From Sphingobacteriales bacterium (GTDB lineage: Bacteria; Bacteroidota; Bacteroidia; Chitinophagales; Chitinophagaceae): a DNA stretch of 64,000 nucleotides. The stretch covers positions 1 through 64,000 of the forward strand of contig JAIXSZ010000015.1 in NCBI GenBank assembly GCA_027484425.1, given 5' to 3'. The position numbers were made by a program, and so were the translations under genes. Of the stretch, positions 1 through 64,000 are shown piece after piece; the stretch's first letter is position 1; each line of letters starts with the position of its first letter. The notes under the pieces were generated by a model, which did no database searches, was not told the origin of the DNA, and worked only from the letters and a program-made list of their open reading frames with translations.

Positions 1-171
1 GCGCCAACTGAGACCAAAACAGGTGTGGTATTGACAAAGATATCCACATTTTAATTTGAAGTGTATTGTGAGTGATGGTTGTAAAGCAATACTGTTATTA
101 CGCCAGTCAGGAGACTGGCAACCACGATGAAGTAGACAAAGTGTACGCCAAACGATATTTGATAATGTAAT

Positions 172-244
172 GTGCTGCGGTTAGCTGGGGTTTATGTGTC
201 CTGCGCGTGGCTGTTGGTCAGAAAATAAGACCAACAGCGGCGGA
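172..244 (+). repeat. Dispersed hairpin repeat, copy 1 (best preserved)
   Basis: This is the best copy of a repeat family seen several times in the first 6.5 kb, always in the same orientation. The core holds a perfect 10-bp stem, GCTGTTGGTC at 210-219 and its complement at 229-238, around the loop AGAAAATAA, followed by the invariant tail AGCGGCGGAA. About 35 bp of left arm (from TGTGCTGCGG) is shared with copy 3. It lies 100 bp before copy 2. Small open frames through it appear to be by-products of the repeat. Function is unknown; a MITE or REP-like element or a recombination site are possible. Confidence 0.75.
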
Positions 245-293
245 AATGCGTTTTGGCATGAGAAGAAAAGTCTTGCGCCAAATGGGGAACTGT

Positions 294-344
294 GTCTGTC
301 TGGCGCGGGGCTGTGGGTCAGAAAATAAGACCAACAGCGGCGGA
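294..344 (+). repeat. Dispersed hairpin repeat, copy 2
   Basis: Second copy, exactly 100 bp downstream of copy 1 when measured at the stem (310-319 and 329-338). One base change (CTGTGGGTC) breaks one pair of the stem. The loop AGAAAATAA and the tail GACCAACAGCGGCGGAA are identical to copy 1. The left arm is shorter (TCTGTCTGGCGCGG) and lacks the TTAGCTGGGGTTTAT block. It stands directly upstream of the Fic module. Confidence 0.7.
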
Positions 345-393
345 ATTTATTTCGATATGAATGTCGCAGGTAAATTAGTGGACGGCAAGTTCT

Positions 394-498
394 ATGAGGT
401 CTGACTTCCTGTCAGTAGCTAGCAAGTTTGGAAAGACAGAATTTAGAAACGAATTACAAGATATAAAGCAGGAAATAAGTAAATTTGTGATTGAATGA
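394..498 (+). CDS. 34-aa ORF overlapping the start of the Fic gene (possible antitoxin remnant)
   Basis: A short open frame starts at ATG 394 and ends in TGA at 496-498, sharing ATGA with the Fic start at 495, the usual arrangement for translational coupling. The product is mostly charged and helical (ending KQEISKFVIE). It resembles no family I can name. Many Fic toxins are preceded by a small antitoxin gene, but this Fic protein appears to carry its own inhibitory motif, so a separate antitoxin may not be needed. It could be the surviving tail of a larger upstream gene cut off by the repeats, or chance. Confidence 0.35.
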   Translation: MRSDFLSVASKFGKTEFRNELQDIKQEISKFVIE

Positions 499-1271
499 GT
501 AAACACTTAAAAATACTTACATCCCAATACTTGGATGATTATTCAAGTAAACTAAGTGTTGACTGGCTTGCCATTTTTAATGCCCTAAGATCTAAGAAAA
601 AGTATACTACTGAGGACTTTGAATACTACATTCAGGCTTCTGCAACATATTCATCAAATATAGAAGGAAATAGTATTGACATTGACACTTATCTCAAAAA
701 CAAGAGATTCAACGTCAAGTCCAAACCCAAGGAAATGTCTGAGATTGATGATTTGATAGAAGCCTACAACTTTGCCATTAATAAGGAACTAACTCAGAAA
801 TCTTTTCTGGAAACTCATAAGATTTTGAGTAAAACGATTCTCAGTCTTAAAACACAAAGAGGTAAGCTAAGAAATCAGCAGGTGGGAATATTCAGCAAAG
901 GTAAGGTAGAATACATGGCTGTTGAGCCTGAGTTTGTCAAGGAAGAAATTTCCAAGTTGTTTTCTGATATTAATGAGTTGATTAGCCGAGAACTTTCCTA
1001 CAAGGAAATCTTTTATTATGCTTCCATGATTCACTTACTGTTTGAGAAGATACATCCTTTTATGGATGGCAACGGTAGAGCTGGAAGGTTATTAGAGAAA
1101 TGGTTTCTGTCTGAAAAGATTGGAGAGAATGCCTGGTCAATTGAAAGTGAGAAGTATTATGCCAAGCACCGGGCTGAATACTATAAGAAGATACACATTG
1201 GTTACAACTATTACACGCTGAAAATGGAGCAATGTGTTCCTTTCCTTTTGATGCTACCTATGTCTTTGTAA
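495..1271 (+). CDS. Fic family protein AMP-transferase
   Basis: Fic domain protein of 258 aa. The family transfers AMP (or another nucleotide moiety) from ATP to hydroxyl side chains of target proteins; some act as toxins in toxin-antitoxin modules. The full catalytic motif HPFMDGNGRAGR is at about 187-198, with catalytic His187 and the phosphate-binding GNGR loop. An N-terminal inhibitory-helix motif of the S/T-x-x-x-E-G type is at 53-58 (SSNIEG), suggesting a self-inhibited (class II-like) enzyme. It lies alone between repeat copies 2 and 3, preceded by a 34-residue ORF that overlaps its start. The target is unknown. There is no signal peptide, so it should act in the cytoplasm. Confidence 0.9.
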   Translation: MSKHLKILTSQYLDDYSSKLSVDWLAIFNALRSKKKYTTEDFEYYIQASATYSSNIEGNSIDIDTYLKNKRFNVKSKPKEMSEIDDLIEAYNFAINKELTQKSFLETHKILSKTILSLKTQRGKLRNQQVGIFSKGKVEYMAVEPEFVKEEISKLFSDINELISRELSYKEIFYYASMIHLLFEKIHPFMDGNGRAGRLLEKWFLSEKIGENAWSIESEKYYAKHRAEYYKKIHIGYNYYTLKMEQCVPFLLMLPMSL

Positions 1272-1341
1272 TACTAACGTTGTGGCATTTTTGTGGCGGT
1301 TTTATTTTGTAAGTTTTCGACAGCCACCGATCTAAGTGGAC

Positions 1342-1441
1342 TGTATCTGTCCTGCGCGAATGTGATATGCTGCGATTAGCTGGGGTTTATTCGTCCTGTG
1401 CGAGGCTGGTGGTGAGAAAATAAGACCAACAGCGGCGGAAT
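1342..1441 (+). repeat. Dispersed hairpin repeat, copy 3 with a partial fourth left arm
   Basis: The complete core is at 1392-1441, preceded by the longer left arm also found in copy 1 (GCTGCGATTAGCTGGGG from about 1370). The right half GAGAAAATAAGACCAACAGCGGCGGAA is intact but the left stem is mutated (CTGGTGGTG). Just before it, 1345-1358 repeats the start of the core (TATCTGTCCTGCGCGA), so a truncated extra copy abuts it. The rest of the 1272-1507 gap shows no gene. Confidence 0.7.
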
Positions 1442-1507
1442 GGCTATTGAGAAATGAATGGGTGGGTGATGAGGGGCGAGAACCTACCTTAGAAAAAAGG
1501 AGGGGGA

Positions 1508-1870
1508 TTATTTTGGGAGGGTGGATTGGGAGGGTGCGAATTCATTCTTGATGTCCTCCAATTTACTGCCGTGAGGGACAGATAACATGAAAAAAAAGCA
1601 AACGATTGACATAAGTACTATGACAGAGAAAGGAATATTTGCTAGTAACCTGGTATAAAACGGTTTGATGAACCGATTTTTTCGGATGCATACGTAAGTT
1701 AATGTGTACAACAAAATGTAATAAACCATTGGTATGGTATAGCAAAATATAATAAACATCGCACTGAAACCAATATTCAGCCAAGGCATTACTATCAAAC
1801 TAAGAATGAAAAATAGTAGTAGGAATATACTATCTCTTAGTACTAGCTTTATAACATTAACGTTCTTCAT
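1508..1870 (-). CDS. Small membrane protein of unknown function
   Basis: 120 aa on the reverse strand. It shows three or four hydrophobic stretches (about residues 12-30, 33-60 and 75-97) and an end rich in polar residues, so it is an inner-membrane protein by appearance. I do not recognise a family. It lies 95 bp downstream of another small reverse-strand membrane protein (1966-2286), possibly co-transcribed. The pair sits between repeat copy 3 and the RtcB operon and looks like accessory cargo. Small membrane proteins in such places are sometimes immunity proteins or toxins, but nothing here shows that. Confidence 0.55.
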   Translation of the reverse strand: MKNVNVIKLVLRDSIFLLLFFILSLIVMPWLNIGFSAMFIIFCYTIPMVYYILLYTLTYVCIRKNRFIKPFYTRLLANIPFSVIVLMSIVCFFFMLSVPHGSKLEDIKNEFAPSQSTLPK

Positions 1871-1965
1871 GAAAAACTCTTTTTAATGCCCTTTTTGGGT
1901 TTACGAACCATTTTTTTAATCGTTAAGACGCTTATGGGAATCTATGAACTAACGTAATTGCTTTA

Positions 1966-2286
1966 TTAAGATAACAATCCTACAGAAAAAAACACATTTA
2001 GCACTACCAAGAATGTCCAAAACAGTGCATGAACAATTGTTGCAAGTGTTGCTGATGTATGCTTATCGTTTTTCCAATGCCAGCACACCCAAAAGAGATT
2101 AATCCAAATTATGAGCAAACATATAATGGAGGCGGTCTTTACCAAGCGGCTATATAAAAGCGGGTCATTTTCAGGAACCACATATCTTATAACTTCCATC
2201 AGGAAGGCGGTATTAAACAGCCCCAAAATCAATATAACTACATTCGGTATAACAAACCTTTTATACATATGGCTCCATAATTCCAC
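1966..2286 (-). CDS. Small membrane protein of unknown function
   Basis: 106 aa on the reverse strand with three likely membrane spans (about 13-35, 49-69 and 83-103) and short charged loops. The start could be the Met at residue 1 or the second Met at residue 7. No motif identifies it. It is the upstream member of a pair with the gene at 1508-1870. AT-rich codon use differs strongly from the CTG/GTG-rich RtcB operon that follows, which suggests the two neighbours have different origins. Confidence 0.55.
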   Translation of the reverse strand: MELWSHMYKRFVIPNVVILILGLFNTAFLMEVIRYVVPENDPLLYSRLVKTASIICLLIIWINLFWVCWHWKNDKHTSATLATIVHALFWTFLVVLNVFFSVGLLS

Positions 2287-2436
2287 TTAAGAATGTGCAA
2301 CGGCTAAATAAATTTACCCTATTATTTTCACATCAAGGGCGGTCTATTTTGTAATAATAAGTCGTTATTGTGAAGCGGATGTGTGCAGCGAATGTAGATG
2401 GTTGTGGTAGTAAAGGATGAGGGTGGGAAAATTGTT

Positions 2437-2468
2437 TTGTTCTATTCGGAAATATCTATATACCTTTG
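2437..2468 (+). promoter_or_regulatory. Candidate Bacteroidota sigma-A promoter for the RtcB operon
   Basis: TACCTTTG at 2461-2468 matches the Bacteroidota -7 consensus TAnnTTTG exactly. A TTG at 2437-2439 lies 21 bp upstream, close to the usual 19-bp spacing of the -33 element. Transcription would start near 2475, leaving a leader of about 265 nt before the first ATG at 2741. The leader contains no obvious gene. The region 2287-2436 shows nothing else I can support. Confidence 0.5.
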
Positions 2469-2740
2469 CAGCGAATTTTATTGTGTCATTTGTAATAAAT
2501 GCACTTGTTATGACTTACTGTTTTTACATATCGTCCCTTTTGCTCATTGCCTAACCTAGGCGGAGTTTTGAATTTTCCTTAATTATTTCAGGAATATTAG
2601 CCGGTATTGATCATTGGATCATTGCCTCTAAGCTGCCGTCGTACGTTATGGTGCTGCTGCTGTAACAAAGGGTATATCCTTTGCGTAAGGATGAATATTG
2701 ACTTCAACAATCTCTTTCAATATTTCTCAATTAAAGTGCC

Positions 2741-3487
2741 ATGCACACCTATTCATGGCCAGTGGATCTGCTGTCGTGTAAACTGAAAACGGCAAGGCAG
2801 AAAAAACGGCTGGTAAAAGAAGACCAAGAAAAACAATTAATAAGACTCTACAAACAATACAGAACGCTGCTGCAACAAAAACGGAATCTGCCCATGGTGC
2901 CACTGGAACAACCGTACCAGAAAGGGTGGAAAAGAGTTTTTGTGCTAAGGGATGATGTAAAGGCGAGTGATAGTGCTGCTTTTTATGAGTGCCTGCTTGA
3001 AAAAATAAATACAGTTGTGTTGTGTAACGACAAATCATTTACACAAAAAGCAAAAAGACGCAAGAATGGTAAGCGCGTATATGAAGGCCTGCCACAAAAA
3101 TTGCTAGAGATACCTATGTGGGAATGGGAGCGTAATCAACGGAAACTGACACAAGAGGAAATGACACATTTTCATGTGGAGCAGAGATGGAATGCCAACT
3201 TGAACAGCATACAATATTACTACACGTTTAACGAGCCATGGCGATACAAACTGCAGGTGATGCCGCATATAATAAGGGAAGTAAAGGTGCTGGATGTGCT
3301 GCTGGAGCGAGAACTACAGGAAATAAGATCGAAAATAGATGGTTATCATTTGTGGGGGGAAATTGGCAGTTTGACGAAGAGCAGAAAATGTAAATGGCGA
3401 AGAGACTATGGGAAAACCAGGCTTATGAAAAGCCCAATCTACCAGCAAAACATACCGACCATATTGGCGGAGTGTACAAACAACTAA
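2741..3487 (+). CDS. Uncharacterised basic protein in the RtcB-PrfH operon
   Basis: 248 aa, rich in Lys, Arg and aromatic residues, with no signal peptide or membrane span. The N-terminal 50 residues are helical and strongly charged. The middle has a WKRVFVLRDDV block followed by a basic KAKRRKNGKR stretch. The C-terminal half is rich in Trp and Tyr and contains the block FNEPWRYKLQVMP. I have seen similar proteins annotated as hypothetical in Bacteroidota but know of no function. Its stop is 10 bp before rtcB, whose stop is 11 bp before prfH, all under one promoter and terminator, so it is probably a partner in RNA or ribosome repair. A nucleic-acid-binding role is inferred only from charge and context. 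Confidence 0.75.
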   Translation: MHTYSWPVDLLSCKLKTARQKKRLVKEDQEKQLIRLYKQYRTLLQQKRNLPMVPLEQPYQKGWKRVFVLRDDVKASDSAAFYECLLEKINTVVLCNDKSFTQKAKRRKNGKRVYEGLPQKLLEIPMWEWERNQRKLTQEEMTHFHVEQRWNANLNSIQYYYTFNEPWRYKLQVMPHIIREVKVLDVLLERELQEIRSKIDGYHLWGEIGSLTKSRKCKWRRDYGKTRLMKSPIYQQNIPTILAECTNN

Positions 3488-3497
3488 CAAAACAACA

Positions 3498-4898
3498 ATG
3501 AGCATTTTAAAAACTAAAGAACTGAGTAAAATAGGGTACACCAATGACCAAGCAAGAAGCCTGGCACTGACTGTGACCGCAAAACATTATAAACACTGTA
3601 CTAAGGCTGAAGTGATAAGCTTGCTGACAGACATTAGAAATAACCCTACAAACTATATACACGACAGCACACTGGGTAAAGTGGCTACCACATTTGTAGC
3701 GGGAGAAACGGAAAGGGGCTATGAGTACCATGAACTGCTGAATGAGCCTGCACCAATGAAGGTGTATGGTGGTAAGGAAATAGAGGCAGGGGCTAGAAAA
3801 CAAATGGACCTGGCGATGAGGCTGCCAGTGGCGGTGCAGGGCGCGCTGATGCCGGATGCGCATACGGGTTTTGGGCTGCCGATAGGTGGTGTGCTGGCTA
3901 CACGCAATGCGGTAATACCCTTTGCAGTGGGGGTGGATATAGGTTGCAGAATGGCACTGACGATTATAGATGAAAGTGATAGTTTCTTCAGAAGTAATGG
4001 ACACCGGATGAAGGAGGCTTTGCGAATGCATACTCACTTTGGGATGGAGGGCGGACTGGACAAAGTGCGGGAGCATGAGGTGCTGGATAGTGCTGTGTTT
4101 GGTGCGACGCCGATGCTGAAACGCTTGCAGGGCAAGGCTGCAAAACAACTGGGTACATCGGGCGGGGGTAATCACTTTGTGGAATTTGGGAGTGTGGAAT
4201 TGACAGAAGGTAATAAACTGGGACTGCCTGCTAAAAAGTATGTGGGGCTGCTATCGCACTCGGGCAGCAGGGGGCTGGGTGCTAATATAGCACAGCACTA
4301 TACGCGAATAGCTATGGATACTTGCAAACTGCCGAGAGAGGCACAACAGTTGGCCTGGCTAGATATGAATACTGAGGCTGGGCAAGAATACTGGCTAAGT
4401 ATGAATCTGGCAGGGGCGTATGCCAAGGCGTGCCATGACAGCATACATGCCACACTGCTGCAGGCGCTGGGTGTGGCACCACTGGCAGTGATAGAGAACC
4501 ACCACAACTTTGCCTGGAGGGAGTATATGCCTGATGGAACTGAAGCTATAGTACATCGCAAGGGGGCTACGCCTGCACATGCTGGTGAGTGGGGCATAAT
4601 ACCGGGTAGCATGACAACTGCTGCCTATATAGTGACTGGCAATGGTGTGGGACAGTCGGTGCAATCGGCATCGCACGGGGCTGGAAGGGCTATGAGCCGT
4701 CAAAGGGCTAAAGAAAATATGACTGCTAGTGGCCTGAGACAGTTGCTGGGAAAGGCTGGAGTGGAACTGATAGGTGGTAGTGTAGAAGAAAACCCGCTAG
4801 CCTATAAGGACATAGAGCTGGTGATGGCTGCACAGAAAGAGCTGGTGACGGTGGAGGGGAAATTCTATCCGAAAATAGTAAGAATGAATAAAGACTAA
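3498..4898 (+). CDS. rtcB: RNA ligase RtcB (RtcB2 type, PrfH-linked)
   Basis: 466-aa RtcB-family ligase, which joins RNA 2',3'-cyclic phosphate (or 3'-phosphate) ends to 5'-OH ends using GTP and Mn. Family motifs are all present: MPDAHTGFG about 118-126, GVDIGCR about 145-151 (metal-binding Asp and Cys), SGGGNHFVEFG about 221-231, LSHSGSRG about 252-259, ENHHNF about 333-338, and SHGAGR with the guanylated His at 393. The adjacent prfH marks it as the RtcB2 branch, which acts with the release-factor-like PrfH to reseal 16S rRNA cut in the decoding centre. Codon use is CTG/GTG/ATA-rich, unlike the host genes further right. Cytoplasmic. Confidence 0.95.
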   Translation: MSILKTKELSKIGYTNDQARSLALTVTAKHYKHCTKAEVISLLTDIRNNPTNYIHDSTLGKVATTFVAGETERGYEYHELLNEPAPMKVYGGKEIEAGARKQMDLAMRLPVAVQGALMPDAHTGFGLPIGGVLATRNAVIPFAVGVDIGCRMALTIIDESDSFFRSNGHRMKEALRMHTHFGMEGGLDKVREHEVLDSAVFGATPMLKRLQGKAAKQLGTSGGGNHFVEFGSVELTEGNKLGLPAKKYVGLLSHSGSRGLGANIAQHYTRIAMDTCKLPREAQQLAWLDMNTEAGQEYWLSMNLAGAYAKACHDSIHATLLQALGVAPLAVIENHHNFAWREYMPDGTEAIVHRKGATPAHAGEWGIIPGSMTTAAYIVTGNGVGQSVQSASHGAGRAMSRQRAKENMTASGLRQLLGKAGVELIGGSVEENPLAYKDIELVMAAQKELVTVEGKFYPKIVRMNKD

Positions 4899-4909
4899 AC
4901 GTGGGAACG

Positions 4910-5530
4910 ATGAACAAACAAATACTACAGATAACTGCGGGCAGAGGCCCAATAGAATGCTGCCGAGTGGTGGCAATGGTGCGACAAAAAATACTACTGG
5001 ATGCTGAAAAAAGAGGGATAACAGTGGAGGTGCTAGACGATGCGCCTGGTGAAAAGATGGGTACCTATAAATCGGTGACGCTGGTGGTGAGTGGTGGTGC
5101 GCTAACGGCACTTACACAGGAATGGTGTGGTACGGTGCAATGGATAGCACAGAGCCCGTATAGAAAGCTGCATAAACGGAAGAACTGGTTTGTGGGTGTG
5201 GCTTGCTATGATATGCCTGAGCAACTGCCATGGAATGCTAAAGATGTGGTAATAGATACGTGCCGATCGTCGGGGCCAGGTGGGCAGAACGTGAACAAGG
5301 TGGAAACGGCGGTGAGGGGCACACATATACCGTCGGGCATACAGGTGCTGGCAACGGATAGTAGGTCGCAGTTGGAAAATAAAAAGCTATGCCTGCAACG
5401 GCTACAAGCCAAGGTGCTGGCATGGCAGCAGGAACAACTAGAGGCAGACCGCCAAGACCGATGGCAAGAACACAATGAACTGGAAAGGGGAAACCCTGTG
5501 AAGGTGATAGTGGCTGAACTGGGTGGATGA
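4910..5530 (+). CDS. prfH: Peptide chain release factor homologue PrfH
   Basis: 206 aa from ATG 4910; an in-frame GTG at 4901 is an alternative start. It has the class-I release-factor peptidyl-hydrolase domain with the GGQ motif in RSSGPGGQNVNK (about 117-128) but lacks the long codon-recognition domains of RF1/RF2, which is typical of PrfH. Published work shows PrfH-type factors release nascent peptide from ribosomes damaged in the decoding centre, so that the partner RtcB2 can repair the 16S rRNA. It is the last gene of the three-gene operon and is followed by a hairpin terminator at 5548-5600. Codon use matches rtcB. Confidence 0.93.
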   Translation: MNKQILQITAGRGPIECCRVVAMVRQKILLDAEKRGITVEVLDDAPGEKMGTYKSVTLVVSGGALTALTQEWCGTVQWIAQSPYRKLHKRKNWFVGVACYDMPEQLPWNAKDVVIDTCRSSGPGGQNVNKVETAVRGTHIPSGIQVLATDSRSQLENKKLCLQRLQAKVLAWQQEQLEADRQDRWQEHNELERGNPVKVIVAELGG

Positions 5531-5547
5531 GGGTGGTAGGCAATGAG

Positions 5548-5600
5548 AAAAGAGGGTTGTTGCATTCTGGATAACGGGAATGTGGCGGCTCTCTTTTTTT
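5548..5600 (+). terminator. Rho-independent terminator after prfH
   Basis: AAAAGAG at 5548-5554 pairs with CTCTTTT at 5591-5597. An inner stem GCATTC/GAATGT closes a loop of about 10 nt, and the right arm runs into a T tract. It lies 18 bp after the prfH stop and ends the RtcB operon. Confidence 0.6.
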
Positions 5601-5666
5601 TGTGGTTTTTTTGGGTGAAAGTAGAGAGGACCCATTTTTGCTCCTACAGAGAAAAGATCGAAGCAG

Positions 5667-5743
5667 GTATTAGAATTCTTTCGTGAATAGCATCTGTCCT
5701 GCGAGAATTAGTTGATCAGAGAAGTAAGACCAACAACGGCGGA
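5667..5743 (+). repeat. Dispersed hairpin repeat, copy 4 (degenerate)
   Basis: Core at 5694-5743 (TCTGTCCTGCGAG ... AGTAAGACCAACAACGGCGGA) with several changes, so the stem is weak. Its left flank TTAGAATTCTTTCGTGAA is shared with copy 5 (6269 onward), which shows the repeat unit is longer than the hairpin. It separates the RtcB operon from the zinc-ribbon gene. Nothing else is seen in the 5601-5767 gap. Confidence 0.6.
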
Positions 5744-5767
5744 GCGCAAAAACCAATAGCATGCCAA

Positions 5768-6220
5768 TCACATATTTCTCATCCTTTGAAAGATTTTAAG
5801 AAGAGGAGTCCTGTTTCTGGAATATTGCATAAATTTCGGCAACTTCTCGACTAAGGTAAAACCTGTACGGTCTTGTGATTCACGCAAGGTAGCAGAAATA
5901 TACTTTTCCATATAGTCGAGATGCCTATAATTTAAAGCCCACACAACATTATCGCGGAAAGGTAATTTCATCCATAGCTCTAATTGAAAATGCAAATGAG
6001 GAATAATTGTCCTCCTGTATTTGAGTTTACCATTCTCAATTACGCACCCACTACTTGTTTTGCTAAACCCACAATGCTTACAAATTATTCTTGCCTCATA
6101 CTTTTCATAATTCGCCGTCGCTGTCGCACACATGTTGCACTTTGGACATTTGACCAATATGTCATTCCCAAAATCGTTAAGAACAAATTTGAGATCAATA
6201 AATCTGTTTGACAGAGCCAT
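5768..6220 (-). CDS. Zinc-ribbon protein of unknown function
   Basis: 150 aa on the reverse strand. Two CxxC pairs, CPKC at about 25-28 and CKHC at about 47-50, about 20 residues apart, form a four-Cys zinc ribbon like those of TFIIB-type or transposase-associated ribbons. The rest is an Arg/Trp/Leu-rich region without known motifs, ending in a basic tail. I recognise no named family. It is flanked by repeat copies 4 and 5 as a single-gene module. Nucleic-acid binding is plausible from the zinc ribbon and basic tail only. Confidence 0.6.
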   Translation of the reverse strand: MALSNRFIDLKFVLNDFGNDILVKCPKCNMCATATANYEKYEARIICKHCGFSKTSSGCVIENGKLKYRRTIIPHLHFQLELWMKLPFRDNVVWALNYRHLDYMEKYISATLRESQDRTGFTLVEKLPKFMQYSRNRTPLLKIFQRMRNM

Positions 6221-6267
6221 ACAACCAAAGATAATAGTTTTTTAGAGCAGAGATCTTCGAAAGAGTT

Positions 6268-6471
6268 ACTAGAATTCTTCCTGAAATGTATCTTTCAGGT
6301 GCGAGGCTATTGGTCAATCCATCGACTGGGATGCCGTTGATTGATTCATACAACCGGTAACTTTATGTTGCTTTCAGAAGAAGCATTAAACTTCTTTTTC
6401 AAAAACTCTCATTATGAACATGTTAGTAGATGGTTGTACAGGAGAAAATAAGACCAACAGCGGCGGAAATT
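6268..6471 (+). repeat. Dispersed hairpin repeat, copy 5, split by ~125 bp
   Basis: The left part (TACTAGAATTCTTCCTGAA through GTGCGAGGCTATTGGTCA, about 6268-6316) and the right part (GAGAAAATAAGACCAACAGCGGCGG, 6442-6466) both match the family. About 125 bp of unrelated sequence now sits where the 9-nt loop should be. That suggests an insertion into the hairpin loop or a recombination between two copies. It separates the zinc-ribbon gene from the lipoprotein gene. Confidence 0.55.
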
Positions 6472-6485
6472 TATCCTTGAGGAAA

Positions 6486-7079
6486 TTACTCCTTGATAAC
6501 TTCATTACTTATTAGGCTGACTTTTTTTTTCGAATAATTCACAGTTAGTCTATAATATGATACCCATTCATCTCTACCATTTATTTTACCCCAACCTGAA
6601 ACAGAAACATTGTAGATACTAGGGCTATCGGTCGGGCTCATATAGAAATGTAACCCATTACCGTCTTTTTCAAGATCAGCATCTTTTTTTGCGATGTACT
6701 TTAAACTTGTTAATAACGTTTTTATCTTTTGTTCGGTCTCGAATTCAATATCAACTTCTTTACGAAATTTGTCTTCCCAGTTTTTACCAAACCTTTGAAT
6801 AGCTAAATTTTCAATCCGTTTATTATGCTTTTCTACACTATCAACAAGCTTGTTAGTCACAATACAGCCAGCAACAGCATAGAACTCTATTCCCCATTTT
6901 TTTGCGATAATATTTTCTGCATTTTGTTTTTCAAAATTAGGCATTCCATACGTTAGAAATCTTAATGTATCTAGCATTAAGAAGTCGTTGCCAGCTTTTT
7001 GTTCAACGGGCTTGTCATTGCAAGAGATTTCAATAAGAATTAAAAAAAGCGTAAAAATAAGCAAGCAGCACTTTCGCAT
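6486..7079 (-). CDS. Putative lipoprotein of unknown function
   Basis: 197 aa on the reverse strand. A hydrophobic signal (about residues 5-18) ends in a likely lipobox with Cys20 (IEISC), so the mature protein should be lipid-anchored. The body is soluble, Lys-rich and mixed alpha/beta without a motif I know. It is the last cargo gene of the island, 11 bp from a tRNA-like remnant. Codon use is AT-rich, like the small membrane genes at 1.5-2.3 kb and unlike the RtcB operon. Confidence 0.6.
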   Translation of the reverse strand: MRKCCLLIFTLFLILIEISCNDKPVEQKAGNDFLMLDTLRFLTYGMPNFEKQNAENIIAKKWGIEFYAVAGCIVTNKLVDSVEKHNKRIENLAIQRFGKNWEDKFRKEVDIEFETEQKIKTLLTSLKYIAKKDADLEKDGNGLHFYMSPTDSPSIYNVSVSGWGKINGRDEWVSYYRLTVNYSKKKVSLISNEVIKE

Positions 7080-7090
7080 TATATAGGATA

Positions 7091-7150
7091 TTGGTAGAGC
7101 GCTATAAAAGTAGGAAATAAAATATGGTTCTAACTTCCTGCAAGGGTCTA
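7091..7150 (+). pseudogene. tRNA-like remnant (possible attachment-site scar)
   Basis: TTGGTAGAGCGC at 7091-7102 looks like a tRNA D-arm. GGTTCTAACTTCCTGC at 7127-7142 followed by AAGGGTCT resembles a T-loop, 3' T-stem and 3' acceptor strand, at about the right distance. The 5' acceptor half and the 5' T-stem strand do not pair, so it is not a working tRNA. A strong terminator follows at once. The pattern fits a decayed tRNA or the 3' copy left when an element integrates into a tRNA gene, but it is weak evidence. Confidence 0.35.
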
Positions 7151-7155
7151 CAACA

Positions 7156-7178
7156 AAACCCGCTCTGAGAGCGGGTTT
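7156..7178. terminator. Strong hairpin terminator, possibly bidirectional
   Basis: AAACCCGCTCT at 7156-7166 is complementary to AGAGCGGGTTT at 7168-7178, giving a stable GC-rich stem with a very short loop. It follows the tRNA-like remnant and separates the island from the phage cluster. It could serve either strand. Confidence 0.65.
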
Positions 7179-7652
7179 CGAAATGTGTGCACCTAAAAGT
7201 AAACCAACAAGTATTACTGATAACCGAATTTAAATACAATGAGTAGCGATAAAAGTGTATGCGTAGTGAGCAAAAGATGTATTTCATGGAAAAAGCTCCT
7301 CATTGCCCTGAACGTAGAAGGGTGTGACACAAGCGGCGATGAAGGGAGTGCTGGGGCTGGTGACAAAGGAAGTAGAAAATATGATGTGAAAAGGGGTAGA
7401 AATAGGGGTGAAATAAGACTAATATGAGCGAATGAGAGTGAGAATAAATGTAATATATGTGAACTGTGGCGAGAAGGGGCTATATGACATGTGTAAGGTG
7501 CTGATAATGAGGGTATTGTGGGCAAAATAAAATCTATGATATACTCGTAGCTGTATATGATAGTGCGGAAAGTGTAGTATGACAGATGTGTGATTTGTGA
7601 GGGTGAGAAAGTGGAGGCACCTTTGTGTGACAAAACAACGAAAAACCCTGAC
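7179..7652. other. Leader region before the phage cluster, no supported gene
   Basis: Between the terminator and the protease gene I see no convincing gene. A 62-codon open frame at 7239-7427 starts with ATG but has low-complexity Gly/Ser/Lys composition and no family signal. Base use here (G-rich top strand) already resembles that of the protease gene, so this may be the remains of a missing upstream head gene. In a normal phage of this type the portal and head-morphogenesis genes would precede the protease here. Confidence 0.35.
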
Positions 7653-8645
7653 ATGATGGAAAAACTAAAAAAGACAGATAGGGAGTATGTGCTATCGGAC
7701 AGTAGTGTGAATGAGTATGGCTTCAGGTTGCTGACAAGTGGGTACCAAATAGAGGAGTACAGAAAAAACCCGATAGGCTACTACATGCACCGGAGGGATG
7801 AGGGTATAGTGGTGCGGTGGGATGACCTATGTGTGAATGGTGATGTGATAACGGGTAAACCGGTGATAAACCTGATGAATGGCAGGGGTGAGCAGACGTG
7901 GAGTGAGGTGGAAAATGGTTTTCTGAATGCTGCGAGTGTGGGGCATATAGTGGTGCTGGAATATAGCATGGACAGGGAGCTGATGTTGCCAGGGCAAACG
8001 GGACCGACGATAACGAAGTGGTATAACAAGGAATGCAGTCTGGTGGACATACCGGGTAACTGCAATGCGCTGACTAAACTGTATGACGCACAAGAGAATG
8101 AGCTGAACCTGATGGATATGAACATAGGCAGTCATAAAATGAAGGGGCTACCTGTGGCTATGCCGGCTGAGCTGTATGCGGTGCTGAATGTGGCGGCATC
8201 GGCTAGTGATGGTGAGGTGCTGGCGGCGGTGAAAACCCTGAGCCTAGAGTGCCAAAAACTGAGTGCTGAAAATGCTGCGCTGAGTGCTGAAATGGTGGTG
8301 CTGCAACAACAGGCATCTGCCATAAGTGCTGCCCGAAAAAGCCTGGAAATAGAGGGACTGCTGAATAGAGCCCTAGAGGAAAAAAGAATAACTACGGAGC
8401 TGAAAGGAAAACTGGCGGTGGACTATGCAAACAACCCCGAGGGACTGAAGGTGCTGCTGATGGCAATGCCAGCCTACAGAGCAATAGCGGAACAATTGCG
8501 AGGAAAGAGTGCTGACAAAACAGAGGGCGAATGGGTGTGGGATGACTATGAAAAAAATGACCCTACGGGCAACAAACTAAAGGACCTGAGAAGTGATGAC
8601 CCGGTGCGCTACAAGGCACTGTTTGAGAAAAAATTTGCGGCATAA
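7653..8645 (+). CDS. Phage prohead protease with C-terminal scaffold region
   Basis: About 330 aa from ATG 7653 (an in-frame GTG at 7590 would add 21 residues). The N-terminal half has the pattern of HK97/U35-type prohead proteases: a His in YYMHRRDE, a Ser in NAASVGHI and an acidic residue in ECSLVDIPGN, the likely catalytic triad. The C-terminal half is an Ala/Leu/Glu coiled coil ending in an aromatic tail (DDPVRYKALF) typical of scaffold domains fused to Mu-type protease genes. It would cleave itself and the capsid scaffold during shell maturation. It is the first clear gene of the cluster; no portal or terminase precedes it. Codon use is strongly CTG/GTG/ATA biased. Confidence 0.78.
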   Translation: MMEKLKKTDREYVLSDSSVNEYGFRLLTSGYQIEEYRKNPIGYYMHRRDEGIVVRWDDLCVNGDVITGKPVINLMNGRGEQTWSEVENGFLNAASVGHIVVLEYSMDRELMLPGQTGPTITKWYNKECSLVDIPGNCNALTKLYDAQENELNLMDMNIGSHKMKGLPVAMPAELYAVLNVAASASDGEVLAAVKTLSLECQKLSAENAALSAEMVVLQQQASAISAARKSLEIEGLLNRALEEKRITTELKGKLAVDYANNPEGLKVLLMAMPAYRAIAEQLRGKSADKTEGEWVWDDYEKNDPTGNKLKDLRSDDPVRYKALFEKKFAA

Positions 8646-8763
8646 ATAAGGTGTCTACAAAGAGACCGCAAAGGGATAAAAAATAAGGCTACATAAGGAT
8701 GGATAATGAATGCTGCTAAGGGCTGATGGCGGTAGCTATGCGTGTTTGGAAATTCCATATGTC

Positions 8764-8889
8764 ATAGTACATAGTCGATAGTACTTAGTCGATAGTCAAT
8801 AGTTGATAGTCAATAGTTGATAGTCGATAGTCAATAGTCGATAGTACATAGTCGATAGTCAATAGTACATAGTCGATAGTTGATAGTCC
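8764..8889 (+). repeat. Heptanucleotide tandem repeat, 18 units of ATAGTNN
   Basis: Eighteen consecutive 7-bp units (one starts TTAGT instead of ATAGT), where NN is AC, CG, CA, TG or CC. The period is exactly 7 over the 126 bp. It lies in the gap between the protease and capsid genes of the phage cluster. Such heptamer arrays are known as genome-wide intergenic repeats in several bacterial groups and are not a phage structure. There are no spacers, so it is not CRISPR. Confidence 0.9.
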
Positions 8890-9000
8890 AAAGTCTACGA
8901 ACCAAAGTCCAAAATCCAAAATTCAAATTCAAAGGTGCCGAATAGCAGATACCAAATTCAAAATTCCAAATACAAATACCAAAAACTATAACTAAAACAA
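8890..9000 (+). repeat. Second heptamer-like repeat tract (AAATTCC/AAAGTCC type)
   Basis: Directly after the ATAGTNN array the sequence changes to imperfect 7-bp units such as AAAGTCC, AAAATCC, AAAATTC and CAAATTC, interrupted at about 8933-8952. The same kind of tract recurs at 13411-13456 in the same operon. It ends 18 bp before the capsid start, so it forms part of the capsid leader. Confidence 0.7.
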
Positions 9001-9018
9001 AAAAACCAATAAACAACT

Positions 9019-9936
9019 ATGGGAATTCAGAGAGAGATATGGCAGGACCATATAGCGGGCAACTTGTTTAAGAACAATGAGTTTTTACTGGCGTCGGTGG
9101 ATGCGAGCCAGCATGTGATGCAAGGGAAGGTGGTGCATATACCTCAGGCGGGTGCGCCGCCGACGGTGGTGAAAAACAGAACATCGCTACCGGCAACAAT
9201 AGTGCAAAGGACAGATAGTGATGTGACGTACACACTGGATAATTTTTCGACAGACCCGATACTGATACCGAATGCGGAGCTGTATGAACTGAGCTACAGC
9301 AAACGTGAGAGTGTGCTGAGTGAACATGAAATATCGGTGAGGGAAGCGATAGCAAATAGTGTGCTGGAGCTATGGGCACCAAGCGGTATGACGGGTACGG
9401 TGATAAGAACTACTGGCGCGGCTACGGCGGCACATATGGAGGCTGCGACGGGGAACAGGAAAAAATTTGTGGTGAATGACCTGAAACAGGCACAACTGAG
9501 AATGAACAAACAGAATGTGCCGATGGAGGGAAGATATGCGCTGATAAGTGCGGATATGTTTCAGCAGTTGACGGATGATATGTCGGCGACACAGTATAGG
9601 GACTTTAGTGCTGCGTATGATGTGAAAGATGGTGTGTTGGGAAGGCTGTTTGGGTTTAACATACTGATGAGGAGCGCTGTGCTGAAGTATGATGATGATG
9701 TGCTGCCTGTAATGATACCTGGTGGTGCTGACCCAGATGTGAGCGACAACGATGGTGTGCTGTGCTGGCAAATGAGTGCTGTGGAAAGAGCTGTGGGACA
9801 GATCAGCTTCTTTGAGAATATGGGTGACCCGACGTACTACGGCGATGTGTATAGTGTGAGCATAAGAATGGGTGGCAGGAAAAGGCGCGCAGATGCGAAG
9901 GGCATAGTGGCGATAGTGCAGGCTGCAGCGGCATAG
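9019..9936 (+). CDS. Phage major capsid protein
   Basis: 305 aa. It resembles major capsid proteins of contractile-tailed Bacteroidota prophages. The N-terminal part IWQDHIAGNLFKNNEF and the region with VVHIPQAG and a helical spine (SEHEISVREAIANSVLELW) fit an HK97-fold coat, and the C-terminal end has the ENMGDPTYYGDVYSVSIRMGGR block typical of coat P-domains. It would build the icosahedral shell with the upstream protease-scaffold. Adjacent genes are lysis functions rather than head completion or connector proteins, so the head module looks incomplete. CTG/GTG-rich codon use. Confidence 0.8.
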   Translation: MGIQREIWQDHIAGNLFKNNEFLLASVDASQHVMQGKVVHIPQAGAPPTVVKNRTSLPATIVQRTDSDVTYTLDNFSTDPILIPNAELYELSYSKRESVLSEHEISVREAIANSVLELWAPSGMTGTVIRTTGAATAAHMEAATGNRKKFVVNDLKQAQLRMNKQNVPMEGRYALISADMFQQLTDDMSATQYRDFSAAYDVKDGVLGRLFGFNILMRSAVLKYDDDVLPVMIPGGADPDVSDNDGVLCWQMSAVERAVGQISFFENMGDPTYYGDVYSVSIRMGGRKRRADAKGIVAIVQAAAA

Positions 9937-10021
9937 TGGTGAGGGTGACAGGTGTGGGCGTAGTGTGGATGAACAGTGGTGCAGGATATGCCCATACCTG
10001 TTTGTAAAAAAAACGACCGAC

Positions 10022-10294
10022 ATGATGGAGACTGAAATAAAAGTGTGGGTGCTGGTGGGTGTGGCTGGTGCAATGATGACGGTGCTGGGATTTGTGGTGA
10101 AGCTGGTGACAGACCAAGTGATAAAAAGACTGGACGACATAGTGCTGGAACTGAAACAAATGACCAGAGCAACGACGATACACGGACAGGAAATAAAAGG
10201 TCTGCAAGAGCAAGAGGCTATGATACACCGCCGGCTGAATGAACACGCTGACAGAATACATGCCCTGGAAAGGAGCATAATAAGTGAACTATAA
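10022..10294 (+). CDS. Small membrane protein with coiled coil, holin/spanin-like
   Basis: 90 aa from ATG 10022 (ATG 10025 is equally possible; an upstream in-frame ATG at 9965 would add 19 residues). One hydrophobic span at about residues 7-27 is followed by a long charged coiled coil with regular heptads to the C-terminus. Size, topology and position two genes before the endolysin suggest a lysis protein (holin- or spanin-like, or similar to XhlA membrane partners with reversed topology). Not assigned to a family. Confidence 0.6.
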   Translation: MMETEIKVWVLVGVAGAMMTVLGFVVKLVTDQVIKRLDDIVLELKQMTRATTIHGQEIKGLQEQEAMIHRRLNEHADRIHALERSIISEL

Positions 10295-10310
10295 AAAAAA
10301 TGGATAAAAG

Positions 10311-10760
10311 ATGTTTTGTACTAAAATGAGAAGCAAGCTAAAAAGACTGCTGCAACAGATAGACCAGTATGTGGACGAACATGCGGAAACAGCACTGAGG
10401 ATAACGACAACACTGAAGGGTATGCTGGAAAGCCCGGTGGCGGATATAGTGACGGCGATAATACCTGGTGATGCCGATGAGCTTATAAGAAAACACCTGA
10501 TAGCGGCTCTGGAACTGGCTACCAATGCGCTGAGCATAGCCAATGACTGTGGGGCACAACAAACGCTGAATGAGAAGCTGCAATGCTTTGTGACGCAACT
10601 GCGGAAGTACCCACCTGAGGTGCAAGATGCACTGCTGCAAAAACTGGCTAGCCTGCTGACCAGACAACTGGACGGTAGCAGGGGGAGACAAAGTCTGTAT
10701 GACCTGTATACACAGGCGAAATATGCTGCTGGAAAACAACAGGAAGTGGCGGGTGTGTAG
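10311..10760 (+). CDS. All-helical protein of unknown function in the lysis region
   Basis: 149 aa (a second Met is at residue 6). Predominantly helical, with an amphipathic start (KLKRLLQQIDQYVDEHAE) and a moderately hydrophobic mid segment (PVADIVTAIIPG). Similar small proteins occur between membrane protein and endolysin genes in Bacteroidota prophages, but I know of no function. It begins 16 bp after the membrane protein stop and probably belongs to the lysis cassette. It might be a second holin component or an endolysin regulator. Confidence 0.55.
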   Translation: MFCTKMRSKLKRLLQQIDQYVDEHAETALRITTTLKGMLESPVADIVTAIIPGDADELIRKHLIAALELATNALSIANDCGAQQTLNEKLQCFVTQLRKYPPEVQDALLQKLASLLTRQLDGSRGRQSLYDLYTQAKYAAGKQQEVAGV

Positions 10761-10898
10761 ACAAAAGATGAACCATAAAATGTGGGTAGCGTGCAAATGG
10801 ACTGTGTGAAAGAACTACCCACCAGATATGGTGCAAGAGACACTATACAGAAACCGTGAAGTGAAGAAAGATACTGTAACCTATAAACCTAAGTGATC
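10761..10898. other. Gap with an 8-bp inverted repeat before the endolysin
   Basis: GTGGGTAG at 10782-10789 is matched by CTACCCAC at 10815-10822, a stem with a 25-nt loop. There is no T tract, so it is not a clear terminator. It might shape the mRNA upstream of the endolysin. Very short open frames of 13 and 20 codons in the gap are not supported as genes. Confidence 0.4.
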
Positions 10899-11438
10899 AT
10901 GAACACAAACAACGACAAGCCTGGTGAGCTGCACCTAGCTGCACTAGAAGTAGCTAAAGAGCAGGTGGGTGTGCAAGAAGTGCCGAAGGGTAGTAATAAA
11001 GGACCGATGATAAATGAGTATCTGAAAGCAGTGGGATTGGGGCCGGGTTATGCGTGGTGTCAGGCGTTTGTTTATTGGTGTTATGCTGTGGCAGCAAAAA
11101 GGATAGGTGTGGAAAATGTACTGGTGAAAACTGCTGGCGTATATGACTGCTGGAACCGAAGCACCAAAAGAAATGGTGTGGTGAAAATAGCTAAAAGTGA
11201 GGTGGTGGTAGGCAAAGCTGTGCTGCAACCGGGCGACCAGTTTATAATGATGTATGGGAAGGGAGCAGGGCACACTGGTATAATAGAGCATGTGACTGAA
11301 AACGAAACTGGGACAATAGTGCTGCACACCATAGAAGGTAATAGCAACAATAGTGGAAGTAGAGAGGGGTATGCTGTGGTGAGGCAAACGAGAATGCTGA
11401 GTGAAAAGGCATTGCAGGGATTCTTGAGGTATAGCTAA
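10899..11438 (+). CDS. CHAP/NlpC-type phage endolysin
   Basis: 179 aa from ATG 10899. It has the features of the cysteine peptidoglycan hydrolase group seen in phage lysis genes: catalytic Cys in YAWCQAFVYWC (about residue 54), catalytic His in GHTGIIEHV (about 127), and the EGNSN block near the C-terminus that supplies the polar third residue. It would cut peptide or amide bonds in peptidoglycan to release particles. There is no signal peptide, so it needs a holin-type partner, probably encoded just upstream. It starts the block that continues into the tail genes. Confidence 0.82.
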   Translation: MNTNNDKPGELHLAALEVAKEQVGVQEVPKGSNKGPMINEYLKAVGLGPGYAWCQAFVYWCYAVAAKRIGVENVLVKTAGVYDCWNRSTKRNGVVKIAKSEVVVGKAVLQPGDQFIMMYGKGAGHTGIIEHVTENETGTIVLHTIEGNSNNSGSREGYAVVRQTRMLSEKALQGFLRYS

Positions 11439-11441
11439 GCA

Positions 11442-11693
11442 ATGATGAACGAATTAAAGACACGACGACCTACTATGAAAACAAGTGATGAGCAAGTAAG
11501 CAATGTGCTGTATGTGACGAGCGATGACAGAGTGCATGTGGATGAAACAACGGCTGCAACACATGCAGAAGGACTAAAAGACCAAACTATAAGGACCCTA
11601 AACGAGCAGGAGAATGACCTGATGGTGAATAGACTGATAATGACAGAGGATGAAGAAACAGACGAAGGATATGTGAGTGAAGAGGGATGGTAG
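11442..11693 (+). CDS. Small acidic protein between endolysin and sheath
   Basis: 83 aa, 3 bp after the endolysin stop, so almost certainly co-translated. Very rich in Asp, Glu and Thr, especially at the C-terminus (EDEETDEGYVSEEGW). It has no hydrophobic span and no recognised domain. Position suggests a lysis regulator, a head-tail accessory or an inhibitor binding a basic partner; none of these is shown. Confidence 0.55.
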   Translation: MMNELKTRRPTMKTSDEQVSNVLYVTSDDRVHVDETTAATHAEGLKDQTIRTLNEQENDLMVNRLIMTEDEETDEGYVSEEGW

Positions 11694-11738
11694 GGCAGGT
11701 GAGAAAACAATTGTGAAACAAACTAAAACAAACTAAAA

Positions 11739-12917
11739 ATGGGAAGTGTAAACATAGTGCTGGCCAATGGGCAACTGGGCGGCACCATACAGACAAACGA
11801 CGGCATAGTGGGTATGGTGCTGACCGGTAAAACAGAACCAGGATATGATGTGGGAACACCAATACTGGTGACAAGTATGACAGCAGTGGCTGACGCTGGA
11901 ATAACTAAGGTGGAGAATGGATTTGCGTACAAAAACCTGGTAGAGTTTTACAATCAGGCAGGGAGCGGGGCTCAACTGTATCTGATGCTGGTGCCGAACA
12001 CCATGACTGTGGCTGAGATGGCTGACAATACCAACGCAAGTGGTGTGAAAAAACTACTGGACTATGCAGGAGGCAAAATAAAAGTAGTGGGGTTGATGAG
12101 CGATGATTTGGCGATAGCTGCTGCCGGAGGCGTGATAACAGTAGCAAACGGGCTGAATGAAGATGTGTATACGGCAGCCAACAATATGGCTGTAACAGCA
12201 GAACAATACTTCTACAACCACAAGCCCCTGCGTGCAATAATAGGCGGAACATCATACACTGGTGTGGCGGCAGACCTACAAGATATGAGAGCCGGAACGA
12301 CGAACAACCGAACAGCAATATTGATAGGCGACACAAAGGGAGGTGCCGGAGCATGCTTGGGTATGGCAATGGGTGTGGTGGCATCTGTGCCTGTGCAGCG
12401 GAAAATCAGCAGGGTGCGAAGTGGTGCGCTGAAAAACAATGCCGCTTATCTGGGTACGGGTGCTTATGAAAGCCTAGCAGGAACATCGACGGTGATAGCT
12501 GCGCTGGGTTATATAACCTTTACGACATATGCTAATACAAGTGGTTACTTCTTTTCGGGAGACCCTATGTGCGCCGCAACAGCAGACGACTATAGTATGC
12601 TGGCAAGAGGTAGGGTGATAGACAAGGCACACATATTGGCCTATACAACCTTTGTGCAAGTGGTAGATGATGAAGTGCCGGTAAACACAGATGGTACACT
12701 GGATGCGGGTTTTTGCAAGTGGCTAAGCCAACAAATAGTGAACCAAATAAACAATACTATGACTGCCAATAAAGAGATCAGTAACATAAGTTGCTACATA
12801 GACCCAGCACAAAATATACTGAGTACAAACCTGCTGAATGTAGTGCTGAGTATAACTCCTGTAGGGTATGCAACGGACATTGTAGTGAGTTTGGGATTTA
12901 GTAATCCGGCGCTGTAA
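11739..12917 (+). CDS. Contractile tail sheath protein (DUF2586-like)
   Basis: 392 aa, matching in start and composition the sheath proteins of contractile-tailed Bacteroidota phages. It begins with GSVNIVLANGQLGG and the block GIVGMVLTGKTEPG, has a central GTSYTGVAADLQ region, and ends with a conserved beta-rich domain containing a CYIDPAQNILST segment, as sheath C-termini do. In such particles about six copies per ring surround the tube and contract to drive it through the target envelope. It is followed by the tube, then the chaperone and tape measure, the usual Myoviridae-type order. Confidence 0.82.
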   Translation: MGSVNIVLANGQLGGTIQTNDGIVGMVLTGKTEPGYDVGTPILVTSMTAVADAGITKVENGFAYKNLVEFYNQAGSGAQLYLMLVPNTMTVAEMADNTNASGVKKLLDYAGGKIKVVGLMSDDLAIAAAGGVITVANGLNEDVYTAANNMAVTAEQYFYNHKPLRAIIGGTSYTGVAADLQDMRAGTTNNRTAILIGDTKGGAGACLGMAMGVVASVPVQRKISRVRSGALKNNAAYLGTGAYESLAGTSTVIAALGYITFTTYANTSGYFFSGDPMCAATADDYSMLARGRVIDKAHILAYTTFVQVVDDEVPVNTDGTLDAGFCKWLSQQIVNQINNTMTANKEISNISCYIDPAQNILSTNLLNVVLSITPVGYATDIVVSLGFSNPAL

Positions 12918-12970
12918 ATGAGTGTGTAAAACCAAAGAAATAGAAGCGAATTTTTAAAACAAACTAGGAT

Positions 12971-13402
12971 ATGGCAACGATACCATTTTTTGATAGTAAG
13001 GACTGCGAGTGGGCAGACATGACGGTGATGATAGCAGGTGCTACCATAACGAAAATAAGGGGCGTGAAATATAAAGCGCACAAAGACAAACAACTACTGC
13101 ACGCCGCCGGGGATGAACCCATAAGCATACAAGCTGGTAACAGAACCTATGAGGGACAGATTAAAGTGCTGAAAGGCGCACTGGATGATATGAACAGAGC
13201 TGCCCTAGCGGCTGGAGGAGACGATGTGCTGGACCTGCAATTTGATGTGGTGGTAACCTACAAAGCAAAGGGCACCAGAGCGCTGCAAACAGACACACTA
13301 ATTGGAGTGGAAATAAAAGAGTTTGAGAAAGGGTGGGAGCAAGGGGCAAAAAGTATGGATGTGACACTGCCTATAGTGTTTATGAAACTGATAACCGAAT
13401 AG
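12971..13402 (+). CDS. Tail tube protein
   Basis: 143 aa, right after the sheath, with the size and beta-rich pattern of contractile-phage tube proteins. It has an early DMTVMIAGATITKIRGVKY strand pair, the GDEPISIQAGNRTYEGQIKV block and a C-terminal region ending in MDVTLPIVFMKL. Stacked hexamers would form the inner tube. A heptamer-like repeat tract separates it from the chaperone gene. CTG-biased codon use is still strong here. Confidence 0.78.
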   Translation: MATIPFFDSKDCEWADMTVMIAGATITKIRGVKYKAHKDKQLLHAAGDEPISIQAGNRTYEGQIKVLKGALDDMNRAALAAGGDDVLDLQFDVVVTYKAKGTRALQTDTLIGVEIKEFEKGWEQGAKSMDVTLPIVFMKLITE

Positions 13403-13410
13403 GGGAAAGG

Positions 13411-13456
13411 AGGAAATCCAAATTCCCAAAAAAACAAATTCCAAATTCCCAAAAAC
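13411..13456 (+). repeat. AAATTCC-type simple repeat between tube and chaperone genes
   Basis: Imperfect 7-8 bp units (AAATTCCC, AAATTCC) fill the gap between the tube and chaperone genes. They are the same class as the tract at 8890-9000. Confidence 0.65.
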
Positions 13457-13475
13457 TTAGACTTAAAATAAAAAA

Positions 13476-13799
13476 ATGACAACTGAAACAACAGAACTGA
13501 AAGGACAAGTTAGTGGTGCACAAATAGAGGAGTGGAAGCAGAAACACCAGTATGGCATATATGCTGTAGAGGTAGGTGGACATGTAGCTTACTTTAAGAA
13601 CCCAGGTAGGCATGAGCTGAACTGCGCACTGACAAAGGCAGACAAAGAAAGAGCACTGGCGGTATTTGAGGAGCTGGCAAATGTAACCTACATAGGAGGT
13701 AGTGAAGAAGTGCTGAAAGATGATCAAATGTTTATAGGTATATGTCAGGAACTAAAGGTGAAACTTGACGGGAAAAAAGCTCGTCTGGTAAACTTATAG
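13476..13799 (+). CDS. Tail assembly chaperone (gpE/gpG-like), zero-frame product
   Basis: 107 aa. It lies between tube and tape measure, where contractile and long-tailed phages encode their tail assembly chaperone. It has the typical small alpha/beta core with GIYAVEVGGHVAYFKNP followed by a helical end. Near its 3' end, GGG AAA AAA GCT at 13770-13781 lies inside a window (13769-13799) where the -1 frame is also open, and that frame continues for 63 codons past the slip (see next feature). Such pairs (lambda G/GT, P2 E/E') normally make a minor frameshifted product that recruits the tape measure. Confidence 0.75.
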   Translation: MTTETTELKGQVSGAQIEEWKQKHQYGIYAVEVGGHVAYFKNPGRHELNCALTKADKERALAVFEELANVTYIGGSEEVLKDDQMFIGICQELKVKLDGKKARLVNL

Positions 13800-13969
13800 C
13801 GGAGTTGTGCGGTGGCCCGGCACACGACTCCGTAGGGTACCTGGAAACACTTATAGAATATTACTTGCCGGGGGTAAATCATAGAGCGTTGAGTGATGAA
13901 GCATTCGCGCAGAAAATAGCTCATCTGGAATATATAAGAGCAACTGAGTTGAGAAAAGTAAAAAGATGA
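13778..13969 (+). CDS. Tail assembly chaperone, -1 frameshift extension
   Basis: Read in the -1 frame from the A6 run (13773-13778), 63 codons run without a stop to TGA 13967-13969. The product has normal protein composition with a helical C-terminus (AFAQKIAHLEYIRATE). It has no ATG; only a TTG at 13805 could serve as an independent start. It fills the otherwise empty 216-bp gap before the tape measure and sits where the T part of G/GT chaperones is expected. The slip site is not a textbook X-XXY-YYZ heptamer: the zero frame reads AAA AAA and would re-pair as GAA AAA. Confirmation needs protein data. Confidence 0.6.
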   Translation, partial: SSSGKLIAELCGGPAHDSVGYLETLIEYYLPGVNHRALSDEAFAQKIAHLEYIRATELRKVKR

Positions 13970-14015
13970 TGGAAAAAACAGATACCTAAATCCTATCGTC
14001 AACCTAACGTAAACG

Positions 14016-15332
14016 ATGAACTATAAGATAGAAAAAGAACCCATGAATGGAATAATGGAAGGTGCAGATAATGCAATGATGTTACAAGGTGTGTATGAGA
14101 GAAACAATACACCGATATGGATGGATGGCACGTTGGCACAAATAATAAAAGCGATAGGAGATTGGGTATCTGTAATGAGTGCAGGAGTGCAAAAGCTGAG
14201 TTCGTATAACAATTTTGGAGGGGAAGAAACAAGAGCTGGCGCTGAAGCTCCAGATAATATAAGGGCAAGTAAACGAAATACAACTGGTATAACAGCGTAT
14301 ACACTTATGCATACAGCTAACGACAAGTATAAACCCAAGATAATAGCGTTGGATAGTAATGAAAAGGATCCAGTTATTACTAATGAATTAGCGTTGACAA
14401 AAAGTGACGTTGTAGTTAATTCGGGAAATGTGGGAAAAAGTGTAGGCGAAGATGAATGGTCTGTTCTAGGAACAAACAGTGCATTATCAATAAGTGAATC
14501 TAGTGCTGCAAAAGGCACATCATCGGTGTTGCCTGGATGGTTAGCGCCAGAATCAGCAGGATTTGCGGCAAGTTTAAAAGAATATTCTGAAGAGCTGAAT
14601 AGGCTACAAATAGGATCTGCATCTGGTGTAGAAAATCAAAGAGATCGATACGACAAAGCATATTATATGCGTGAACATTATACAGAAGTGCTTTCAAATA
14701 GTTTGTCAGAGTTGAATGAACGGGCAAGTGTATTTGATCCAATCGTGATACCTGATAGACGTATTAGTATTAATCCTCGAGATACTATCAATCAGACATA
14801 CCTAGGGCAAGCATACTACAAGGGTTTAGACCCAAATTTATCAGTAATAGAAAATGGGCTGATTGGACCACAAAATGGGACAAAAACGTCAGAATATGGT
14901 TTGCTTTTGTCTGGAGGATCTTTGTTGCGCCAGACACCTATAGATAGTGCTCTGATAGTAGGTGGGCAAACAAATGGAAATGTTGGCATAGTTGAAACAG
15001 ATTACCATTTCGATGCCACTAAAAAGTATGACCATTTGCAAGAGACACGGATCGCATCAATGCTCCTGTTAAATGAGCAGACCAAATTTGGCGAGGTCTA
15101 CGAAACGAATACTGAGAATGACAAAAACAAGTGTGAGACTCTGTATATACTGAGCGAAAGGCCAACAAACAAATCTGTGCCTGACACAGGTAAAAAAGCA
15201 ATAACCATACATCTAAACAGACCAATGATAGAGCAGTTTACTGTGCATGTGGGGAGTAGTAGGGATGGATTAGGTGAGCTAAAAAGAGCAGTAGAAGAAA
15301 TACTGCTAGAAATATTAAATAGTGCAAACTAA
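14016..15332 (+). CDS. Tape measure protein, unusually short
   Basis: 438 aa. The position after the chaperone and the C-terminal block LNRPMIEQFTVHV plus a final helix ending EEILLEILNSAN match the ends of tape measure proteins of Bacteroidota contractile phages. Most family members are much longer and carry hydrophobic segments for membrane passage; here I see no strong membrane span and mostly Ser/Asn-rich middle sequence. Tail length scales with this protein, so the tail should be short. Codon use turns host-like (TTA/TTG common) from this gene on. It may be trimmed by internal deletion. Confidence 0.65.
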   Translation: MNYKIEKEPMNGIMEGADNAMMLQGVYERNNTPIWMDGTLAQIIKAIGDWVSVMSAGVQKLSSYNNFGGEETRAGAEAPDNIRASKRNTTGITAYTLMHTANDKYKPKIIALDSNEKDPVITNELALTKSDVVVNSGNVGKSVGEDEWSVLGTNSALSISESSAAKGTSSVLPGWLAPESAGFAASLKEYSEELNRLQIGSASGVENQRDRYDKAYYMREHYTEVLSNSLSELNERASVFDPIVIPDRRISINPRDTINQTYLGQAYYKGLDPNLSVIENGLIGPQNGTKTSEYGLLLSGGSLLRQTPIDSALIVGGQTNGNVGIVETDYHFDATKKYDHLQETRIASMLLLNEQTKFGEVYETNTENDKNKCETLYILSERPTNKSVPDTGKKAITIHLNRPMIEQFTVHVGSSRDGLGELKRAVEEILLEILNSAN

Positions 15333-15340
15333 AACTAACT

Positions 15341-15967
15341 ATGGCTGAAATATCACTAAGTCTTGCAACCCTTTTTGAGCGCACGTTTGGCTACAAGACA
15401 TTGGCTTTTGAACCAAAATTTGAAAAGGTTAGAGGGGGTAATGAAAGGAAAGAACAGGGAGTTGGGGGGTCAGCGTATTATGCTACAGATCCAAGTGGTG
15501 TAGAGTATTATATGCCTGTGACACTGATATATCCGGAAAGTAGTGGCAGTGACGCCTCTGCAAACAACAGTGGACGGCTAAAGCGATGGAATTTGCCTTT
15601 TCCGGTGATATCTGTAGAATGCAAGAAAACAATAATTGAAACAGCATTAGCTGGTCGGAATGGGACCGTTAAAGAGCTGATAGGAGGTCAAGATTATGTG
15701 ATAACTATCAAGGGGTTTCTTGTAGGTGTAAACAATGAATTTCCGGAGGAAGACCTGTCGACTTTAAGGTCGATTTATGAGCAAAATATTGCGCTGTCAA
15801 TAGAGTGTCCTTTGACTGATGTTTTTCTCCTTCGTCCCAATAGGGGAGGCAGTGATAAGGTAGTGATAAGTGAACTGAAACTACCTATGGTAAGTGGCGT
15901 AAAAAACATAAGAGCCTATGAAATAAAGCTACTAAGTGATGAAGCTTTTAACCTAATAATAATTTAA
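15341..15967 (+). CDS. DUF6046-type tail/baseplate protein
   Basis: 208 aa. It looks like the DUF6046 proteins found after the tape measure in Bacteroidota contractile phages. A Tyr-rich N-terminal region (EYYMPVTLIYP) is followed by a beta-rich body with the block GQDYVITIKGFLVG and a C-terminal KLPMVSGVKNIRAYEIKLLSDE. It probably contributes to the tail-initiation or baseplate-hub complex. It starts 8 bp after the tape measure stop. Confidence 0.65.
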   Translation: MAEISLSLATLFERTFGYKTLAFEPKFEKVRGGNERKEQGVGGSAYYATDPSGVEYYMPVTLIYPESSGSDASANNSGRLKRWNLPFPVISVECKKTIIETALAGRNGTVKELIGGQDYVITIKGFLVGVNNEFPEEDLSTLRSIYEQNIALSIECPLTDVFLLRPNRGGSDKVVISELKLPMVSGVKNIRAYEIKLLSDEAFNLIII

Positions 15968-15968
15968 A

Positions 15969-16997
15969 ATGTTTGTATTGAGTAGTGATATTTCTATAGG
16001 TGATTTGAGATTTGAGGGGGTGCATACTGTGATAATAAAAAGAAGTGTACACAACCTGATAGAGACTGCTGTTGTTGAAGTGCCTGCCATAGCTTGTTTT
16101 AAAGGTAGAGGCAAGAGTGCCCCAGAAAAGATCGTAACTGCAACACAGATTGTGACTGGTAGCCCAATACACATAAAACTGGGATATAATGGTGAGCTGA
16201 GAACAGAGTTTGAAGGGTATGTGGTGAGCTGCAAAATGGGAACTCACCTACAAATTAACTGTGAAGGAGCGAGCTATCTGTTGCGGCAAAATGCACCAGG
16301 TTTACAACCGGGGAAAAGCACAGTAAAAGAACTTCTGCAAGGAGCGGTATCAAAAATCCCAGGTAATCGGCCTATTAAAGTTTCTTGTGCGCTTGACATG
16401 GATGTGATTAATAATTGTAGTGTTGGTGCTAGTGGTTTGGAGTTAATACATCAAATGGCACGCGCGACCAATTATAATTTATGTTGCTTCTTTATAAAGC
16501 CATTTGAATTATGGTGTGGTTTGCTATATAGCAGTTATACCTCGGGTATTTCTATTAGCAATGATGATGTTATGGGGTTTAGAATAGGCTACAATACGTT
16601 GGAGCATAATTCGCTAGAGGAGCATGCTAAAAATGTGAAATCAGGAATTGTGGAGTATAAAAGGAAAAGAAGCACTGGCGATGTTTTGGTAGGTGTCTCT
16701 GTAGACAGGTGGGGTGGCGGAAGTATTGAAAAGACAATACTGAATCAAATAGTGCAGGAAAAAAGTTTGGCTGAATTGGCAGACGAGAAAGCAATAAGGA
16801 ATAACTACAACGGGTTTGACGGCGCATTTACTGCCTTTCTTCAACCCTATGCTAACCCTGGTGGAAGCGCAATAATAGTGAACAGTAATATGCCCAATAT
16901 GGATGGTGAATACTTGATAGAAAGTACAGAAGTAACCTTTGGGATAAATGGAGCGAGAAGAAAAATAGAATTGGGACCGGGTTTTAATAGCCTTTAA
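15969..16997 (+). CDS. Baseplate hub protein (gp27/gpD-like)
   Basis: 342 aa, 1 bp after the previous stop. It has the layout of hub proteins: beta-barrel N-terminal part with SPIHIKLGYNGELRTEFEG, a helical middle (GLELIHQMARATNY, like the region where hub proteins load the spike), and a C-terminal domain with GGSAIIVNSNMPNMDGEY. In P2- and Mu-type phages the hub trimer seats the spike. The spike gene follows directly. Confidence 0.7.
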   Translation: MFVLSSDISIGDLRFEGVHTVIIKRSVHNLIETAVVEVPAIACFKGRGKSAPEKIVTATQIVTGSPIHIKLGYNGELRTEFEGYVVSCKMGTHLQINCEGASYLLRQNAPGLQPGKSTVKELLQGAVSKIPGNRPIKVSCALDMDVINNCSVGASGLELIHQMARATNYNLCCFFIKPFELWCGLLYSSYTSGISISNDDVMGFRIGYNTLEHNSLEEHAKNVKSGIVEYKRKRSTGDVLVGVSVDRWGGGSIEKTILNQIVQEKSLAELADEKAIRNNYNGFDGAFTAFLQPYANPGGSAIIVNSNMPNMDGEYLIESTEVTFGINGARRKIELGPGFNSL

Positions 16998-17010
16998 AAA
17001 GCGAATCACT

Positions 17011-17559
17011 ATGACTAAAAATGCGGCAAAGATATCGGAAGGAATCAGAGCATTGACAAAACGACCTTATGAAATAATGAGCGGTAGTGTAGTAGCGGGC
17101 AGTGTAGATGAAGTTAATCAAACAATATCTGTGATACCCGATGGGCTAGACGGGAAAATAGAAGGCGTAATGCTGGGAGCTGTAAGTGCTGCAACTGATT
17201 GCATGGTTATGCTGCCTAAAGAGGGTAGTCATGTAGTGATAGGTAGCGTAGATGGGCCGGGAAACTGGATACTACTGCAGCCAAGTGAAGTAACTAAAGT
17301 GTTGGTAAGCATAGGAAACACATCGTGTACAATAAGCGAGAGTGGAGTACAAATAGAAAGCGGAAGTACTGTTTTTAAAGTGGAGAGCTTAATAAAAATA
17401 GCAACGGCAAGTGAAAGTATGTATGGGATACTGAATGACCTGATAACTGCCATAACGCTAATTACTGTGCCAACCTCTACCGGCCCAAGTGGACTGCCTG
17501 TCAACGCTGCCTCTTTCAATACTATAGCAACTAGGTTAAGCAATTTGCTTAATGCATAA
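17011..17559 (+). CDS. Tail spike / puncturing protein (gp5/gpV-like)
   Basis: 182 aa. The N-terminal part has the OB-fold pattern of spike proteins (about residues 25-85, with a GSHVVIGSVDGPGNWILL strand pair). It is followed by a short repetitive beta stretch (SCTISESGVQIESGS) of beta-helix type and a helical C-terminus rather than a PAAR-type tip. It would form the trimeric needle that breaches the envelope. No PAAR protein is seen nearby. The helical C-terminal end instead of a pointed tip is a little unusual. Confidence 0.65.
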   Translation: MTKNAAKISEGIRALTKRPYEIMSGSVVAGSVDEVNQTISVIPDGLDGKIEGVMLGAVSAATDCMVMLPKEGSHVVIGSVDGPGNWILLQPSEVTKVLVSIGNTSCTISESGVQIESGSTVFKVESLIKIATASESMYGILNDLITAITLITVPTSTGPSGLPVNAASFNTIATRLSNLLNA

Positions 17560-17571
17560 ATCCTAAATAAA

Positions 17572-17868
17572 ATGGCGAAACAAATGATAGATATTGGTTT
17601 AGGTGAAGACGAAGACCTAAAAATAACTGCTGGAGACTTCAGCCCCGAAGAGAGTACTGCACAACATCAACAACAGCTCCTCTTAAATGGGAAAGGTGAT
17701 TTTAAAGAGAATCCCACACTATGTGTAAATGCTTTTAGCTATCTGGATGATGAGAACTTTCAAGGGCTGATACGCGCGGTGAATATTGAGTATAACAGAG
17801 ATGGCATGGAGATAAAAAAGGTAACGTTATTGCCTGATGGAACTATTAGTAGTGATGCCACTTATTGA
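17572..17868 (+). CDS. gp25/gpW-like baseplate protein
   Basis: 98 aa, just after the spike. Size and position fit gp25/W, the wedge protein that joins the sheath to the baseplate. It opens with a short acidic segment and then a helical stretch (STAQHQQQLLLNGKG, like the alternating residues of gp25-family proteins) and ends in a small beta segment. I would not claim lysozyme activity. Similar small proteins in Bacteroidota phages are assigned only by position, so this rests partly on synteny. Confidence 0.55.
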   Translation: MAKQMIDIGLGEDEDLKITAGDFSPEESTAQHQQQLLLNGKGDFKENPTLCVNAFSYLDDENFQGLIRAVNIEYNRDGMEIKKVTLLPDGTISSDATY

Positions 17869-17908
17869 TATTGTAGGATTGTAAACAACAGTTAGAATAA
17901 ATAGGAAA

Positions 17909-18853
17909 ATGCTTAAAAAGGTAAAAGCAACCCCCAACCAAAGTTTACTAGACATGGTGGCTACAGAGTATGGAACTCTTGAAGCGACGATGGCAGTATG
18001 TGCAGCAAACGATATTAGCGTTAGCTACCTGCCTTCATCTGGTGAAGAAATAACTATGCCAGAATTGAGTAAACAAGAAGACATTGTATTGTATCTGCAA
18101 AGGAACAATATAGTAATTGGTACTGTGGCCGCGCATACTCTCGATTATGTGATAGTGCTAAAACCAGCAATGAGAAAAGTTCCGAACGTAAGCGGCGATC
18201 CTCATGCTTTAGGATACTACTCATTTGACTATATGGGTTTGCCTGAGTTTGTACATGTATATCCATTGACGGATACTTATCTATCTGAAAATAGGCTGTA
18301 TTACTCGGCCGAAGAGCGGCACTTGACTGGTCTTGGAGCAGAGTCTGCACCACCAAGTGGAGTAGTTTCGATGACCGGTTTGTCGATACCGTATGTTTTA
18401 CCATGGACAGTAGGTTTTGGATACATGCTGGTGTGGAGTGATCTGACCGTGCCAGTGGTTACATGCTCTTTTAAAGATATTGAAGGCAACACAGCATATG
18501 CTGCACCGCTTACTCTGTTTGACAACACTACAAATACTGTGATTGAGCGTTTTATAGGAGATGTAGTTGTTGAAAAAATAGGGGCAACCATTGAACATGT
18601 AATACTTAGATTGACCAGAGTACATGCTGAGATAGCCACTGTGAATATGCGCGACTACAGTATGGTATGGGTGGCGGCAGCAGCGGATGGAACACCAGAT
18701 CCTGAAGATCCGCTAAATGATGATGTAAGAATTGTAACACTGACAAGTGGCGTGCATACTATAGGCATTGAAACAACTTATTATTTTCCTGGAACAACAC
18801 CGCCCTATCCATACCCCTCATCGGGTAGAACTATGGTCATTAAAGTGCATTAA
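17909..18853 (+). CDS. gpX-like LysM-start baseplate protein with long C-terminal domain
   Basis: 314 aa. Residues 1-55 have the pattern of a LysM-type module (TPNQSLLDMVATEYG then PSSGEEITMP) as in gpX-like tail proteins, which are about 70-100 aa in P2. The remaining ~250 residues form an added beta-rich domain (YSFDYMGLPEFVHVYPLTD and similar) with no catalytic motif I know. It ends 25 bp before the baseplate J-like start. The extra domain may bind the host surface or substitute for another baseplate protein. Confidence 0.55.
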   Translation: MLKKVKATPNQSLLDMVATEYGTLEATMAVCAANDISVSYLPSSGEEITMPELSKQEDIVLYLQRNNIVIGTVAAHTLDYVIVLKPAMRKVPNVSGDPHALGYYSFDYMGLPEFVHVYPLTDTYLSENRLYYSAEERHLTGLGAESAPPSGVVSMTGLSIPYVLPWTVGFGYMLVWSDLTVPVVTCSFKDIEGNTAYAAPLTLFDNTTNTVIERFIGDVVVEKIGATIEHVILRLTRVHAEIATVNMRDYSMVWVAAAADGTPDPEDPLNDDVRIVTLTSGVHTIGIETTYYFPGTTPPYPYPSSGRTMVIKVH

Positions 18854-18878
18854 AAACAATTTTAGAAATACCCCTACT

Positions 18879-19709
18879 ATGGCAAGAAGTATAAATCAGA
18901 TACAACAACAGATAATTGATGTAAAACAAACAGACCCCACATTAAGTGGGTATACCTGGAGTGACAGTAAAGTGGCTATATGGCGCCTGTGGACGTATAT
19001 AGTGGCTGTATGCATATGGACATTAGAAAATCTATTTGACTACCACAAAAGTGAAATTGAGCGAATAATTGCTACACAAAAACCACATACACTGCAGTGG
19101 TATGTATATAAAGCAAAACTGTTTCAGTTGGGAGAAACGTTGCCGGACGGTAGTGATAGTTACACAGAAGCGTCGACAGACCCTGTAGTAACAATTATTA
19201 AACACGCTGCCGCAGTAGAGTTGTCGAACCTGGTAAGAATCAAGGTAGCAAAGGATAATGCAGGGGCGCTGGAAGCCTTAACAACGAGCGAGCTGGCTGC
19301 TTTTAGTGGCTATATGAACCGAATAAAAGATGCAGGAGTAAGGCTACAACTAACAAGTAGTAATCCGGATTTGTTACAGCTGATTTTATCCGTCTATTAC
19401 GATCCATTAGTGTTGACAAGTGCTGGTACAAGAATAGATGGAACGTCAAGCACACCCGTACTAAATGCGATCAATGAGTTTCTGGCAAATTTGCCATTTA
19501 ATGGTGTTTTTGTGCTTAATAATTTAATAGGGGCACTACAAGCTATAGATGGTGTGGAGATAGGTAGTATTGTAAGCGCACAAGCAAATTATGCCGCCAC
19601 ACCGTTTGTACCTATAACAGTAAGATATACGCCAGATGCGGGTTATATGGTACTAGATGAAACCTACTTCAATGCCAATATAGTTTATACTCCATACAGT
19701 GCTGCGTAG
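18879..19709 (+). CDS. Baseplate J-like protein
   Basis: 276 aa from ATG 18879 (the frame is open further upstream but overlaps the previous gene). The N-terminal region has an aromatic, hydrophobic segment (about 25-45, RLWTYIVAVCIWTLENLF) followed by a mixed alpha/beta body with NRIKDAGVRLQ and FVPITVRYTPDAG blocks. This is the pattern of the baseplate J-like proteins of Bacteroidota phages that form the wedge. It is followed by the gpI-position protein, as in P2 (J-I-H). Confidence 0.65.
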   Translation: MARSINQIQQQIIDVKQTDPTLSGYTWSDSKVAIWRLWTYIVAVCIWTLENLFDYHKSEIERIIATQKPHTLQWYVYKAKLFQLGETLPDGSDSYTEASTDPVVTIIKHAAAVELSNLVRIKVAKDNAGALEALTTSELAAFSGYMNRIKDAGVRLQLTSSNPDLLQLILSVYYDPLVLTSAGTRIDGTSSTPVLNAINEFLANLPFNGVFVLNNLIGALQAIDGVEIGSIVSAQANYAATPFVPITVRYTPDAGYMVLDETYFNANIVYTPYSAA

Positions 19710-19759
19710 TATTCGGTTTACAATATCCCTCTTTCACAAAAGCAATTCAATTTACAATT

Positions 19760-20263
19760 ATGGGTTTGTTTGATGTTAATTATGATTCACTAAGCTATCA
19801 GTTGTTACCTGTGCGATTGAGAAAGCTTAAGAATGTAGCATGGATACGATGTATAATAGCGCCTATAAAATGGTTGTACAATTTATTTGGTACGAGCAGG
19901 GAAGATCATTTGTATTTCCTAGCACATAATAGTCAGGTTGTGTATTTGACTGCTGCACTCAATGACCTCTTTGACCCTGTGGGGCGTGGAATATACATTG
20001 AAGATGGACAATATGAGGATCCATTATTTGTATACCTAACACCAGAAATAAGACCATTGTGGCTAGGACTTAGCTCAGAGGTGGGTTCAGCAATCTATCC
20101 TGTACCACAGGTTTTGTATACCGATTCAGAGACCTCCTTGCTAGGAAATGCATTTGTAGTAAAGGTGCCAGTAACATTAGTTTTTGATATGCAAAGAATG
20201 ATGGCCCTTATCAACAAATACAGATTAGCGGGTAAAAACGTATATCAGATAGTAACCTACTGA
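19760..20263 (+). CDS. Tail protein in the gpI position
   Basis: 167 aa. A hydrophobic N-terminal segment (about 27-42) is followed by a Tyr-rich beta segment and a block containing YLTPEIRPLWLG. No family I can name with confidence. Position between the baseplate J-like protein and the tail-tip protein matches gpI in P2-type tails, so a wedge-to-fibre adaptor is the best guess. Confidence 0.5.
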   Translation: MGLFDVNYDSLSYQLLPVRLRKLKNVAWIRCIIAPIKWLYNLFGTSREDHLYFLAHNSQVVYLTAALNDLFDPVGRGIYIEDGQYEDPLFVYLTPEIRPLWLGLSSEVGSAIYPVPQVLYTDSETSLLGNAFVVKVPVTLVFDMQRMMALINKYRLAGKNVYQIVTY

Positions 20264-20310
20264 TAGGCAAAAGCCAAATCACAATCCAATAACGATAAAA
20301 ATTATATCCT

Positions 20311-21150
20311 ATGAAATCAATAGACTTTACACAACCTGGTGGATTTCCGCTTACACAAGATCAGTTAGGTTATTTGCAAGAAGCATATACAGAGAGTACC
20401 AAGGCGCTAGCAATGATAGGTGGAGACGGAACAGTGCCCTACAGAATAAGCGGTATTGCTGTGACAAACCCCTCTACTGGTGCATTTAACGCTACGGACG
20501 GTTGGTTGTATTACAATAATGAAATGATACGTTTTCGAGGTGCATCTGTGAGTGGCGGGAGTGGCGGTTTTGCCCCATTTGTGACTATAACTCCGTCTGC
20601 ATTAGCGCTGGTGTATAACGATGGTAGCACTCCTAATGTGGTTTTTGATAAGGAAGCTACTTTGCAGGTATTGCCCGTGGGAACAGCAACTGATGCAACT
20701 CGTTTTCCGTTGAATGACCTAAGACGATTTGGTGTGGGGTTTGGTGCAGCCAACAGGGAAAGTAGCTGGCAAACGCTAACAGTAAGCACTCTTGCTGCGG
20801 ATGGGGGTGTAAGTGGTACAATATTTTTTAAGAAAGACTTTACCGCCAATACTCTGCATCTAAGAGGTACACTATCTGCAGCAAATGCACAAAACTTCTC
20901 AGCTATGCCAAGTAGCGGATTTTACCTGATGGGTACATTACCGGTAGGATATCACCCGGCCAACAATGCCTATTTTACTGCACAGTATTTTGTGGCTTCC
21001 TCTGTGCTTGATGATGCTGGGGTATCATGGATAAAACAGGTGAATTGTGGATTAAACTTAGCCGGTCAACTTATTGTTAATTGGATAAAGCCAGTGTCTT
21101 CTGTAACAGGTTACGGAGTAAACTTTAGTGCCATAATAGGACTTGACTAA
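20311..21150 (+). CDS. Tail tip or fibre protein
   Basis: 279 aa, last gene of the cluster. The N-terminal half has the pattern FTQPGGFPLTQDQLGYLQEAY, common in tail-fibre and receptor-binding proteins of Bacteroidota phages. The rest is beta-rich and Gly/Ser/Ala-rich with no chaperone-like end. No fibre assembly gene follows. It would be the host-range determinant of the particle. It stops 8 bp before the convergent mreD stop with no terminator between. Confidence 0.65.
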   Translation: MKSIDFTQPGGFPLTQDQLGYLQEAYTESTKALAMIGGDGTVPYRISGIAVTNPSTGAFNATDGWLYYNNEMIRFRGASVSGGSGGFAPFVTITPSALALVYNDGSTPNVVFDKEATLQVLPVGTATDATRFPLNDLRRFGVGFGAANRESSWQTLTVSTLAADGGVSGTIFFKKDFTANTLHLRGTLSAANAQNFSAMPSSGFYLMGTLPVGYHPANNAYFTAQYFVASSVLDDAGVSWIKQVNCGLNLAGQLIVNWIKPVSSVTGYGVNFSAIIGLD

Positions 21151-21158
21151 AGTGAACA

Positions 21159-21704
21159 TTATGCTCTAGATGAATCTTGTCGAGTGAATAAGAGCAAATA
21201 AACGATTATAAGCAGCATTGTAGTAAAAGTGGAAGCAACAGTCTTGAGTAATAAATGGCCAATATTGGAAAGATTCCAAAGCTCAATAGTGAAGAACAGC
21301 AAATGATGTATAACAATCAGGAAAGTACTGTATACCAAAAAAGGCATCCATCCCATGTTTTTGGTAGAAGGTTGTTGTCCTGCATATTCTGTTAGTTTTC
21401 TGGGTAGTAATGCACTTAATACATTTGTGCGCCAATAAGCAATCAATACCGTAGCGCATGCATGCATGCCTGCGGTGTTGGTAAATGCATCTACAGATAT
21501 TCCCAAGGCGAAGCCGCTTAACAAAAGTGCCCAAACGGGCATCTCAAAGGGCAATAAGAGCAAAAAAAGCGGATATACGTATGGAATAAAAACAGGGAAC
21601 CCCGAGGGATTACTCCACCACCTGAGTGTTATCTTGTCTAGTATCAGTACTTGTAACAGCACTATGATACAAAACCGTAAAATATTTTTAAGATAAACAT
21701 TCAT
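21159..21704 (-). CDS. mreD: Rod-shape determining protein MreD
   Basis: 181 aa, reverse strand, an integral membrane protein with several spans, downstream of mreC and mreB in the usual order. MreD works with MreC and MreB in the elongasome that directs lateral wall synthesis. In many Bacteroidota the genes for PBP2 and RodA follow mreD; here the next thing is the end of the phage cluster, so that arrangement is absent or broken at this point. The reading frame is complete. Confidence 0.85.
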   Translation of the reverse strand: MNVYLKNILRFCIIVLLQVLILDKITLRWWSNPSGFPVFIPYVYPLFLLLLPFEMPVWALLLSGFALGISVDAFTNTAGMHACATVLIAYWRTNVLSALLPRKLTEYAGQQPSTKNMGWMPFLVYSTFLIVIHHLLFFTIELWNLSNIGHLLLKTVASTFTTMLLIIVYLLLFTRQDSSRA

Positions 21705-21727
21705 GCTTTTTCTCGTTTGGTATTCTG

Positions 21728-22588
21728 TTATTGTTTTTTTGCAGATGAATCTTCCAATTGTTTTTTCTCTTCCGACATTTTGTTTTCTACAACATACACA
21801 TATTGCAAATTATAAAAGTCGGTAGAAGACCTAATATATATGTGTTGCATTGCGTTTTTCTTTACCTGTTCTGTTTTAATAACAGTACCGATAAGTACAT
21901 CGGGAGGGAAATACAGTGAATAATTGCTAGTAAAAACAGAGTCTCCTTTTTTGACATTTACTTGCTGTGGTACATCTATCATTGTTAGTACCTTATGATT
22001 GTTACCCTCCCATACTACCAGCCCATAAGCTCCATTTTTTAATCGAGCACTTACTCTTTGCTTGGCACTGAGAACAGACAGAATACTGGCGAAATTGCGG
22101 GATACATGTTCAACCCTACCTACTACTCCTGTGCCGGAAAGTACTGCCATGTTTTTGTAAATACCATGAGCTGTGCCCCTATTGATGGTTATGTAATTAT
22201 CTGTGGCATTAGTAGAATTATTTATTACCCTTGCGTTACGGTATACATACTCCGAAAACTTGACAATATGTTTTGCCGTATCTCCGATTTGTGTTTTGCT
22301 AAACACCATAGAATCAGAAAGTGTATCGAGGCTTTTATATTGCTCTACTAATTGTCTTAGTCTAGCGTTTTCATTTTGTAAGCTATCGTTCATCTTTCTG
22401 AGTCCGAAATAATAAACAACATCATTTTGCTTTTTGTATACTAATCCAGACACAGCATTCGCTGAGCTGACTATATCGTTTCCTTGCATGGTTTCGGTTC
22501 GCTGAATCATTACTATACATACTACCTCTAATGTGAGAAAAAGTAGTAAGTTGAAAAAACGCCGAATGAAAAAGATAAAATTGCGCAC
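21728..22588 (-). CDS. mreC: Rod-shape determining protein MreC
   Basis: 286 aa, reverse strand. A single membrane span at about 8-30 is followed by a coiled coil (about 60-95) and a beta-rich periplasmic domain with the family pattern GTGVVGRVEHVSRNFASILSV and FPPDVLIGTV. It scaffolds MreB and penicillin-binding proteins. A 23-bp gap separates it from mreD and a 153-bp gap separates it from mreB. Confidence 0.92.
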   Translation of the reverse strand: MRNFIFFIRRFFNLLLFLTLEVVCIVMIQRTETMQGNDIVSSANAVSGLVYKKQNDVVYYFGLRKMNDSLQNENARLRQLVEQYKSLDTLSDSMVFSKTQIGDTAKHIVKFSEYVYRNARVINNSTNATDNYITINRGTAHGIYKNMAVLSGTGVVGRVEHVSRNFASILSVLSAKQRVSARLKNGAYGLVVWEGNNHKVLTMIDVPQQVNVKKGDSVFTSNYSLYFPPDVLIGTVIKTEQVKKNAMQHIYIRSSTDFYNLQYVYVVENKMSEEKKQLEDSSAKKQ

Positions 22589-22626
22589 GCCTGCAGTTGC
22601 TATTTTGTAAGTTTACTATAGTTTTT

Positions 22627-22652
22627 CACAGGGAATAAGACTAACAATGAAA
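22627..22652 (+). repeat. Possible degenerate copy of the island repeat between mreC and mreB
   Basis: GAATAAGACTAACAATGAAATGAAATT resembles the right half of the island repeat (AATAAGACCAACAGCGGCGGAAAT) with several changes. No left stem is preserved, so this is a weak match lying in the 153-bp gap upstream of mreC. Confidence 0.25.
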
Positions 22653-22741
22653 TGAAATTCTGTTTTGAACACAGCAACCAGAAAATGATACTTATCGATT
22701 ATCATTAACAGGTTGCTGTATAGTGTCTGTTTCACGCATTA

Positions 22742-23773
22742 TTACTTCATCAGGAATGGCATTCTAGCAATGTTTTTCAATGCCATACCTGTACCCCTAA
22801 CGACAGCCCTAAGTGGGTCGTCGGCAACATGTACCGGAAGTTTTATTTTGTGTGAAATTCTTTTATCGAGCCCTCTTAATAGCGCGCCACCACCTGTAAG
22901 GTAAAGGCCTCTGCGATATATATCAGCTGCGAGTTCCGGTGGGGTTGTTTCTAATGCTTTCAATATTGCTTCTTCAATTTTGAAGATAGATTTGTCTAAG
23001 GCTTCTGCCACCTCTTGATAAGATACCATGATTTGCTTTGGTATGCCTGTTACCAAGTCGCGACCATTGACAGCGATATCATCTGGCGGGTTATCTAGCT
23101 CTTTAAGTGCAGAGCCAACATGTATTTTTATTTGCTCGGCAGTACGCTCACCAATCATTAGGCTATGGTATCTGCGCATAGCCTCCATGATATCGCCAGT
23201 AAATTCGTCACCAGCAATACGTATTGACTGATCGCAAACGATACCAGCAAGAGCAATAACAGAAATACCTGTGGTACCACCACCAATATCAATAATCATA
23301 TTGCCTGTAGGCTCTTCCACATCTATGCCGATACCAAGCGCCGCAGCCATTGGTTCGTGTATCATATACACTTCTTTAGCTCCAGCTTCTTCTGCCGAAT
23401 CTCTGACAGCTCTTTTCTCTACCTCTGTAATGCTAGAAGGTATACATATAACCATTCTCCAACTTGGTGGAAACATTGGTTTTTTGGGGTAGATAAGTTT
23501 TATCATTTCCCTCAACATGCCTTCTGCCGCGTTAAAATCGGCTATTACACCATCTTTTAGCGGTCTAATTGTTTTCAGGTTTTCGTGTGTTTTTTCGTGC
23601 ATCATCATAGCTTTTTTGCCAACTGCCACAATTTTGTTTGTGGTTCGGTCAATTGCTACTATTGATGGTTCGTCTACTACTACCTGATCGTTGTGTATGA
23701 TTAAAGTATTGGCTGTGCCAAGATCTATTGCGATTTCTTGTGTAAGAAATTTAAAAAAGCCCAGAAAACTCAT
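22742..23773 (-). CDS. mreB: Actin-like rod-shape determining protein MreB
   Basis: 343 aa, reverse strand. MreB is the bacterial actin that organises lateral wall growth. Actin-family motifs are present: IAIDLGTANT at about 14-23 (phosphate 1), NMIIDIGGGTTGI at about 158-170 (phosphate 2), and YLTGGGALLRGL at about 294-305 (adenosine motif). First gene of the mreBCD set and transcribed away from carB. The -7 element TAATTTTG on the reverse strand at 23848-23855 is a plausible promoter. Confidence 0.96.
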   Translation of the reverse strand: MSFLGFFKFLTQEIAIDLGTANTLIIHNDQVVVDEPSIVAIDRTTNKIVAVGKKAMMMHEKTHENLKTIRPLKDGVIADFNAAEGMLREMIKLIYPKKPMFPPSWRMVICIPSSITEVEKRAVRDSAEEAGAKEVYMIHEPMAAALGIGIDVEEPTGNMIIDIGGGTTGISVIALAGIVCDQSIRIAGDEFTGDIMEAMRRYHSLMIGERTAEQIKIHVGSALKELDNPPDDIAVNGRDLVTGIPKQIMVSYQEVAEALDKSIFKIEEAILKALETTPPELAADIYRRGLYLTGGGALLRGLDKRISHKIKLPVHVADDPLRAVVRGTGMALKNIARMPFLMK

Positions 23774-24146
23774 TGTGGCGTTGTTTAATTATAATCTATA
23801 AAAGTCGGAAAAATATTGAGAAGGGTCATATAAAATGTCCCGAACTGCAAAATTATGTAATTATTTATGCCCAATCAGGTAATTTATGTCTCGTGTGAAT
23901 ATTTTAATGAAACATGTGTTTTTGCTACTTTTTTGAAAAATAGTCTTTTATATATAGTCGTAGAATTGCATATTGTAGTAGGTGTTACTATTTGATTTAG
24001 AACTGAAAAATAGCCAAGGAGATTTATTTGTTAATTCATTGAAAAACATTGCTTTTGGTTTTTAGGGAATAAAATACATCCCTGTCATTCTGCTGTCAGG
24101 GTTCATTAAATGTTAACATTAGTCAACATGCTATCTAGATTTTTTA
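23774..24146. other. Divergent intergenic region mreB/carB
   Basis: About 370 bp of AT-rich sequence between mreB and the carB promoter, with no supported gene. On the reverse strand TAATTTTG (23848-23855) matches the TAnnTTTG -7 consensus about 75 bp ahead of mreB; a well-spaced -33 TTG is not found. No riboswitch or attenuator structure was recognised. Confidence 0.5.
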
Positions 24147-24154
24147 TACTTTTG
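24147..24154 (+). promoter_or_regulatory. Candidate carB promoter -7 element
   Basis: TACTTTTG fits TAnnTTTG. A -33 TTG at the ideal 19-bp spacing is missing. Transcription would start near 24160, giving a leader of about 75 nt. Confidence 0.4.
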
Positions 24155-24233
24155 CACCTCGGGCGCTGAGCCCGTTTTCTATATCTGCTCACCGCGCTGT
24201 TGTTTATATTTTTTTACATATCATCTTCTGCTA

Positions 24234-27083
24234 ATGCCGCGTGATTTTTCTATTAAGAGTGTACTAATTATTGGTTCCGGTCCTATTGTTATAGGTCAAG
24301 CATGTGAGTTTGACTATTCTGGCTCACAGGCCGCCAGAAGCCTTCGAGAAGAAGGAATTAAAGTAATATTGATCAATTCGAACCCAGCAACTATAATGAC
24401 CGATCCTATTATGGCAGATAGGGTGTATTTGTTGCCACTAACTGTAGAAAGTCTAGAACAAGTACTTGAAGAAAACAACATAGACGCAGTATTGCCAACC
24501 ATGGGAGGTCAGACTGCATTAAATTTAGCTAAAGAAGCAGACGAACTCGGGATATGGGAGAAATATAATGTGCGACTGATAGGCGTGGATATTAAAGCAA
24601 TAGACAAAGCAGAAGACAGAGAATTATTCAGAAAGTGGATGATAGAGCTGGGAGTACCTGTTGCAACCGCCAGAACAGCAAACTCTCTGTTAGAGGGTAA
24701 GGAGTTTGCACAAGAAATTGGTATTCCTCTTGTAATAAGACCCTCGTTTACATTGGGGGGCTCTGGAGGTAGCATAGTAAGACTCAAAGAAGAGCTGGAT
24801 TCAGCATTGGACAGGGGATTGACTGCATCGCCCATACATGAAGTGCTAGTAGAAAAGGCAGTATTGGGTTGGAAAGAATTTGAACTTGAGCTGCTGCGTG
24901 ACATGAATGATAATGTTGTTATCATTTGTACAGTAGAGAACTTTGATCCAATGGGCATTCATACCGGTGATAGCATAACGGTAGCACCTGCGATGACCCT
25001 AAGCGATACGGCATTTCAGTTGATGCGCAATACTGCCATTAAAATGATGCGCGACCTTGGCAATTTTGCCGGGGGGTGTAATGTGCAGTTTGCATTAAAT
25101 CCTGAGACAGAAGAAATAATAACAGTAGAGATAAACCCGAGGGTGAGCCGGTCTTCTGCGTTAGCGTCGAAAGCTACTGGTTACCCAATAGCTAAAATAG
25201 CGGCAAAACTGGCTGTGGGTTATAATCTGGATGAGCTAAGTAACCAGATTACACAAACTACCTCTGCCTATTTTGAGCCAGCACTAGATTATGTGATAGT
25301 GAAGATGCCGCGTTGGAATTTTGACAAATTTAAAGGTGCAGATGACACACTGGGTTTTCAGATGAAGTCTGTGGGAGAAGTAATGGCAATAGGAAGAACT
25401 TTCCCTGAAGCGTTGCAAAAAGCCTGTCAGAGTTTGGAAAACAATGCTACTGGTTTATCGTTTATAAGCACAAGTAGGCTAAGACCAGAGGAGCTTATAG
25501 ATACCCTTAAAAGGCCGACATGGGATCGAATCTTCAGGATAAAGGAAGCCATGGCTGCAGGAGTATCCATTAAGACCATAAGAGAGTTGACCCAAATAGA
25601 CCGTTGGTTTTTGTACCAGATACAAGACATTGTGAATCTGGAGAGTGAAATAAAAAAACTTAAACACCTTCATCACCTAGATGCTGCCATACTAAGAACA
25701 GCAAAACAAATGGGTTTTGGAGACGAGCAAATAGCTGATTTACTTACTGACTGTACTGATGAAGATGTGTATGCGTACAGGAAGTCGCTGGGCATTACTC
25801 GTGTTTTCAAGATGGTGGATACTTGCAGTGCAGAGTTTGAGGCAAAAACACCCTACTACTATAGCACGTTTGAAAATAGACCTGAAGCTAACGCAGTAAG
25901 TAGTTTGACAAATGAGAGTGTAAGAACTGACAAAAAGAAGATCATAGTTTTGGGCTCAGGCCCAAATAGGATTGGTCAGGGTATAGAATTTGATTATTGC
26001 TGCACACACGGCCTATTAGCTATTAGAGAGTGTGGATATGAATCGATAATGGTAAACTGTAACCCAGAAACTGTTTCGACCGACTTTGATATAGCGGATA
26101 AATTATACTTTGAACCAGTATACTGGGAGCACCTATGGGAAATTATAGAACATGAGCAGCCAGAGGGTGTGATAGTGCAACTAGGGGGGCAAACAGCCCT
26201 AAAACTTGCCAGAAGACTGCATGAAAAAGGGATAAAAATAATAGGTACTTCTTTTGACAATATGGACATTGCTGAAGACAGAGGAAGATTCAGCGACACA
26301 CTAAAAGAATTGAACATCCCCTATCCGAGATATGGCACAGCATATACTACCGACGAAGCAATAGAAGTAGCTAAAGAGGTAGGATATCCGGTACTGGTGC
26401 GCCCGTCGTATGTGCTGGGTGGACAACGCATGCGGATAGTGATAAATGATGAAGAGCTAGAGAAAAGCGTAGTAAGCCTTCTGAAACACCTTCCTGGAAA
26501 TAAAATACTAATTGACCATTTTCTGGATAGGTGTCAAGAGGCGGAGGTAGATGCAATCTGCGACGGTGAAGAAGTGCACATAATGGGCATAATGGAGCAT
26601 ATAGAGCCAGCCGGTATACATAGTGGCGATAGTCATGCACTGTTGCCCGTATTTAATCTTGGGCCACTAGTGGTAGAGGAAATGGCTGACATTGCCCGAA
26701 AAATAGCACTTAGCCTGAATGTGAAAGGGCTTATAAACATACAGTATGCCATAAAGGACAACAAAGTATACGTAATAGAGGCTAACCCAAGAGCAAGCCG
26801 CACTACTCCTTTCATAGCAAAAGCATACAACATTCCCTACCTCAACATAGCAACAAAGGTGATGATGGGTGAAAAGAAGTTGAAAGACTTTGTTATAGAA
26901 AAGAAACTAGAGGGATTTGCTGTAAAAGAGCCAATATTCAGTTTTAATAAGTTTCCGAATGTGAATAAGGAACTAGGGCCGGAAATGAAAAGTACTGGTG
27001 AAGCCATACGATTTATTAAAAACCTAAGAGATCCCTGGTTCAGACAATTGTATAAAGAGCGCAGTATGCACCTGAGCAAGTAG
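24234..27083 (+). CDS. carB: Carbamoyl phosphate synthase large subunit (short form)
   Basis: 949 aa. It makes carbamoyl phosphate from bicarbonate, ammonia and two ATP for pyrimidine and arginine synthesis. It has both halves of the duplicated ATP-grasp architecture: [11 protein letters not shown]-type starts ([22 protein letters not shown] near 8-29 and [20 protein letters not shown] near 571) and two ATP-grasp blocks ([22 protein letters not shown]). It stops after the second ATP-grasp domain, so the C-terminal methylglyoxal-synthase-like allosteric domain present in ~1070-aa enzymes is missing. Short forms are common in Bacteroidota. carA is not adjacent. Confidence 0.95.
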
Positions 27084-27124
27084 AAATACGGGATAATACC
27101 ATATATTGCATCCGTATTTAGTAT

Positions 27125-28303
27125 ATGGCAAATAAAAAGATAGTAAAAACGACCTGTTTCGTTTTTTCAATCCTGTTAGCTGTGTTTTCGCAGGCAAGTG
27201 CACAGATAAGTCTGAACAGTATTCATTTTGGTACTGTGGGCGCTGGTACTGACAGCATGCGAGTGTCGCTGCACAATGCATCACTACCCTTTCTGCCCGC
27301 GGCAGCTAACGGCTCGTGGGATTTGACAGGCGTGGTGGACTCGCTGACTTATTTATGGAACATACGGGTACCTAGTATAACTACGCAATATGCAGATAGC
27401 AATAATTATACTATTGGTGCATATAGATATCTGGGCAATGCTGGAGTGAATATAACTGGTGGGGGGATTGTGGAAGTTGACGTTTCAATTAAAGGCAAAA
27501 ATTACGACCTTTCTTCACTAACAGCTAGTTTTCTTGACACACTTACAATTCCAGAGCAGACTATAACATACAGCTCACCGCTAGTGCATCTGGTGTTCCC
27601 GGTAACATATGGTAGTGTGTGGCAAAGCGACTATACTGCTACAACAGTATATGAACTGACAGTAGCAACATTTTCGTACGTGCATAAACCTTTTGTAAGG
27701 CGCACCTATACCCAACGACGAGATACTGTAAAAGGATGGGGAGAAATGAGAGTAAGAAATGCAAGCGGATTGCCATCTGATTACTTTGATGTGTTGCAGG
27801 TGCATAGTACCGTGGTGACGATTGATAGCTTTTTTGTAGATGGGCTGCCTGCAATGCCTACCGTGCTTGCAATGTTCAGCCTAGAACAGGGCAAAAAAGA
27901 CACAAACTACACCCAGCGATATTATAGAGCACAAGAGGTGACTCCCCTTGCAACCATACGTTATAAAGACGTGAGATATACCCAACCAATAAAAGCCACC
28001 ACACACATTCAACGACTAATAGCGGTAGGGGTAAACGAAGTAACAGACACTGATGGGCCGATAGTATTTCCTAACCCTGTTAATGATGGAAACATCTACT
28101 TAGGAAACTTGACTACTAATGGCAATACTGGCTTCCTGCTTAGTGATATGGCGGGTAAGACTGTATGCTTAGGATTTATAGATAATAGCGTAGTGCCTTA
28201 CAAAATAGAACTGCCTAAGTGGTTAACAAATGGCATTTACATACTAAGTATAGGTAATGATGACAAACTGCTTGGCAAATACTCTATTTTGATAAACAAA
28301 TAA
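27125..28303 (+). CDS. Secreted protein with T9SS C-terminal sorting domain
   Basis: 392 aa. Signal peptide at about 1-27 (ends ASAQ). A beta-rich body of unknown function follows. The last ~85 residues form a type IX secretion sorting domain: VFPNPVNDGNIYLGN, then a Gly/Asp turn (LSDMAGKTV) and the final YSILINK strand. It would be exported through the outer membrane and attached to the cell surface or released. No enzyme motif is visible in the body. It starts 41 bp after carB. Confidence 0.7.
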   Translation: MANKKIVKTTCFVFSILLAVFSQASAQISLNSIHFGTVGAGTDSMRVSLHNASLPFLPAAANGSWDLTGVVDSLTYLWNIRVPSITTQYADSNNYTIGAYRYLGNAGVNITGGGIVEVDVSIKGKNYDLSSLTASFLDTLTIPEQTITYSSPLVHLVFPVTYGSVWQSDYTATTVYELTVATFSYVHKPFVRRTYTQRRDTVKGWGEMRVRNASGLPSDYFDVLQVHSTVVTIDSFFVDGLPAMPTVLAMFSLEQGKKDTNYTQRYYRAQEVTPLATIRYKDVRYTQPIKATTHIQRLIAVGVNEVTDTDGPIVFPNPVNDGNIYLGNLTTNGNTGFLLSDMAGKTVCLGFIDNSVVPYKIELPKWLTNGIYILSIGNDDKLLGKYSILINK

Positions 28304-28339
28304 TTTTTTAGTGGTAATAAACATAAACCCTGTTTTTTC

Positions 28340-29770
28340 ATGACGACCACCAAGGCGACTTTACAATCAGGAGCACGGGTGGCTGTTTGGGTTATGGTGG
28401 GACTACTTTTACTTTCTGGCGTCTATTATAAAGAGAAGGTGCTTTTTGGTGATGGGTCTTACTTGTTGTTTAACATTATTAATAAACGTTCAGTTGATAT
28501 TCAATGGGGTAGGTATGGTTCCATTGTCAGTCAATTTTTACCTTATGCGGGGGTGAAGCTGAAATTTCCTACAAGTATTGTTGGGCTGCTGTATGCTGTA
28601 GGTTTTAATGCTTTTTTTCTTGTTGTAACTGCTATTTGTTACTGGTGCAGACAATATGCATTGACTATACTTTCGGCATTATATTTCACACTATTTTTCA
28701 GCGATTCTTTTTACTGGGTGAGTGAAGTGCCACAAGCTGTGGGGTTTTTATTCATTACACTATCTGTATTGCTGTGGAGTGAAGAGCGGAAAGTATCTGT
28801 GTTTGTGCTATATCCTGTATTCTTTTTACTCTCATTCATAACAGTATCTACTCACTTTGTTGTCATTATTCCACTAGTTTATTTGTGGGTTTATTATCTG
28901 TGGGGCAAAGAGTATTGGCCATATTCGAAACAAAGAACTATCGTGTTGAGCATATTGCTAGTTGGAGTAATTCTATTCAGGTTTCTGACGGTAGGTGGAA
29001 AATCGGGAGAAAACAGCCATTTGCATAATGTGACTCACTTTAGTATAAAGGACATACTGTTTTCATTTGTGTCACCAGTAGTTACTACTTTCTATTACCA
29101 TTTAGTTGCCCTATACTCGCCCATTTTGTTTGTTTTTGCTGCTGGTATGTATTCGTTGATCAAGAAAAATAGAAAACACAAAGCGGGCTGGACACTACTT
29201 GTTTGTGTAGGATACGTAATTATTATGGGTCTTACTTATGGTGACTATGATGGTGAATACGCTTTGTTTCATATAGAAAGTGAATGGGGTGCACTATCTG
29301 TGATAGTGGCTGCGGCTTTTGTGTTTGAGTATTTGGACGATCTGAAAACAAAAACAGTAGTACTGCTATTGTTAGCTATTTTTGGGGTGAGGATAGTTTA
29401 TATCTACAAATCAGCAAAGATATTCAGCGACAGAAATGAACTGAAAGAAGCAGTGCTACAAAAAATGAAAGAGAAAGGTTTTACGAAAGTGGCACTGTAT
29501 GAAAACAAAAAACTTAGTGATGACTTGATTCTAGACTGGGCGATGCCAGAAGAAATGATACTAGCCTCTGCAATGAATGGAGATCACACTCAATTCACTT
29601 GCAGGTTTGTGAGAACAGCGGATACTGCTGCTCTTAAAGATATAGCGCAAAAGGACAAGATTAGCTTTGACTTCGGGACTATACTTTACAGTGAATTAAA
29701 TACCGAATACTTTAGTGTAGATACAAGCAAACCTTATGTTTTGATGACTTACGAGGAATTGATGAAATAA
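28340..29770 (+). CDS. Polytopic membrane protein of unknown function
   Basis: 476 aa with about 8-10 membrane spans in residues 10-350 and a soluble C-terminal domain. The layout resembles glycosyltransferase-like membrane proteins of the GT-C type, but no typical DxD or DE motif is clear in the first loop, so it stays unassigned. It lies 36 bp after the preceding T9SS protein, possibly co-transcribed. The last ~100 residues are soluble and mixed alpha/beta. Confidence 0.6.
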   Translation: MTTTKATLQSGARVAVWVMVGLLLLSGVYYKEKVLFGDGSYLLFNIINKRSVDIQWGRYGSIVSQFLPYAGVKLKFPTSIVGLLYAVGFNAFFLVVTAICYWCRQYALTILSALYFTLFFSDSFYWVSEVPQAVGFLFITLSVLLWSEERKVSVFVLYPVFFLLSFITVSTHFVVIIPLVYLWVYYLWGKEYWPYSKQRTIVLSILLVGVILFRFLTVGGKSGENSHLHNVTHFSIKDILFSFVSPVVTTFYYHLVALYSPILFVFAAGMYSLIKKNRKHKAGWTLLVCVGYVIIMGLTYGDYDGEYALFHIESEWGALSVIVAAAFVFEYLDDLKTKTVVLLLLAIFGVRIVYIYKSAKIFSDRNELKEAVLQKMKEKGFTKVALYENKKLSDDLILDWAMPEEMILASAMNGDHTQFTCRFVRTADTAALKDIAQKDKISFDFGTILYSELNTEYFSVDTSKPYVLMTYEELMK

Positions 29771-29825
29771 CAACATTTTTATAACAAGCAATGTTGATAC
29801 CTTGCCGCTTAAATAATGACGAAAG

Positions 29826-30341
29826 ATGAAAGAGAAACACCCTAAAGATACGTTTATAGTAATGTCTGAACTGGTGCTGCCCAATGATACTAACACCTTA
29901 GGAAACCTAATGGGTGGTAGACTAATGCACTGGATGGATATAGCGGCCGCAATTGCTGCACAGAAACATTGTAACTGCCCAGTGGTAACAGCGTCTGTGG
30001 ATAACGTTTCGTTTGCCAACCCAATAAAACTGGGAAATCTGCTGACTATTGAGGCAAAGTTGACACGCTCGTTCAATACATCAATGGAGGTTTTTTTGCG
30101 GGTTTGGGGCGAAGATTTATCGGCCCAATACAAGTATTTGTCGAATGAGGCCTATCTTACCTTTGTGGCTTTAGACCCCAACGGAAGACCAAGAAAAGTG
30201 CCGGAGCTGATACCAGAAACTGAGGAAGAAAAAAAATTCTATGATGGGGCTTTGAGACGCAGACAGTTGAGGCTAGTGCTGGGGGGGAAAATGAAAACAG
30301 AGGATGCAGGCGAGTTGAGAGCTTTGTTTGTAAAAGAGTGA
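29826..30341 (+). CDS. Acyl-CoA thioesterase (hotdog fold, YciA/BACH type)
   Basis: 171 aa single hotdog domain. It opens with VMSELVLPNDTNTLGNLMGGRLMHWMD, the pattern of YciA/BACH thioesterases, including the conserved Asn-Asp and the Gly-Gly before the central helix. A TASVDNVSFANPIKLG block follows. It would hydrolyse acyl-CoA to free CoA and acid in the cytoplasm. It is followed by an M16 peptidase homologue 32 bp downstream. Confidence 0.88.
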   Translation: MKEKHPKDTFIVMSELVLPNDTNTLGNLMGGRLMHWMDIAAAIAAQKHCNCPVVTASVDNVSFANPIKLGNLLTIEAKLTRSFNTSMEVFLRVWGEDLSAQYKYLSNEAYLTFVALDPNGRPRKVPELIPETEEEKKFYDGALRRRQLRLVLGGKMKTEDAGELRALFVKE

Positions 30342-30373
30342 TAAAACCAAATATTTCTAAATAACACGAGAGA

Positions 30374-31657
30374 ATGTTGACAGATCGTACAGTAGCTCCT
30401 GCAATTCATGATGCAGTAGAGTTTGATTATAAATTGCCTGGAATAAATAAAGAAATACTTGATAATGGCTTGCCACTTTACTGGCTAAATGCTGGTGTAC
30501 AAGACGTAGTGCAAATAGACTGGATCTTTCCGGCAGGTTTGTGGTATGAACCAAAACCATCCGTAGCACATGCTGTTGCTGGACTACTTAAAGGTGGCAC
30601 TTCGAAATATACTTCGGTACAAATACACGAGGCTTTGGAGTTTTATGGCGCCCAATTGAAAGTAGCGGCAGGAAATGATTACGCCACAGTGACGCTATAT
30701 ACCCTCAACAAGCATTTGCCCTCGTTGTTACCAATGGTGTATGAACTGCTTACTGATAGCACTTTACCAGAGCATGAAATAGCGATACATAAACGTAATG
30801 CTATAGACAAACTACAAGTAAATTTGAGACAATGTGAGTTTGTAGCCAACCAACAAATAGATGCCCTACTTTTTGGTGAGGAGCACCCGTATGGCAGATA
30901 TACTAGAAAAGAAAAAATAGAGGCTCTGACCCGTGAAGATTTACTATCTTTTTATAAGAGTAATTACAATCTTGCCAATGTACGGATGTTTATGGGTGGT
31001 AAAGCTGGCCCTACTGAAGTGAAATGCCTAAATGACGTGTTTGGCAAGGCTGTGATAACTGCTTCGCCTGTGATAGTTCCGAAGTTTGAGTTAGCTACAT
31101 CGCCTGAGCGAGTGCATAGAATAAGTAATGATGCTAAAGGTGTGCAAGGAGCAGTAAGAGTTGGTAGGTTGTTCCCAAATAGACATCATCCTGATTACTC
31201 ACCTATGGTTGTGGTAAATACTCTTTTTGGTGGTTATTTCGGATCGAGGCTGATGAGCAATATAAGAGAAGACAAGGGATATACTTACGGCATATATAGC
31301 TCTGTGACACCTGAAGTGAGCGGAGGATCAATGGTGATTCATACAGAAACAGGCACAGATGTGATAGAGAATGCCATAAAAGAAATATACCATGAAATGG
31401 AAACCCTTTGCAATGAAGAGGTTACTGAAGAAGAATTGTTACTTGTGAAAAATTATTTACTGGGTGGACTGCTTGGCGACCTAGATGGCCCTTTCTCTAT
31501 TTTGCAAAGATGGAGGTCTTTGATACTTAATGGTTTTGACGAGAACTATTTCAATAACAATGTGCAGATATACAAAAGCATCACTCCTGGTGAGATACAA
31601 TCTTTGGCTAAAAAGTATTACAAGCGAGATGAATTTATAGAGGTTGTTGTGATTTAG
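30374..31657 (+). CDS. M16 family peptidase homologue lacking the catalytic motif
   Basis: 427 aa with the two-lobe M16 fold pattern: N-terminal half around WIFPAGLWYEPKPSVAH, the GRYTRKEKIEALTREDLLSFY helix region and the C-terminal lobe with GYFGSRLMSNIREDKGYTYG, which matches the R-Y region. The zinc-binding motif HxxEH of active enzymes is replaced by H66-A-V-A69-G70, so both the catalytic Glu and the second His are gone. It should not be a protease by itself; such subunits usually pair with an active M16 partner, which is not next to it. It ends before a strong bidirectional terminator. Confidence 0.8.
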   Translation: MLTDRTVAPAIHDAVEFDYKLPGINKEILDNGLPLYWLNAGVQDVVQIDWIFPAGLWYEPKPSVAHAVAGLLKGGTSKYTSVQIHEALEFYGAQLKVAAGNDYATVTLYTLNKHLPSLLPMVYELLTDSTLPEHEIAIHKRNAIDKLQVNLRQCEFVANQQIDALLFGEEHPYGRYTRKEKIEALTREDLLSFYKSNYNLANVRMFMGGKAGPTEVKCLNDVFGKAVITASPVIVPKFELATSPERVHRISNDAKGVQGAVRVGRLFPNRHHPDYSPMVVVNTLFGGYFGSRLMSNIREDKGYTYGIYSSVTPEVSGGSMVIHTETGTDVIENAIKEIYHEMETLCNEEVTEEELLLVKNYLLGGLLGDLDGPFSILQRWRSLILNGFDENYFNNNVQIYKSITPGEIQSLAKKYYKRDEFIEVVVI

Positions 31658-31680
31658 AATTGGGGTATAGTGTATTAGTA

Positions 31681-31716
31681 CAAAAGCCACTTTATCGGTT
31701 GATAAAGTGGCTTTTG
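31681..31716. terminator. Bidirectional terminator between converging genes
   Basis: CAAAAGCCACTTTATC (31681-31696) and GATAAAGTGGCTTTTG (31701-31716) form a 16-bp stem with a GGTT loop. It ends the M16 gene on the top strand and the response regulator gene on the bottom strand. Confidence 0.85.
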
Positions 31717-31732
31717 TAGTGCTGAAAGTAGG

Positions 31733-32251
31733 CTATTGTTTATATCTTCCGAATACACCATAAACCAAGAAAACAGACAACAAGACTATAGCTGAAATCG
31801 CTATCCACAAGAAAGAGATGACTTTTTTGTAGTTTCTGTTGGCCGCTTTTATGCTTGTAAGTTCGTTAATGTTGTTGAGGATGTTTTCCATGCGAGAAAA
31901 GGCTGTTTCGCCTTTAATGACATAGTCATATGCACCATGTTTCATGCTTTCGATAGCCACCTCAAGTTTATCTTGCCCCGATAGCATTATAACTTGAGAA
32001 TTGGGTTTCAACTGCTTCATTTTTTTGAGTACCTCTACCCCATTTTGAGCATCTGGTAAATGTGAGTTGAGGTGAAAATCAAGCACAATAACCTCAGGGT
32101 CTAGATGCATATCCTGCAAAGCACTTTCACCACTTTCGTATGTCTTTATCTGGTACTGAAAGCGTTCTGAAATGTAATCTTTCAGCATTTCATTTTGTAT
32201 AGGTTCATCATCTACCAGGAAAATGTACCCTTTACTTTGTTCTGTAGCCAT
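31733..32251 (-). CDS. Single-domain response regulator with C-terminal membrane anchor
   Basis: 172 aa. Residues 8-130 form a receiver domain: acidic pair D14/D15 in FLVDDEP, phosphoacceptor D58 in VIVLDFHLN, the Thr/Ser position in VIMLSGQD and Lys113 in VIKGE. No output domain follows. Instead residues ~143-166 (VISFLWIAISAIVLLSV and onward) make a single membrane span at the C-terminus, so the receiver should be tethered to the membrane as a tail-anchored protein. It lies just downstream of a hybrid kinase, a likely partner, 105 bp apart on the same strand. Confidence 0.8.
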   Translation of the reverse strand: MATEQSKGYIFLVDDEPIQNEMLKDYISERFQYQIKTYESGESALQDMHLDPEVIVLDFHLNSHLPDAQNGVEVLKKMKQLKPNSQVIMLSGQDKLEVAIESMKHGAYDYVIKGETAFSRMENILNNINELTSIKAANRNYKKVISFLWIAISAIVLLSVFLVYGVFGRYKQ

Positions 32252-32356
32252 ATTTAGATGTTCAATTATTTAGAAAAGTAATTTGATTTTCGTTAAGTTC
32301 AAAATAATAAGGCAGATAAAATTTGAGTTAGAGTTATAATCCTAACCAAATTCTGC

Positions 32357-34993
32357 TTAAGCATTGTTTTTAAGTTCACTGAACGCTTTGGTGCATAATA
32401 AATTAAGGTTTCTAATAAGAACAGGTAGTGTACCAAAATGAGCGGCTTCACCTGCACTTTGCTCAATCATAAATATTTTGCTTACTTCTTCTTTTACGCC
32501 CATATAAGACAACTGAGGCTTAAGAGAGTGTGCTGCGATTTTTATGGTTGGGTAATCTTTTATTGCTAATGCTTTATCAATATTGTCGAGCAATTTTGGC
32601 GCATTGTCTAAAAACATGTTTATGTATTTTTTCATTTTTTCCTCATTGCCGTTAGTAAGTTGCCTTAGAAACTGCATATCTGTTACTGTGTCTGGCAAAG
32701 TAGGTGGTGCATCTTCTTTGACAGTGTTATCAGTATTGTTTTTCGAATCAACAAATGTGGGTGTATTTCCCATTACTGCATCCATTTTGAGAAGCAATTC
32801 GTCTTCATGAAATGGTTTAGAAATGAAAGCATTCATACCTGCTGCGAAGTACTGATTAACGTCTTCTTGCAACACATTAGCGGTCATTGCAATAATTTTT
32901 GTGTGACGATATGGTTCTGGTAATTGGTTTCGAATAAAAATAGTGGCCGCTAGTCCATCCATTACCGGCATTTGAATGTCCATTAGTATAACATCGTAAA
33001 GTTTTTTACGGACACTTTCAACTGCTTCTTGACCATTTATTGCGACATCGAGTTTAATGCCTGGAATAGACTCTTTAAGAGTATCTTCCGCAACCATTCT
33101 ATTGAATTCATTATCTTCTACTAAGAGCACCTTCATATTGGCCAATCTGCGCATGGATACTGCATCTAGTACTTTGCTTTGTTGCTGTTCTTCTTGTGAT
33201 TCAGCCTCAGCGAACGGGACTGTGGCGGTGAATGTAGTACCCTTACCTAATGTGCTATTAACGGATATTTCGCCGCCCATAAGGCCAACTAATTGGCGGC
33301 AGATAGTAAGCCCCAAACCGGTACCTCCAAACTTGCGTGTAGTATCTGCACCAGCTTGGGTGAAACTGTCGAAAATACTATCCAGATGCTCGCGAGCAAT
33401 ACCAATGCCTGTATCGGACACATCGAATTTTATCCAAAGTTTGTCTCCTTCTTTTTTTGAAAGGGTAGCACTAACTTCAATGTGTCCGCTTTCTGTAAAC
33501 TTCACAGCATTACCTGCCAAATTTATGAGTATTTGGTTTAGACGTGTTGGGTCGCCAGTAAGTCTTTTAGGTATGGTGTTGTCAATTTGAATTTTAAGTG
33601 CCAAGTTTTTTTCTTCAGCCTTGAGCATCAACATGTCTCTAACACTATTCAGCACTTCTTTCGGTGAGAAATCAATGTGCTCTATGACTATTTTGCCTGC
33701 TTCTATCTTTGATAGGTCTAGTATGTCATTAATTATAACTAAAAGGTTGTCTGCAGATAGCTGGATAGCATTCAGGTATCGGAGTTGATCGGGCCGCGGA
33801 TCTTTTCCCAAAAGTAACCTTGCCATACCAATGATAGCGTTCATTGGTGTGCGTATTTCATGACTCATGTTGGCCATAAACTGGTGCTTTAATTGCGCTG
33901 TGCGTATGGCAACTTCCTTTTCTTTTTTAGCCAGTTCTATTTGCTGACGCACCTGTAAGTTGCGAAGCTCATTGATTATTTTCTGTTTGAATATCTCTTC
34001 TTTTAATTGCTCAAAAGATTTGAGGTGGTGAAAAGCTTTGGGAATGTCGTCCATCTTGTCGTACAAAACAGATAGCATTTCGTGAATGCTCATGAGATCA
34101 TGTCGTCGGGTATATTCTTCGGCTAGGCTGAAGGCAGATTGTAATGACTGTTGGGCTTGCCTATAGTTACCATCGTCCATATATAACCTACCTAAATAGA
34201 AGTTTGAAATGATCTGTACTTCTATATTACCCAGTAGCTGTGCTTTTCGTAGGGCGTCTGTAAGGTGTGTGCTTGCATTACCAAAATCACCCATCTTGTA
34301 GTAAACTTTGCCCAGGCCACTTTCAGCCATTACGTAAGCAGCTGTTTCAGAATCGGAATGTTTTAGATTTTCTTGGAAGTAATGTAGCGCATCTGCAAAC
34401 TGTTCTTTCTTGAAATATATATTGCCTAGTGTATTATGAATATTAATTAGGCTTGTTCGATTGTGAGCTCGTTCGAAAATAGGAAGACATTTAAGCGCAT
34501 ATTCTAGCGCACTATCATAATCGTTGAGGTCGTATAATAGATTGGAAATACTAGTAAGTATAAGCGATTGAGCGAACTCATCACGTGTTTCTTCATTAAT
34601 TATCAGTGCTTTTTCAAAATGTGTGAGCGCCTTCGCAAGATCGCCCATGTCTCTATAAATATTGCCATAATTGTGCAATACGCGAGCTTCCAAACTATTG
34701 TCTTTTATGCGCTCTGCTATTGAAAGTGCCTCACGTAATGTATCCTGACCAGCATCATATTCCCCCATCAACCAGTAGCAGGACCCTTTAAGATTGAGTC
34801 CTCTTCCGATACCTCTTGTATATGCTATTTTGCGAGAGCGTTGCATAATTTCTTCTGCCATAGACATAGCCAACTCTACATCTATATTTCGCACTTCTAC
34901 TCCTATATCGACGAGTGTATCAATTCTGCCTTTTTCATCAGTTTGTTCCGCCAGTTGTGCCTGTAATTCTTTGTATCTTGGCGTGTCTATCAT
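32357..34993 (-). CDS. Cytoplasmic TPR hybrid histidine kinase with receiver and HPt domains
   Basis: 878 aa. TPR-like helical repeats occupy about 1-330. A short coiled coil leads to a HisKA domain with phospho-His378 (SHEIRTP). The HATPase has the N box ([12 protein letters not shown]), the G1 box DTGIGIA at about 527-533 and the G2 box GGTGLGL. A receiver follows with D672 (ILMDIQMP) and K of SKPF, then a C-terminal HPt domain with His822 (AHSLKP). A phosphorelay His-Asp-His is thus complete in one chain and lacks a final receiver, which the tail-anchored receiver next door could supply. There is no membrane span, so the signal is internal, probably a protein partner of the TPRs. Confidence 0.9.
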
Positions 34994-35223
34994 TAGGTGT
35001 GAGTTATGTGTTATCGACCGCTATCGCAGCCATTTTGGTATACTGAGGATAAAAATAAAAAAATTATACATTATTTCAGCCTTTTTTAATTTGTATACAA
35101 GCCAATCAAGATCATACATTTTTTACTTCCTAAATTTGTGATGATCTAATATTTTTGTTTTAAATAGTTAAGAAACTCCCCATTTAAGTTAGCTTATTTG
35201 TTATCATTGATTAAAATTGGAAG

Positions 35224-35781
35224 ATGAACGTGGAATTATCGGAAAAAGAAAAAATGCATTTGTTGGATACGCTAAAAAGTCGTTTTCATAAAAATATGCA
35301 TCGTCATAAAAACATAAATTGGACGTTGGTTTTGGATAGGCTGGAAGCGGCACCAAATAAACTGTGGTCACTTCAACAAATGGAAATTACTGGGGGTGAA
35401 CCTGATGTAGTAGGAAGAGATAATTCTAGCAAAGAGCTCTTGTTTTATGATTGTGCAATTGAGAGTCCTAAAGGACGTAGAAGTATATGCTATGACCAGC
35501 AAGCTCTGTATGAACGCAAAGAAAATAAACCAGCCAACAGTGCCTTGGGGATGGCTGACGAAATGGGTATAAAAATACTTGATGAGGAACAATACCGTAA
35601 GCTACAAGAATTGGAAGTGTTTGATGCCAAAACATCGAGCTGGATAGAAACGCCTGCCAACATCAGAGTGCTTGGTGGTGCTTTGTTTGCCGATTATCGT
35701 TATGCTACAGTTTTTGTGTATCACAACGGTGCTCAATCCTACTATGCAGCAAGGGGCTTTAGAGGGGAACTGAGGGTGTGA
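35224..35781 (+). CDS. DUF4256 family protein
   Basis: 185 aa of the DUF4256 type: a helical N-terminal domain (SRFHKNMHRHKNINW), then WSLQQMEITGGEPDVVG and a C-terminal region with TPANIRVLGGALFADYRY. The function is not known. Soluble, no signal. Intergenic 34994-35223 upstream shows no gene and no clear promoter. Confidence 0.7.
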   Translation: MNVELSEKEKMHLLDTLKSRFHKNMHRHKNINWTLVLDRLEAAPNKLWSLQQMEITGGEPDVVGRDNSSKELLFYDCAIESPKGRRSICYDQQALYERKENKPANSALGMADEMGIKILDEEQYRKLQELEVFDAKTSSWIETPANIRVLGGALFADYRYATVFVYHNGAQSYYAARGFRGELRV

Positions 35782-35936
35782 GCTTACTGTTTTGTGTAAA
35801 CTCATGGTAGCACCTTTCTACATTAAATATTTTTTATGCTTGATTGTATGCATTTAGCAATATGGGAATTTTCTTGGTAAATGTGGTTGTATGATGGGAC
35901 TAGCTTGAATTGTCACAGAATTGCAATAAAATGCAT

Positions 35937-35944
35937 TAACTTTG
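35937..35944 (+). promoter_or_regulatory. Candidate -7 element for the diheme cytochrome gene
   Basis: TAACTTTG matches TAnnTTTG 40 bp ahead of the ATG at 35984. The TTG at the correct -33 spacing is not present, so this is a moderate call. Confidence 0.35.
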
Positions 35945-35983
35945 AATAAGGGTCATTGATACTAATGACTTTAATAATCAAAT

Positions 35984-36673
35984 ATGCGCTTTTTTAGAAG
36001 ATCATTTGTATTCGTAGGTATTAGTGTAGTGGCAATACTGGGTGTAACGGGAACCAACTCATGTGTTCACCAGCCTTATGCTGTGCCTGATAGCCTTATT
36101 ACACCAGATACCACCATTTGTTTTGAGCGTGATATACTTCCAGTATTTCAGTCGAACTGTGCTATGAGTGGTTGCCACAATGCTGGGTATGCTGAAGATG
36201 GGTATGTGCTTGACAACTATGCTAATGTTGTAAGGAAGGGAATTGTACCCGGTAATGCGCCAGGTAGTAAAATTTGGAAATCGATCGCTTTGGAAACTGG
36301 GGATGACCGCATGCCTCGTAATGCTGCACCACTTCCAGCCGCAACCCAAGACTTGATAAAGCGCTGGATAAATGCTGGTGCAAAAAATGGCGGTGGCTGC
36401 ACGACCGCCTGCGATACTAATACCTATACTTACAGCACCATCATAGCACCTATGATGCAAACTTACTGTATTGGCTGCCATAGTTCGTCATCGGCAGATG
36501 GTAGTCTTACCGATTATGCTAGTGTGAAGAATGCGGCTGTGAATGGTAATCTTATTAATTGTGTGTCGCACACAACTGGGTATAGTGCTATGCCGCAGGG
36601 CGGCAGTAAATTGTCTGATTGTAAAATAACACAGATAAAAAAATGGGTAGCCGCTGGTGCGCTGAATAATTAG
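35984..36673 (+). CDS. Diheme c-type cytochrome lipoprotein (planctomycete-type cytochrome domain)
   Basis: 229 aa. Signal with a hydrophobic core (about 10-24) and a likely lipobox near Cys27 (GTNSC). Two haem-attachment sites: C-x4-CH in CAMSGCH (about 58-64) and the standard CxxCH in CIGCH. The two halves repeat the layout FQSNCAMSGCHN and MMQTYCIGCHS, so it is an internal duplication. It is likely an outer- or inner-membrane lipoprotein exposed to the periplasm or surface that carries electrons. The CX4CH form is a known variant in this family. Confidence 0.75.
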   Translation: MRFFRRSFVFVGISVVAILGVTGTNSCVHQPYAVPDSLITPDTTICFERDILPVFQSNCAMSGCHNAGYAEDGYVLDNYANVVRKGIVPGNAPGSKIWKSIALETGDDRMPRNAAPLPAATQDLIKRWINAGAKNGGGCTTACDTNTYTYSTIIAPMMQTYCIGCHSSSSADGSLTDYASVKNAAVNGNLINCVSHTTGYSAMPQGGSKLSDCKITQIKKWVAAGALNN

Positions 36674-36771
36674 TTTATTTGAAAATAAGTTGTGATGCTA
36701 TTTTCTATTTACTTTATTGCTATTTTATGCAATTCCCGTAAGTAGGTACTTAGAAGAATATAATAAAAAAT

Positions 36772-36800
36772 AAAAAAGTCGCTACTAGAGCGACTTTTTT
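36772..36800. terminator. Bidirectional terminator beside tRNA-Leu
   Basis: AAAAAAGTCGCT (36772-36783), loop ACTAG, AGCGACTTTTTT (36789-36800). A perfect 12-bp stem flanked by A and T tracts serves the cytochrome gene on the top strand and tRNA-Leu on the bottom strand. Confidence 0.85.
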
Positions 36801-36808
36801 ATTTTGAG

Positions 36809-36890
36809 TGCGGGTGGAGGGACTCGAACCCCCAAGCCTCGCAGCACTAGATCCTAAGTCTAGCGTGTCTACCAATTTCACCACACCCGC
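36809..36890 (-). tRNA. tRNA-Leu (UAG anticodon)
   Basis: Reverse strand. The acceptor arms GCGGGTG and CACCCGC pair; the D arm TTGGTAGAC, anticodon stem CTAGA/TCTAG with loop CTTAGGA (anticodon TAG), a long variable arm and the T-arm GGGGGTTCGAGTCCCTC are all recognisable. CCA is not encoded. It lies next to the terminator at 36772-36800. Confidence 0.92.
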
Positions 36891-37387
36891 AATCGGGATT
36901 GCAAATGTATGTAATTGAAATTAAAAAACCACACTGTTTTTTTATTTTGATCAATACATTTCACAATTAATTAATCATATGCTCTTATTAAAATAATAAA
37001 CCTGTTAACAAGAGCTTGGACTTTGTGAATAACGTGTTGTGCTTGTCTTAATAAAACGAACAAACTAATAGTAATTGACCAACTGGTTAGTTATTTCCTA
37101 AAGTTTTCATTTTTATGCCGAAGTAATTAACATGTTGCTACGATATTCAGTAAGGCCAATTTACCCACATAATTATCTTAATCAATTCACAACCTCGTTT
37201 GGATATAGTTGTTTTGCGTTGCTATTTTGTGTTGATAACTATCTGATAATCTGTTAGTAAACTGAGAAAACGATAAAACCAATAGTGGTAGTAATTTTTA
37301 TTCCCCCAATTCACACTCTTAATAGTAATAGTAGAAGTTTTTGAAAAAATTGATTTACTATTATTAGGAATGTGGATAGCTTGTTTA
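36891..37387. other. Noncoding region between tRNA-Leu and nadA
   Basis: About 500 bp without a supported gene. At 37265-37296 GAGAAAACGATAAAACC and following bases resemble a diverged right half of the island repeat. TAATAGTA at 37320-37327 is mirrored by TACTATTA at 37355-37362, an 8-bp inverted repeat 27 bp apart, which could be an operator upstream of the nadA promoter or chance in AT-rich DNA. The rest is AT-rich without clear structure. Confidence 0.45.
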
Positions 37388-37417
37388 TTGTGGTATGATT
37401 TTTGAGTTATAACTTTG
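37388..37417 (+). promoter_or_regulatory. nadA promoter (sigma-A type, exact spacing)
   Basis: TTG at 37388-37390, then 19 bp, then TAACTTTG at 37410-37417. This equals the Bacteroidota consensus TTG-N19-TAnnTTTG. Start of transcription expected near 37423, giving a leader of about 55 nt before nadA. Confidence 0.7.
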
Positions 37418-37477
37418 TTGTGCCTCTATGTATTCATCATAAAGGTTATTTCATTGTATCTAACTGAAATTGTAGTG

Positions 37478-38476
37478 ATGAATTTAGCTGAAGTTGTACT
37501 AGAAAAAGGATTTTTGGATTATAACATCGATCCAACTGTTGATATTTATGTGGCAATCGAGGAACTAAAAAAAGAAAAGAATGCTGTTATCCTCGCTCAT
37601 TATTATCAAGATTCTGATATTCAGGACATAGCAGATTATATAGGCGACAGCTTAGGGCTTGCAAGAAAGGCTGCTCAGACTGAAGCTGACATAATAGTTT
37701 TTGCTGGAGTACACTTTATGGCAGAAACTGCTAAAATCCTCAATCCTACCAAGAAAGTATTGATACCTGATCTGAATGCTGGTTGCTCGTTGAGCGATAG
37801 CTGCCCACCACCGTTATTTAGAATTTTTAGAGAAAGACATCCCGAGCACTTGGTTATTTCGTACATCAATTGCTCTGCGGGTATAAAGGCTTTAAGCGAT
37901 ATTATTTGTACTTCATCTAATGCTCGCGCTATTGTTGATAGTTTACCCGAAGATCAAAAAATTATATTCGCTCCTGATAAAAACTTGGGTGCATATATAA
38001 ATAAGGTAACTGGTAGGAATATGGTATTGTGGAATGGTGCTTGTATGGTGCATGAAATATTTTCGTTGGAGAAAATAACAAAGCTTAAAGTGAGGCACCC
38101 GGAAGCAAAGTTGATCGCACACCCCGAGTGTGAAGAGGCTATTTTGGCAATTGCTGATTTTATAGGCTCTACAAGCGAACTTCTAAAATACACCCATACA
38201 TGCAAGTCAGATAGTTTTATTGTTGCTACTGAATCGGGAATTCTACATAAAATGATAGAGCAGTCGCCAAACAAAACTTTTATTGCTGCCCCGCCCGATA
38301 ATGCATGTGCTTGTAATGAGTGTCCTCATATGAAAAAGAACACACTGGAGAAGATTTATAATTGTTTAAAGTATGAGCAGCCTGAAATTATAATGGATGA
38401 GGAATTAAGGCTTGCTGCTAAGAAGCCAATAGATAGAATGATGGAGATTAGTATTAGCGCTGGTCTGGTAGGGTAA
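37478..38476 (+). CDS. nadA: Quinolinate synthase A
   Basis: 332 aa from ATG 37478 (the upstream open frame precedes the promoter). It condenses iminoaspartate with dihydroxyacetone phosphate to quinolinate, a step of de novo NAD synthesis, and needs a 4Fe-4S cluster. The family patterns [41 protein letters not shown] and HPECE are present. Candidate cluster ligands are in the NAGCSL, GACMVH and C-x-C-x2-C (CACNECPH) segments. nadB and nadC are not in this window. Confidence 0.95.
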
Positions 38477-38577
38477 TGAAATTAAATTGTGTTAAGAATT
38501 TACCCTATATAGGGTTAAATTTTGTTTATTTTATAAAATAGTTCTAAATTGTCAAACCAAATTAAAAATTAATTTTT

Positions 38578-40542
38578 ATGAAGCAAGTGATTACGCTAAA
38601 AAATCTGCTATTGGCTACATGTATAGCTGGAGCAAGTGTTGCTAATGGTCAGGTTCAGCCATTAGCTTTTGGACCTTTCCCTTATGGTACCGGTACATCT
38701 GACCCGAACTGGTATGCAGATTACGTTGGGTTGCGTTTTGTGGTGAATAGTCCTGCTGCTGTTGCAGGGCAAAAAATTTACACTTTTGCATTTACTGGCG
38801 GTACTCCTTGGGGTGGTGGAGTAACAACTCCTATTATTAATCAACAAATTTGCATGCCACCATTAGGAGGCGATACTCTTGCATCGTCTCTTGTTACTGG
38901 CTCTATGGCGGGAAAGATTGGTGTAGTTTATCGTGGAGGTGGTATAGAATTTGTTTGTAAAGCACAACAAGTTCAGAACGCTGGCGCCATTGCTTGTGTT
39001 ATAGTGAACAATGTAAACGGTGGTCCAGTAGGTATGGGCGCTGGTACTGTTTGTTCGGCAGCTGGTATTACAATACCAGTGTTTATGATATCTAAAGAAG
39101 ATGGTGATGCTATAGGTGCTCGTTATAGAGGTGGCGACACTGCACGTCTTACTATTACTCCTTGGGGTTTAAGTCTTGCTAATGATGCAGGGTTTGTACC
39201 AGGCGGTATTGCGGGATGGCATAACTATGCTATACCTTCTAATCAGTTAGGAGCGACTGGTAATCCATACCCATATAAAATGGTGGATGGTGCGTTCATT
39301 GCAAATTATGGTACTAACGACTTGTCTGGCGTGAATCTTACAAGTACTACAACTTTCACTCCTGCTGAAACTAGTGTTCCTGCAACTCAACACACAAATA
39401 CTGTAACACTTTCATCTTTCCCAGCATTAGATTCTGTTTATGCGATGTTTGACGACGCCGAATATGATCTAGCTGCTAGTGGTAAAGGTCGTTTTGATGT
39501 AACTTACACCATTACACACTCGGTTGCTGATGCTTATCCAGCAGACAATAGTATTACGTCTTCGTTCTATGTTACAGATAGCTTGTATTCTAAAGGTCGT
39601 TATGACATGGCTAATAATGCGCCTGTAAGAACAATTGGTTATTCATTCAATGCTGGTGGTGACTTCTTGTGGGGACCAATGTACTACGTTAAAAACGGTG
39701 GTACATCAATTTCTCGTGTACAGTATTCTTTGTCTACAAACACTGCTGGTCCGCTAGGTACTCCTGCTAATATATATCTTTTCAAGTGGGCTGATGGTTC
39801 TGGTGGACAACCAGCTGATAGTGTGCTTCAGAATGGTGAGTTGACTCTTGCTTCTTTAGGTGTACACAATTTTGATGGTGTTAATGATACTTCAGGTGCT
39901 TTATTAAATTTCTCTGGTATGGGCGATCCTGCATCGGGCAATCCTAAGACTATTTATTTAGAAGCTGATAGCTGGTATTATTTAGCTGTGGGTGTACCAG
40001 GTTCACATTTCTTAGGTGCTGACGGTATTGTTCATCCTTATCCACGTATTTATGGTCGTTTCCAGATCAACAACAGTAACCTTGATTATGCTAGTCTTGT
40101 TAATACATCTACTGACGATATCATAGCGACGCCAACTGGTGCTAATACGCCTACGCCAAGTACTTTTGTTAGCTTTGTTAACTCTGTAGATTCGTTTAAC
40201 TTCAGTAGCACACGTGGTCTTATTCCTGCAGTAGCAATGATTGCTAACAATAGTCCTGTTAGTGTAAATAACGCTCCAGTAGTTACTGACACAAAGGTTT
40301 CATTATTCCCTAATCCTGCTAAAGATGTAATGAATGTTTCTGTAGAATTAGAAAACACTTCTAAATCTGTGACTTTCACTATCATTGATGGTTTGGGAAG
40401 ATTTGTGAGTAAAGAAGTACATAACAATGTAAAAACTGGTAATTTCTCAGTTAATACTTCTAAATTGACTCCTGGTAATTACTTCTTCGTGATGAATACA
40501 GACACTAAGGCAGTGTCAAGAAATTTCGTTATTGCAAAATAA
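38578..40542 (+). CDS. Secreted T9SS protein with PA domain
   Basis: 654 aa. Signal peptide ends near VANGQ (about residue 25). Residues about 90-190 show a protease-associated (PA) domain pattern, with GKIGVVYRGGGIEFVCKA, QNAGAIACVIVNN and ITIPVFMISKEDGDAI. A long beta-rich middle follows, and the last ~80 residues are a T9SS sorting domain (SLFPNPAKDVMNVSV ... SRNFVIAK). No protease motif is visible, so PA may serve binding. Codon use is strongly host-like and A/T-ending, suggesting high expression. Exported by the type IX system to the surface. Confidence 0.75.
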   Translation: MKQVITLKNLLLATCIAGASVANGQVQPLAFGPFPYGTGTSDPNWYADYVGLRFVVNSPAAVAGQKIYTFAFTGGTPWGGGVTTPIINQQICMPPLGGDTLASSLVTGSMAGKIGVVYRGGGIEFVCKAQQVQNAGAIACVIVNNVNGGPVGMGAGTVCSAAGITIPVFMISKEDGDAIGARYRGGDTARLTITPWGLSLANDAGFVPGGIAGWHNYAIPSNQLGATGNPYPYKMVDGAFIANYGTNDLSGVNLTSTTTFTPAETSVPATQHTNTVTLSSFPALDSVYAMFDDAEYDLAASGKGRFDVTYTITHSVADAYPADNSITSSFYVTDSLYSKGRYDMANNAPVRTIGYSFNAGGDFLWGPMYYVKNGGTSISRVQYSLSTNTAGPLGTPANIYLFKWADGSGGQPADSVLQNGELTLASLGVHNFDGVNDTSGALLNFSGMGDPASGNPKTIYLEADSWYYLAVGVPGSHFLGADGIVHPYPRIYGRFQINNSNLDYASLVNTSTDDIIATPTGANTPTPSTFVSFVNSVDSFNFSSTRGLIPAVAMIANNSPVSVNNAPVVTDTKVSLFPNPAKDVMNVSVELENTSKSVTFTIIDGLGRFVSKEVHNNVKTGNFSVNTSKLTPGNYFFVMNTDTKAVSRNFVIAK

Positions 40543-40562
40543 TTGAGTAACACTCTATTGTG

Positions 40563-40595
40563 AAAGAGCAGCTATAAATAGCTGCTCTTTTTTTT
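40563..40595 (+). terminator. Terminator after the PA-domain T9SS gene
   Basis: AAAGAGCAGCTA (40563-40574), loop TAAA, TAGCTGCTCTTT (40579-40590) followed by more T. A classic intrinsic terminator, 20 bp after the stop. Confidence 0.85.
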
Positions 40596-40768
40596 GGTCT
40601 ATTGTCGTTTGTTTTGTTGGTAGGTATCCATTAGGAGTAGTATCGGTTTTGTTGGACAACTATCAAGTATCCATTTACGAAACTATCATTGCGAAAGGTC
40701 ACAATAGATAATTCAGTAACAGCAGTATGTAGTACTGGCGGTAGATTAGAAGAACAGTGTGGTGTTTA

Positions 40769-41395
40769 TTATTTGATACGGTATCCTACGCCAATGTTGA
40801 TGCCAATCGGACGTATTCCGTTATCAGGTATAATGTGTATAGATTGGGTAATTTGGAGGTCAGGAGTGATATCGTATATTAGTCCTTGTGTAAAGATGAT
40901 GTTGATGTATTTAAGCCCATTTGACATTCTCGTGTCAGCGTTAGCTATATCTTCACTTCCAGAAGTGTTGTTATAGAACTGAATCCCAGTTCCGATATAT
41001 GGGCGTAGTCTTTTGCGGTCGTTTTGTAGCTGGTACTGAATAGTAAGCGGGATTGAATTTATCAAAGGCGTTGTTAAACTCAATGCCTTATTTTGTTTGC
41101 CGTTGTTGCTAAGTATTTTGTTTATATCTCTGAAACTTAGTCCAGTCTCTAATTTAAGTCTAGTTGTTAGCTTCATTCTGAAGAGTATTCTGTGGGTTGT
41201 TTCTTCAGCAATTTTTGTTTTGTCGCTTATTGATACTTTGCCGATGTTGTAAAGAGTATGGACTTGCCGCTCGAATCCAATACTGAATTTGTGACCTATT
41301 TTAGTGAGATTACTTCTGTCATAACCTTGGCCATAGACATCACCAGCTATTGTGGTAGCGGCAATTAATGTAGCTATGGTTAGTTTTTTGATCAT
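40769..41395 (-). CDS. Outer-membrane beta-barrel-like protein
   Basis: 208 aa, reverse strand. Signal peptide to about VYGQ (residue 23). Alternating hydrophobic strands with aromatic ends, for example KLTTRLKLETGLSFRD and LTIQYQLQNDRKRLRPYIGTGIQFY, and a C-terminal GVGYRIK strand give a typical small outer-membrane porin-like barrel of unknown substrate. It lies alone, convergent with the T9SS gene. Confidence 0.6.
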   Translation of the reverse strand: MIKKLTIATLIAATTIAGDVYGQGYDRSNLTKIGHKFSIGFERQVHTLYNIGKVSISDKTKIAEETTHRILFRMKLTTRLKLETGLSFRDINKILSNNGKQNKALSLTTPLINSIPLTIQYQLQNDRKRLRPYIGTGIQFYNNTSGSEDIANADTRMSNGLKYINIIFTQGLIYDITPDLQITQSIHIIPDNGIRPIGINIGVGYRIK

Positions 41396-41585
41396 GGTTT
41401 TATGACTGTAGAACGAGCAAAAGTATATTATATTGTTAAAAACAAGAAATCTCTCATTTTTGTTTCACGTGAAACATTTGTATAGGGCTATAACTGTTGT
41501 CTATTAACACTTTATTCAGCAAATGTTGTGCCAAAATATATTGTGTACTTATGGTTTCTTGTTTCTATAGTAGTGGTTAGGAACG

Positions 41586-41593
41586 TATCTTTG
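41586..41593 (+). promoter_or_regulatory. mnmG -7 element 4 bp from the start codon
   Basis: TATCTTTG (TAnnTTTG) ends 4 bp before the mnmG ATG at 41598. If this is the promoter, transcription would begin at or next to the start codon, a leaderless mRNA. A -33 TTG at the standard distance is not clear. Confidence 0.4.
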
Positions 41594-41597
41594 TGGA

Positions 41598-43466
41598 ATG
41601 TTTCCAGTATATGATGTTATTGTTGTTGGTGCAGGTCATGCAGGTTGTGAAGCTGCTGCTGCTGCTGCCAATATGGGTTCTAAAGTCTTGTTGATTACTA
41701 TGAACATGCAGACGATAGCCCAAATGAGTTGTAACCCTGCAATGGGCGGTATTGCGAAGGGACAGATAGTGCGCGAGATTGATGCTCTAGGTGGCTATAG
41801 TGGGATCGTAAGCGACAGGAGCACAATTCAGTTCAGAATGCTTAACAAGTCGAAAGGGCCTGGGATGTGGAGTCCGCGTGCTCAGAATGATAGGATGTTA
41901 TTTGCTAGTACTTGGAGAGAGATGTTGGAGAATACAGCAAACGTAGATTTCTGGCAAGACATGGTTAGAGAACTGATTGTTTCACGTGGAACAATTGAAG
42001 GTGTGGTAACCGGAATGGGTCAAGAGATACGTGCTAAAAGTGTTGTGCTTACTAACGGTACGTTTCTCAATGGAGTAATTCACGTAGGTGAAAAGCAGTT
42101 TGGTGGAGGAAGAATGGGGGAAAAAGGCGCAACAGGAATAACAGAACAACTTGTAGAGTTGGGATTTGACACAGATAGGCTAAAGACCGGAACTCCCCCT
42201 AGAGTAGATGGAAGAAGTCTAGATTATTCTAAAATGGAAATACAGGATGGAGATGAGGAAGTGGTAGGTTTCTCATACATGCCTATAGAAAAAGTACAAC
42301 CTAAAGAGCAGAGATGCTGCTGGATCACATACACTAATCAGGAAGTACACGATATATTGAAGACGGGTTTTGATCAGTCGCCAATGTATCAAGGCAGGAT
42401 AAAAGGAAGTGGGCCAAGGTATTGTCCAAGTATAGAAGATAAAATAAGCAGATTTGCAGAAAGAGAAAGGCATCAATTGTTTGTAGAACCTGAAGGATGG
42501 AACACAGTAGAGATATACGTGAATGGTTTTAGTACCTCTCTACCAGAAGAGGTACAGTATAAAGCGTTAAAACTTGTTCCAGGTTTCGAAAATTGTAAGT
42601 TTTTCAGACCTGGGTATGCAATAGAGTACGATTATTTTCCACCAACACAATTAAAATTCACACTTGAAACGAAACTAATAAAGAATCTGTTCTTTGCTGG
42701 ACAGATTAATGGAACTACTGGTTATGAAGAAGCAGCCTGCCAGGGTTTAATGGCAGGAATTAATGCCTCGAGAGCAGCCCATGAACAAGAACCATTGGTG
42801 TTAAAACGCAGCGATGCCTATATAGGTGTATTAATAGACGATTTGATCAATAAAGGTACTGATGAGCCATATAGGATGTTTACTAGTAGAGCTGAATTTA
42901 GAACATTACTAAGACAAGATAATGCTGATTTCAGGCTGACTGAATTAGGGTATAATATTGGACTTGCCACCCAGGAAAGATTTGATTTGATGCAAATCAA
43001 AAAGGAAAAGGTAAAATCAATTAGGAAAGTACTTGCTGAGTTTCCGGTAGATATGGATGCGGCAAATGGATTTCTCACCACCAATAATTCGGCAGCAATT
43101 ATAGAAAAAACAAAAGCACTTAAGTTATTACTAAGACCCGGAATAGGTCTAAAAGAGATGATGACAGCTATCCCAGCACTCGCAGCAGCTATTAACGAAC
43201 AAGATCCATTAGTACTGGAGCAAGTAGAAATACAAGCGAAATATGAAGTTTATATAGAAAAAGAACAGGAATTAGTGGAAAAAATGTCTAACCTCGAAAA
43301 CTTAATGATTCCAGAGAGTTTCGATTACGGGAAACTATCTTCCGTATCATCAGAAGCAAGACAAAAGCTGCAGAAAATAAGACCTGCTACTTTGGGGCAA
43401 GCAAGTAGAATAAGCGGTGTAAACCCAAGTGATATCCAGATACTTATGGTGTACATGGGTAGGTAG
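41598..43466 (+). CDS. mnmG: tRNA uridine 5-carboxymethylaminomethyl modification enzyme MnmG
   Basis: 622 aa. The FAD-binding start VYDVIVVGAGHAGCEAAAAAA is at about 3-23. The two MnmG signatures GPRYCPSIEDK (about 273-283) and QINGTTGYEEAACQGL (about 372-387) are present. With MnmE it adds the cmnm5 group to the wobble uridine of several tRNAs. Cytoplasmic. The C-terminal helical domain that contacts MnmE is complete. Followed 43 bp later by recX. Confidence 0.96.
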   Translation: MFPVYDVIVVGAGHAGCEAAAAAANMGSKVLLITMNMQTIAQMSCNPAMGGIAKGQIVREIDALGGYSGIVSDRSTIQFRMLNKSKGPGMWSPRAQNDRMLFASTWREMLENTANVDFWQDMVRELIVSRGTIEGVVTGMGQEIRAKSVVLTNGTFLNGVIHVGEKQFGGGRMGEKGATGITEQLVELGFDTDRLKTGTPPRVDGRSLDYSKMEIQDGDEEVVGFSYMPIEKVQPKEQRCCWITYTNQEVHDILKTGFDQSPMYQGRIKGSGPRYCPSIEDKISRFAERERHQLFVEPEGWNTVEIYVNGFSTSLPEEVQYKALKLVPGFENCKFFRPGYAIEYDYFPPTQLKFTLETKLIKNLFFAGQINGTTGYEEAACQGLMAGINASRAAHEQEPLVLKRSDAYIGVLIDDLINKGTDEPYRMFTSRAEFRTLLRQDNADFRLTELGYNIGLATQERFDLMQIKKEKVKSIRKVLAEFPVDMDAANGFLTTNNSAAIIEKTKALKLLLRPGIGLKEMMTAIPALAAAINEQDPLVLEQVEIQAKYEVYIEKEQELVEKMSNLENLMIPESFDYGKLSSVSSEARQKLQKIRPATLGQASRISGVNPSDIQILMVYMGR

Positions 43467-43509
43467 TAAATAGTGATGGCATAGATAGAATAATTAATTA
43501 GCTTCATAG

Positions 43510-43962
43510 ATGATAGATCCAGCTATTCTGTATTATTGCAAGTATCAGGAAAGGTGTCATAACGAGGTTAGGAACAAGTTGTACGAACTTGGTTTCACTG
43601 CATTTACGGTTGATGAACAAATATCTGAACTAATAGCTACCGATATATTGAATGAAGAAAGGTTTGCTAAAAGCTTTGCCAGGGGAAAATGGAGAATGCT
43701 TCACTGGGGGAGAAATAAGATACGGCAACAGTTGAAAATTAGAAGTGTTTCGGAATATTGTATAAAAAGAGCTTTGCAAGAGATACCAGAAGGTGATTAC
43801 CAAAATATGCTAGAACAACTTACAATAAAGAAATGGCATGAGTTGAGAACAGAAAGGAGCAAGCAAATTAAAAAGGCAAAAGTGTATCGATACTTACTTC
43901 AGAAAGGCTTCGAGCAAGAATTGGTAATAAGTTTTATAGCATCATGCGAAAAAAATAGTTAG
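43510..43962 (+). CDS. recX: Regulatory protein RecX
   Basis: 150 aa with the RecX three-helix repeats. The pattern CHNEVRNKLYELG, then LNEERFAKSFARGKWRMLHWGRNKIRQQL, is the family core. It modulates RecA filament dynamics. RecX is often near recA or DNA-repair genes; here the neighbour is mnmG, which is common in Bacteroidota. Length is normal. Confidence 0.88.
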   Translation: MIDPAILYYCKYQERCHNEVRNKLYELGFTAFTVDEQISELIATDILNEERFAKSFARGKWRMLHWGRNKIRQQLKIRSVSEYCIKRALQEIPEGDYQNMLEQLTIKKWHELRTERSKQIKKAKVYRYLLQKGFEQELVISFIASCEKNS

Positions 43963-44302
43963 CGTATTTTGTTCATTTCTGCCACCTAATTTCATCTTGC
44001 ATAATTTGTGGGTGAAGATTCCTAAATAAAACTGATTTTTAAGAAATTTGCTAAAAACAGCTAAAAAAGGGTATAAAAAACAGCTAAAATTGGCTTAAAC
44101 GACGAGAATAGGATATTTTTTATGGACCCCTATTACACCTCGTATAGCTGATTCCTAGGGCTTTCTAATTTTGTATGAATATCGCCCGAAAACAGGATTA
44201 TGTTAAATAATGTATAATATATCATTTGTACCCTTTTAAGGCAGGAATTAACCAACATAGCGTTATTTTTGTGAAAACCGTTTTACCTAAATATTTAAGG
44301 GG
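43963..44302. other. Noncoding region before the glucosaminidase gene
   Basis: About 340 bp without a gene. It contains repeated AAAAACAGCTAAAA blocks at about 44050-44090 (two or three near-copies). TATTTTTG at 44264-44271 resembles a -7 element 32 bp ahead of the next gene, but no -33 is clear. Confidence 0.4.
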
Positions 44303-45886
44303 ATGAATTTCAGAAACACAGTTGTTGCATTCATATTCTTTTTCTTTGCTATGCAGCAATGTGAGGCACAAGAGTCTTATAACGACCGAGCAAAAAAGTA
44401 TATAAAACAATATGCAGCCTATGCTATAGCTGATCAGCGAGTGTCTGGCGTACCAGCTGCTATTACTTTAGGTCAAGGGATATTAGAAACTGAAGCCGGA
44501 GTTAGTGAGCTGGTTACACAAGCTAATAATCACTTTGGGATAAAATGCAAAAATGGGTGGCAAGGACCTTCTTTTTTGCATACCGACGATGCTAAGGATG
44601 AATGTTTCAAAAAATATAAAAATGCACTAGAATCATATAACGATCATTCTGCACACTTACATCGTAATCCCAGATATGGTATACTATTTAATTATTCAGT
44701 TACAGATTATGCTCGTTGGGCTCATGGACTTAAAAAATGTGGGTATGCTACAAACCCAAGATATGCATATCAGTTAATAAAGATTATCGAAGAGTTCAGG
44801 TTGCAAGAATATACGTATGCCGCAGCAGATAGTTTATCTGATTTAACAGGGATGGAAGCAATAGCTGATGTTAAAACAAATAATGGGTCGCAAGTAGCAG
44901 AAGTAGAAACTGTCGCTAAGCAAAAAAATATAGAAACCCCACCATCAGAAACAAAGCCCCAAGAAGCTCCACCACAACCCACATCAATCAAAGACACTGT
45001 AATAATTGTACACAGCCACAGCTACGAAGGTGCAGCTGGCAATGTTGATAATAATACTGATACAAACATTAACAATGGGTCTGAGTCATTGTCTATGTAC
45101 CCAGCAGAAGAACCATTAGGTATAGAAGGGGCAATTGTAACCGTAAATGGATTGAAAGCCATTACTGCCAAAAAGGGTGATGCATTGTTGCAGTATGCAA
45201 TAAAGCACAAAATAAGGTATGCACAACTTTTGGAAATCAATGACCTGAATGATGAAGCGTTGCCATTTGACTCTTATATATATCTGGAGAAAAAGAATAG
45301 TGTTGGTCAAAATGAAAAACACATAGTGAAATCTGGAGAAACATTATTAATGATTTCACAGGTTGAAGGCATACAACTTAAAAAACTTGCAGCACTCAAT
45401 TTGCTGAATACTTACGAACAACCAGTAGTAGGTGCAATATTGGAACTAAAGAATACTGCAACTTCTAAACCTATTGTAGAAGACTATAAAGAAAAGCCTA
45501 TACCTGTGCTAGAAAACACCACAGTGAGCAAAACGGAAGAGGTAAGTTTTGGGATGTCTTTTGAGGCACCAGCCGAGAATGCTAAAAAAGTTGCCATCGA
45601 GAAAACATACGAGGAATTAAAAAAGGAATCAGAAGAAAATACCCCTGTAGTAGAAGCAACTGTACCAATTGTTACCAAAGCAAATGATAAAAAGGATTTT
45701 AGTCAATCAATAGAGAAGGATCAACCACAAAGAAAAGGTAGTATTCAATACCATGTGGTGAAAAAAGGAGAAACAGCATTTTCTATTGCTAAACGTAATG
45801 ATGTGACTGTGGAACAAATAGAAAAATGGAATTCGATAAAAGCTAGTAAACTTAAAGCCGGACAAAAGATAATAGTCAAGAAATAA
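44303..45886 (+). CDS. Glucosaminidase (amidase_4-type) with C-terminal LysM repeats
   Basis: 527 aa. Signal peptide to about CEAQ (residue 22). N-acetylglucosaminidase-type domain at about 30-170 with GQGILETEAGVSELVTQANNHFGIK, where the Glu is the catalytic candidate (GILETE), and YNDHSAHL. A Pro/Glu-rich linker leads to three LysM-like modules (about 275-330, 335-380 and 478-527), which bind peptidoglycan. It cleaves glycan strands in the periplasm during growth or division. Followed by hpt 8 bp after the stop. Confidence 0.85.
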   Translation: MNFRNTVVAFIFFFFAMQQCEAQESYNDRAKKYIKQYAAYAIADQRVSGVPAAITLGQGILETEAGVSELVTQANNHFGIKCKNGWQGPSFLHTDDAKDECFKKYKNALESYNDHSAHLHRNPRYGILFNYSVTDYARWAHGLKKCGYATNPRYAYQLIKIIEEFRLQEYTYAAADSLSDLTGMEAIADVKTNNGSQVAEVETVAKQKNIETPPSETKPQEAPPQPTSIKDTVIIVHSHSYEGAAGNVDNNTDTNINNGSESLSMYPAEEPLGIEGAIVTVNGLKAITAKKGDALLQYAIKHKIRYAQLLEINDLNDEALPFDSYIYLEKKNSVGQNEKHIVKSGETLLMISQVEGIQLKKLAALNLLNTYEQPVVGAILELKNTATSKPIVEDYKEKPIPVLENTTVSKTEEVSFGMSFEAPAENAKKVAIEKTYEELKKESEENTPVVEATVPIVTKANDKKDFSQSIEKDQPQRKGSIQYHVVKKGETAFSIAKRNDVTVEQIEKWNSIKASKLKAGQKIIVKK

Positions 45887-45894
45887 ATAGCACT

Positions 45895-46431
45895 ATGGAA
45901 AGAATAAAAATATTGGACAAAACTTTTGTTCCATTTATAAGCAAAGAAGAAATAAGTAGCAGAATAGGGGAAGTGGGTGCGATGATAAACAAGGACTATG
46001 AAGGCAAACAAGTATTGTTAATAGCGATCCTCAACGGTTCTTTTGTGTTTGCTGCAGATTTGTTTCGCACACTTACCATTGATGCAGCTATTTCTTTTGT
46101 GAAACTAGCATCATATAAAGGCACCACATCTACTGGCAACGTAATAACTGCTATAGGTATGGAAGAAAGGCTGAATGACAGGCATATAATTATAGTAGAA
46201 GATATCATTGACACGGGCAAAACATTAAGTGCATTTATGCCTGAAATCTATCAGAGAGATCCAGCATCCGTGAAAATTGCAACTTTCCTGTCCAAACCTG
46301 ATGCGCTGCAATACAAGGATATAAAAGCAGATTACGTAGCCTACGAAATAGAAAACAAATTTGTAGTGGGTTACGGCCTTGACTATGATGGGTATGGAAG
46401 AAACATACCCAGTCTTATGGTTTTAGAATAA
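45895..46431 (+). CDS. hpt: Hypoxanthine phosphoribosyltransferase
   Basis: 178 aa. It salvages hypoxanthine or guanine to IMP or GMP with PRPP. The PRPP-binding motif VEDIIDTGKTL is at about 101-111 and the substrate loop VSFVKLASYKGT-like (AISFVKLASYKG) is in place. Cytoplasmic. It begins 8 bp after the glucosaminidase stop, so likely co-transcribed. Confidence 0.92.
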   Translation: MERIKILDKTFVPFISKEEISSRIGEVGAMINKDYEGKQVLLIAILNGSFVFAADLFRTLTIDAAISFVKLASYKGTTSTGNVITAIGMEERLNDRHIIIVEDIIDTGKTLSAFMPEIYQRDPASVKIATFLSKPDALQYKDIKADYVAYEIENKFVVGYGLDYDGYGRNIPSLMVLE

Positions 46432-46451
46432 TAAAAGGTATAAGATACTTT

Positions 46452-48578
46452 TTAACTAATTTTTCCCCAGTGCGATTGTTTGTTTTTTTCAGACAAAGCA
46501 TAGCGCAAAGGTTGGTTTTGAGGTTGTGTGAGAGAAGGGTCGTCGGACAGTAATTGTAGTGCAGCTACTCTGGTTTCCTCCAGTATGTCACTATCTTGGA
46601 CAATATCTGCAAGTTTAAATTTCAGTAATCCACTTTGTTTGGTACCATACATATCACCGGGTCCACGCATTGCTAGGTCTTCCTCAGCTATCTTGAATCC
46701 ATCTGTGGTAGATACCATTATCTGAATCCGTTTGTAGCTTTCTTCGGATATTTTATTGCCAGTAAGAAGTATACAAAAAGATTGTTCAGCACCTCGCCCC
46801 ACCCTACCTCTGAGCTGGTGCATTTGAGATAAACCAAAGCGTTCTGCACTTTCTATTAGCATTACCGAGGCATTGGGAACGTTAACACCTACCTCAATGA
46901 CAGTAGTGGCCACTAACACATTTGCCTCTCCTTTTACAAATCGTTGCATATTGCGATCGCGCTCATCACCATCTTGTCTGCCATGTACCATAGCTATGCG
47001 GTACTTATTTTCATCAAACCATATTTTCACTTGTTCGTAGCCAGCCATCAAACTTTCATAATCCATTTTTTCAGACTCTTCTATAAGAGGGTAAACGATG
47101 TAGGCTTGTCTTCCTTTGTCTACCTCTTTTCTAAGAAACTCCATTACTCTGGTTCTGTGACTGTCTTTACTCGCAATGGTTTTTATAGGTTGTCGGCCAG
47201 GGGGCAACTCGTCTATTACAGACACGTCAAGGTCGCCGTACATAGTCATTGCCAGCGTGCGAGGTATAGGTGTAGCAGTCATTACCAGTATATGAGGAGG
47301 CATTTCATTTTTCTTCCACAAACGAGCTCTTTGACCCACGCCAAACCTATGCTGCTCATCTATAACAGCTAATCCTAGGTTTTTAAACTGTACATTATCC
47401 TCCAGCAGGGCATGTGTACCCACCACAATACGCAAAGAGCCATCAGCAAGTTCTTGCAATATTTCTTTTCTTACCTTACCTTTTATATTGCCAGTCAATA
47501 ATTTTACCGCAATACCCATTTTGCCCAGCAATGCAGCTATACTATAATAGTGTTGTTGCGACAATATCTCGGTAGGAGCCATAATACAGGCTTGGAAACC
47601 ATTGTCGAGCGCCAAAAGCATTGACATGAGCGCCACAATTGTTTTGCCACTACCCACATCACCTTGCAGCAATCTGTTCATCTGTTTACCAGTGCCTGTA
47701 TCTTGTCTTATCTCACGCAACACCCTTTTCTGTGCATTGGTAAGTTGAAAAGGGAGGTGATTATTAAAAAAGTCATTAAACAAATCGCCCACCTTGCTGA
47801 AATGCCACCCTTGTTGTGCGGTATGTTGTAGCCGTAATCGGCCTATTTGTAACTGGGAGAGGAAGAGCTCTTCCCACTTCATTCTGTGTCGGGCAAAGTA
47901 TTCATGTTCTTCAGTGTCAGGGTAATGGATCCACTTCAGCGCCTGAAACCTTCCACAAAGATTATATTTGTTTCGAATGTCTGAGGATAATATCTCAATG
48001 ATATCCGCCTGTTGAATTTTCTCAAATAATGCTTGAGTTAGCTTAGCAAAAGAGCGATTAGTAATTCCCCTCACTCTAAGTTTTTCGGTAGTTGAATAAA
48101 CGGGTTGTCTGCCAGGAATGGCGGATTCTGCATTCCAAGGTTCAATTTCAGGATGAGCAATATTTATTATTCCATTAAACACATTTAGCTTCCCATAGAC
48201 AATATATCTAGTGTTTTCTTTTAGTGATTTTTTCATCCATTGCGCTCCCTGAAACCATAACAATTCTATCCTCCCTGTTTCATCATAAAGAGTAGCTACC
48301 AATCTTTTTTTTCTCCCTTCTCCATCCTCTGTAATGTTGACAAGCGTACCAGCAATTTGTACATTATCACTTTTGGGGTCGATAAACCCAATTCTAGTAA
48401 TTTGTGATCTATCAGCATATCTGTAAGGGTAATGATAAAGCAAGTCTTCGAACGAGCTGATTTCTAACTCTGAGCGTAAGAGTTCACCGCGTTGCGGTCC
48501 CACTCCCCTCAAGTATTCTATAGGCGAATCTAGTATGTATTGAATCTGGCTGATAGCACAAAAATAACTGATAAACAC
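46452..48578 (-). CDS. recG: ATP-dependent DNA helicase RecG
   Basis: 708 aa, reverse strand. N-terminal wedge domain starting SPIEYLRGVGPQRGELL, Walker A GDVGSGKTIVAL, DEQHRFGVGQR (helicase motif II), TATPIPRTLAMTMYGDLD (motif III) and a C-terminal helicase block with LRGRVGRGAEQSFC. It reverses stalled replication forks and branch-migrates Holliday junctions. The first residues before the wedge are slightly extended; no better internal start exists. Confidence 0.96.
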   Translation of the reverse strand: MFISYFCAISQIQYILDSPIEYLRGVGPQRGELLRSELEISSFEDLLYHYPYRYADRSQITRIGFIDPKSDNVQIAGTLVNITEDGEGRKKRLVATLYDETGRIELLWFQGAQWMKKSLKENTRYIVYGKLNVFNGIINIAHPEIEPWNAESAIPGRQPVYSTTEKLRVRGITNRSFAKLTQALFEKIQQADIIEILSSDIRNKYNLCGRFQALKWIHYPDTEEHEYFARHRMKWEELFLSQLQIGRLRLQHTAQQGWHFSKVGDLFNDFFNNHLPFQLTNAQKRVLREIRQDTGTGKQMNRLLQGDVGSGKTIVALMSMLLALDNGFQACIMAPTEILSQQHYYSIAALLGKMGIAVKLLTGNIKGKVRKEILQELADGSLRIVVGTHALLEDNVQFKNLGLAVIDEQHRFGVGQRARLWKKNEMPPHILVMTATPIPRTLAMTMYGDLDVSVIDELPPGRQPIKTIASKDSHRTRVMEFLRKEVDKGRQAYIVYPLIEESEKMDYESLMAGYEQVKIWFDENKYRIAMVHGRQDGDERDRNMQRFVKGEANVLVATTVIEVGVNVPNASVMLIESAERFGLSQMHQLRGRVGRGAEQSFCILLTGNKISEESYKRIQIMVSTTDGFKIAEEDLAMRGPGDMYGTKQSGLLKFKLADIVQDSDILEETRVAALQLLSDDPSLTQPQNQPLRYALSEKNKQSHWGKIS

Positions 48579-48641
48579 AGAAACCTAATCAATCAATCTT
48601 TGACAAAAAAGTGATGCTATAAAAAAGGTTATTAAAATAAA

Positions 48642-48665
48642 AGCCCCGCAGAAAACTGCAGGGCT
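48642..48665 (-). terminator. Terminator for the FadL/GDSL operon
   Basis: Reverse-strand hairpin AGCCCTGCAG/CTGCGGGGCT with one mismatch and a TTTT loop, followed by a U-rich tract on that strand. It ends transcription 22 bp after the GDSL gene. Confidence 0.75.
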
Positions 48666-48686
48666 AATTAAAAAAGATTTTAAAAA

Positions 48687-50075
48687 TTATGGGAACTTGA
48701 TACCAGGATATTTGTTGGCATCAGTTTGAGGAATAGTAGACTTGTAGAATGCATTGATTGCTTTAATGATATGGTTGGCCACAAGTGCATTACCACGAGC
48801 ATTTAGATGAATACCATCCAGAGAAAATGCACCACCTGATATATATTCAGTAGAATAGGTAATACCATTATAAGCCATACCACTGGATAAAGTTTTCATG
48901 AAAGAGTTGATGTCTACATAAGCAAGCTTACGCAGTTTACACTCTTGTTCAATGTAGGCATTAAAACTTTTAATGGTGTTTCTGATATTTTGTAGTTCAT
49001 CAGTCGTAAGCACATACTCTTTAGGAATAGGTTTAGTGCTACCCCAGCCGGCACATTTTATTGAGTCGCGCGGCACAGTCATTAGAATCAGCTCACCAGG
49101 CACAGCTTGACGAGTTTGGTCATCATTGTCCTTAATGATGTAATAATTATCACCTTGCAAAAACACCTTATCAAAAGTTAGTGTAGAATACAGCGCTTGC
49201 AGACTGTCGGCATAGCTTTGACGATCTATACGCAACCCATTAGCTGGCACGGTGTTAAAATAAGGGAGTGCACTTACATCAGGAATATTTATCAGTGCAC
49301 CTTTAGCTGAAGTACTACTTACGGCCTTCAATATGCTATCGTAAGCACTAGTAAATACTGAAGTAGGTGTAATGTCGTTAGAATTGTAAATGTTCAACGT
49401 AACTGGTAATGCATTTCCAGTACCATCACCTTGGCCACCGGCTACAGCATAGCCCAAAACATCAGTTACACCTAGCCAAACAGTAAAAAAGGTTGGTCCA
49501 AGATTATATACTCTTGAATACAACTCATCTAAAGGACGTTTAGCAGGGTTATAATAAAAACGTTGTGCATATTTATTAAGCCCAGCATAACCGGATACCA
49601 AGTAATCAGCAACACGTATTCTGGGAATAGAAATGTTGTTGATTTGTGCGTTATTAACAGGATTGATGTACCGCCAGCTACCGTTAGAATCCAGAGGCAA
49701 AGTAGTAGCTACAGGAGCTAAAGAAATAGTTCCATCGCAATAAGTGGTAGTTCCCAATACTAGCTTAGGCTCTGGGTAACCATTATCTCCGGTTACTAAA
49801 GGTTGTATAAAAGGACCGTTTGCTCCAAAACCATCTTCAATAGTTTCAAATTGCTCAAACAATCTTTGAGGATAGGAATTCAATTGACCTGAGACCGTCA
49901 AGCTTTTGTCGGCATAGCCTGCACTGTAAGAACAACCTACAGCCAAGTAGTTAGTGAAGACTGCTTCACCCGCAGTAGATGGTGTTGTAACATCTGCACT
50001 GGGCTTACAAGAAGCAAATAATATTGCCGCAACACCAATGGTATATAATTTTTTCATCTTGCTCGTTTTATTCAA
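48687..50075 (-). CDS. GDSL/SGNH-type lipoprotein, FadL partner
   Basis: 462 aa, reverse strand. Signal with lipobox Cys23 (LFASC), so a lipoprotein. It has a long SGNH-like domain: block I is VGCSYSAGYAD, with the Ser in GCSYS replacing GDS, and the C-terminal HLNARGNALVAN gives the His of the triad (block V). It likely hydrolyses lipids or acyl esters at the outer membrane. It begins 6 bp after a FadL-type porin, a pairing common in Bacteroidota, suggesting lipid breakdown and uptake. Confidence 0.75.
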   Translation of the reverse strand: MNKTSKMKKLYTIGVAAILFASCKPSADVTTPSTAGEAVFTNYLAVGCSYSAGYADKSLTVSGQLNSYPQRLFEQFETIEDGFGANGPFIQPLVTGDNGYPEPKLVLGTTTYCDGTISLAPVATTLPLDSNGSWRYINPVNNAQINNISIPRIRVADYLVSGYAGLNKYAQRFYYNPAKRPLDELYSRVYNLGPTFFTVWLGVTDVLGYAVAGGQGDGTGNALPVTLNIYNSNDITPTSVFTSAYDSILKAVSSTSAKGALINIPDVSALPYFNTVPANGLRIDRQSYADSLQALYSTLTFDKVFLQGDNYYIIKDNDDQTRQAVPGELILMTVPRDSIKCAGWGSTKPIPKEYVLTTDELQNIRNTIKSFNAYIEQECKLRKLAYVDINSFMKTLSSGMAYNGITYSTEYISGGAFSLDGIHLNARGNALVANHIIKAINAFYKSTIPQTDANKYPGIKFP

Positions 50076-50081
50076 AAAAAT

Positions 50082-51326
50082 TTAGAAACTATAATACAAT
50101 CCTATGCCTGGTGCCGCTGCGGTGGTTTTGTATACTCCACCAAAGCCAGCATGATCATAGTTGCCTTGACGTTTTACAGAGTTTACTCCTTCAAATGCAG
50201 CCATTATTGTAAGTCCGGGAAGAGGTTTAACAGTTATACCGCAGCTTAATACCACCCTGTCTGCATCCGGTAAGTCGGGAGAAACAAATCCGTTTGTTAC
50301 TGGTGTAGGGTCATAAGCAGCACCACCCATCAGCGCAACAGTGTTACTAATTTTGTAGCAGATACCAAAGCGAGGAGTAAATGTATTGCGATATTTGCGA
50401 GGTGAACGTACATTATTAAGCGACGTAGTAGTTTGAGCAAAATCGAAACGAAGTGTGTCGAAAGAATTCCAACCTGTGTAGTTGAAATCCATTTGCAGCG
50501 TAATGTCGTTTAATCTCCAGCCAAATCCGATGGTGGCTACGCCTGGTAAAGGAAGGCGGGAGCTGAACTTTGTGTTAGGAAAAGAATCTCTGAGCGAAGT
50601 AGGAACTCTGAAGTCAGCGGTTCCTGCGCTTACATCCATGTTAACCTGAGAGCGGTAAGTTAAACCCACTTGAAAATTTTCTCTCAGTTTCATTTGAGCA
50701 CCCACGTTGAAACCTACTCCTGTTGCAGTACCATGCAAATGTGCTTGACCATCATCTATGTCGGCACCCTGAGCACCATGTACTGGCAATGCTTGTCTGA
50801 AGTCTACGCTGCCTGCACCGAAAACAAAGCCTGCACCTACGGATAACCATTCATTTGCACGGTAGCTTACTGTTGGCTGAAAAAAAACAGTTTTCAAGTC
50901 AATGGACTGTACAATATACTTTCCTAGCCAGTTATTATCCCATTTCAGACCTGCTCCAAATGGAGTATAGATACCCAGTCCTAACGCCAAACGGCTGTCT
51001 TCATTAAGTCGGCCACCTATATATAGGTTAAAGGGTGTAAAAGTCTGTGATGCGCTTTGTTCATTAGCAGACGTTACACCAGAGTTGTCACGATTGCCAA
51101 AAGCCGTAGATGGCATCAGAAACATAGTGCTACCATATATCTGCACACCTTTAAGTCTTGCAAGCCCCCCTGGGTTGTAAAAAATAGTTGAAGCATCCCA
51201 GGGCCATGCTGCTCCCGAGCCGCCCATAGCTACCTGTCTCAATCCCTGAAGATTGAGCTGATAACCAGCACCAAAAGAGGTCATTGCAGACAATAACAAT
51301 GATGCCGTTATTACATGTTTCTTCAT
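50082..51326 (-). CDS. FadL/OmpP1/TodX-type outer membrane transporter
   Basis: 414 aa, reverse strand. Signal peptide to about SFGA (residue 20). The FadL family start GYQLNLQGLRQVAMGGSGAA, the hatch region, then alternating beta strands and a final strand ending GIGLYYSF mark a 14-strand-type barrel for long-chain fatty acids or other hydrophobic compounds. It is the first gene of the operon with the GDSL lipoprotein. Confidence 0.85.
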   Translation of the reverse strand: MKKHVITASLLLSAMTSFGAGYQLNLQGLRQVAMGGSGAAWPWDASTIFYNPGGLARLKGVQIYGSTMFLMPSTAFGNRDNSGVTSANEQSASQTFTPFNLYIGGRLNEDSRLALGLGIYTPFGAGLKWDNNWLGKYIVQSIDLKTVFFQPTVSYRANEWLSVGAGFVFGAGSVDFRQALPVHGAQGADIDDGQAHLHGTATGVGFNVGAQMKLRENFQVGLTYRSQVNMDVSAGTADFRVPTSLRDSFPNTKFSSRLPLPGVATIGFGWRLNDITLQMDFNYTGWNSFDTLRFDFAQTTTSLNNVRSPRKYRNTFTPRFGICYKISNTVALMGGAAYDPTPVTNGFVSPDLPDADRVVLSCGITVKPLPGLTIMAAFEGVNSVKRQGNYDHAGFGGVYKTTAAAPGIGLYYSF

Positions 51327-51446
51327 AATTCTTATGTTAAAAAGTTCGTTGAATCTAAACGCACAGTTTTAATAATCGGGTATTAAGGTATACTGAAATA
51401 TCTATAAATACAAATACCTGCGTAAAAACCCTTGCAAATATACGTT

Positions 51447-52166
51447 TTAAGATATGGCAATACCAATGGTAGCGATGCTTATTTTTACATTTTGTGCGCT
51501 AAGTAGGACATTTGCGCATGCTTCTATTGTAGCCCCAGTAGTTAGCACATCATCTACTATAAGGATGTGTTTGCCATTTAGAGAAGTAGAATGGGTTAGC
51601 AAGAAAGCTCCCATCATGTTATCAGCTCTTTCTGCTCGTGTTTTAGTTGTTTGGCTTTCGGTTTTCTTTACCCTGAATAGCGATACAACATCTACCTTCT
51701 TACCCATTGTGGAGGCTATTATTGCACTTTGGTTATAACCACGTTCGTGTAGTCGGGACGAGTGAAGAGGCACAGGTATAACGACATCAATATCGTTAAG
51801 CCACCCATCCTTTTTTAGGCTTGCGGCTAATCTAGCACCAAGGTATTTACCATTTTCTTTTTGTCCTCTATACTTTAGCCCATGCATCAGGTGCTGCAAA
51901 AGCCCATCGTCTGTGAAGTATGCAAGAGAGGTGGCTTTTACAAACGGAAATCTACCTGCAAAACGCATTGCAGTTTCATTGTTTTCGGAATAGTGGTATC
52001 TTGTTTCTGGAAGCAGTGTGGCACATCCAATACACAAAACGTATTCACCATTTATCAATGGTTTAGAACAGCCTTCGCACAAATCAGGATAAAACAGGTG
52101 AACAAGGCCATTTCGAAGTTCTTTAAAAGAAGGAACGCTCATAGAAATTTGTTTATCATTATCCAC
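51447..52166 (-). CDS. ComF family phosphoribosyltransferase-like protein
   Basis: 239 aa, reverse strand. An N-terminal zinc-ribbon-like part has CEGCSKPLINGEYVLCIGC (about 32-50). The phosphoribosyltransferase domain has DVVIPVPLHSSRLHERGYNQS and the PRPP motif VDDVLTTGAT at about 206-215. ComF is required for DNA uptake in competence, probably in single-strand handling. The start is 3 bp after the preceding gene's stop, so an operon. Confidence 0.85.
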   Translation of the reverse strand: MDNDKQISMSVPSFKELRNGLVHLFYPDLCEGCSKPLINGEYVLCIGCATLLPETRYHYSENNETAMRFAGRFPFVKATSLAYFTDDGLLQHLMHGLKYRGQKENGKYLGARLAASLKKDGWLNDIDVVIPVPLHSSRLHERGYNQSAIIASTMGKKVDVVSLFRVKKTESQTTKTRAERADNMMGAFLLTHSTSLNGKHILIVDDVLTTGATIEACANVLLSAQNVKISIATIGIAIS

Positions 52167-52169
52167 AAA

Positions 52170-52901
52170 TTATTTAGGAAAAGATCCTTGATATAACTTC
52201 AGGAAATACTTTGTTTCTTCCTCTTCTAGTATCATTTCCCCATCCTGACACCTAATAACTTTAAGCGTACGGGGGGATTTACCGTCGCAATTCAGAGATT
52301 GCCCACCTCCTAATTCTTTTACAAACCAAGAAGGATTGTTGTCTGCATCAGCACCTCCATATATAAACCCTAGCTTACCATCTGTGGAAGCCCCAGTTAC
52401 ATAAATGGATCTAATGTTTCTTGACATATCTATTGTTCCCGGTGCAGTACGTTTATATACCGTCCATTTACCTATCATTTCATCTATATTATTGACAGGT
52501 CGTGTTGAGTCTTCTTTTTTTATCACAATTGTTTTCACAACCTCCGACAGATCAGGTTCTAGTTGAAATATTCCTTTGATATTGGTAAGCACAAGTAGGC
52601 TGGGCTTTCTACTCACCACTTTATACCTAGAGTAGCCTAAGTCTAGAATGCTATCTTCGCCTACAGTATATATACCTTCATATACAAAACCATTTCTGTG
52701 ATGATAGGAAAAGGAATCCTTTACTGAAAAGGTCATAAATAGAGTATCAGAAAAAAGCTGTCTAGTGCTGTCTACAGACATTCTAACAACTTCTTTCCAT
52801 CTTCCAGGAACAATCAATTTTTGCTTTTTTTTGTCAATGCAAAAGGCAATTGCAGGAAGCAAAAGAAGCAAAAGGATTATTAATCTTTTAGTTAAACTCA
52901 T
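52170..52901 (-). CDS. Exported protein of unknown function
   Basis: 243 aa from ATG at 52899-52901 (reading frame is open 22 codons further but that start lacks a signal peptide). Signal peptide at about 1-20 (LLLLLLPAIAFC). A beta-rich domain follows, with GRWKEVVRMSVDSTRQLF and a repeat-like second half starting near GKWTVYKRT, suggesting two similar lipocalin-like halves. No family is recognised. Reads into comF. Confidence 0.6.
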   Translation of the reverse strand: MSLTKRLIILLLLLLPAIAFCIDKKKQKLIVPGRWKEVVRMSVDSTRQLFSDTLFMTFSVKDSFSYHHRNGFVYEGIYTVGEDSILDLGYSRYKVVSRKPSLLVLTNIKGIFQLEPDLSEVVKTIVIKKEDSTRPVNNIDEMIGKWTVYKRTAPGTIDMSRNIRSIYVTGASTDGKLGFIYGGADADNNPSWFVKELGGGQSLNCDGKSPRTLKVIRCQDGEMILEEEETKYFLKLYQGSFPK

Positions 52902-53044
52902 CGTGTGCAAATGTAGGAATTGTGACCCATTGCCATATCTTAAAAACAATTTCTTGTTGTTTATCAACTTTAAAAGCTCACATCAAAAATCATTATTCAT
53001 ATTTTTACCTAAAACGGCAATTTTTATACCAAAAATTTTATCAC

Positions 53045-53827
53045 ATGTCATCAACATCCATCAACATAACGCTCATACAATCAGATATAGTATGGGAAGA
53101 CAAAAAGTCGAATCTTGAACACTATGAACAAATCATATCCAAAGTATCTGCACAAAGACATGTAGTGGTATTGCCCGAAATGTTCAGTACAGGATTTAGT
53201 ATGTCACCAAGCACATTGGCTGAGCCTATGGATGGGAAAACCATAGAATGGATGAAAAAAATTGCCAGCAAGTATAAATGCATACTTACTGGTAGCTTAA
53301 TAATAGAAGAAGAAGGAAACCATTATAATAGAATGCTTTGGGTACAACCTGATGGAATTATAGCCCATTATGACAAAAGACATTTATTTGGTTTTGCAGG
53401 TGAAGACAAGCATTATGCGGCTGGTTCGGCAAGAGTAATAACACAAGTCAATGGCTGGCGTTTCAATCTAATGGTTTGTTATGACCTTCGTTTTCCAGTG
53501 TGGTCCCGTAATCGCGGGGAGGAGTATGATGTATTATTATATGTAGCCAACTGGCCAGAACAACGAAATCTGGCATGGAAAACATTGTTACAAGCTAGAG
53601 CTATAGAAAATCAATGTTATGTGGTTGGTGTTAACAGAATAGGCAAAGACCCTAAAGGGAATAACTACTCTGGCGACAGCAGCGTATTCGGTCCATTGGG
53701 AGAGACACTTTGGCAACAATCACATTCCCAAGCAGTGCATACTATTGCACTAGATGCTGATTTGTTAACAAAAGCCCGTCAAAATTTGCCGTTTCTTAAG
53801 GATGCCGATAACTTCATTTTGTTGTAA
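53045..53827 (+). CDS. Carbon-nitrogen hydrolase (omega-amidase YafV/Nit2 type)
   Basis: 260 aa from ATG 53045. The nitrilase triad is visible: Glu in VLPEMFS, Lys in YDKRHLF and Cys in MVCYDLRFP. The FAGEDKHYAAGS block and the size fit omega-amidases that remove ammonia from alpha-ketoglutaramate or related compounds. Cytoplasmic. Divergent from the exported-protein/comF operon with 143 bp between. Confidence 0.88.
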   Translation: MSSTSINITLIQSDIVWEDKKSNLEHYEQIISKVSAQRHVVVLPEMFSTGFSMSPSTLAEPMDGKTIEWMKKIASKYKCILTGSLIIEEEGNHYNRMLWVQPDGIIAHYDKRHLFGFAGEDKHYAAGSARVITQVNGWRFNLMVCYDLRFPVWSRNRGEEYDVLLYVANWPEQRNLAWKTLLQARAIENQCYVVGVNRIGKDPKGNNYSGDSSVFGPLGETLWQQSHSQAVHTIALDADLLTKARQNLPFLKDADNFILL

Positions 53828-53921
53828 ACTAACTTAGATTTGGGTAAAGCCCATTAACTATCATTAGTGTACTTTCGCTCAAGTCTATAAGTTTTTGTTA
53901 TTGAGCTATTTGCTTGCAAAA

Positions 53922-53954
53922 CAGTTATTATTAGCTAAAAGCTAATAATAACTG
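53922..53954 (+). terminator. Hairpin after the nitrilase gene
   Basis: CAGTTATTATTAGCT (53922-53936) pairs with AGCTAATAATAACTG (53940-53954), a perfect 15-bp stem with a 3-nt loop. A T-rich stretch follows weakly. Likely the nitrilase terminator. Confidence 0.6.
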
Positions 53955-54053
53955 ATGTTTTAGCGAAAAAAGCCCCCTCCAACCATTTACATTTTCTGAT
54001 TTTTCACAAAAGGTATGTTAACTTGTTATAACTAAGCAGTAAAACAAAACCAG

Positions 54054-54069
54054 TTGGCACAGCTTTTGC
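54054..54069 (+). promoter_or_regulatory. Sigma-54 promoter ahead of the 62-aa gene
   Basis: TTGGCAC-AGCTT-TTGC at 54054-54069 matches the -24/-12 consensus TGGCAC-N5-TTGC exactly (GG and GC with the required 10-bp gap). Transcription should start near 54080, 15 bp before the gene. An AT-rich palindrome upstream (53922-53954) may aid an enhancer-binding activator but is unproven. Confidence 0.8.
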
Positions 54070-54094
54070 GTATGTATTATCAAATACGTTTGTT

Positions 54095-54283
54095 ATGAAA
54101 AAGAGAGCCGTGATTTATTTCAGCAAAAACAAAGCTTTAAAGATTTTAGAAAGCCCACTGTCTGCCGACCTTAAAACTTTGTTAAGTGCAACATTTGCAT
54201 TGTCGCATAGTAGAGTGGTAAAAAACCACATTCAAAACACGCTTATGCAATTGGAAAAACCAACATACAAATTGACTGCCTAA
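54095..54283 (+). CDS. Small basic protein of unknown function, sigma-54 controlled
   Basis: 62 aa, Lys/Leu-rich, with an amphipathic helix and no signal. It begins 25 bp after a textbook sigma-54 promoter and ends before a strong terminator at 54351, so it is a monocistronic unit. I do not recognise the product; a small regulator or a stress peptide are possible. Confidence 0.6.
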   Translation: MKKRAVIYFSKNKALKILESPLSADLKTLLSATFALSHSRVVKNHIQNTLMQLEKPTYKLTA

Positions 54284-54350
54284 AAGTGGCGATCTGATTT
54301 GATCGAATTGTTTTTATAAACGTGTGGGTTTGATTTGTGAAATGAGGTGC

Positions 54351-54383
54351 AACACAGCACAAATGTTTAATTTGTGCTGTGTT
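54351..54383 (+). terminator. Terminator after the 62-aa gene
   Basis: AACACAGCACAAAT (54351-54364) pairs with ATTTGTGCTGTGTT (54370-54383) and is followed by T-rich sequence. A clear intrinsic terminator. Confidence 0.8.
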
Positions 54384-54520
54384 TTCTTTCTTTTAAAATA
54401 TTGTATCCAAAGTTTTTTGGTTTTGGATTTTACGTACATTTGAATCCCACAAAACAAAAAATATTCTGATTTTGGGAAGAATTCCAAATTTTTTCATTGA
54501 ATCTTAACATTTTTTGATTT

Positions 54521-54536
54521 TTGGCTTCATTTTTGC
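54521..54536 (+). promoter_or_regulatory. Second sigma-54 promoter
   Basis: TTGGCTT-CATTT-TTGC at 54521-54536 keeps the invariant GG and GC with 10 bp between; the -24 box is one step from consensus. It precedes the DUF4783 gene by about 55 bp, and it rules out the TTG at 54521 as a start codon. Confidence 0.65.
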
Positions 54537-54592
54537 TGTTAGTAAGTTTGAGTGTAACAATGAAGAGTGAAGATGTTTATTTTAATGAGAGC

Positions 54593-54991
54593 ATGAAAAA
54601 AATTATTTTATTTGTAGTTAGTTGTACATTGTTTTTCTTTACGTTGCAAGCGCAAACAACTCGTCCTCCAATGGAAGAGGTGGTTAATGCTATTAAAAAC
54701 AACCGTATAGAAGATATGTCGAAGTATTTCGACAACATTGTGCCTGTTACTATCAACCATAATCAAACGATTTATAGCCGCAACCAGGCAGAAGCAGTCT
54801 TAAAAGACTTCTTCGAACGAAATATTCCAAAAGACTTTTTGATAATGGATAATGGTTCCCCAAACACAACATCAAAATTCATTATCGGAAGTCTAATAAC
54901 ACCTAGTGGCAATAAGTACAATGTATACATCCTGATGAAACAAAAAGACAATAATTTCTTTCTTCAGGAAATCAGAATAAACAGAGAATAG
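54593..54991 (+). CDS. DUF4783 secreted protein
   Basis: 132 aa from ATG 54593. Signal peptide to about LQAQ (residue 18). The body has the DUF4783 pattern, RIEDMSKYFDNIVPVTI and NQAEAVLKDFFER, a small alpha/beta fold seen in Bacteroidota periplasmic or outer-membrane-exported proteins. An in-frame ATG at 54560 would place the signal 11 residues in, so 54593 is preferred. A likely sigma-54 promoter lies just upstream. Confidence 0.75.
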   Translation: MKKIILFVVSCTLFFFTLQAQTTRPPMEEVVNAIKNNRIEDMSKYFDNIVPVTINHNQTIYSRNQAEAVLKDFFERNIPKDFLIMDNGSPNTTSKFIIGSLITPSGNKYNVYILMKQKDNNFFLQEIRINRE

Positions 54992-55205
54992 CCAATAAGT
55001 CATTATTGGTTATTTTTTTGCATTGCCATTCTATTCTTTTTAACATTCTCTCCTATTTTACCAATTGTAGTGATTGTATTATCGTCTTGCTCCCAATAAA
55101 CACTTCTACATACACACAAAAGGCAAACATAAAATATTGGCCAATTGATGTCAGTAGCAAAGGTTTTACTGATTCTACCCGATACTTTTCTATTTTTGAC
55201 ACACA

Positions 55206-56114
55206 ATGAAGAGTTTTTTTTTCTTAATAGCATTTTTATTTTCACTTTCATCTAGCGCACAGTACAGGGTTTTTTCTGGCAGAGTGATAGATCGTCAGCA
55301 CCAAGGCGTACCCTTTGCAGTAGTAGAAGTAAAGGATAAGCACCAAGGGGTATATTGCGATGAAAATGGTTTTTTTTCTTTTAGTGGTGATGCAGCCTTT
55401 ATAAATACTTTAGTCGTATCATGCATGGGCTACGAAAAAAAAGAAATCAATACAGACATTCTTCCTATTAACGATTCACTGATAATAGAATTAAGAACTA
55501 AAGTCGCCAACCTTAAAGAGGTGGCAATAACAAGCAAAAAAGGCTCACCAAAACAGGCTACATTAGGCAAAAACAGACGACAATTAAGCTATACAGGTGA
55601 TTGCTACCGTTATTATGGTTCTGAAACAGCCATTCGGCTAAAGGCAGATACTGCATTGAATGGTGGATTATTGAATGCCATTTATGTGTTCATCACAGAT
55701 GAGGGCGACTATACTACCCGTTTCAGGGTACATGTTTATCAGTGGGACACATTACCACAAAACGAGATAACAGATTCAAACCTTGTAGTAAGAGCCACCG
55801 AAGCGAATACCTGGGTTAAAATTGATGTAAGTAAGAAGAAAATACCTGTAGGCAAAGGACTATTCATATCTGTAGAATGGATAGCAGGTTTTGGCAACAC
55901 ACTTCAGTCGCTTCAGTCAGCCAAAAATCCAGAGGTTAGCAATTATAATGGGCAGGTGTTGGGATTAACTAGCGACTACGGTAAGCCATCGCGCACATAC
56001 AGCCGAAACCCGTTTAGCAAAAAATGGATCTATTACGATGCTGCCGAAGCACAACGTAAAGGAGGATATTTTCTAAACCCTATGATATACTGCACCTATA
56101 CTTATATAGACTAA
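55206..56114 (+). CDS. Exported protein with carboxypeptidase-D regulatory-like domain
   Basis: 302 aa. Signal peptide to about SSAQ (residue 18). The CarboxypepD_reg-like beta-sandwich is at about 20-100 (VFSGRVIDRQHQGVPFAVVEV, LVVSCMGYEKKEI). The remainder is a beta-rich domain resembling other Bacteroidota surface proteins without a catalytic motif. It is probably a periplasmic or surface scaffold. Confidence 0.65.
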   Translation: MKSFFFLIAFLFSLSSSAQYRVFSGRVIDRQHQGVPFAVVEVKDKHQGVYCDENGFFSFSGDAAFINTLVVSCMGYEKKEINTDILPINDSLIIELRTKVANLKEVAITSKKGSPKQATLGKNRRQLSYTGDCYRYYGSETAIRLKADTALNGGLLNAIYVFITDEGDYTTRFRVHVYQWDTLPQNEITDSNLVVRATEANTWVKIDVSKKKIPVGKGLFISVEWIAGFGNTLQSLQSAKNPEVSNYNGQVLGLTSDYGKPSRTYSRNPFSKKWIYYDAAEAQRKGGYFLNPMIYCTYTYID

Positions 56115-56289
56115 AGGTATTCATTATCCATGGTTAACCATAATCATTGTTGGTTGCCACAATTATGCTTACATTGCCTCTTGTTCTGCTTCGGTTGCTA
56201 TTTCGTGTAAAAAGCGCCCAATAGTGTATTTGATTGTGATCAAAGAGAATACAGTTTTTATTTTTTAATCTAATTTTATATTTTGTTTT

Positions 56290-57678
56290 ATGTCACGTAA
56301 TGTTACAATACAAGGAGCAGGTCTGGTAGGGTCGCTCCTTGCCATTATTCTGCGTAAACGCGGATATGAAGTATCGGTTTATGAGCGCCGCGCAGATATG
56401 CGTTTGGCCTCTGCTTATGCTGGTAAGTCTATCAATCTCGCTATGAGTGCTCGTGGTTGGAAAGCATTAGATCTGGCAGGTTTGCGGTCGGAAATAGCAC
56501 CCATTGCCATCCCGATGTATGGTCGTTATTTACATCAGGCAGACGGGCAAACAGCCTTTCAGCCATATAGCAAAAACAATGAGGCTATATATTCGGTTAG
56601 CCGCGGCGATCTCAATAAAAAGTTGATTTCTCTCGCCGAGTCTTCTGGTGCTAACATACATTTCAATCACCGCTGTACTCATGTAGATGTACCCAACAAT
56701 ACTATACACATGGTACATGAAGAAGAGGAAAAAACAGTTAAAGCTGACATACTATTTGGTGCAGATGGTGCATTCTCAGCCCTCCGCAATAGTTATACAC
56801 ACATGAATAGGGTAAACTGCGATCAGCACTATCTAGAATATGGATACAAAGAGCTTACCATTGTACCTGATGCAATGGGCAACTGGCAGATGGAGAAGGA
56901 AGCCCTACATATATGGCCAAGAGGTAAGTATATGATGATAGCCCTCCCAAACACGGATGGAACATTTACTTGCACTTTGTTTATGCCCTATGAAGGAGAG
57001 GTAGCATTCAGCAAACTTAACTCTGAGCAAGATGTTCATCAACTTTTCGATACACAGTTTGCAGATGCAAAAGTTATGATGCCAGGACTGATAGAGGACT
57101 TTTTTACAAATCCCACATCATCATTAGTTACCACCCATATCTTTCCTTGGCATTATCAAGACAAGAGTGCTCTTATAGGAGATGCGGCACACGCTATTGT
57201 ACCATTTTATGGTCAGGGTATGAATGCTGGTTTTGAAGATTGCTCAGTGCTGGCTGGGTTACTTGACGATGCCGCACAAAAAGGTGCAATAGATTGGGCT
57301 TCTATTCTACCTGAGTATCAGCGTCTACGCAAACCCAATGGTGATGCTGTAGGAGCATTGGCATTAGCTAACTTTATAGAAATGAGAGATAAAGTAGCGG
57401 ATCCTCGCTTCTTGGAACGTAAAAAAATAGAAAAAGAACTAGGTACTCGCTATCCCGAAAGATTTATTTCGGTTTACGAAATGGTATCTTTCAGCCATAT
57501 ACCTTACAATACAGCTATACAGTGCATTCAAGCACAAGATCGTCTTCTGGAGCAAATAATGAGTGAAGGTGATTTTTTTGCTAATATCGAACAAAGCAGC
57601 TTTTGCGATACACTGAGTACGTGGCTCACAGCCTATCACGAAGCAATACAACAATTGGATTTTGGGAATGAAGCCTGA
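56290..57678 (+). CDS. kmo: Kynurenine 3-monooxygenase
   Basis: 462 aa FAD-dependent monooxygenase. FAD motif GAGLVGSLLAIILRKRGYEVSVYERR at about 9-34, the second dinucleotide motif DILFGADGAFSALR, and the flavin motif LIGDAAHAIVPFYGQGMNAGFEDC near 300. It hydroxylates kynurenine to 3-hydroxykynurenine in tryptophan degradation, leading to quinolinate and NAD. The sister route nadA is in this window too. The stop overlaps the recJ start by 11 bp, so the two are co-translated. Confidence 0.92.
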   Translation: MSRNVTIQGAGLVGSLLAIILRKRGYEVSVYERRADMRLASAYAGKSINLAMSARGWKALDLAGLRSEIAPIAIPMYGRYLHQADGQTAFQPYSKNNEAIYSVSRGDLNKKLISLAESSGANIHFNHRCTHVDVPNNTIHMVHEEEEKTVKADILFGADGAFSALRNSYTHMNRVNCDQHYLEYGYKELTIVPDAMGNWQMEKEALHIWPRGKYMMIALPNTDGTFTCTLFMPYEGEVAFSKLNSEQDVHQLFDTQFADAKVMMPGLIEDFFTNPTSSLVTTHIFPWHYQDKSALIGDAAHAIVPFYGQGMNAGFEDCSVLAGLLDDAAQKGAIDWASILPEYQRLRKPNGDAVGALALANFIEMRDKVADPRFLERKKIEKELGTRYPERFISVYEMVSFSHIPYNTAIQCIQAQDRLLEQIMSEGDFFANIEQSSFCDTLSTWLTAYHEAIQQLDFGNEA

Positions 57679-59380
57679 TAAGAGATGGACAATAAAAGCC
57701 GCAGATGAAACAGTAGTAAACAGTCTATATAATGAATTGCAAGTACAGCCAGCCATTTGTAGGATGCTGGTGGTACGTGGGATAAGAGACTATGAGCGTG
57801 CAAGGCTATTCTTTCGTCCTGAGCTCTCTCACCTGCACGATCCATTCCTTATGAAAGGAATGAAAAAGGCGGTGGAGCGAATTACAGAAGCTATAGAATG
57901 GCACGAAAGAATATTGGTGTATGGCGACTATGATGTGGACGGCACTACAGCTGTATCGCTTGTGTATAGCTTCCTACGTAAAAACTACAAAGGAGAATTA
58001 GCCTACTATATTCCTCATCGATATCGCGAAGGATACGGAATATCTAGACAAGGTATAGACTATGCACATGCCAATGGTTATACCTTGATGATAACATTGG
58101 ACTGTGGAATAAAATCGGTGGAGATGATTACTTATGCTCAGTCTTTGGGCATAGAGGTTATTGTGTGCGATCACCACTTACCAGATGCACATTTGCCACC
58201 TGCATTTGCTATCCTAAACCCGAAACAAAAAGACTGCCCCTACCCATTCAAAGAGTTGAGTGGATGTGGCATAGGTTTTAAACTAGTATCTGCACTTGCT
58301 ATTTACTGGAAGCAGCCACTTGAAAACGTCTATACGTATCTTGATCTTGTAGCAACAAGTATCGCAGCAGACATTGTACCTATAGACGGAGAAAATAGGA
58401 TATTGGCTCATTATGGTGTAAAACAAATCAATGAATGTCCATGTTTGGCAATCGCTACACTGAAAGAATTGGGAGGAGTACAACGGTCGTTGTGTATCTC
58501 CGACTTGGTTTTTGTTATAGGACCTAGGGTTAATGCCGCAGGGCGTATGGATGATGCCAGAAAAGCTGTAGAGTTTTTTATTGAATGCGATCCAGATAAA
58601 GTGCCAGCGCTTGCTGCTGCGCTTCATTCAGATAATGATGACAGAAAAGAAGTCGATAAAAGTATAACAGAAGAAGCCCTTGCAATATTGAATGATGACA
58701 AAGATGCAAGGCTAAAAAAATCGACAGTGCTTTTCAGGGCACATTGGCACAAAGGCGTGGTGGGAATTGTGGCATCTCGCCTTATAGACCATTATTATCG
58801 ACCTACTATTGTGCTCACATCTGCTAATGGCAAAGCTACGGGTTCAGCCAGGTCTGTGGCTGGGTTTAATATATATGAAGCTATACATGAGTGCAGAGAT
58901 ATTCTAGAAAATTACGGAGGTCACTTCTTCGCAGCAGGTATGACGCTCGATGAAAACAGAGTTGATGAGTTTATTGAAAGGTTTGAGCAAGCGGTATCTG
59001 CAACAATTACTGAAGAGCAGCAAGTTCCCGAAATAGAAATTGACGCAGAGATTCCTTTATCGTTAGTTAAACCAGCATTCTTCAACCTTCTTAAACAATT
59101 TGAACCTTTTGGACCAGCAAATATGAAACCGGTGTTTCTTACGAGGGGGCTTTACGACTATCAGGGGTCCTCTATAGTCGTAAAAGAGCAGCACTTACGC
59201 ATTGTGGCTCACCAACCTAACGGAGCTATAATTGAGGGTATTGGTTTCGGCATAGGAGACAAATATGAATTAGTAAGAAATGGACCTTTTGACATGGTAT
59301 ATAATATAGAGGAAAACGAGCACAACGGAAATACTCGTCTTCAAGTAAGAGTAGTAGACATAAAAAAGTCGGAAAGCTGA
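57668..59380 (+). CDS. recJ: Single-strand-specific exonuclease RecJ
   Basis: 570 aa from ATG 57668 (a TTG at 57662 could add two residues). DHH-family phosphoesterase: metal-binding motifs VYGDYDVDGTTAV near 84-96, ITLDCGIKSVEM, and VCDHHLPDAHLPPAFAILNPK near 163-183. A DHHA1-type block with ENYGGHFFAAGMTL and a C-terminal OB-like domain follow. It digests single-stranded DNA 5'-3' in recombination and mismatch repair. It overlaps kmo by 11 bp. Confidence 0.93.
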   Translation: MKPDKRWTIKAADETVVNSLYNELQVQPAICRMLVVRGIRDYERARLFFRPELSHLHDPFLMKGMKKAVERITEAIEWHERILVYGDYDVDGTTAVSLVYSFLRKNYKGELAYYIPHRYREGYGISRQGIDYAHANGYTLMITLDCGIKSVEMITYAQSLGIEVIVCDHHLPDAHLPPAFAILNPKQKDCPYPFKELSGCGIGFKLVSALAIYWKQPLENVYTYLDLVATSIAADIVPIDGENRILAHYGVKQINECPCLAIATLKELGGVQRSLCISDLVFVIGPRVNAAGRMDDARKAVEFFIECDPDKVPALAAALHSDNDDRKEVDKSITEEALAILNDDKDARLKKSTVLFRAHWHKGVVGIVASRLIDHYYRPTIVLTSANGKATGSARSVAGFNIYEAIHECRDILENYGGHFFAAGMTLDENRVDEFIERFEQAVSATITEEQQVPEIEIDAEIPLSLVKPAFFNLLKQFEPFGPANMKPVFLTRGLYDYQGSSIVVKEQHLRIVAHQPNGAIIEGIGFGIGDKYELVRNGPFDMVYNIEENEHNGNTRLQVRVVDIKKSES

Positions 59381-59398
59381 ATTAGCCTTCCGACTTTT
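59364..59398. terminator. Hairpin overlapping the recJ 3' end, shared with manC
   Basis: AAAAGTCGGAA (59364-59374) and TTCCGACTTTT (59388-59398) form an 11-bp stem; the recJ stop lies inside the loop. It can act as a terminator for recJ and for manC on the bottom strand. Confidence 0.7.
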
Positions 59399-59424
59399 GT
59401 TTAGTAGAAAAATCTTGTTGATCG

Positions 59425-60510
59425 CTAAAGATATTTATCGCCCATATTCCGTTTCACTTCAGCCACATATTCTTTTATTTGTTGTTCTCGGTTACGTTCG
59501 CATATCAGTAGTACATCTGGGGTATCTATCACAATAAATTTTTCCAATCCCTGCAATACCACCAGTTTGTCGTTGGGTGCTTTTACCATACACTCAGTAG
59601 CATCTATTACCATTACATTTTTTCCCAACACAGCATTGCCGAGGTAGTCTTTATCACAGTTGTCATACGCCGACTCCCAAGTACCAAGGTCGCACCACCC
59701 GAAGTAAGCAGGTATCACATACACGTTGCGAGCTTTTTCCATAATGCCATAATCTATAGAAATATTGGTGCAATGAGGGTATAAACGCACAATAGCATCG
59801 TGTTCTGCAGGAGTGTTGTATTGCTCAGTAGCTTGCAGAAACACTTCGTGCATTTCAGGAAGGTAGTTTTTAAGAGCTTCCATAATTGTTTGTACGTTCC
59901 AAACAAATATTCCCGAGTTCCAAAGAAAATCGCCACTTTTTAGGAATGTTCTTGCCAATTCCAAAGGTGGTTTTTCCGTAAATGTTTTCACTCGGTATAT
60001 CTTGTCTATTTCTTGCTCCACATCATACTGAATATATCCATATCCAGTATCAGGCCGGGTTGGTTTTATACCCAGTGTCAGCAGTGATTTATGCTTAGAT
60101 ACAAATTCTAGTGCCTCATGCGCACTGCGCTCAAAGGCATGTTCATCCATGATAAGGTGGTCTGCGGGAGACATTATAATGTTCGCATCTGGATTTAGAG
60201 CCATTATTTTGTGTGCAAAATATGCTGCGCAAGGTGCAGTATTCTTTCGGGAAGGCTCACTTATTATGTTAGCATCATTTATTTCGGGAATTTGCTCTCG
60301 CAGCGTATCCATATACTGCTCATTCGTGATGAAGTATATGTTTTCCTTGGGGCATATATGTTTAAATCGGTTGTACGTCCATTGTATTAGAGACTTACCT
60401 GTACCTAGCAGATCCAAGAATTGTTTAGGAAGATTAGTACGACTCTCTGGCCAAAATCTGCTGCCTATACCACCAGCCATTATGGCTACATAATTGTTTT
60501 GAATGTTCAT
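59425..60510 (-). CDS. manC: Mannose-1-phosphate guanylyltransferase
   Basis: 361 aa, reverse strand. It makes GDP-mannose from mannose-1-phosphate and GTP for surface glycans. The nucleotidyltransferase start IMAGGIGSRFWPESRTNLPKQF is the GMP-binding loop family signature, and SDFLWNSGIFVW-type and PADHLI motifs are present (MSPADHLIMD). The short form lacks the C-terminal isomerase domain of bifunctional ManC/AlgA. Cytoplasmic. Confidence 0.92.
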   Translation of the reverse strand: MNIQNNYVAIMAGGIGSRFWPESRTNLPKQFLDLLGTGKSLIQWTYNRFKHICPKENIYFITNEQYMDTLREQIPEINDANIISEPSRKNTAPCAAYFAHKIMALNPDANIIMSPADHLIMDEHAFERSAHEALEFVSKHKSLLTLGIKPTRPDTGYGYIQYDVEQEIDKIYRVKTFTEKPPLELARTFLKSGDFLWNSGIFVWNVQTIMEALKNYLPEMHEVFLQATEQYNTPAEHDAIVRLYPHCTNISIDYGIMEKARNVYVIPAYFGWCDLGTWESAYDNCDKDYLGNAVLGKNVMVIDATECMVKAPNDKLVVLQGLEKFIVIDTPDVLLICERNREQQIKEYVAEVKRNMGDKYL

Positions 60511-60696
60511 TGCAGTGTATCAATCAGTGTGTGGTAGATCTACTTAGTATTCTTAACTAGTTACCGTTTACCAATTACTTTTAACGGGTTTGTTTACAGA
60601 TAAAATGAACTATAAAATTAGCACTTTTTCGGCTTATATACCATTAATGCAATCGGCGACCAACGGTCGCCGATTAAAATGCTATATTCAGAAGTG

Positions 60697-61287
60697 TTAT
60701 TCTGCTTCGGCTACTACTTCTTTAACCTCGGGTATCATACGCTTCATCATACCTTCAATTCCTGTTTTCAGAGTTATCATTGACGATGGACAACCAGAGC
60801 AAGACCCTTGCAACATCAGCTTTACAGTACCATTATCAAACCCCTTGAAGCTAATAGCACCACCATCCATTTCTACTGCAGGTTTTACATAGTTTTCTAG
60901 CAGTTCTTTTATTCGCACCACAACATCTGTGTCGTCAGCACTTGCTATATTACTTTCTTTGGGTGCTATTATTTGATCTTCGTTTATTACTGCTTTGCCT
61001 TCTTCCAGGTATTCTTTCAGAAACTGGCGCACAGATGGTATTACATCATCCCAGTTAGTTTCAGGCGTTTTAGACAGAGTCACAAAATTGCTAGCTATAA
61101 ACACGCTTCTTATAAAAGGAAATGCAAATAACTCTTTAGCTAGTGGAGAAGGACCAGCAGCGGATTCATCTGGAAAATCAATGCTTTTGCCTGGATATAG
61201 AAGTTTGTTGGCCACAAACTTCATAGTTTCAGGGTTGGGGGTCATCTCTGTATATATACTTACTATTGTATTACCTGTCTTTAACAT
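60697..61287 (-). CDS. NifU-family Fe-S cluster carrier (Nfu type)
   Basis: 196 aa from the Met at 61287 (the frame is open 36 codons further upstream but the extra residues look non-family). N-terminal Nfu-N part (MTPNPETMKFVANKLL, LAKELFAFPFIRSVFI) and C-terminal NifU domain with the Fe-S cluster ligands C-x2-C in GSCSGCPSS. It carries and delivers assembled Fe-S clusters. Normal length. Confidence 0.9.
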   Translation of the reverse strand: MLKTGNTIVSIYTEMTPNPETMKFVANKLLYPGKSIDFPDESAAGPSPLAKELFAFPFIRSVFIASNFVTLSKTPETNWDDVIPSVRQFLKEYLEEGKAVINEDQIIAPKESNIASADDTDVVVRIKELLENYVKPAVEMDGGAISFKGFDNGTVKLMLQGSCSGCPSSMITLKTGIEGMMKRMIPEVKEVVAEAE

Positions 61288-61441
61288 TGCTGAGATATTT
61301 GCCACAAAAATACTGAAATATTGCCGTACACAGAATTGTAAAAACTGATACGAATAGTGAGGATACTGATAATAAGCAACCACCCCAAAAAGCACCCTTT
61401 GTGTCTACTAAATGGGTGTTTTTTGGACAATTTAAAAAATG

Positions 61442-62923
61442 TTAATTTGTGATATCATCGCTTAGCACCCATTTTTTTTCATTTAAGTGGGTAACTGTCA
61501 CGTTTATATTGTATCTAGTTTTGAGGTGTATTGCCAGCTGATTAGCAGCATATACAGACCTATGTTGACCACCTGTGCACCCAAAGGAAACACTAAGCTG
61601 TTCAAAACCTCTGGCAATGTAGTCTTCAACATTTATGGCTACCAAGGCATAAACATGATTCATAAAGTCTGGCATTTTGGTCTCTCGTTCCAAAAACTGA
61701 CGCACCAATTCTTCATTGCCAGTAAGATGTTTGTAGGCTGCATATCTTCCTGGATTAAGTATTCCACGGCAGTCAAATACAAATCCACCACCATGTGGGC
61801 TGGCTGTTTTAGGTACTCCACCTTTGTATGAAAAGCTGCAAATATGCACCTCTAGTTTGCATTCTTTGTCCGCAGCCACAGTAGCATACCTATCTTGCAT
61901 CTCTTTAGATGATACTTTCTCTAATAAAGAACGCAACTCTGGGTAGGCGGGTGTCTGGGGATGGTTTGACAGAAAAGAGTCAAGATTTTTCAACGCAGGG
62001 CCAATGCTGGTCAAAAAGTGTGCTTTGTGTTGCAGTAAACCTCTGAATCCGTAAGAGCCTAAAACCTGCAGCAATCGTACCAACACAAACTGCACATAAC
62101 CTCTTCTGAAGTGAATTTCATCCATCCTAGGTACATGAAGGTCGGCAAGACTGCTAATGTAGCCATTTAGCAAGTCTTCTTTCCAAGCTTCTGGTAGTTG
62201 TGCTTTGGCTTGCCACAGCAGAGATGCCAGGTCATATTGTGGAGGCCCCTGCATACAGCCTTGGTAATCAATGAAATAGATTTTACCATCATACACCATA
62301 ATGTTTCTACTTTGAAAATCGCGAAACATAAGTGTTTGAGGTTGTACTCTACCTAAATCTTTGCTCAACAACTCCATTTCGCTTATTAGCAATGATCGAT
62401 CGTATGGAATATTTTGTAGGTCAGCAAAATAGTACTTGAAATACAAAAGATCTGACATAATAGCCTTTTCGTCAAACTGTTTTGAAGCAAAGCACTGTTT
62501 ATAATCAGCTTCTCTGCCCGCTATCCATTGCAGTTTGGCTAGTTGTGTTAGCGATTTGTGGTAGAGTTTGCGATTAGTTTCTGTAAACCCATCTTTTGTA
62601 ATCAAGTCGAATAGAGAGGTATCGCCAAGGTCCTGTTGCAGGTAAGCTCTACGGTCTTTATTTATAGCAAATATCTCTGGCACATTTACCTGATGCTTGC
62701 GCAGCAGCTCAGTGAAATAAAAAAAGGTATTGTTTTCTGCTATATTTGTGTTGTAGGTTCCTATTGCAGTAACCTTTCCGGCTGTTAGACGATAATATCT
62801 TCTGTCTGAACCAGACACAGCAAGTGCTTCTATCGATTCTGGTGTTTTCTCAAAATGTTCCTCAAATAGTTTTTCAAGGATAACAGTAACCTGTACGGTG
62901 GTTTTATTAGGAGTCATGTTCAT
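61442..62923 (-). CDS. Fusion of AmgK-type sugar kinase and RapZ C-terminal domain
   Basis: 493 aa from ATG 62923 (ATG 62938 is an alternative). Residues about 10-330 are an aminoglycoside-phosphotransferase-like kinase with SDRRYYRL, the catalytic loop LMFRDFQSRNIM and IDYQG metal site, as in AmgK, the MurNAc/GlcNAc anomeric kinase of peptidoglycan recycling. Residues about 375-490 match the RapZ C-terminal domain (SFSYKGG, HGGGFVFDCRGILNPG, FGCTGGQHRSVY), which in E. coli binds glucosamine-6-phosphate. The combination suggests cell-wall sugar recycling sensed in one protein. It overlaps sixA by 17 bp. Confidence 0.85.
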   Translation of the reverse strand: MNMTPNKTTVQVTVILEKLFEEHFEKTPESIEALAVSGSDRRYYRLTAGKVTAIGTYNTNIAENNTFFYFTELLRKHQVNVPEIFAINKDRRAYLQQDLGDTSLFDLITKDGFTETNRKLYHKSLTQLAKLQWIAGREADYKQCFASKQFDEKAIMSDLLYFKYYFADLQNIPYDRSLLISEMELLSKDLGRVQPQTLMFRDFQSRNIMVYDGKIYFIDYQGCMQGPPQYDLASLLWQAKAQLPEAWKEDLLNGYISSLADLHVPRMDEIHFRRGYVQFVLVRLLQVLGSYGFRGLLQHKAHFLTSIGPALKNLDSFLSNHPQTPAYPELRSLLEKVSSKEMQDRYATVAADKECKLEVHICSFSYKGGVPKTASPHGGGFVFDCRGILNPGRYAAYKHLTGNEELVRQFLERETKMPDFMNHVYALVAINVEDYIARGFEQLSVSFGCTGGQHRSVYAANQLAIHLKTRYNINVTVTHLNEKKWVLSDDITN

Positions 62924-63413
62924 TTTTAGGATAATCAAATATTATTACTTTTCTTTTCGAAACAGGGAAATCTTCCCATCTGTCAGATTCAAATGTAGCG
63001 GCAACTATACCACATGTAGGCATGTTATTGGTAAAAAAGTGGGGAGAAAGTTGGTTCACAAACTCAGTTATTCCCGGATTATGTGCTACAATTAAGACTG
63101 TTTTTATACTGTTTTTTACTACATAGAGGGTTTCTTCTATTACAGATGGTATGCAATGGTACAATTTGTCCTCCCACTGCACTAGAGCAACATCATAGCC
63201 AGATTGCTGAGCAATATAAGATGCCGTTTCTCTTGTTCTTTTTGCAGTGCTTGATATAATTAGTTCAGGGATAAGACCTGCTTTTACTAGACGGGCTCCC
63301 ATGGCTGGTGCATCTTTAGCTCCTCTCTCATTAAGCGGTCTGTCAAAATCGCTTTGAAGCGGGTTTGCCCAACTAGATTTTGCATGCCGTACTATAATTA
63401 GCGTCCGCTTCAT
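62907..63413 (-). CDS. sixA: SixA-type phosphohistidine phosphatase
   Basis: 168 aa, reverse strand. Histidine-phosphatase fold with the catalytic RHAKSS near the N-terminus, a second catalytic His in VAHNPGIT, and the Glu/Arg positions in STAKRTRETAS. SixA removes phosphate from histidine phosphotransfer domains. It is the first gene of a two-gene unit with the kinase-RapZ fusion, whose start overlaps its 3' end. An HPt-containing hybrid kinase is elsewhere in the window, but a link is only inference. Confidence 0.85.
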   Translation of the reverse strand: MKRTLIIVRHAKSSWANPLQSDFDRPLNERGAKDAPAMGARLVKAGLIPELIISSTAKRTRETASYIAQQSGYDVALVQWEDKLYHCIPSVIEETLYVVKNSIKTVLIVAHNPGITEFVNQLSPHFFTNNMPTCGIVAATFESDRWEDFPVSKRKVIIFDYPKNEHDS

Positions 63414-63526
63414 AATGCGTATTCACTGTAGATTACAGTTTATTTTTGTAAAAGACAATTCCCAGTAACTACTGTTGCCCAAATTGAACGTGCAAATTAC
63501 GCAAAAACCTGCCACATGAGGGTAGT

Positions 63527-63904
63527 TTAACTTTCTTCACTATAAAGGTCTCGTTCTAGTATCTCCATGCTTATTATATCTATAGCTTCTATCATTTTGG
63601 GGGTCACATTCAGCAAAGTGTCTGTTTCGCTTTCTTTTAGCGATGCAAGGACCTTACCTTTTACACCGGTAAAGACCAAAGATCTTCCCATTGAGTAACA
63701 TTCTTCATGCATTTCTATCAAGCTCAGCTTTGCATCATCTTCTATAGTTTTACAATTCTGAAAGTCTACGATAAAACTTTGACTGCCACTTTGTCTCATT
63801 TTTTCAAACATGGCGCGCAAATCCTCTGCCATATTTGCTGTAATAGTTTCAGATTCGGGAGTAATAACCGAAAAGGTGTCTCTGGTATCAATTTTGAAGT
63901 CCAT
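63527..63904 (-). CDS. STAS-domain protein (anti-anti-sigma-like)
   Basis: 125 aa from ATG 63904 (the frame extends 13 residues upstream). A STAS-like fold: beta start DFKIDTRDTFSVITPES, then QSFIVDFQNCKTIEDDAKLSLIEMHEECYSMG, which has the conserved D-x-S/T-type region (DFQNCKTIEDDA without the usual phospho-Ser). It may bind an anti-sigma factor or other partner but lacks the obvious phosphorylation site. Nothing is seen between 63905 and the window end. Confidence 0.7.
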   Translation of the reverse strand: MDFKIDTRDTFSVITPESETITANMAEDLRAMFEKMRQSGSQSFIVDFQNCKTIEDDAKLSLIEMHEECYSMGRSLVFTGVKGKVLASLKESETDTLLNVTPKMIEAIDIISMEILERDLYSEES

Positions 63905-64000
63905 GATGTTGCAGTTTTGCTTTGTTAAAGAATCGAATAACAATAACCAACCAAGAGAGTACTTTGTATCGTAAGTTCTTCAAAGGAAAGGTTGCTGTGA

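Follow-up and report, generated by a model that had tools for sequence, protein, structure and literature searches.

Introduction

Gene transfer agents (GTAs) are known from few lineages: a 2023 table names only the Barto-, Brachy- and Rhodogtaviriformidae (PMC9953437), and a 2026 report counts the Faecalibacterium element among the very few of GTA type found outside Alphaproteobacteria (PMC12946183). According to the same report, this element, FpGTA, is podovirus-like and encoded in a single 10.5-kb operon, and its packaged DNA has been sequenced (PMC12946183). For RcGTA of Rhodobacter capsulatus, a 38-nm head, a 49-nm tail, a content of about 4 kb and a distribution of the genes over five loci are reported (PMC9662315). 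Vertical inheritance characterises RcGTA and the other GTAs of Alphaproteobacteria (Rhodogtaviriformidae, Bartogtaviriformidae), whose hosts retain head, tail, terminase and portal but no phage replication genes.

A contractile tail is kept by the host in tailocins such as R-type pyocins, which are not known to possess a head or a terminase. PBSX of Bacillus subtilis and PBSX-like elements are defective phage particles that combine such a tail with a terminase. PBSX is reported to package evenly dispersed chromosomal fragments of 13.4 kb (PMC12946183), while for B. pumilus a PBSX-like particle with both packaging of host DNA and bacteriocin activity is described (PMC8347963).

The locus considered here lies in a stretch of 64,000 nucleotides ("the window") from contig JAIXSZ010000015.1 of a Sphingobacteriales bacterium of the Chitinophagaceae, whose genome is assembled in 95 contigs with an estimated contamination of 3.96%. 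A preliminary description had seen in it a phage-derived contractile particle with capsid and protease and without visible packaging motor, and had left the choice between a decayed prophage, a split element with its packaging genes elsewhere and a domesticated particle with an empty shell.

Results

The particle genes of the window (7653-21150) are arranged on a single strand (plus) in the order given below and every one of them is an open frame. The gene list, strand and order of the preliminary description hold, with profile support for protease, capsid, lysin, sheath, tube, DUF6046 protein and hub. The row starts with a Mu I-like prohead protease/scaffold (7653..8645; Pfam Mu-like_Pro, E 9.8e-6; phrog_11321, 1e-54; phrog_328 "head maturation protease", 3.3e-6), preceded by two overlapping operator-like dyads of the TATGATA...TATGATA/TATGACA type (7535..7584, no strand). 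The major capsid protein of 305 aa (9019..9936; phrog_267 "major head protein", 3.2e-34; Phage_capsid_2, 9.3e-7) is 303-305 aa long across 18 further copies measured, and comparison of a capsid alignment profile with the PDB matched the solved capsid 9jwb_A (1.9e-10). It is followed by a short conserved protein that has a single hydrophobic segment (9965..10294; phrog_1009, 6.4e-4, no assigned function; synteny) and may be a lysis protein, by a conserved protein without function name (10311..10760; synteny), a CHAP-domain endolysin (10893..11438; Pfam CHAP, 1.5e-9; phrog_9589 endolysin, 1.4e-10) and a small protein without function name (11442..11693; weak synteny).

The tail genes begin with a contractile sheath of the DUF2586 type (11739..12917; Pfam DUF2586, 7.1e-47; phrog_907 "tail sheath", 8.2e-35) and the tube (12971..13402; phrog_4579 "tail protein", 2.0e-10), whose top match, phrog_9206 (1.2e-23), is instead labelled major head protein. 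The tail assembly chaperone (13476..13799; phrog_19076, 1.7e-15, no assigned function; synteny) and a protein of 438 aa in tape-measure position (14016..15332), rapidly evolving with a conserved C-terminus, precede a DUF6046 tail/baseplate protein (15341..15967; Pfam, 2.3e-26; phrog_5233 "baseplate hub", 2.7e-13) and the baseplate hub (15969..16997; phrog_4930, 6.1e-41). Spike (17011..17559), gp25/W-like wedge (17572..17868), a gpX-like baseplate-associated protein (17909..18853), a J-like protein (18879..19709; phrog_38413, 2.1e-64, no assigned function), an I-like protein (19760..20263) and the tail tip protein (20311..21150) complete the set; the last gene is placed tail-to-tail with mreD (21159-21704, minus strand). 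For the J-like protein the alignment favours the ATG at 18879 over the TTG at 18768. Tape measure, chaperone, spike, gp25/W, gpX-like, J, I and tip owe their names to position and synteny, as Pfam and PHROGs gave nothing informative for them and profiles of gp25, spike and J had no significant match in the PDB. AlphaFold models were unusable (mean pLDDT of 30.9 for the capsid and 53.3 for the protein in gp25 position).

A tblastn search of the window with homologues from elsewhere revealed no terminase, portal, connector, transposase, MuF or neck gene, which confirms the reported absence of portal and terminase from this stretch. Likewise, the 7.6 kb upstream of the protease hold, as had been stated, genes unrelated to the particle (Fic-like, RtcB, PrfH and others). 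The packaging motor, in contrast, is not missing from the genome. The whole-genome search which had been proposed located an intact packaging module on contig C23 (73126-78580, minus strand) composed of terS (78580-78083; phrog_4151 "DNA binding protein", 1.4e-14), terL (78031-76478; phrog_38, 6.8e-61), a gp36 connector (75708-75271; gp36 profile, 1.2e-6), a Mu-type portal (74751-73663; Portal_Mu, 8.5e-65) and a probable tail terminator (73626-73126). A profile built from relatives matches TerL at 76481-78031 (E 8.5e-267, no stop), which identifies the empty result of an earlier search of this genome with PF03354 (TerL_ATPase) as a false negative. Around the module no further phage genes were found. 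Two small genes within it, "secr" (75829-76395; dN/dS 0.173) and "memb" (74831-75238), were at first counted as particle genes and then dropped, since both persist in a relative (G283) whose phage genes are gone and hence may belong to the host. A minimum of about 44 kb separates the two loci (7.6 kb to one contig end plus 36.3 kb to the other).

Each half has an operator-like dyad in front, that of terS being the perfect dyad TATGATA-N15-TATCATA (C23, 78590-78618). Within genomes the dyads of the two loci match with a mean of 15.9, compared to 9.8 between genomes, a value reached in 0 of 5000 permutations, which leave the kinship among genomes in place. The own partner locus is the best dyad match in 8 of 17 rows, the window's own row not being among them. 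One more exact half-site of the operator, the third, falls within a histidine-kinase-like gene (window position 34508) and is ascribed to chance. In part of the family an exact DnaA-box-like motif is present before terS, which may link packaging or its expression to replication. TerS itself contains an HTH-like segment which, though variable, can be aligned in most copies.

The gene set of the main cluster recurs in the same order in 20 loci of other genomes, several of them cut by contig ends, which excludes chance. The packaging module is situated directly upstream of the protease in six relatives and adjoins it in divergent orientation in a seventh genome (G052). TerL is present in 19 of the 20 genomes with the main cluster, G018 giving no match. 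Across the genus, capsid was found in 28 and TerL in 31 of 35 genomes; all 28 capsid-bearing genomes have TerL, and in 12 of these 28 both halves share one contig (prophage-like pairs excluded). In all 21 genus genomes whose sequence extends that far and in which the last particle gene is complete, this gene adjoins mreD of mreDCB; the same neighbourhood is seen in three genomes from another genus. One relative, G001, contains both loci, the flanks of its packaging locus being collinear. Broken frames concern the capsid (G278/G005), the sheath (L019), protease and sheath (G084) and TerL (G025, G094), some of which may be assembly errors; copies are lost or broken in G084, G273, G283 and G278.

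Homologous TerS, TerL, gp36, portal, protease, capsid and tail genes occur in Mu-like transposable phages of Bacteroidota, namely in a prophage on G020:C67, which carries transposase, transposition protein and repressor, and on many IMG/VR contigs. In these phages the packaging arm and the protease-capsid arm point away from each other (of 80 virus loci fetched 39 were mapped, and 38 of these have terL in divergent orientation), a transposase is present in 8 of 9 virus records tested, and MuF and neck genes in both of two prophages examined. In the domesticated loci, by contrast, transposase, MuF and neck genes were not found, and the portal comprises 361-365 aa in the copies measured, compared to 379-434 aa in the phages. 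As PF09299 (Mu transposase C-terminal) proved insensitive (15/36) and missed the transposase of G020, a whole prophage transposase (P0007) was used as query; it found no counterpart in the genome of the window, although the same query missed a prophage-like copy in G111, so that a divergent transposase may be present. Repressor and transposition protein were not detected in the window by tblastn.

The 16 tested particle genes are under purifying selection. The comparison of relatives for synteny and selection, likewise proposed earlier, gives conserved synteny and a dN/dS of 0.015-0.135 in these genes between the window and G001, and a second pair (G013 and G015) 0.011-0.104 in 15 genes. Between the window and G001, dS amounts to 0.26-0.80 in 15 genes and to 1.32 in the hub (mreC/D: 0.31-0.40), an unevenness suggesting that some genes may have recombined. 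The domesticated copies group in a single clade, apart from four phage copies (SH-aLRT 98 and 91). Main half, packaging half and host have much history in common: the trees of the two halves share 9 of 14 splits, and 6 (main) and 7 (packaging) of 14 splits recur in the rpoB tree, the chance maximum being 4. Agreement of the loci with the host is looser than with each other, and the rpoB tree itself has weak support (open at 7 of 14 branches).

Discussion

We consider it most likely, with a probability of about 0.6, that the window harbours one half, head and tail, of a domesticated Mu-like phage particle encoded at two loci, and that this particle serves as a gene transfer agent. The best reading of the sequences is a vertically inherited GTA-like element which this free-living bacterium and its relatives have domesticated from an ancient transposable contractile-tailed phage. 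Capsid and tail genes are intact (with position as the sole basis for the names chaperone, spike, gp25, I and tip), terminase and portal reside on a separate contig of the same genome, and phage replication or integration genes of its own were not found in the genome (transposase), the window or the surroundings of the C23 module. Vertical inheritance and purifying selection are observed, with losses in some genomes. The earlier view that the set fits neither a tailocin nor a GTA fails once the C23 locus is counted, since the sum corresponds to the parts of a GTA. A tailocin is rejected, as capsid, protease, terminase and portal are present and head and terminase are under selection. Nor were transposase, transposition protein and repressor found with its late genes, as they would be in a Mu-like transposable prophage.

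As in RcGTA, the genes are spread over several, here two, loci. The element differs from alphaproteobacterial GTAs in its host phylum, its Mu-like portal and gp36 and its contractile sheath; its TerS has an HTH-like segment, whereas known GTAs are reported to have a small terminase without detectable DNA-binding domain (PMC11841831), a trait that does not strictly define a GTA. It shares with FpGTA an occurrence outside Alphaproteobacteria, and is distinguished from PBSX by its two loci, Mu-like ancestry and fixed site at mreDCB. In the proposed course of events, one regulator would turn on both halves in some cells, protease and capsid would assemble upon the portal, and TerS and TerL would load the head with DNA. 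This would be host DNA, given that no phage genome is left and that the distance between the halves would exceed the head capacity expected of a 36-kb phage. The lysin would set the particles free, and the contractile tail would pass pieces of the bacterium's own chromosome into related cells.

The main rival, which we hold to be unlikely, is a PBSX-like particle that packages random host DNA and acts as a contractile bacteriocin of narrow range, leaving its DNA undelivered. It would be built from similar components, namely head, terminase, contractile tail and lysin, and PBSX (PMC12946183) and the B. pumilus particle (PMC8347963) do package host DNA. Yet an unsystematic look recognised no immunity gene, and the tip protein shows fair conservation, at 52-67% identity across the 20-locus set minus L001, while a killer would be expected to have fast-changing receptor binding. 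We regard it as very improbable that the particle packages one specific DNA, such as a satellite or another mobile element, instead of random chromosome; the HTH-like segment kept by TerS would permit sequence-specific initiation, but inheritance at a single site through the genus would better fit a host function.

Equally improbable is the slow decay of an ordinary prophage, to which the lost or broken copies in four genomes and the missing replication and control genes would point. The window's lineage lends it no support, given the open frames and low dN/dS, the genus-wide presence at one site and the retention of both halves after their separation; decay is observed in other genomes. That the C23 genes stem from contamination or from some prophage without relation to the particle, the window encoding an empty shell, can hardly be believed at all. 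Although the loci are on different contigs of an assembly with some estimated contamination, homologous modules adjoin the main cluster in six relatives and G052, one-contig pairs exist in 12 capsid-bearing genomes, G001 has both loci with collinear packaging-side flanks, and the C23 module is not surrounded by other phage genes. Of the alternatives originally envisaged, the split element with packaging genes elsewhere is borne out by the intact module and by the adjacent halves in relatives, and the domesticated particle survives without its empty shell.

It is also rather probable, with slightly less assurance, that the element represents a new GTA family, to judge from the literature covered the first in Bacteroidota and the first from a Mu-like contractile-tailed transposable phage, which was domesticated beside mreDCB in an ancestor of several Chitinophagaceae genera and later split, its loci being coupled through a co-evolving phage-derived operator. 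No report of a GTA in Bacteroidota was found in the open-access journal literature covered. An independent domestication from such a phage would allow one to ask which changes make a phage into a GTA, candidates here being a shortened portal and the disappearance of transposase, MuF and neck genes, while capsid, motor and tail were retained. The matching operators at two separated loci offer a handle on the regulator. Fresh-water and soil Bacteroidota would thereby gain an inherited route of gene exchange.

Packaging genes at a second locus

The preliminary description had reported a set of phage particle genes at 7653-21150 of the window (contig C2, 1-64000) with no packaging genes beside it. 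Both observations hold in this 4.58-Mb genome of 95 contigs: the frames are open, on a single strand and in the order described, and no packaging gene was found in a search of the window. In six of 16 relatives (loci L007, L008, L012, L013, L015 and L017), a minus-strand large terminase gene (terL; phrog_38, E = 6.2e-67), preceded by a small-terminase-like gene, is located upstream of the protease. A TerL profile built from these six yields one match in the window's genome, a stop-free frame on contig C23 (76481-78031, E = 8.5e-267). The whole-genome search for terminase and portal which had been proposed as a check thereby located both on C23, as TerL is accompanied, all on the minus strand, by TerS (phrog_4151, 1.4e-14), a gp36 connector (PF07030, 1.2e-6), a Mu-type portal (PF06074, 8.5e-65) and a protein in tail-terminator position (phrog_6911, 2e-27, a phrog of unknown function). 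Host genes flank this module.

All five packaging genes occur in the same order in 14 of 20 stretches around TerL in relatives, one of which (L068) is a prophage. Three or four of them are present in L051, L053 and L055, the former two stopping at contig ends, while L056 (genome G016) holds terS and terL alone and L058 and L062 (G014) terL alone. G016 and G014 contain two or more TerL matches. TerL is present in 19 of 20 genomes with the main cluster, split across two contigs in G019; G018 gave no TerL match. Searches of 35 genomes of the genus found capsid in 28 and TerL in 31 (22 and 24, respectively, for the 25 good ones), and TerL accompanies capsid in all 28, which include G111 and G289, whose sole capsid is prophage-like. 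Leaving out prophage-like pairs, both halves share a contig in 12 of these 28, with a spacing of about 5 to 125 kb. Their separation is probably secondary because in G052 they adjoin divergently, as in related phages. In the family survey, 34 of 244 genomes contain TerL, prophages included.

Particle genes and their genomic site

Protease, capsid, lysin, sheath, tube, DUF6046 and hub are backed by profile matches; the remaining names follow from position and synteny only, and the gp25, spike and J profiles gave no significant match against the PDB. Short GATAGTC/ACATAGT-like repeats form an array between protease and capsid (8727-8900). The gene in tape-measure position (14016-15332) varies highly in length and sequence and has a conserved C-terminus, to which L013 (12132-16942) and L015 (12149-17238) show two or three tandem matches. 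Upstream of the element (3498-5530) adjoin two genes which we take, from their sequence, to be RtcB-like and PrfH-like.

A sheath scan of GTDB species genomes produced 20 loci, titled Flavipsychrobacter, Taibaiella, Chitinophagaceae, Bacteroidia or uncultured Bacteroidetes. The comparison with related genomes suggested in the preliminary description reveals a gene set and order common to all 20, as far as contigs extend, and mreD-mreC-mreB tail-to-tail behind the last particle gene in 21 of 21 genus genomes reaching this point with a full-length last gene (the window, 13 loci, G221, G174, G267, G268, G013, G015 and G284; for genomes known through loci, genus membership was taken from identical match coordinates across the capsid and TerL searches). 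Outside the genus, mreD adjacency is present in G217, G255 and G169 and absent in G226 and G077; G104 has no mreD within 2 kb of the element.

Decay is seen in other genomes. G273 (L304) keeps TerL and, at mreD, no more than a last-gene remnant; that site is devoid of particle genes in G111 and G283. G283 (L303) has lost capsid and TerL, with a clean deletion at mreDCB and the neighbouring genes alone kept. In G084 (L287) the protease and sheath frames are broken and unrelated genes replace the tail genes at the mreDCB site. Matches are spread over two frames for the G278 (= G005) capsid and the L019 sheath, and TerL of G025 and G094 contains stops; some broken frames may be assembly errors. 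Across the order, 17 of 396 genomes show a capsid match, mostly with phage-like scores, those of G390 and G351 being intermediate.

Phage origin

Scanning IMG/VR with the TerL profile identified 225 relatives; among the best 80, 39 loci longer than 17 kb were mapped, and in 38 of these terL is divergent from protease or capsid. G020, which also holds a domesticated (host-kept) copy, harbours on C67 (L149, L150) a seemingly complete Mu-like transposable prophage. Its genes include a repressor, a transposase (phrog_310, 6e-39), a transposition protein (phrog_296, 1.1e-26), a neck gene and a MuF-like gene. The transposase matches eight of nine virus records tested and the prophage carriers G020 and G174; the 20 further cellular genomes tested, including that of the window, gave no match. 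This query can miss divergent transposases, as it also failed to match G111, where the single copy is prophage-like. The MuF and neck genes have no match in the domesticated loci tested, and both match the G174 prophage. Portal length is 361-365 aa in all but one of 17 domesticated copies (the exception, in G008, runs into a contig end) versus 379-434 aa in four phage copies. In the trees, the domesticated copies separate as one clade from four phage copies (SH-aLRT 98 main, 91 packaging; quick method, with long phage branches).

Operator-like palindromes

Palindromes precede both protease and terS, the terS-side one of the window's genome being TATGATAGTACTAAAAACGTACTATCATA. Their letters vary among species, often alike at both loci of one species. 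Within genomes, the best ungapped match has a mean of 15.9, versus 9.8 between genomes (17 genomes; 0 of 5000 permutations, which do not remove relatedness among the 17). The same-genome partner ranks first in its row in eight of 17 genomes and not in the window's row (14, versus 26 with G006); G003, G020 and G221 are among those with little agreement. Since 12 of 21 related phages likewise have inverted repeats, with arms of at least 9, ahead of terS (chance 0.21), several of them reading TATGATACCC...GGGTATCATA, the operator is, judging by sequence, probably phage-derived. Exact TTATCCACA, which we take to be the DnaA-box consensus, lies about 58 bases before the terS start on C23 (L022). 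It precedes terS in 10 of 25 domesticated and 0 of 21 phage copies, mostly at constant distance and adjoining the dyad.

Selection and inheritance

The proposed dN/dS analysis of capsid and tail genes, extended to packaging genes, gave 0.015-0.135 between the window's genome and G001 (NG86; 16 genes, the set being without protease, which was unavailable in G001, and without lysin, the tape-measure gene and the genes starting at 9965, 10311, 11442 and 17909). dS amounts to 0.26-0.80 in 15 of the 16 and 1.32 in the hub, compared with 0.31-0.40 in mreC/mreD. G013 versus G015 yields dN/dS of 0.011-0.104 over 15 genes, including 'secr', a small gene inside the packaging module. For 17 genomes, main and packaging trees have nine of 14 splits in common, main and rpoB six, and packaging and rpoB seven, the rpoB tree being weak (7 of 14 branches open); label-shuffled trees have 0.2-0.3 on average and four at most. 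For these three comparisons, Mantel correlations of 0.855, 0.544 and 0.723 were each above every value from 9999 permutations.

Interpretation

Of the options considered in the preliminary description (split element, decayed prophage, empty shell), the split is borne out by TerL, TerS and portal on C23, and the dN/dS values argue against decay in the window's lineage. Passages of PMC9953437, PMC11841831 and PMC12946183 list GTAs from Alphaproteobacteria (Rhodobacterales, Bartonella, Caulobacter), Brachyspira, Desulfovibrio, Methanococcus and Faecalibacterium. No word begins with 'bacteroid' in the main texts of PMC9662315, PMC11841831 and PMC9953437. A search of freely accessible journal papers found no Bacteroidota GTA. 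TerS here retains an HTH-like segment, unlike known GTAs as reviewed in PMC11841831.

A gene transfer agent-like element is the reading that best accounts for this two-locus set: a capsid and protease, a portal and terminase, a contractile tail and a lysin, kept vertically in two loci that have related operators and no recognised transposase. PBSX-like killing by the particle is a less probable alternative. We infer that the particle would contain packaged DNA and deliver it.
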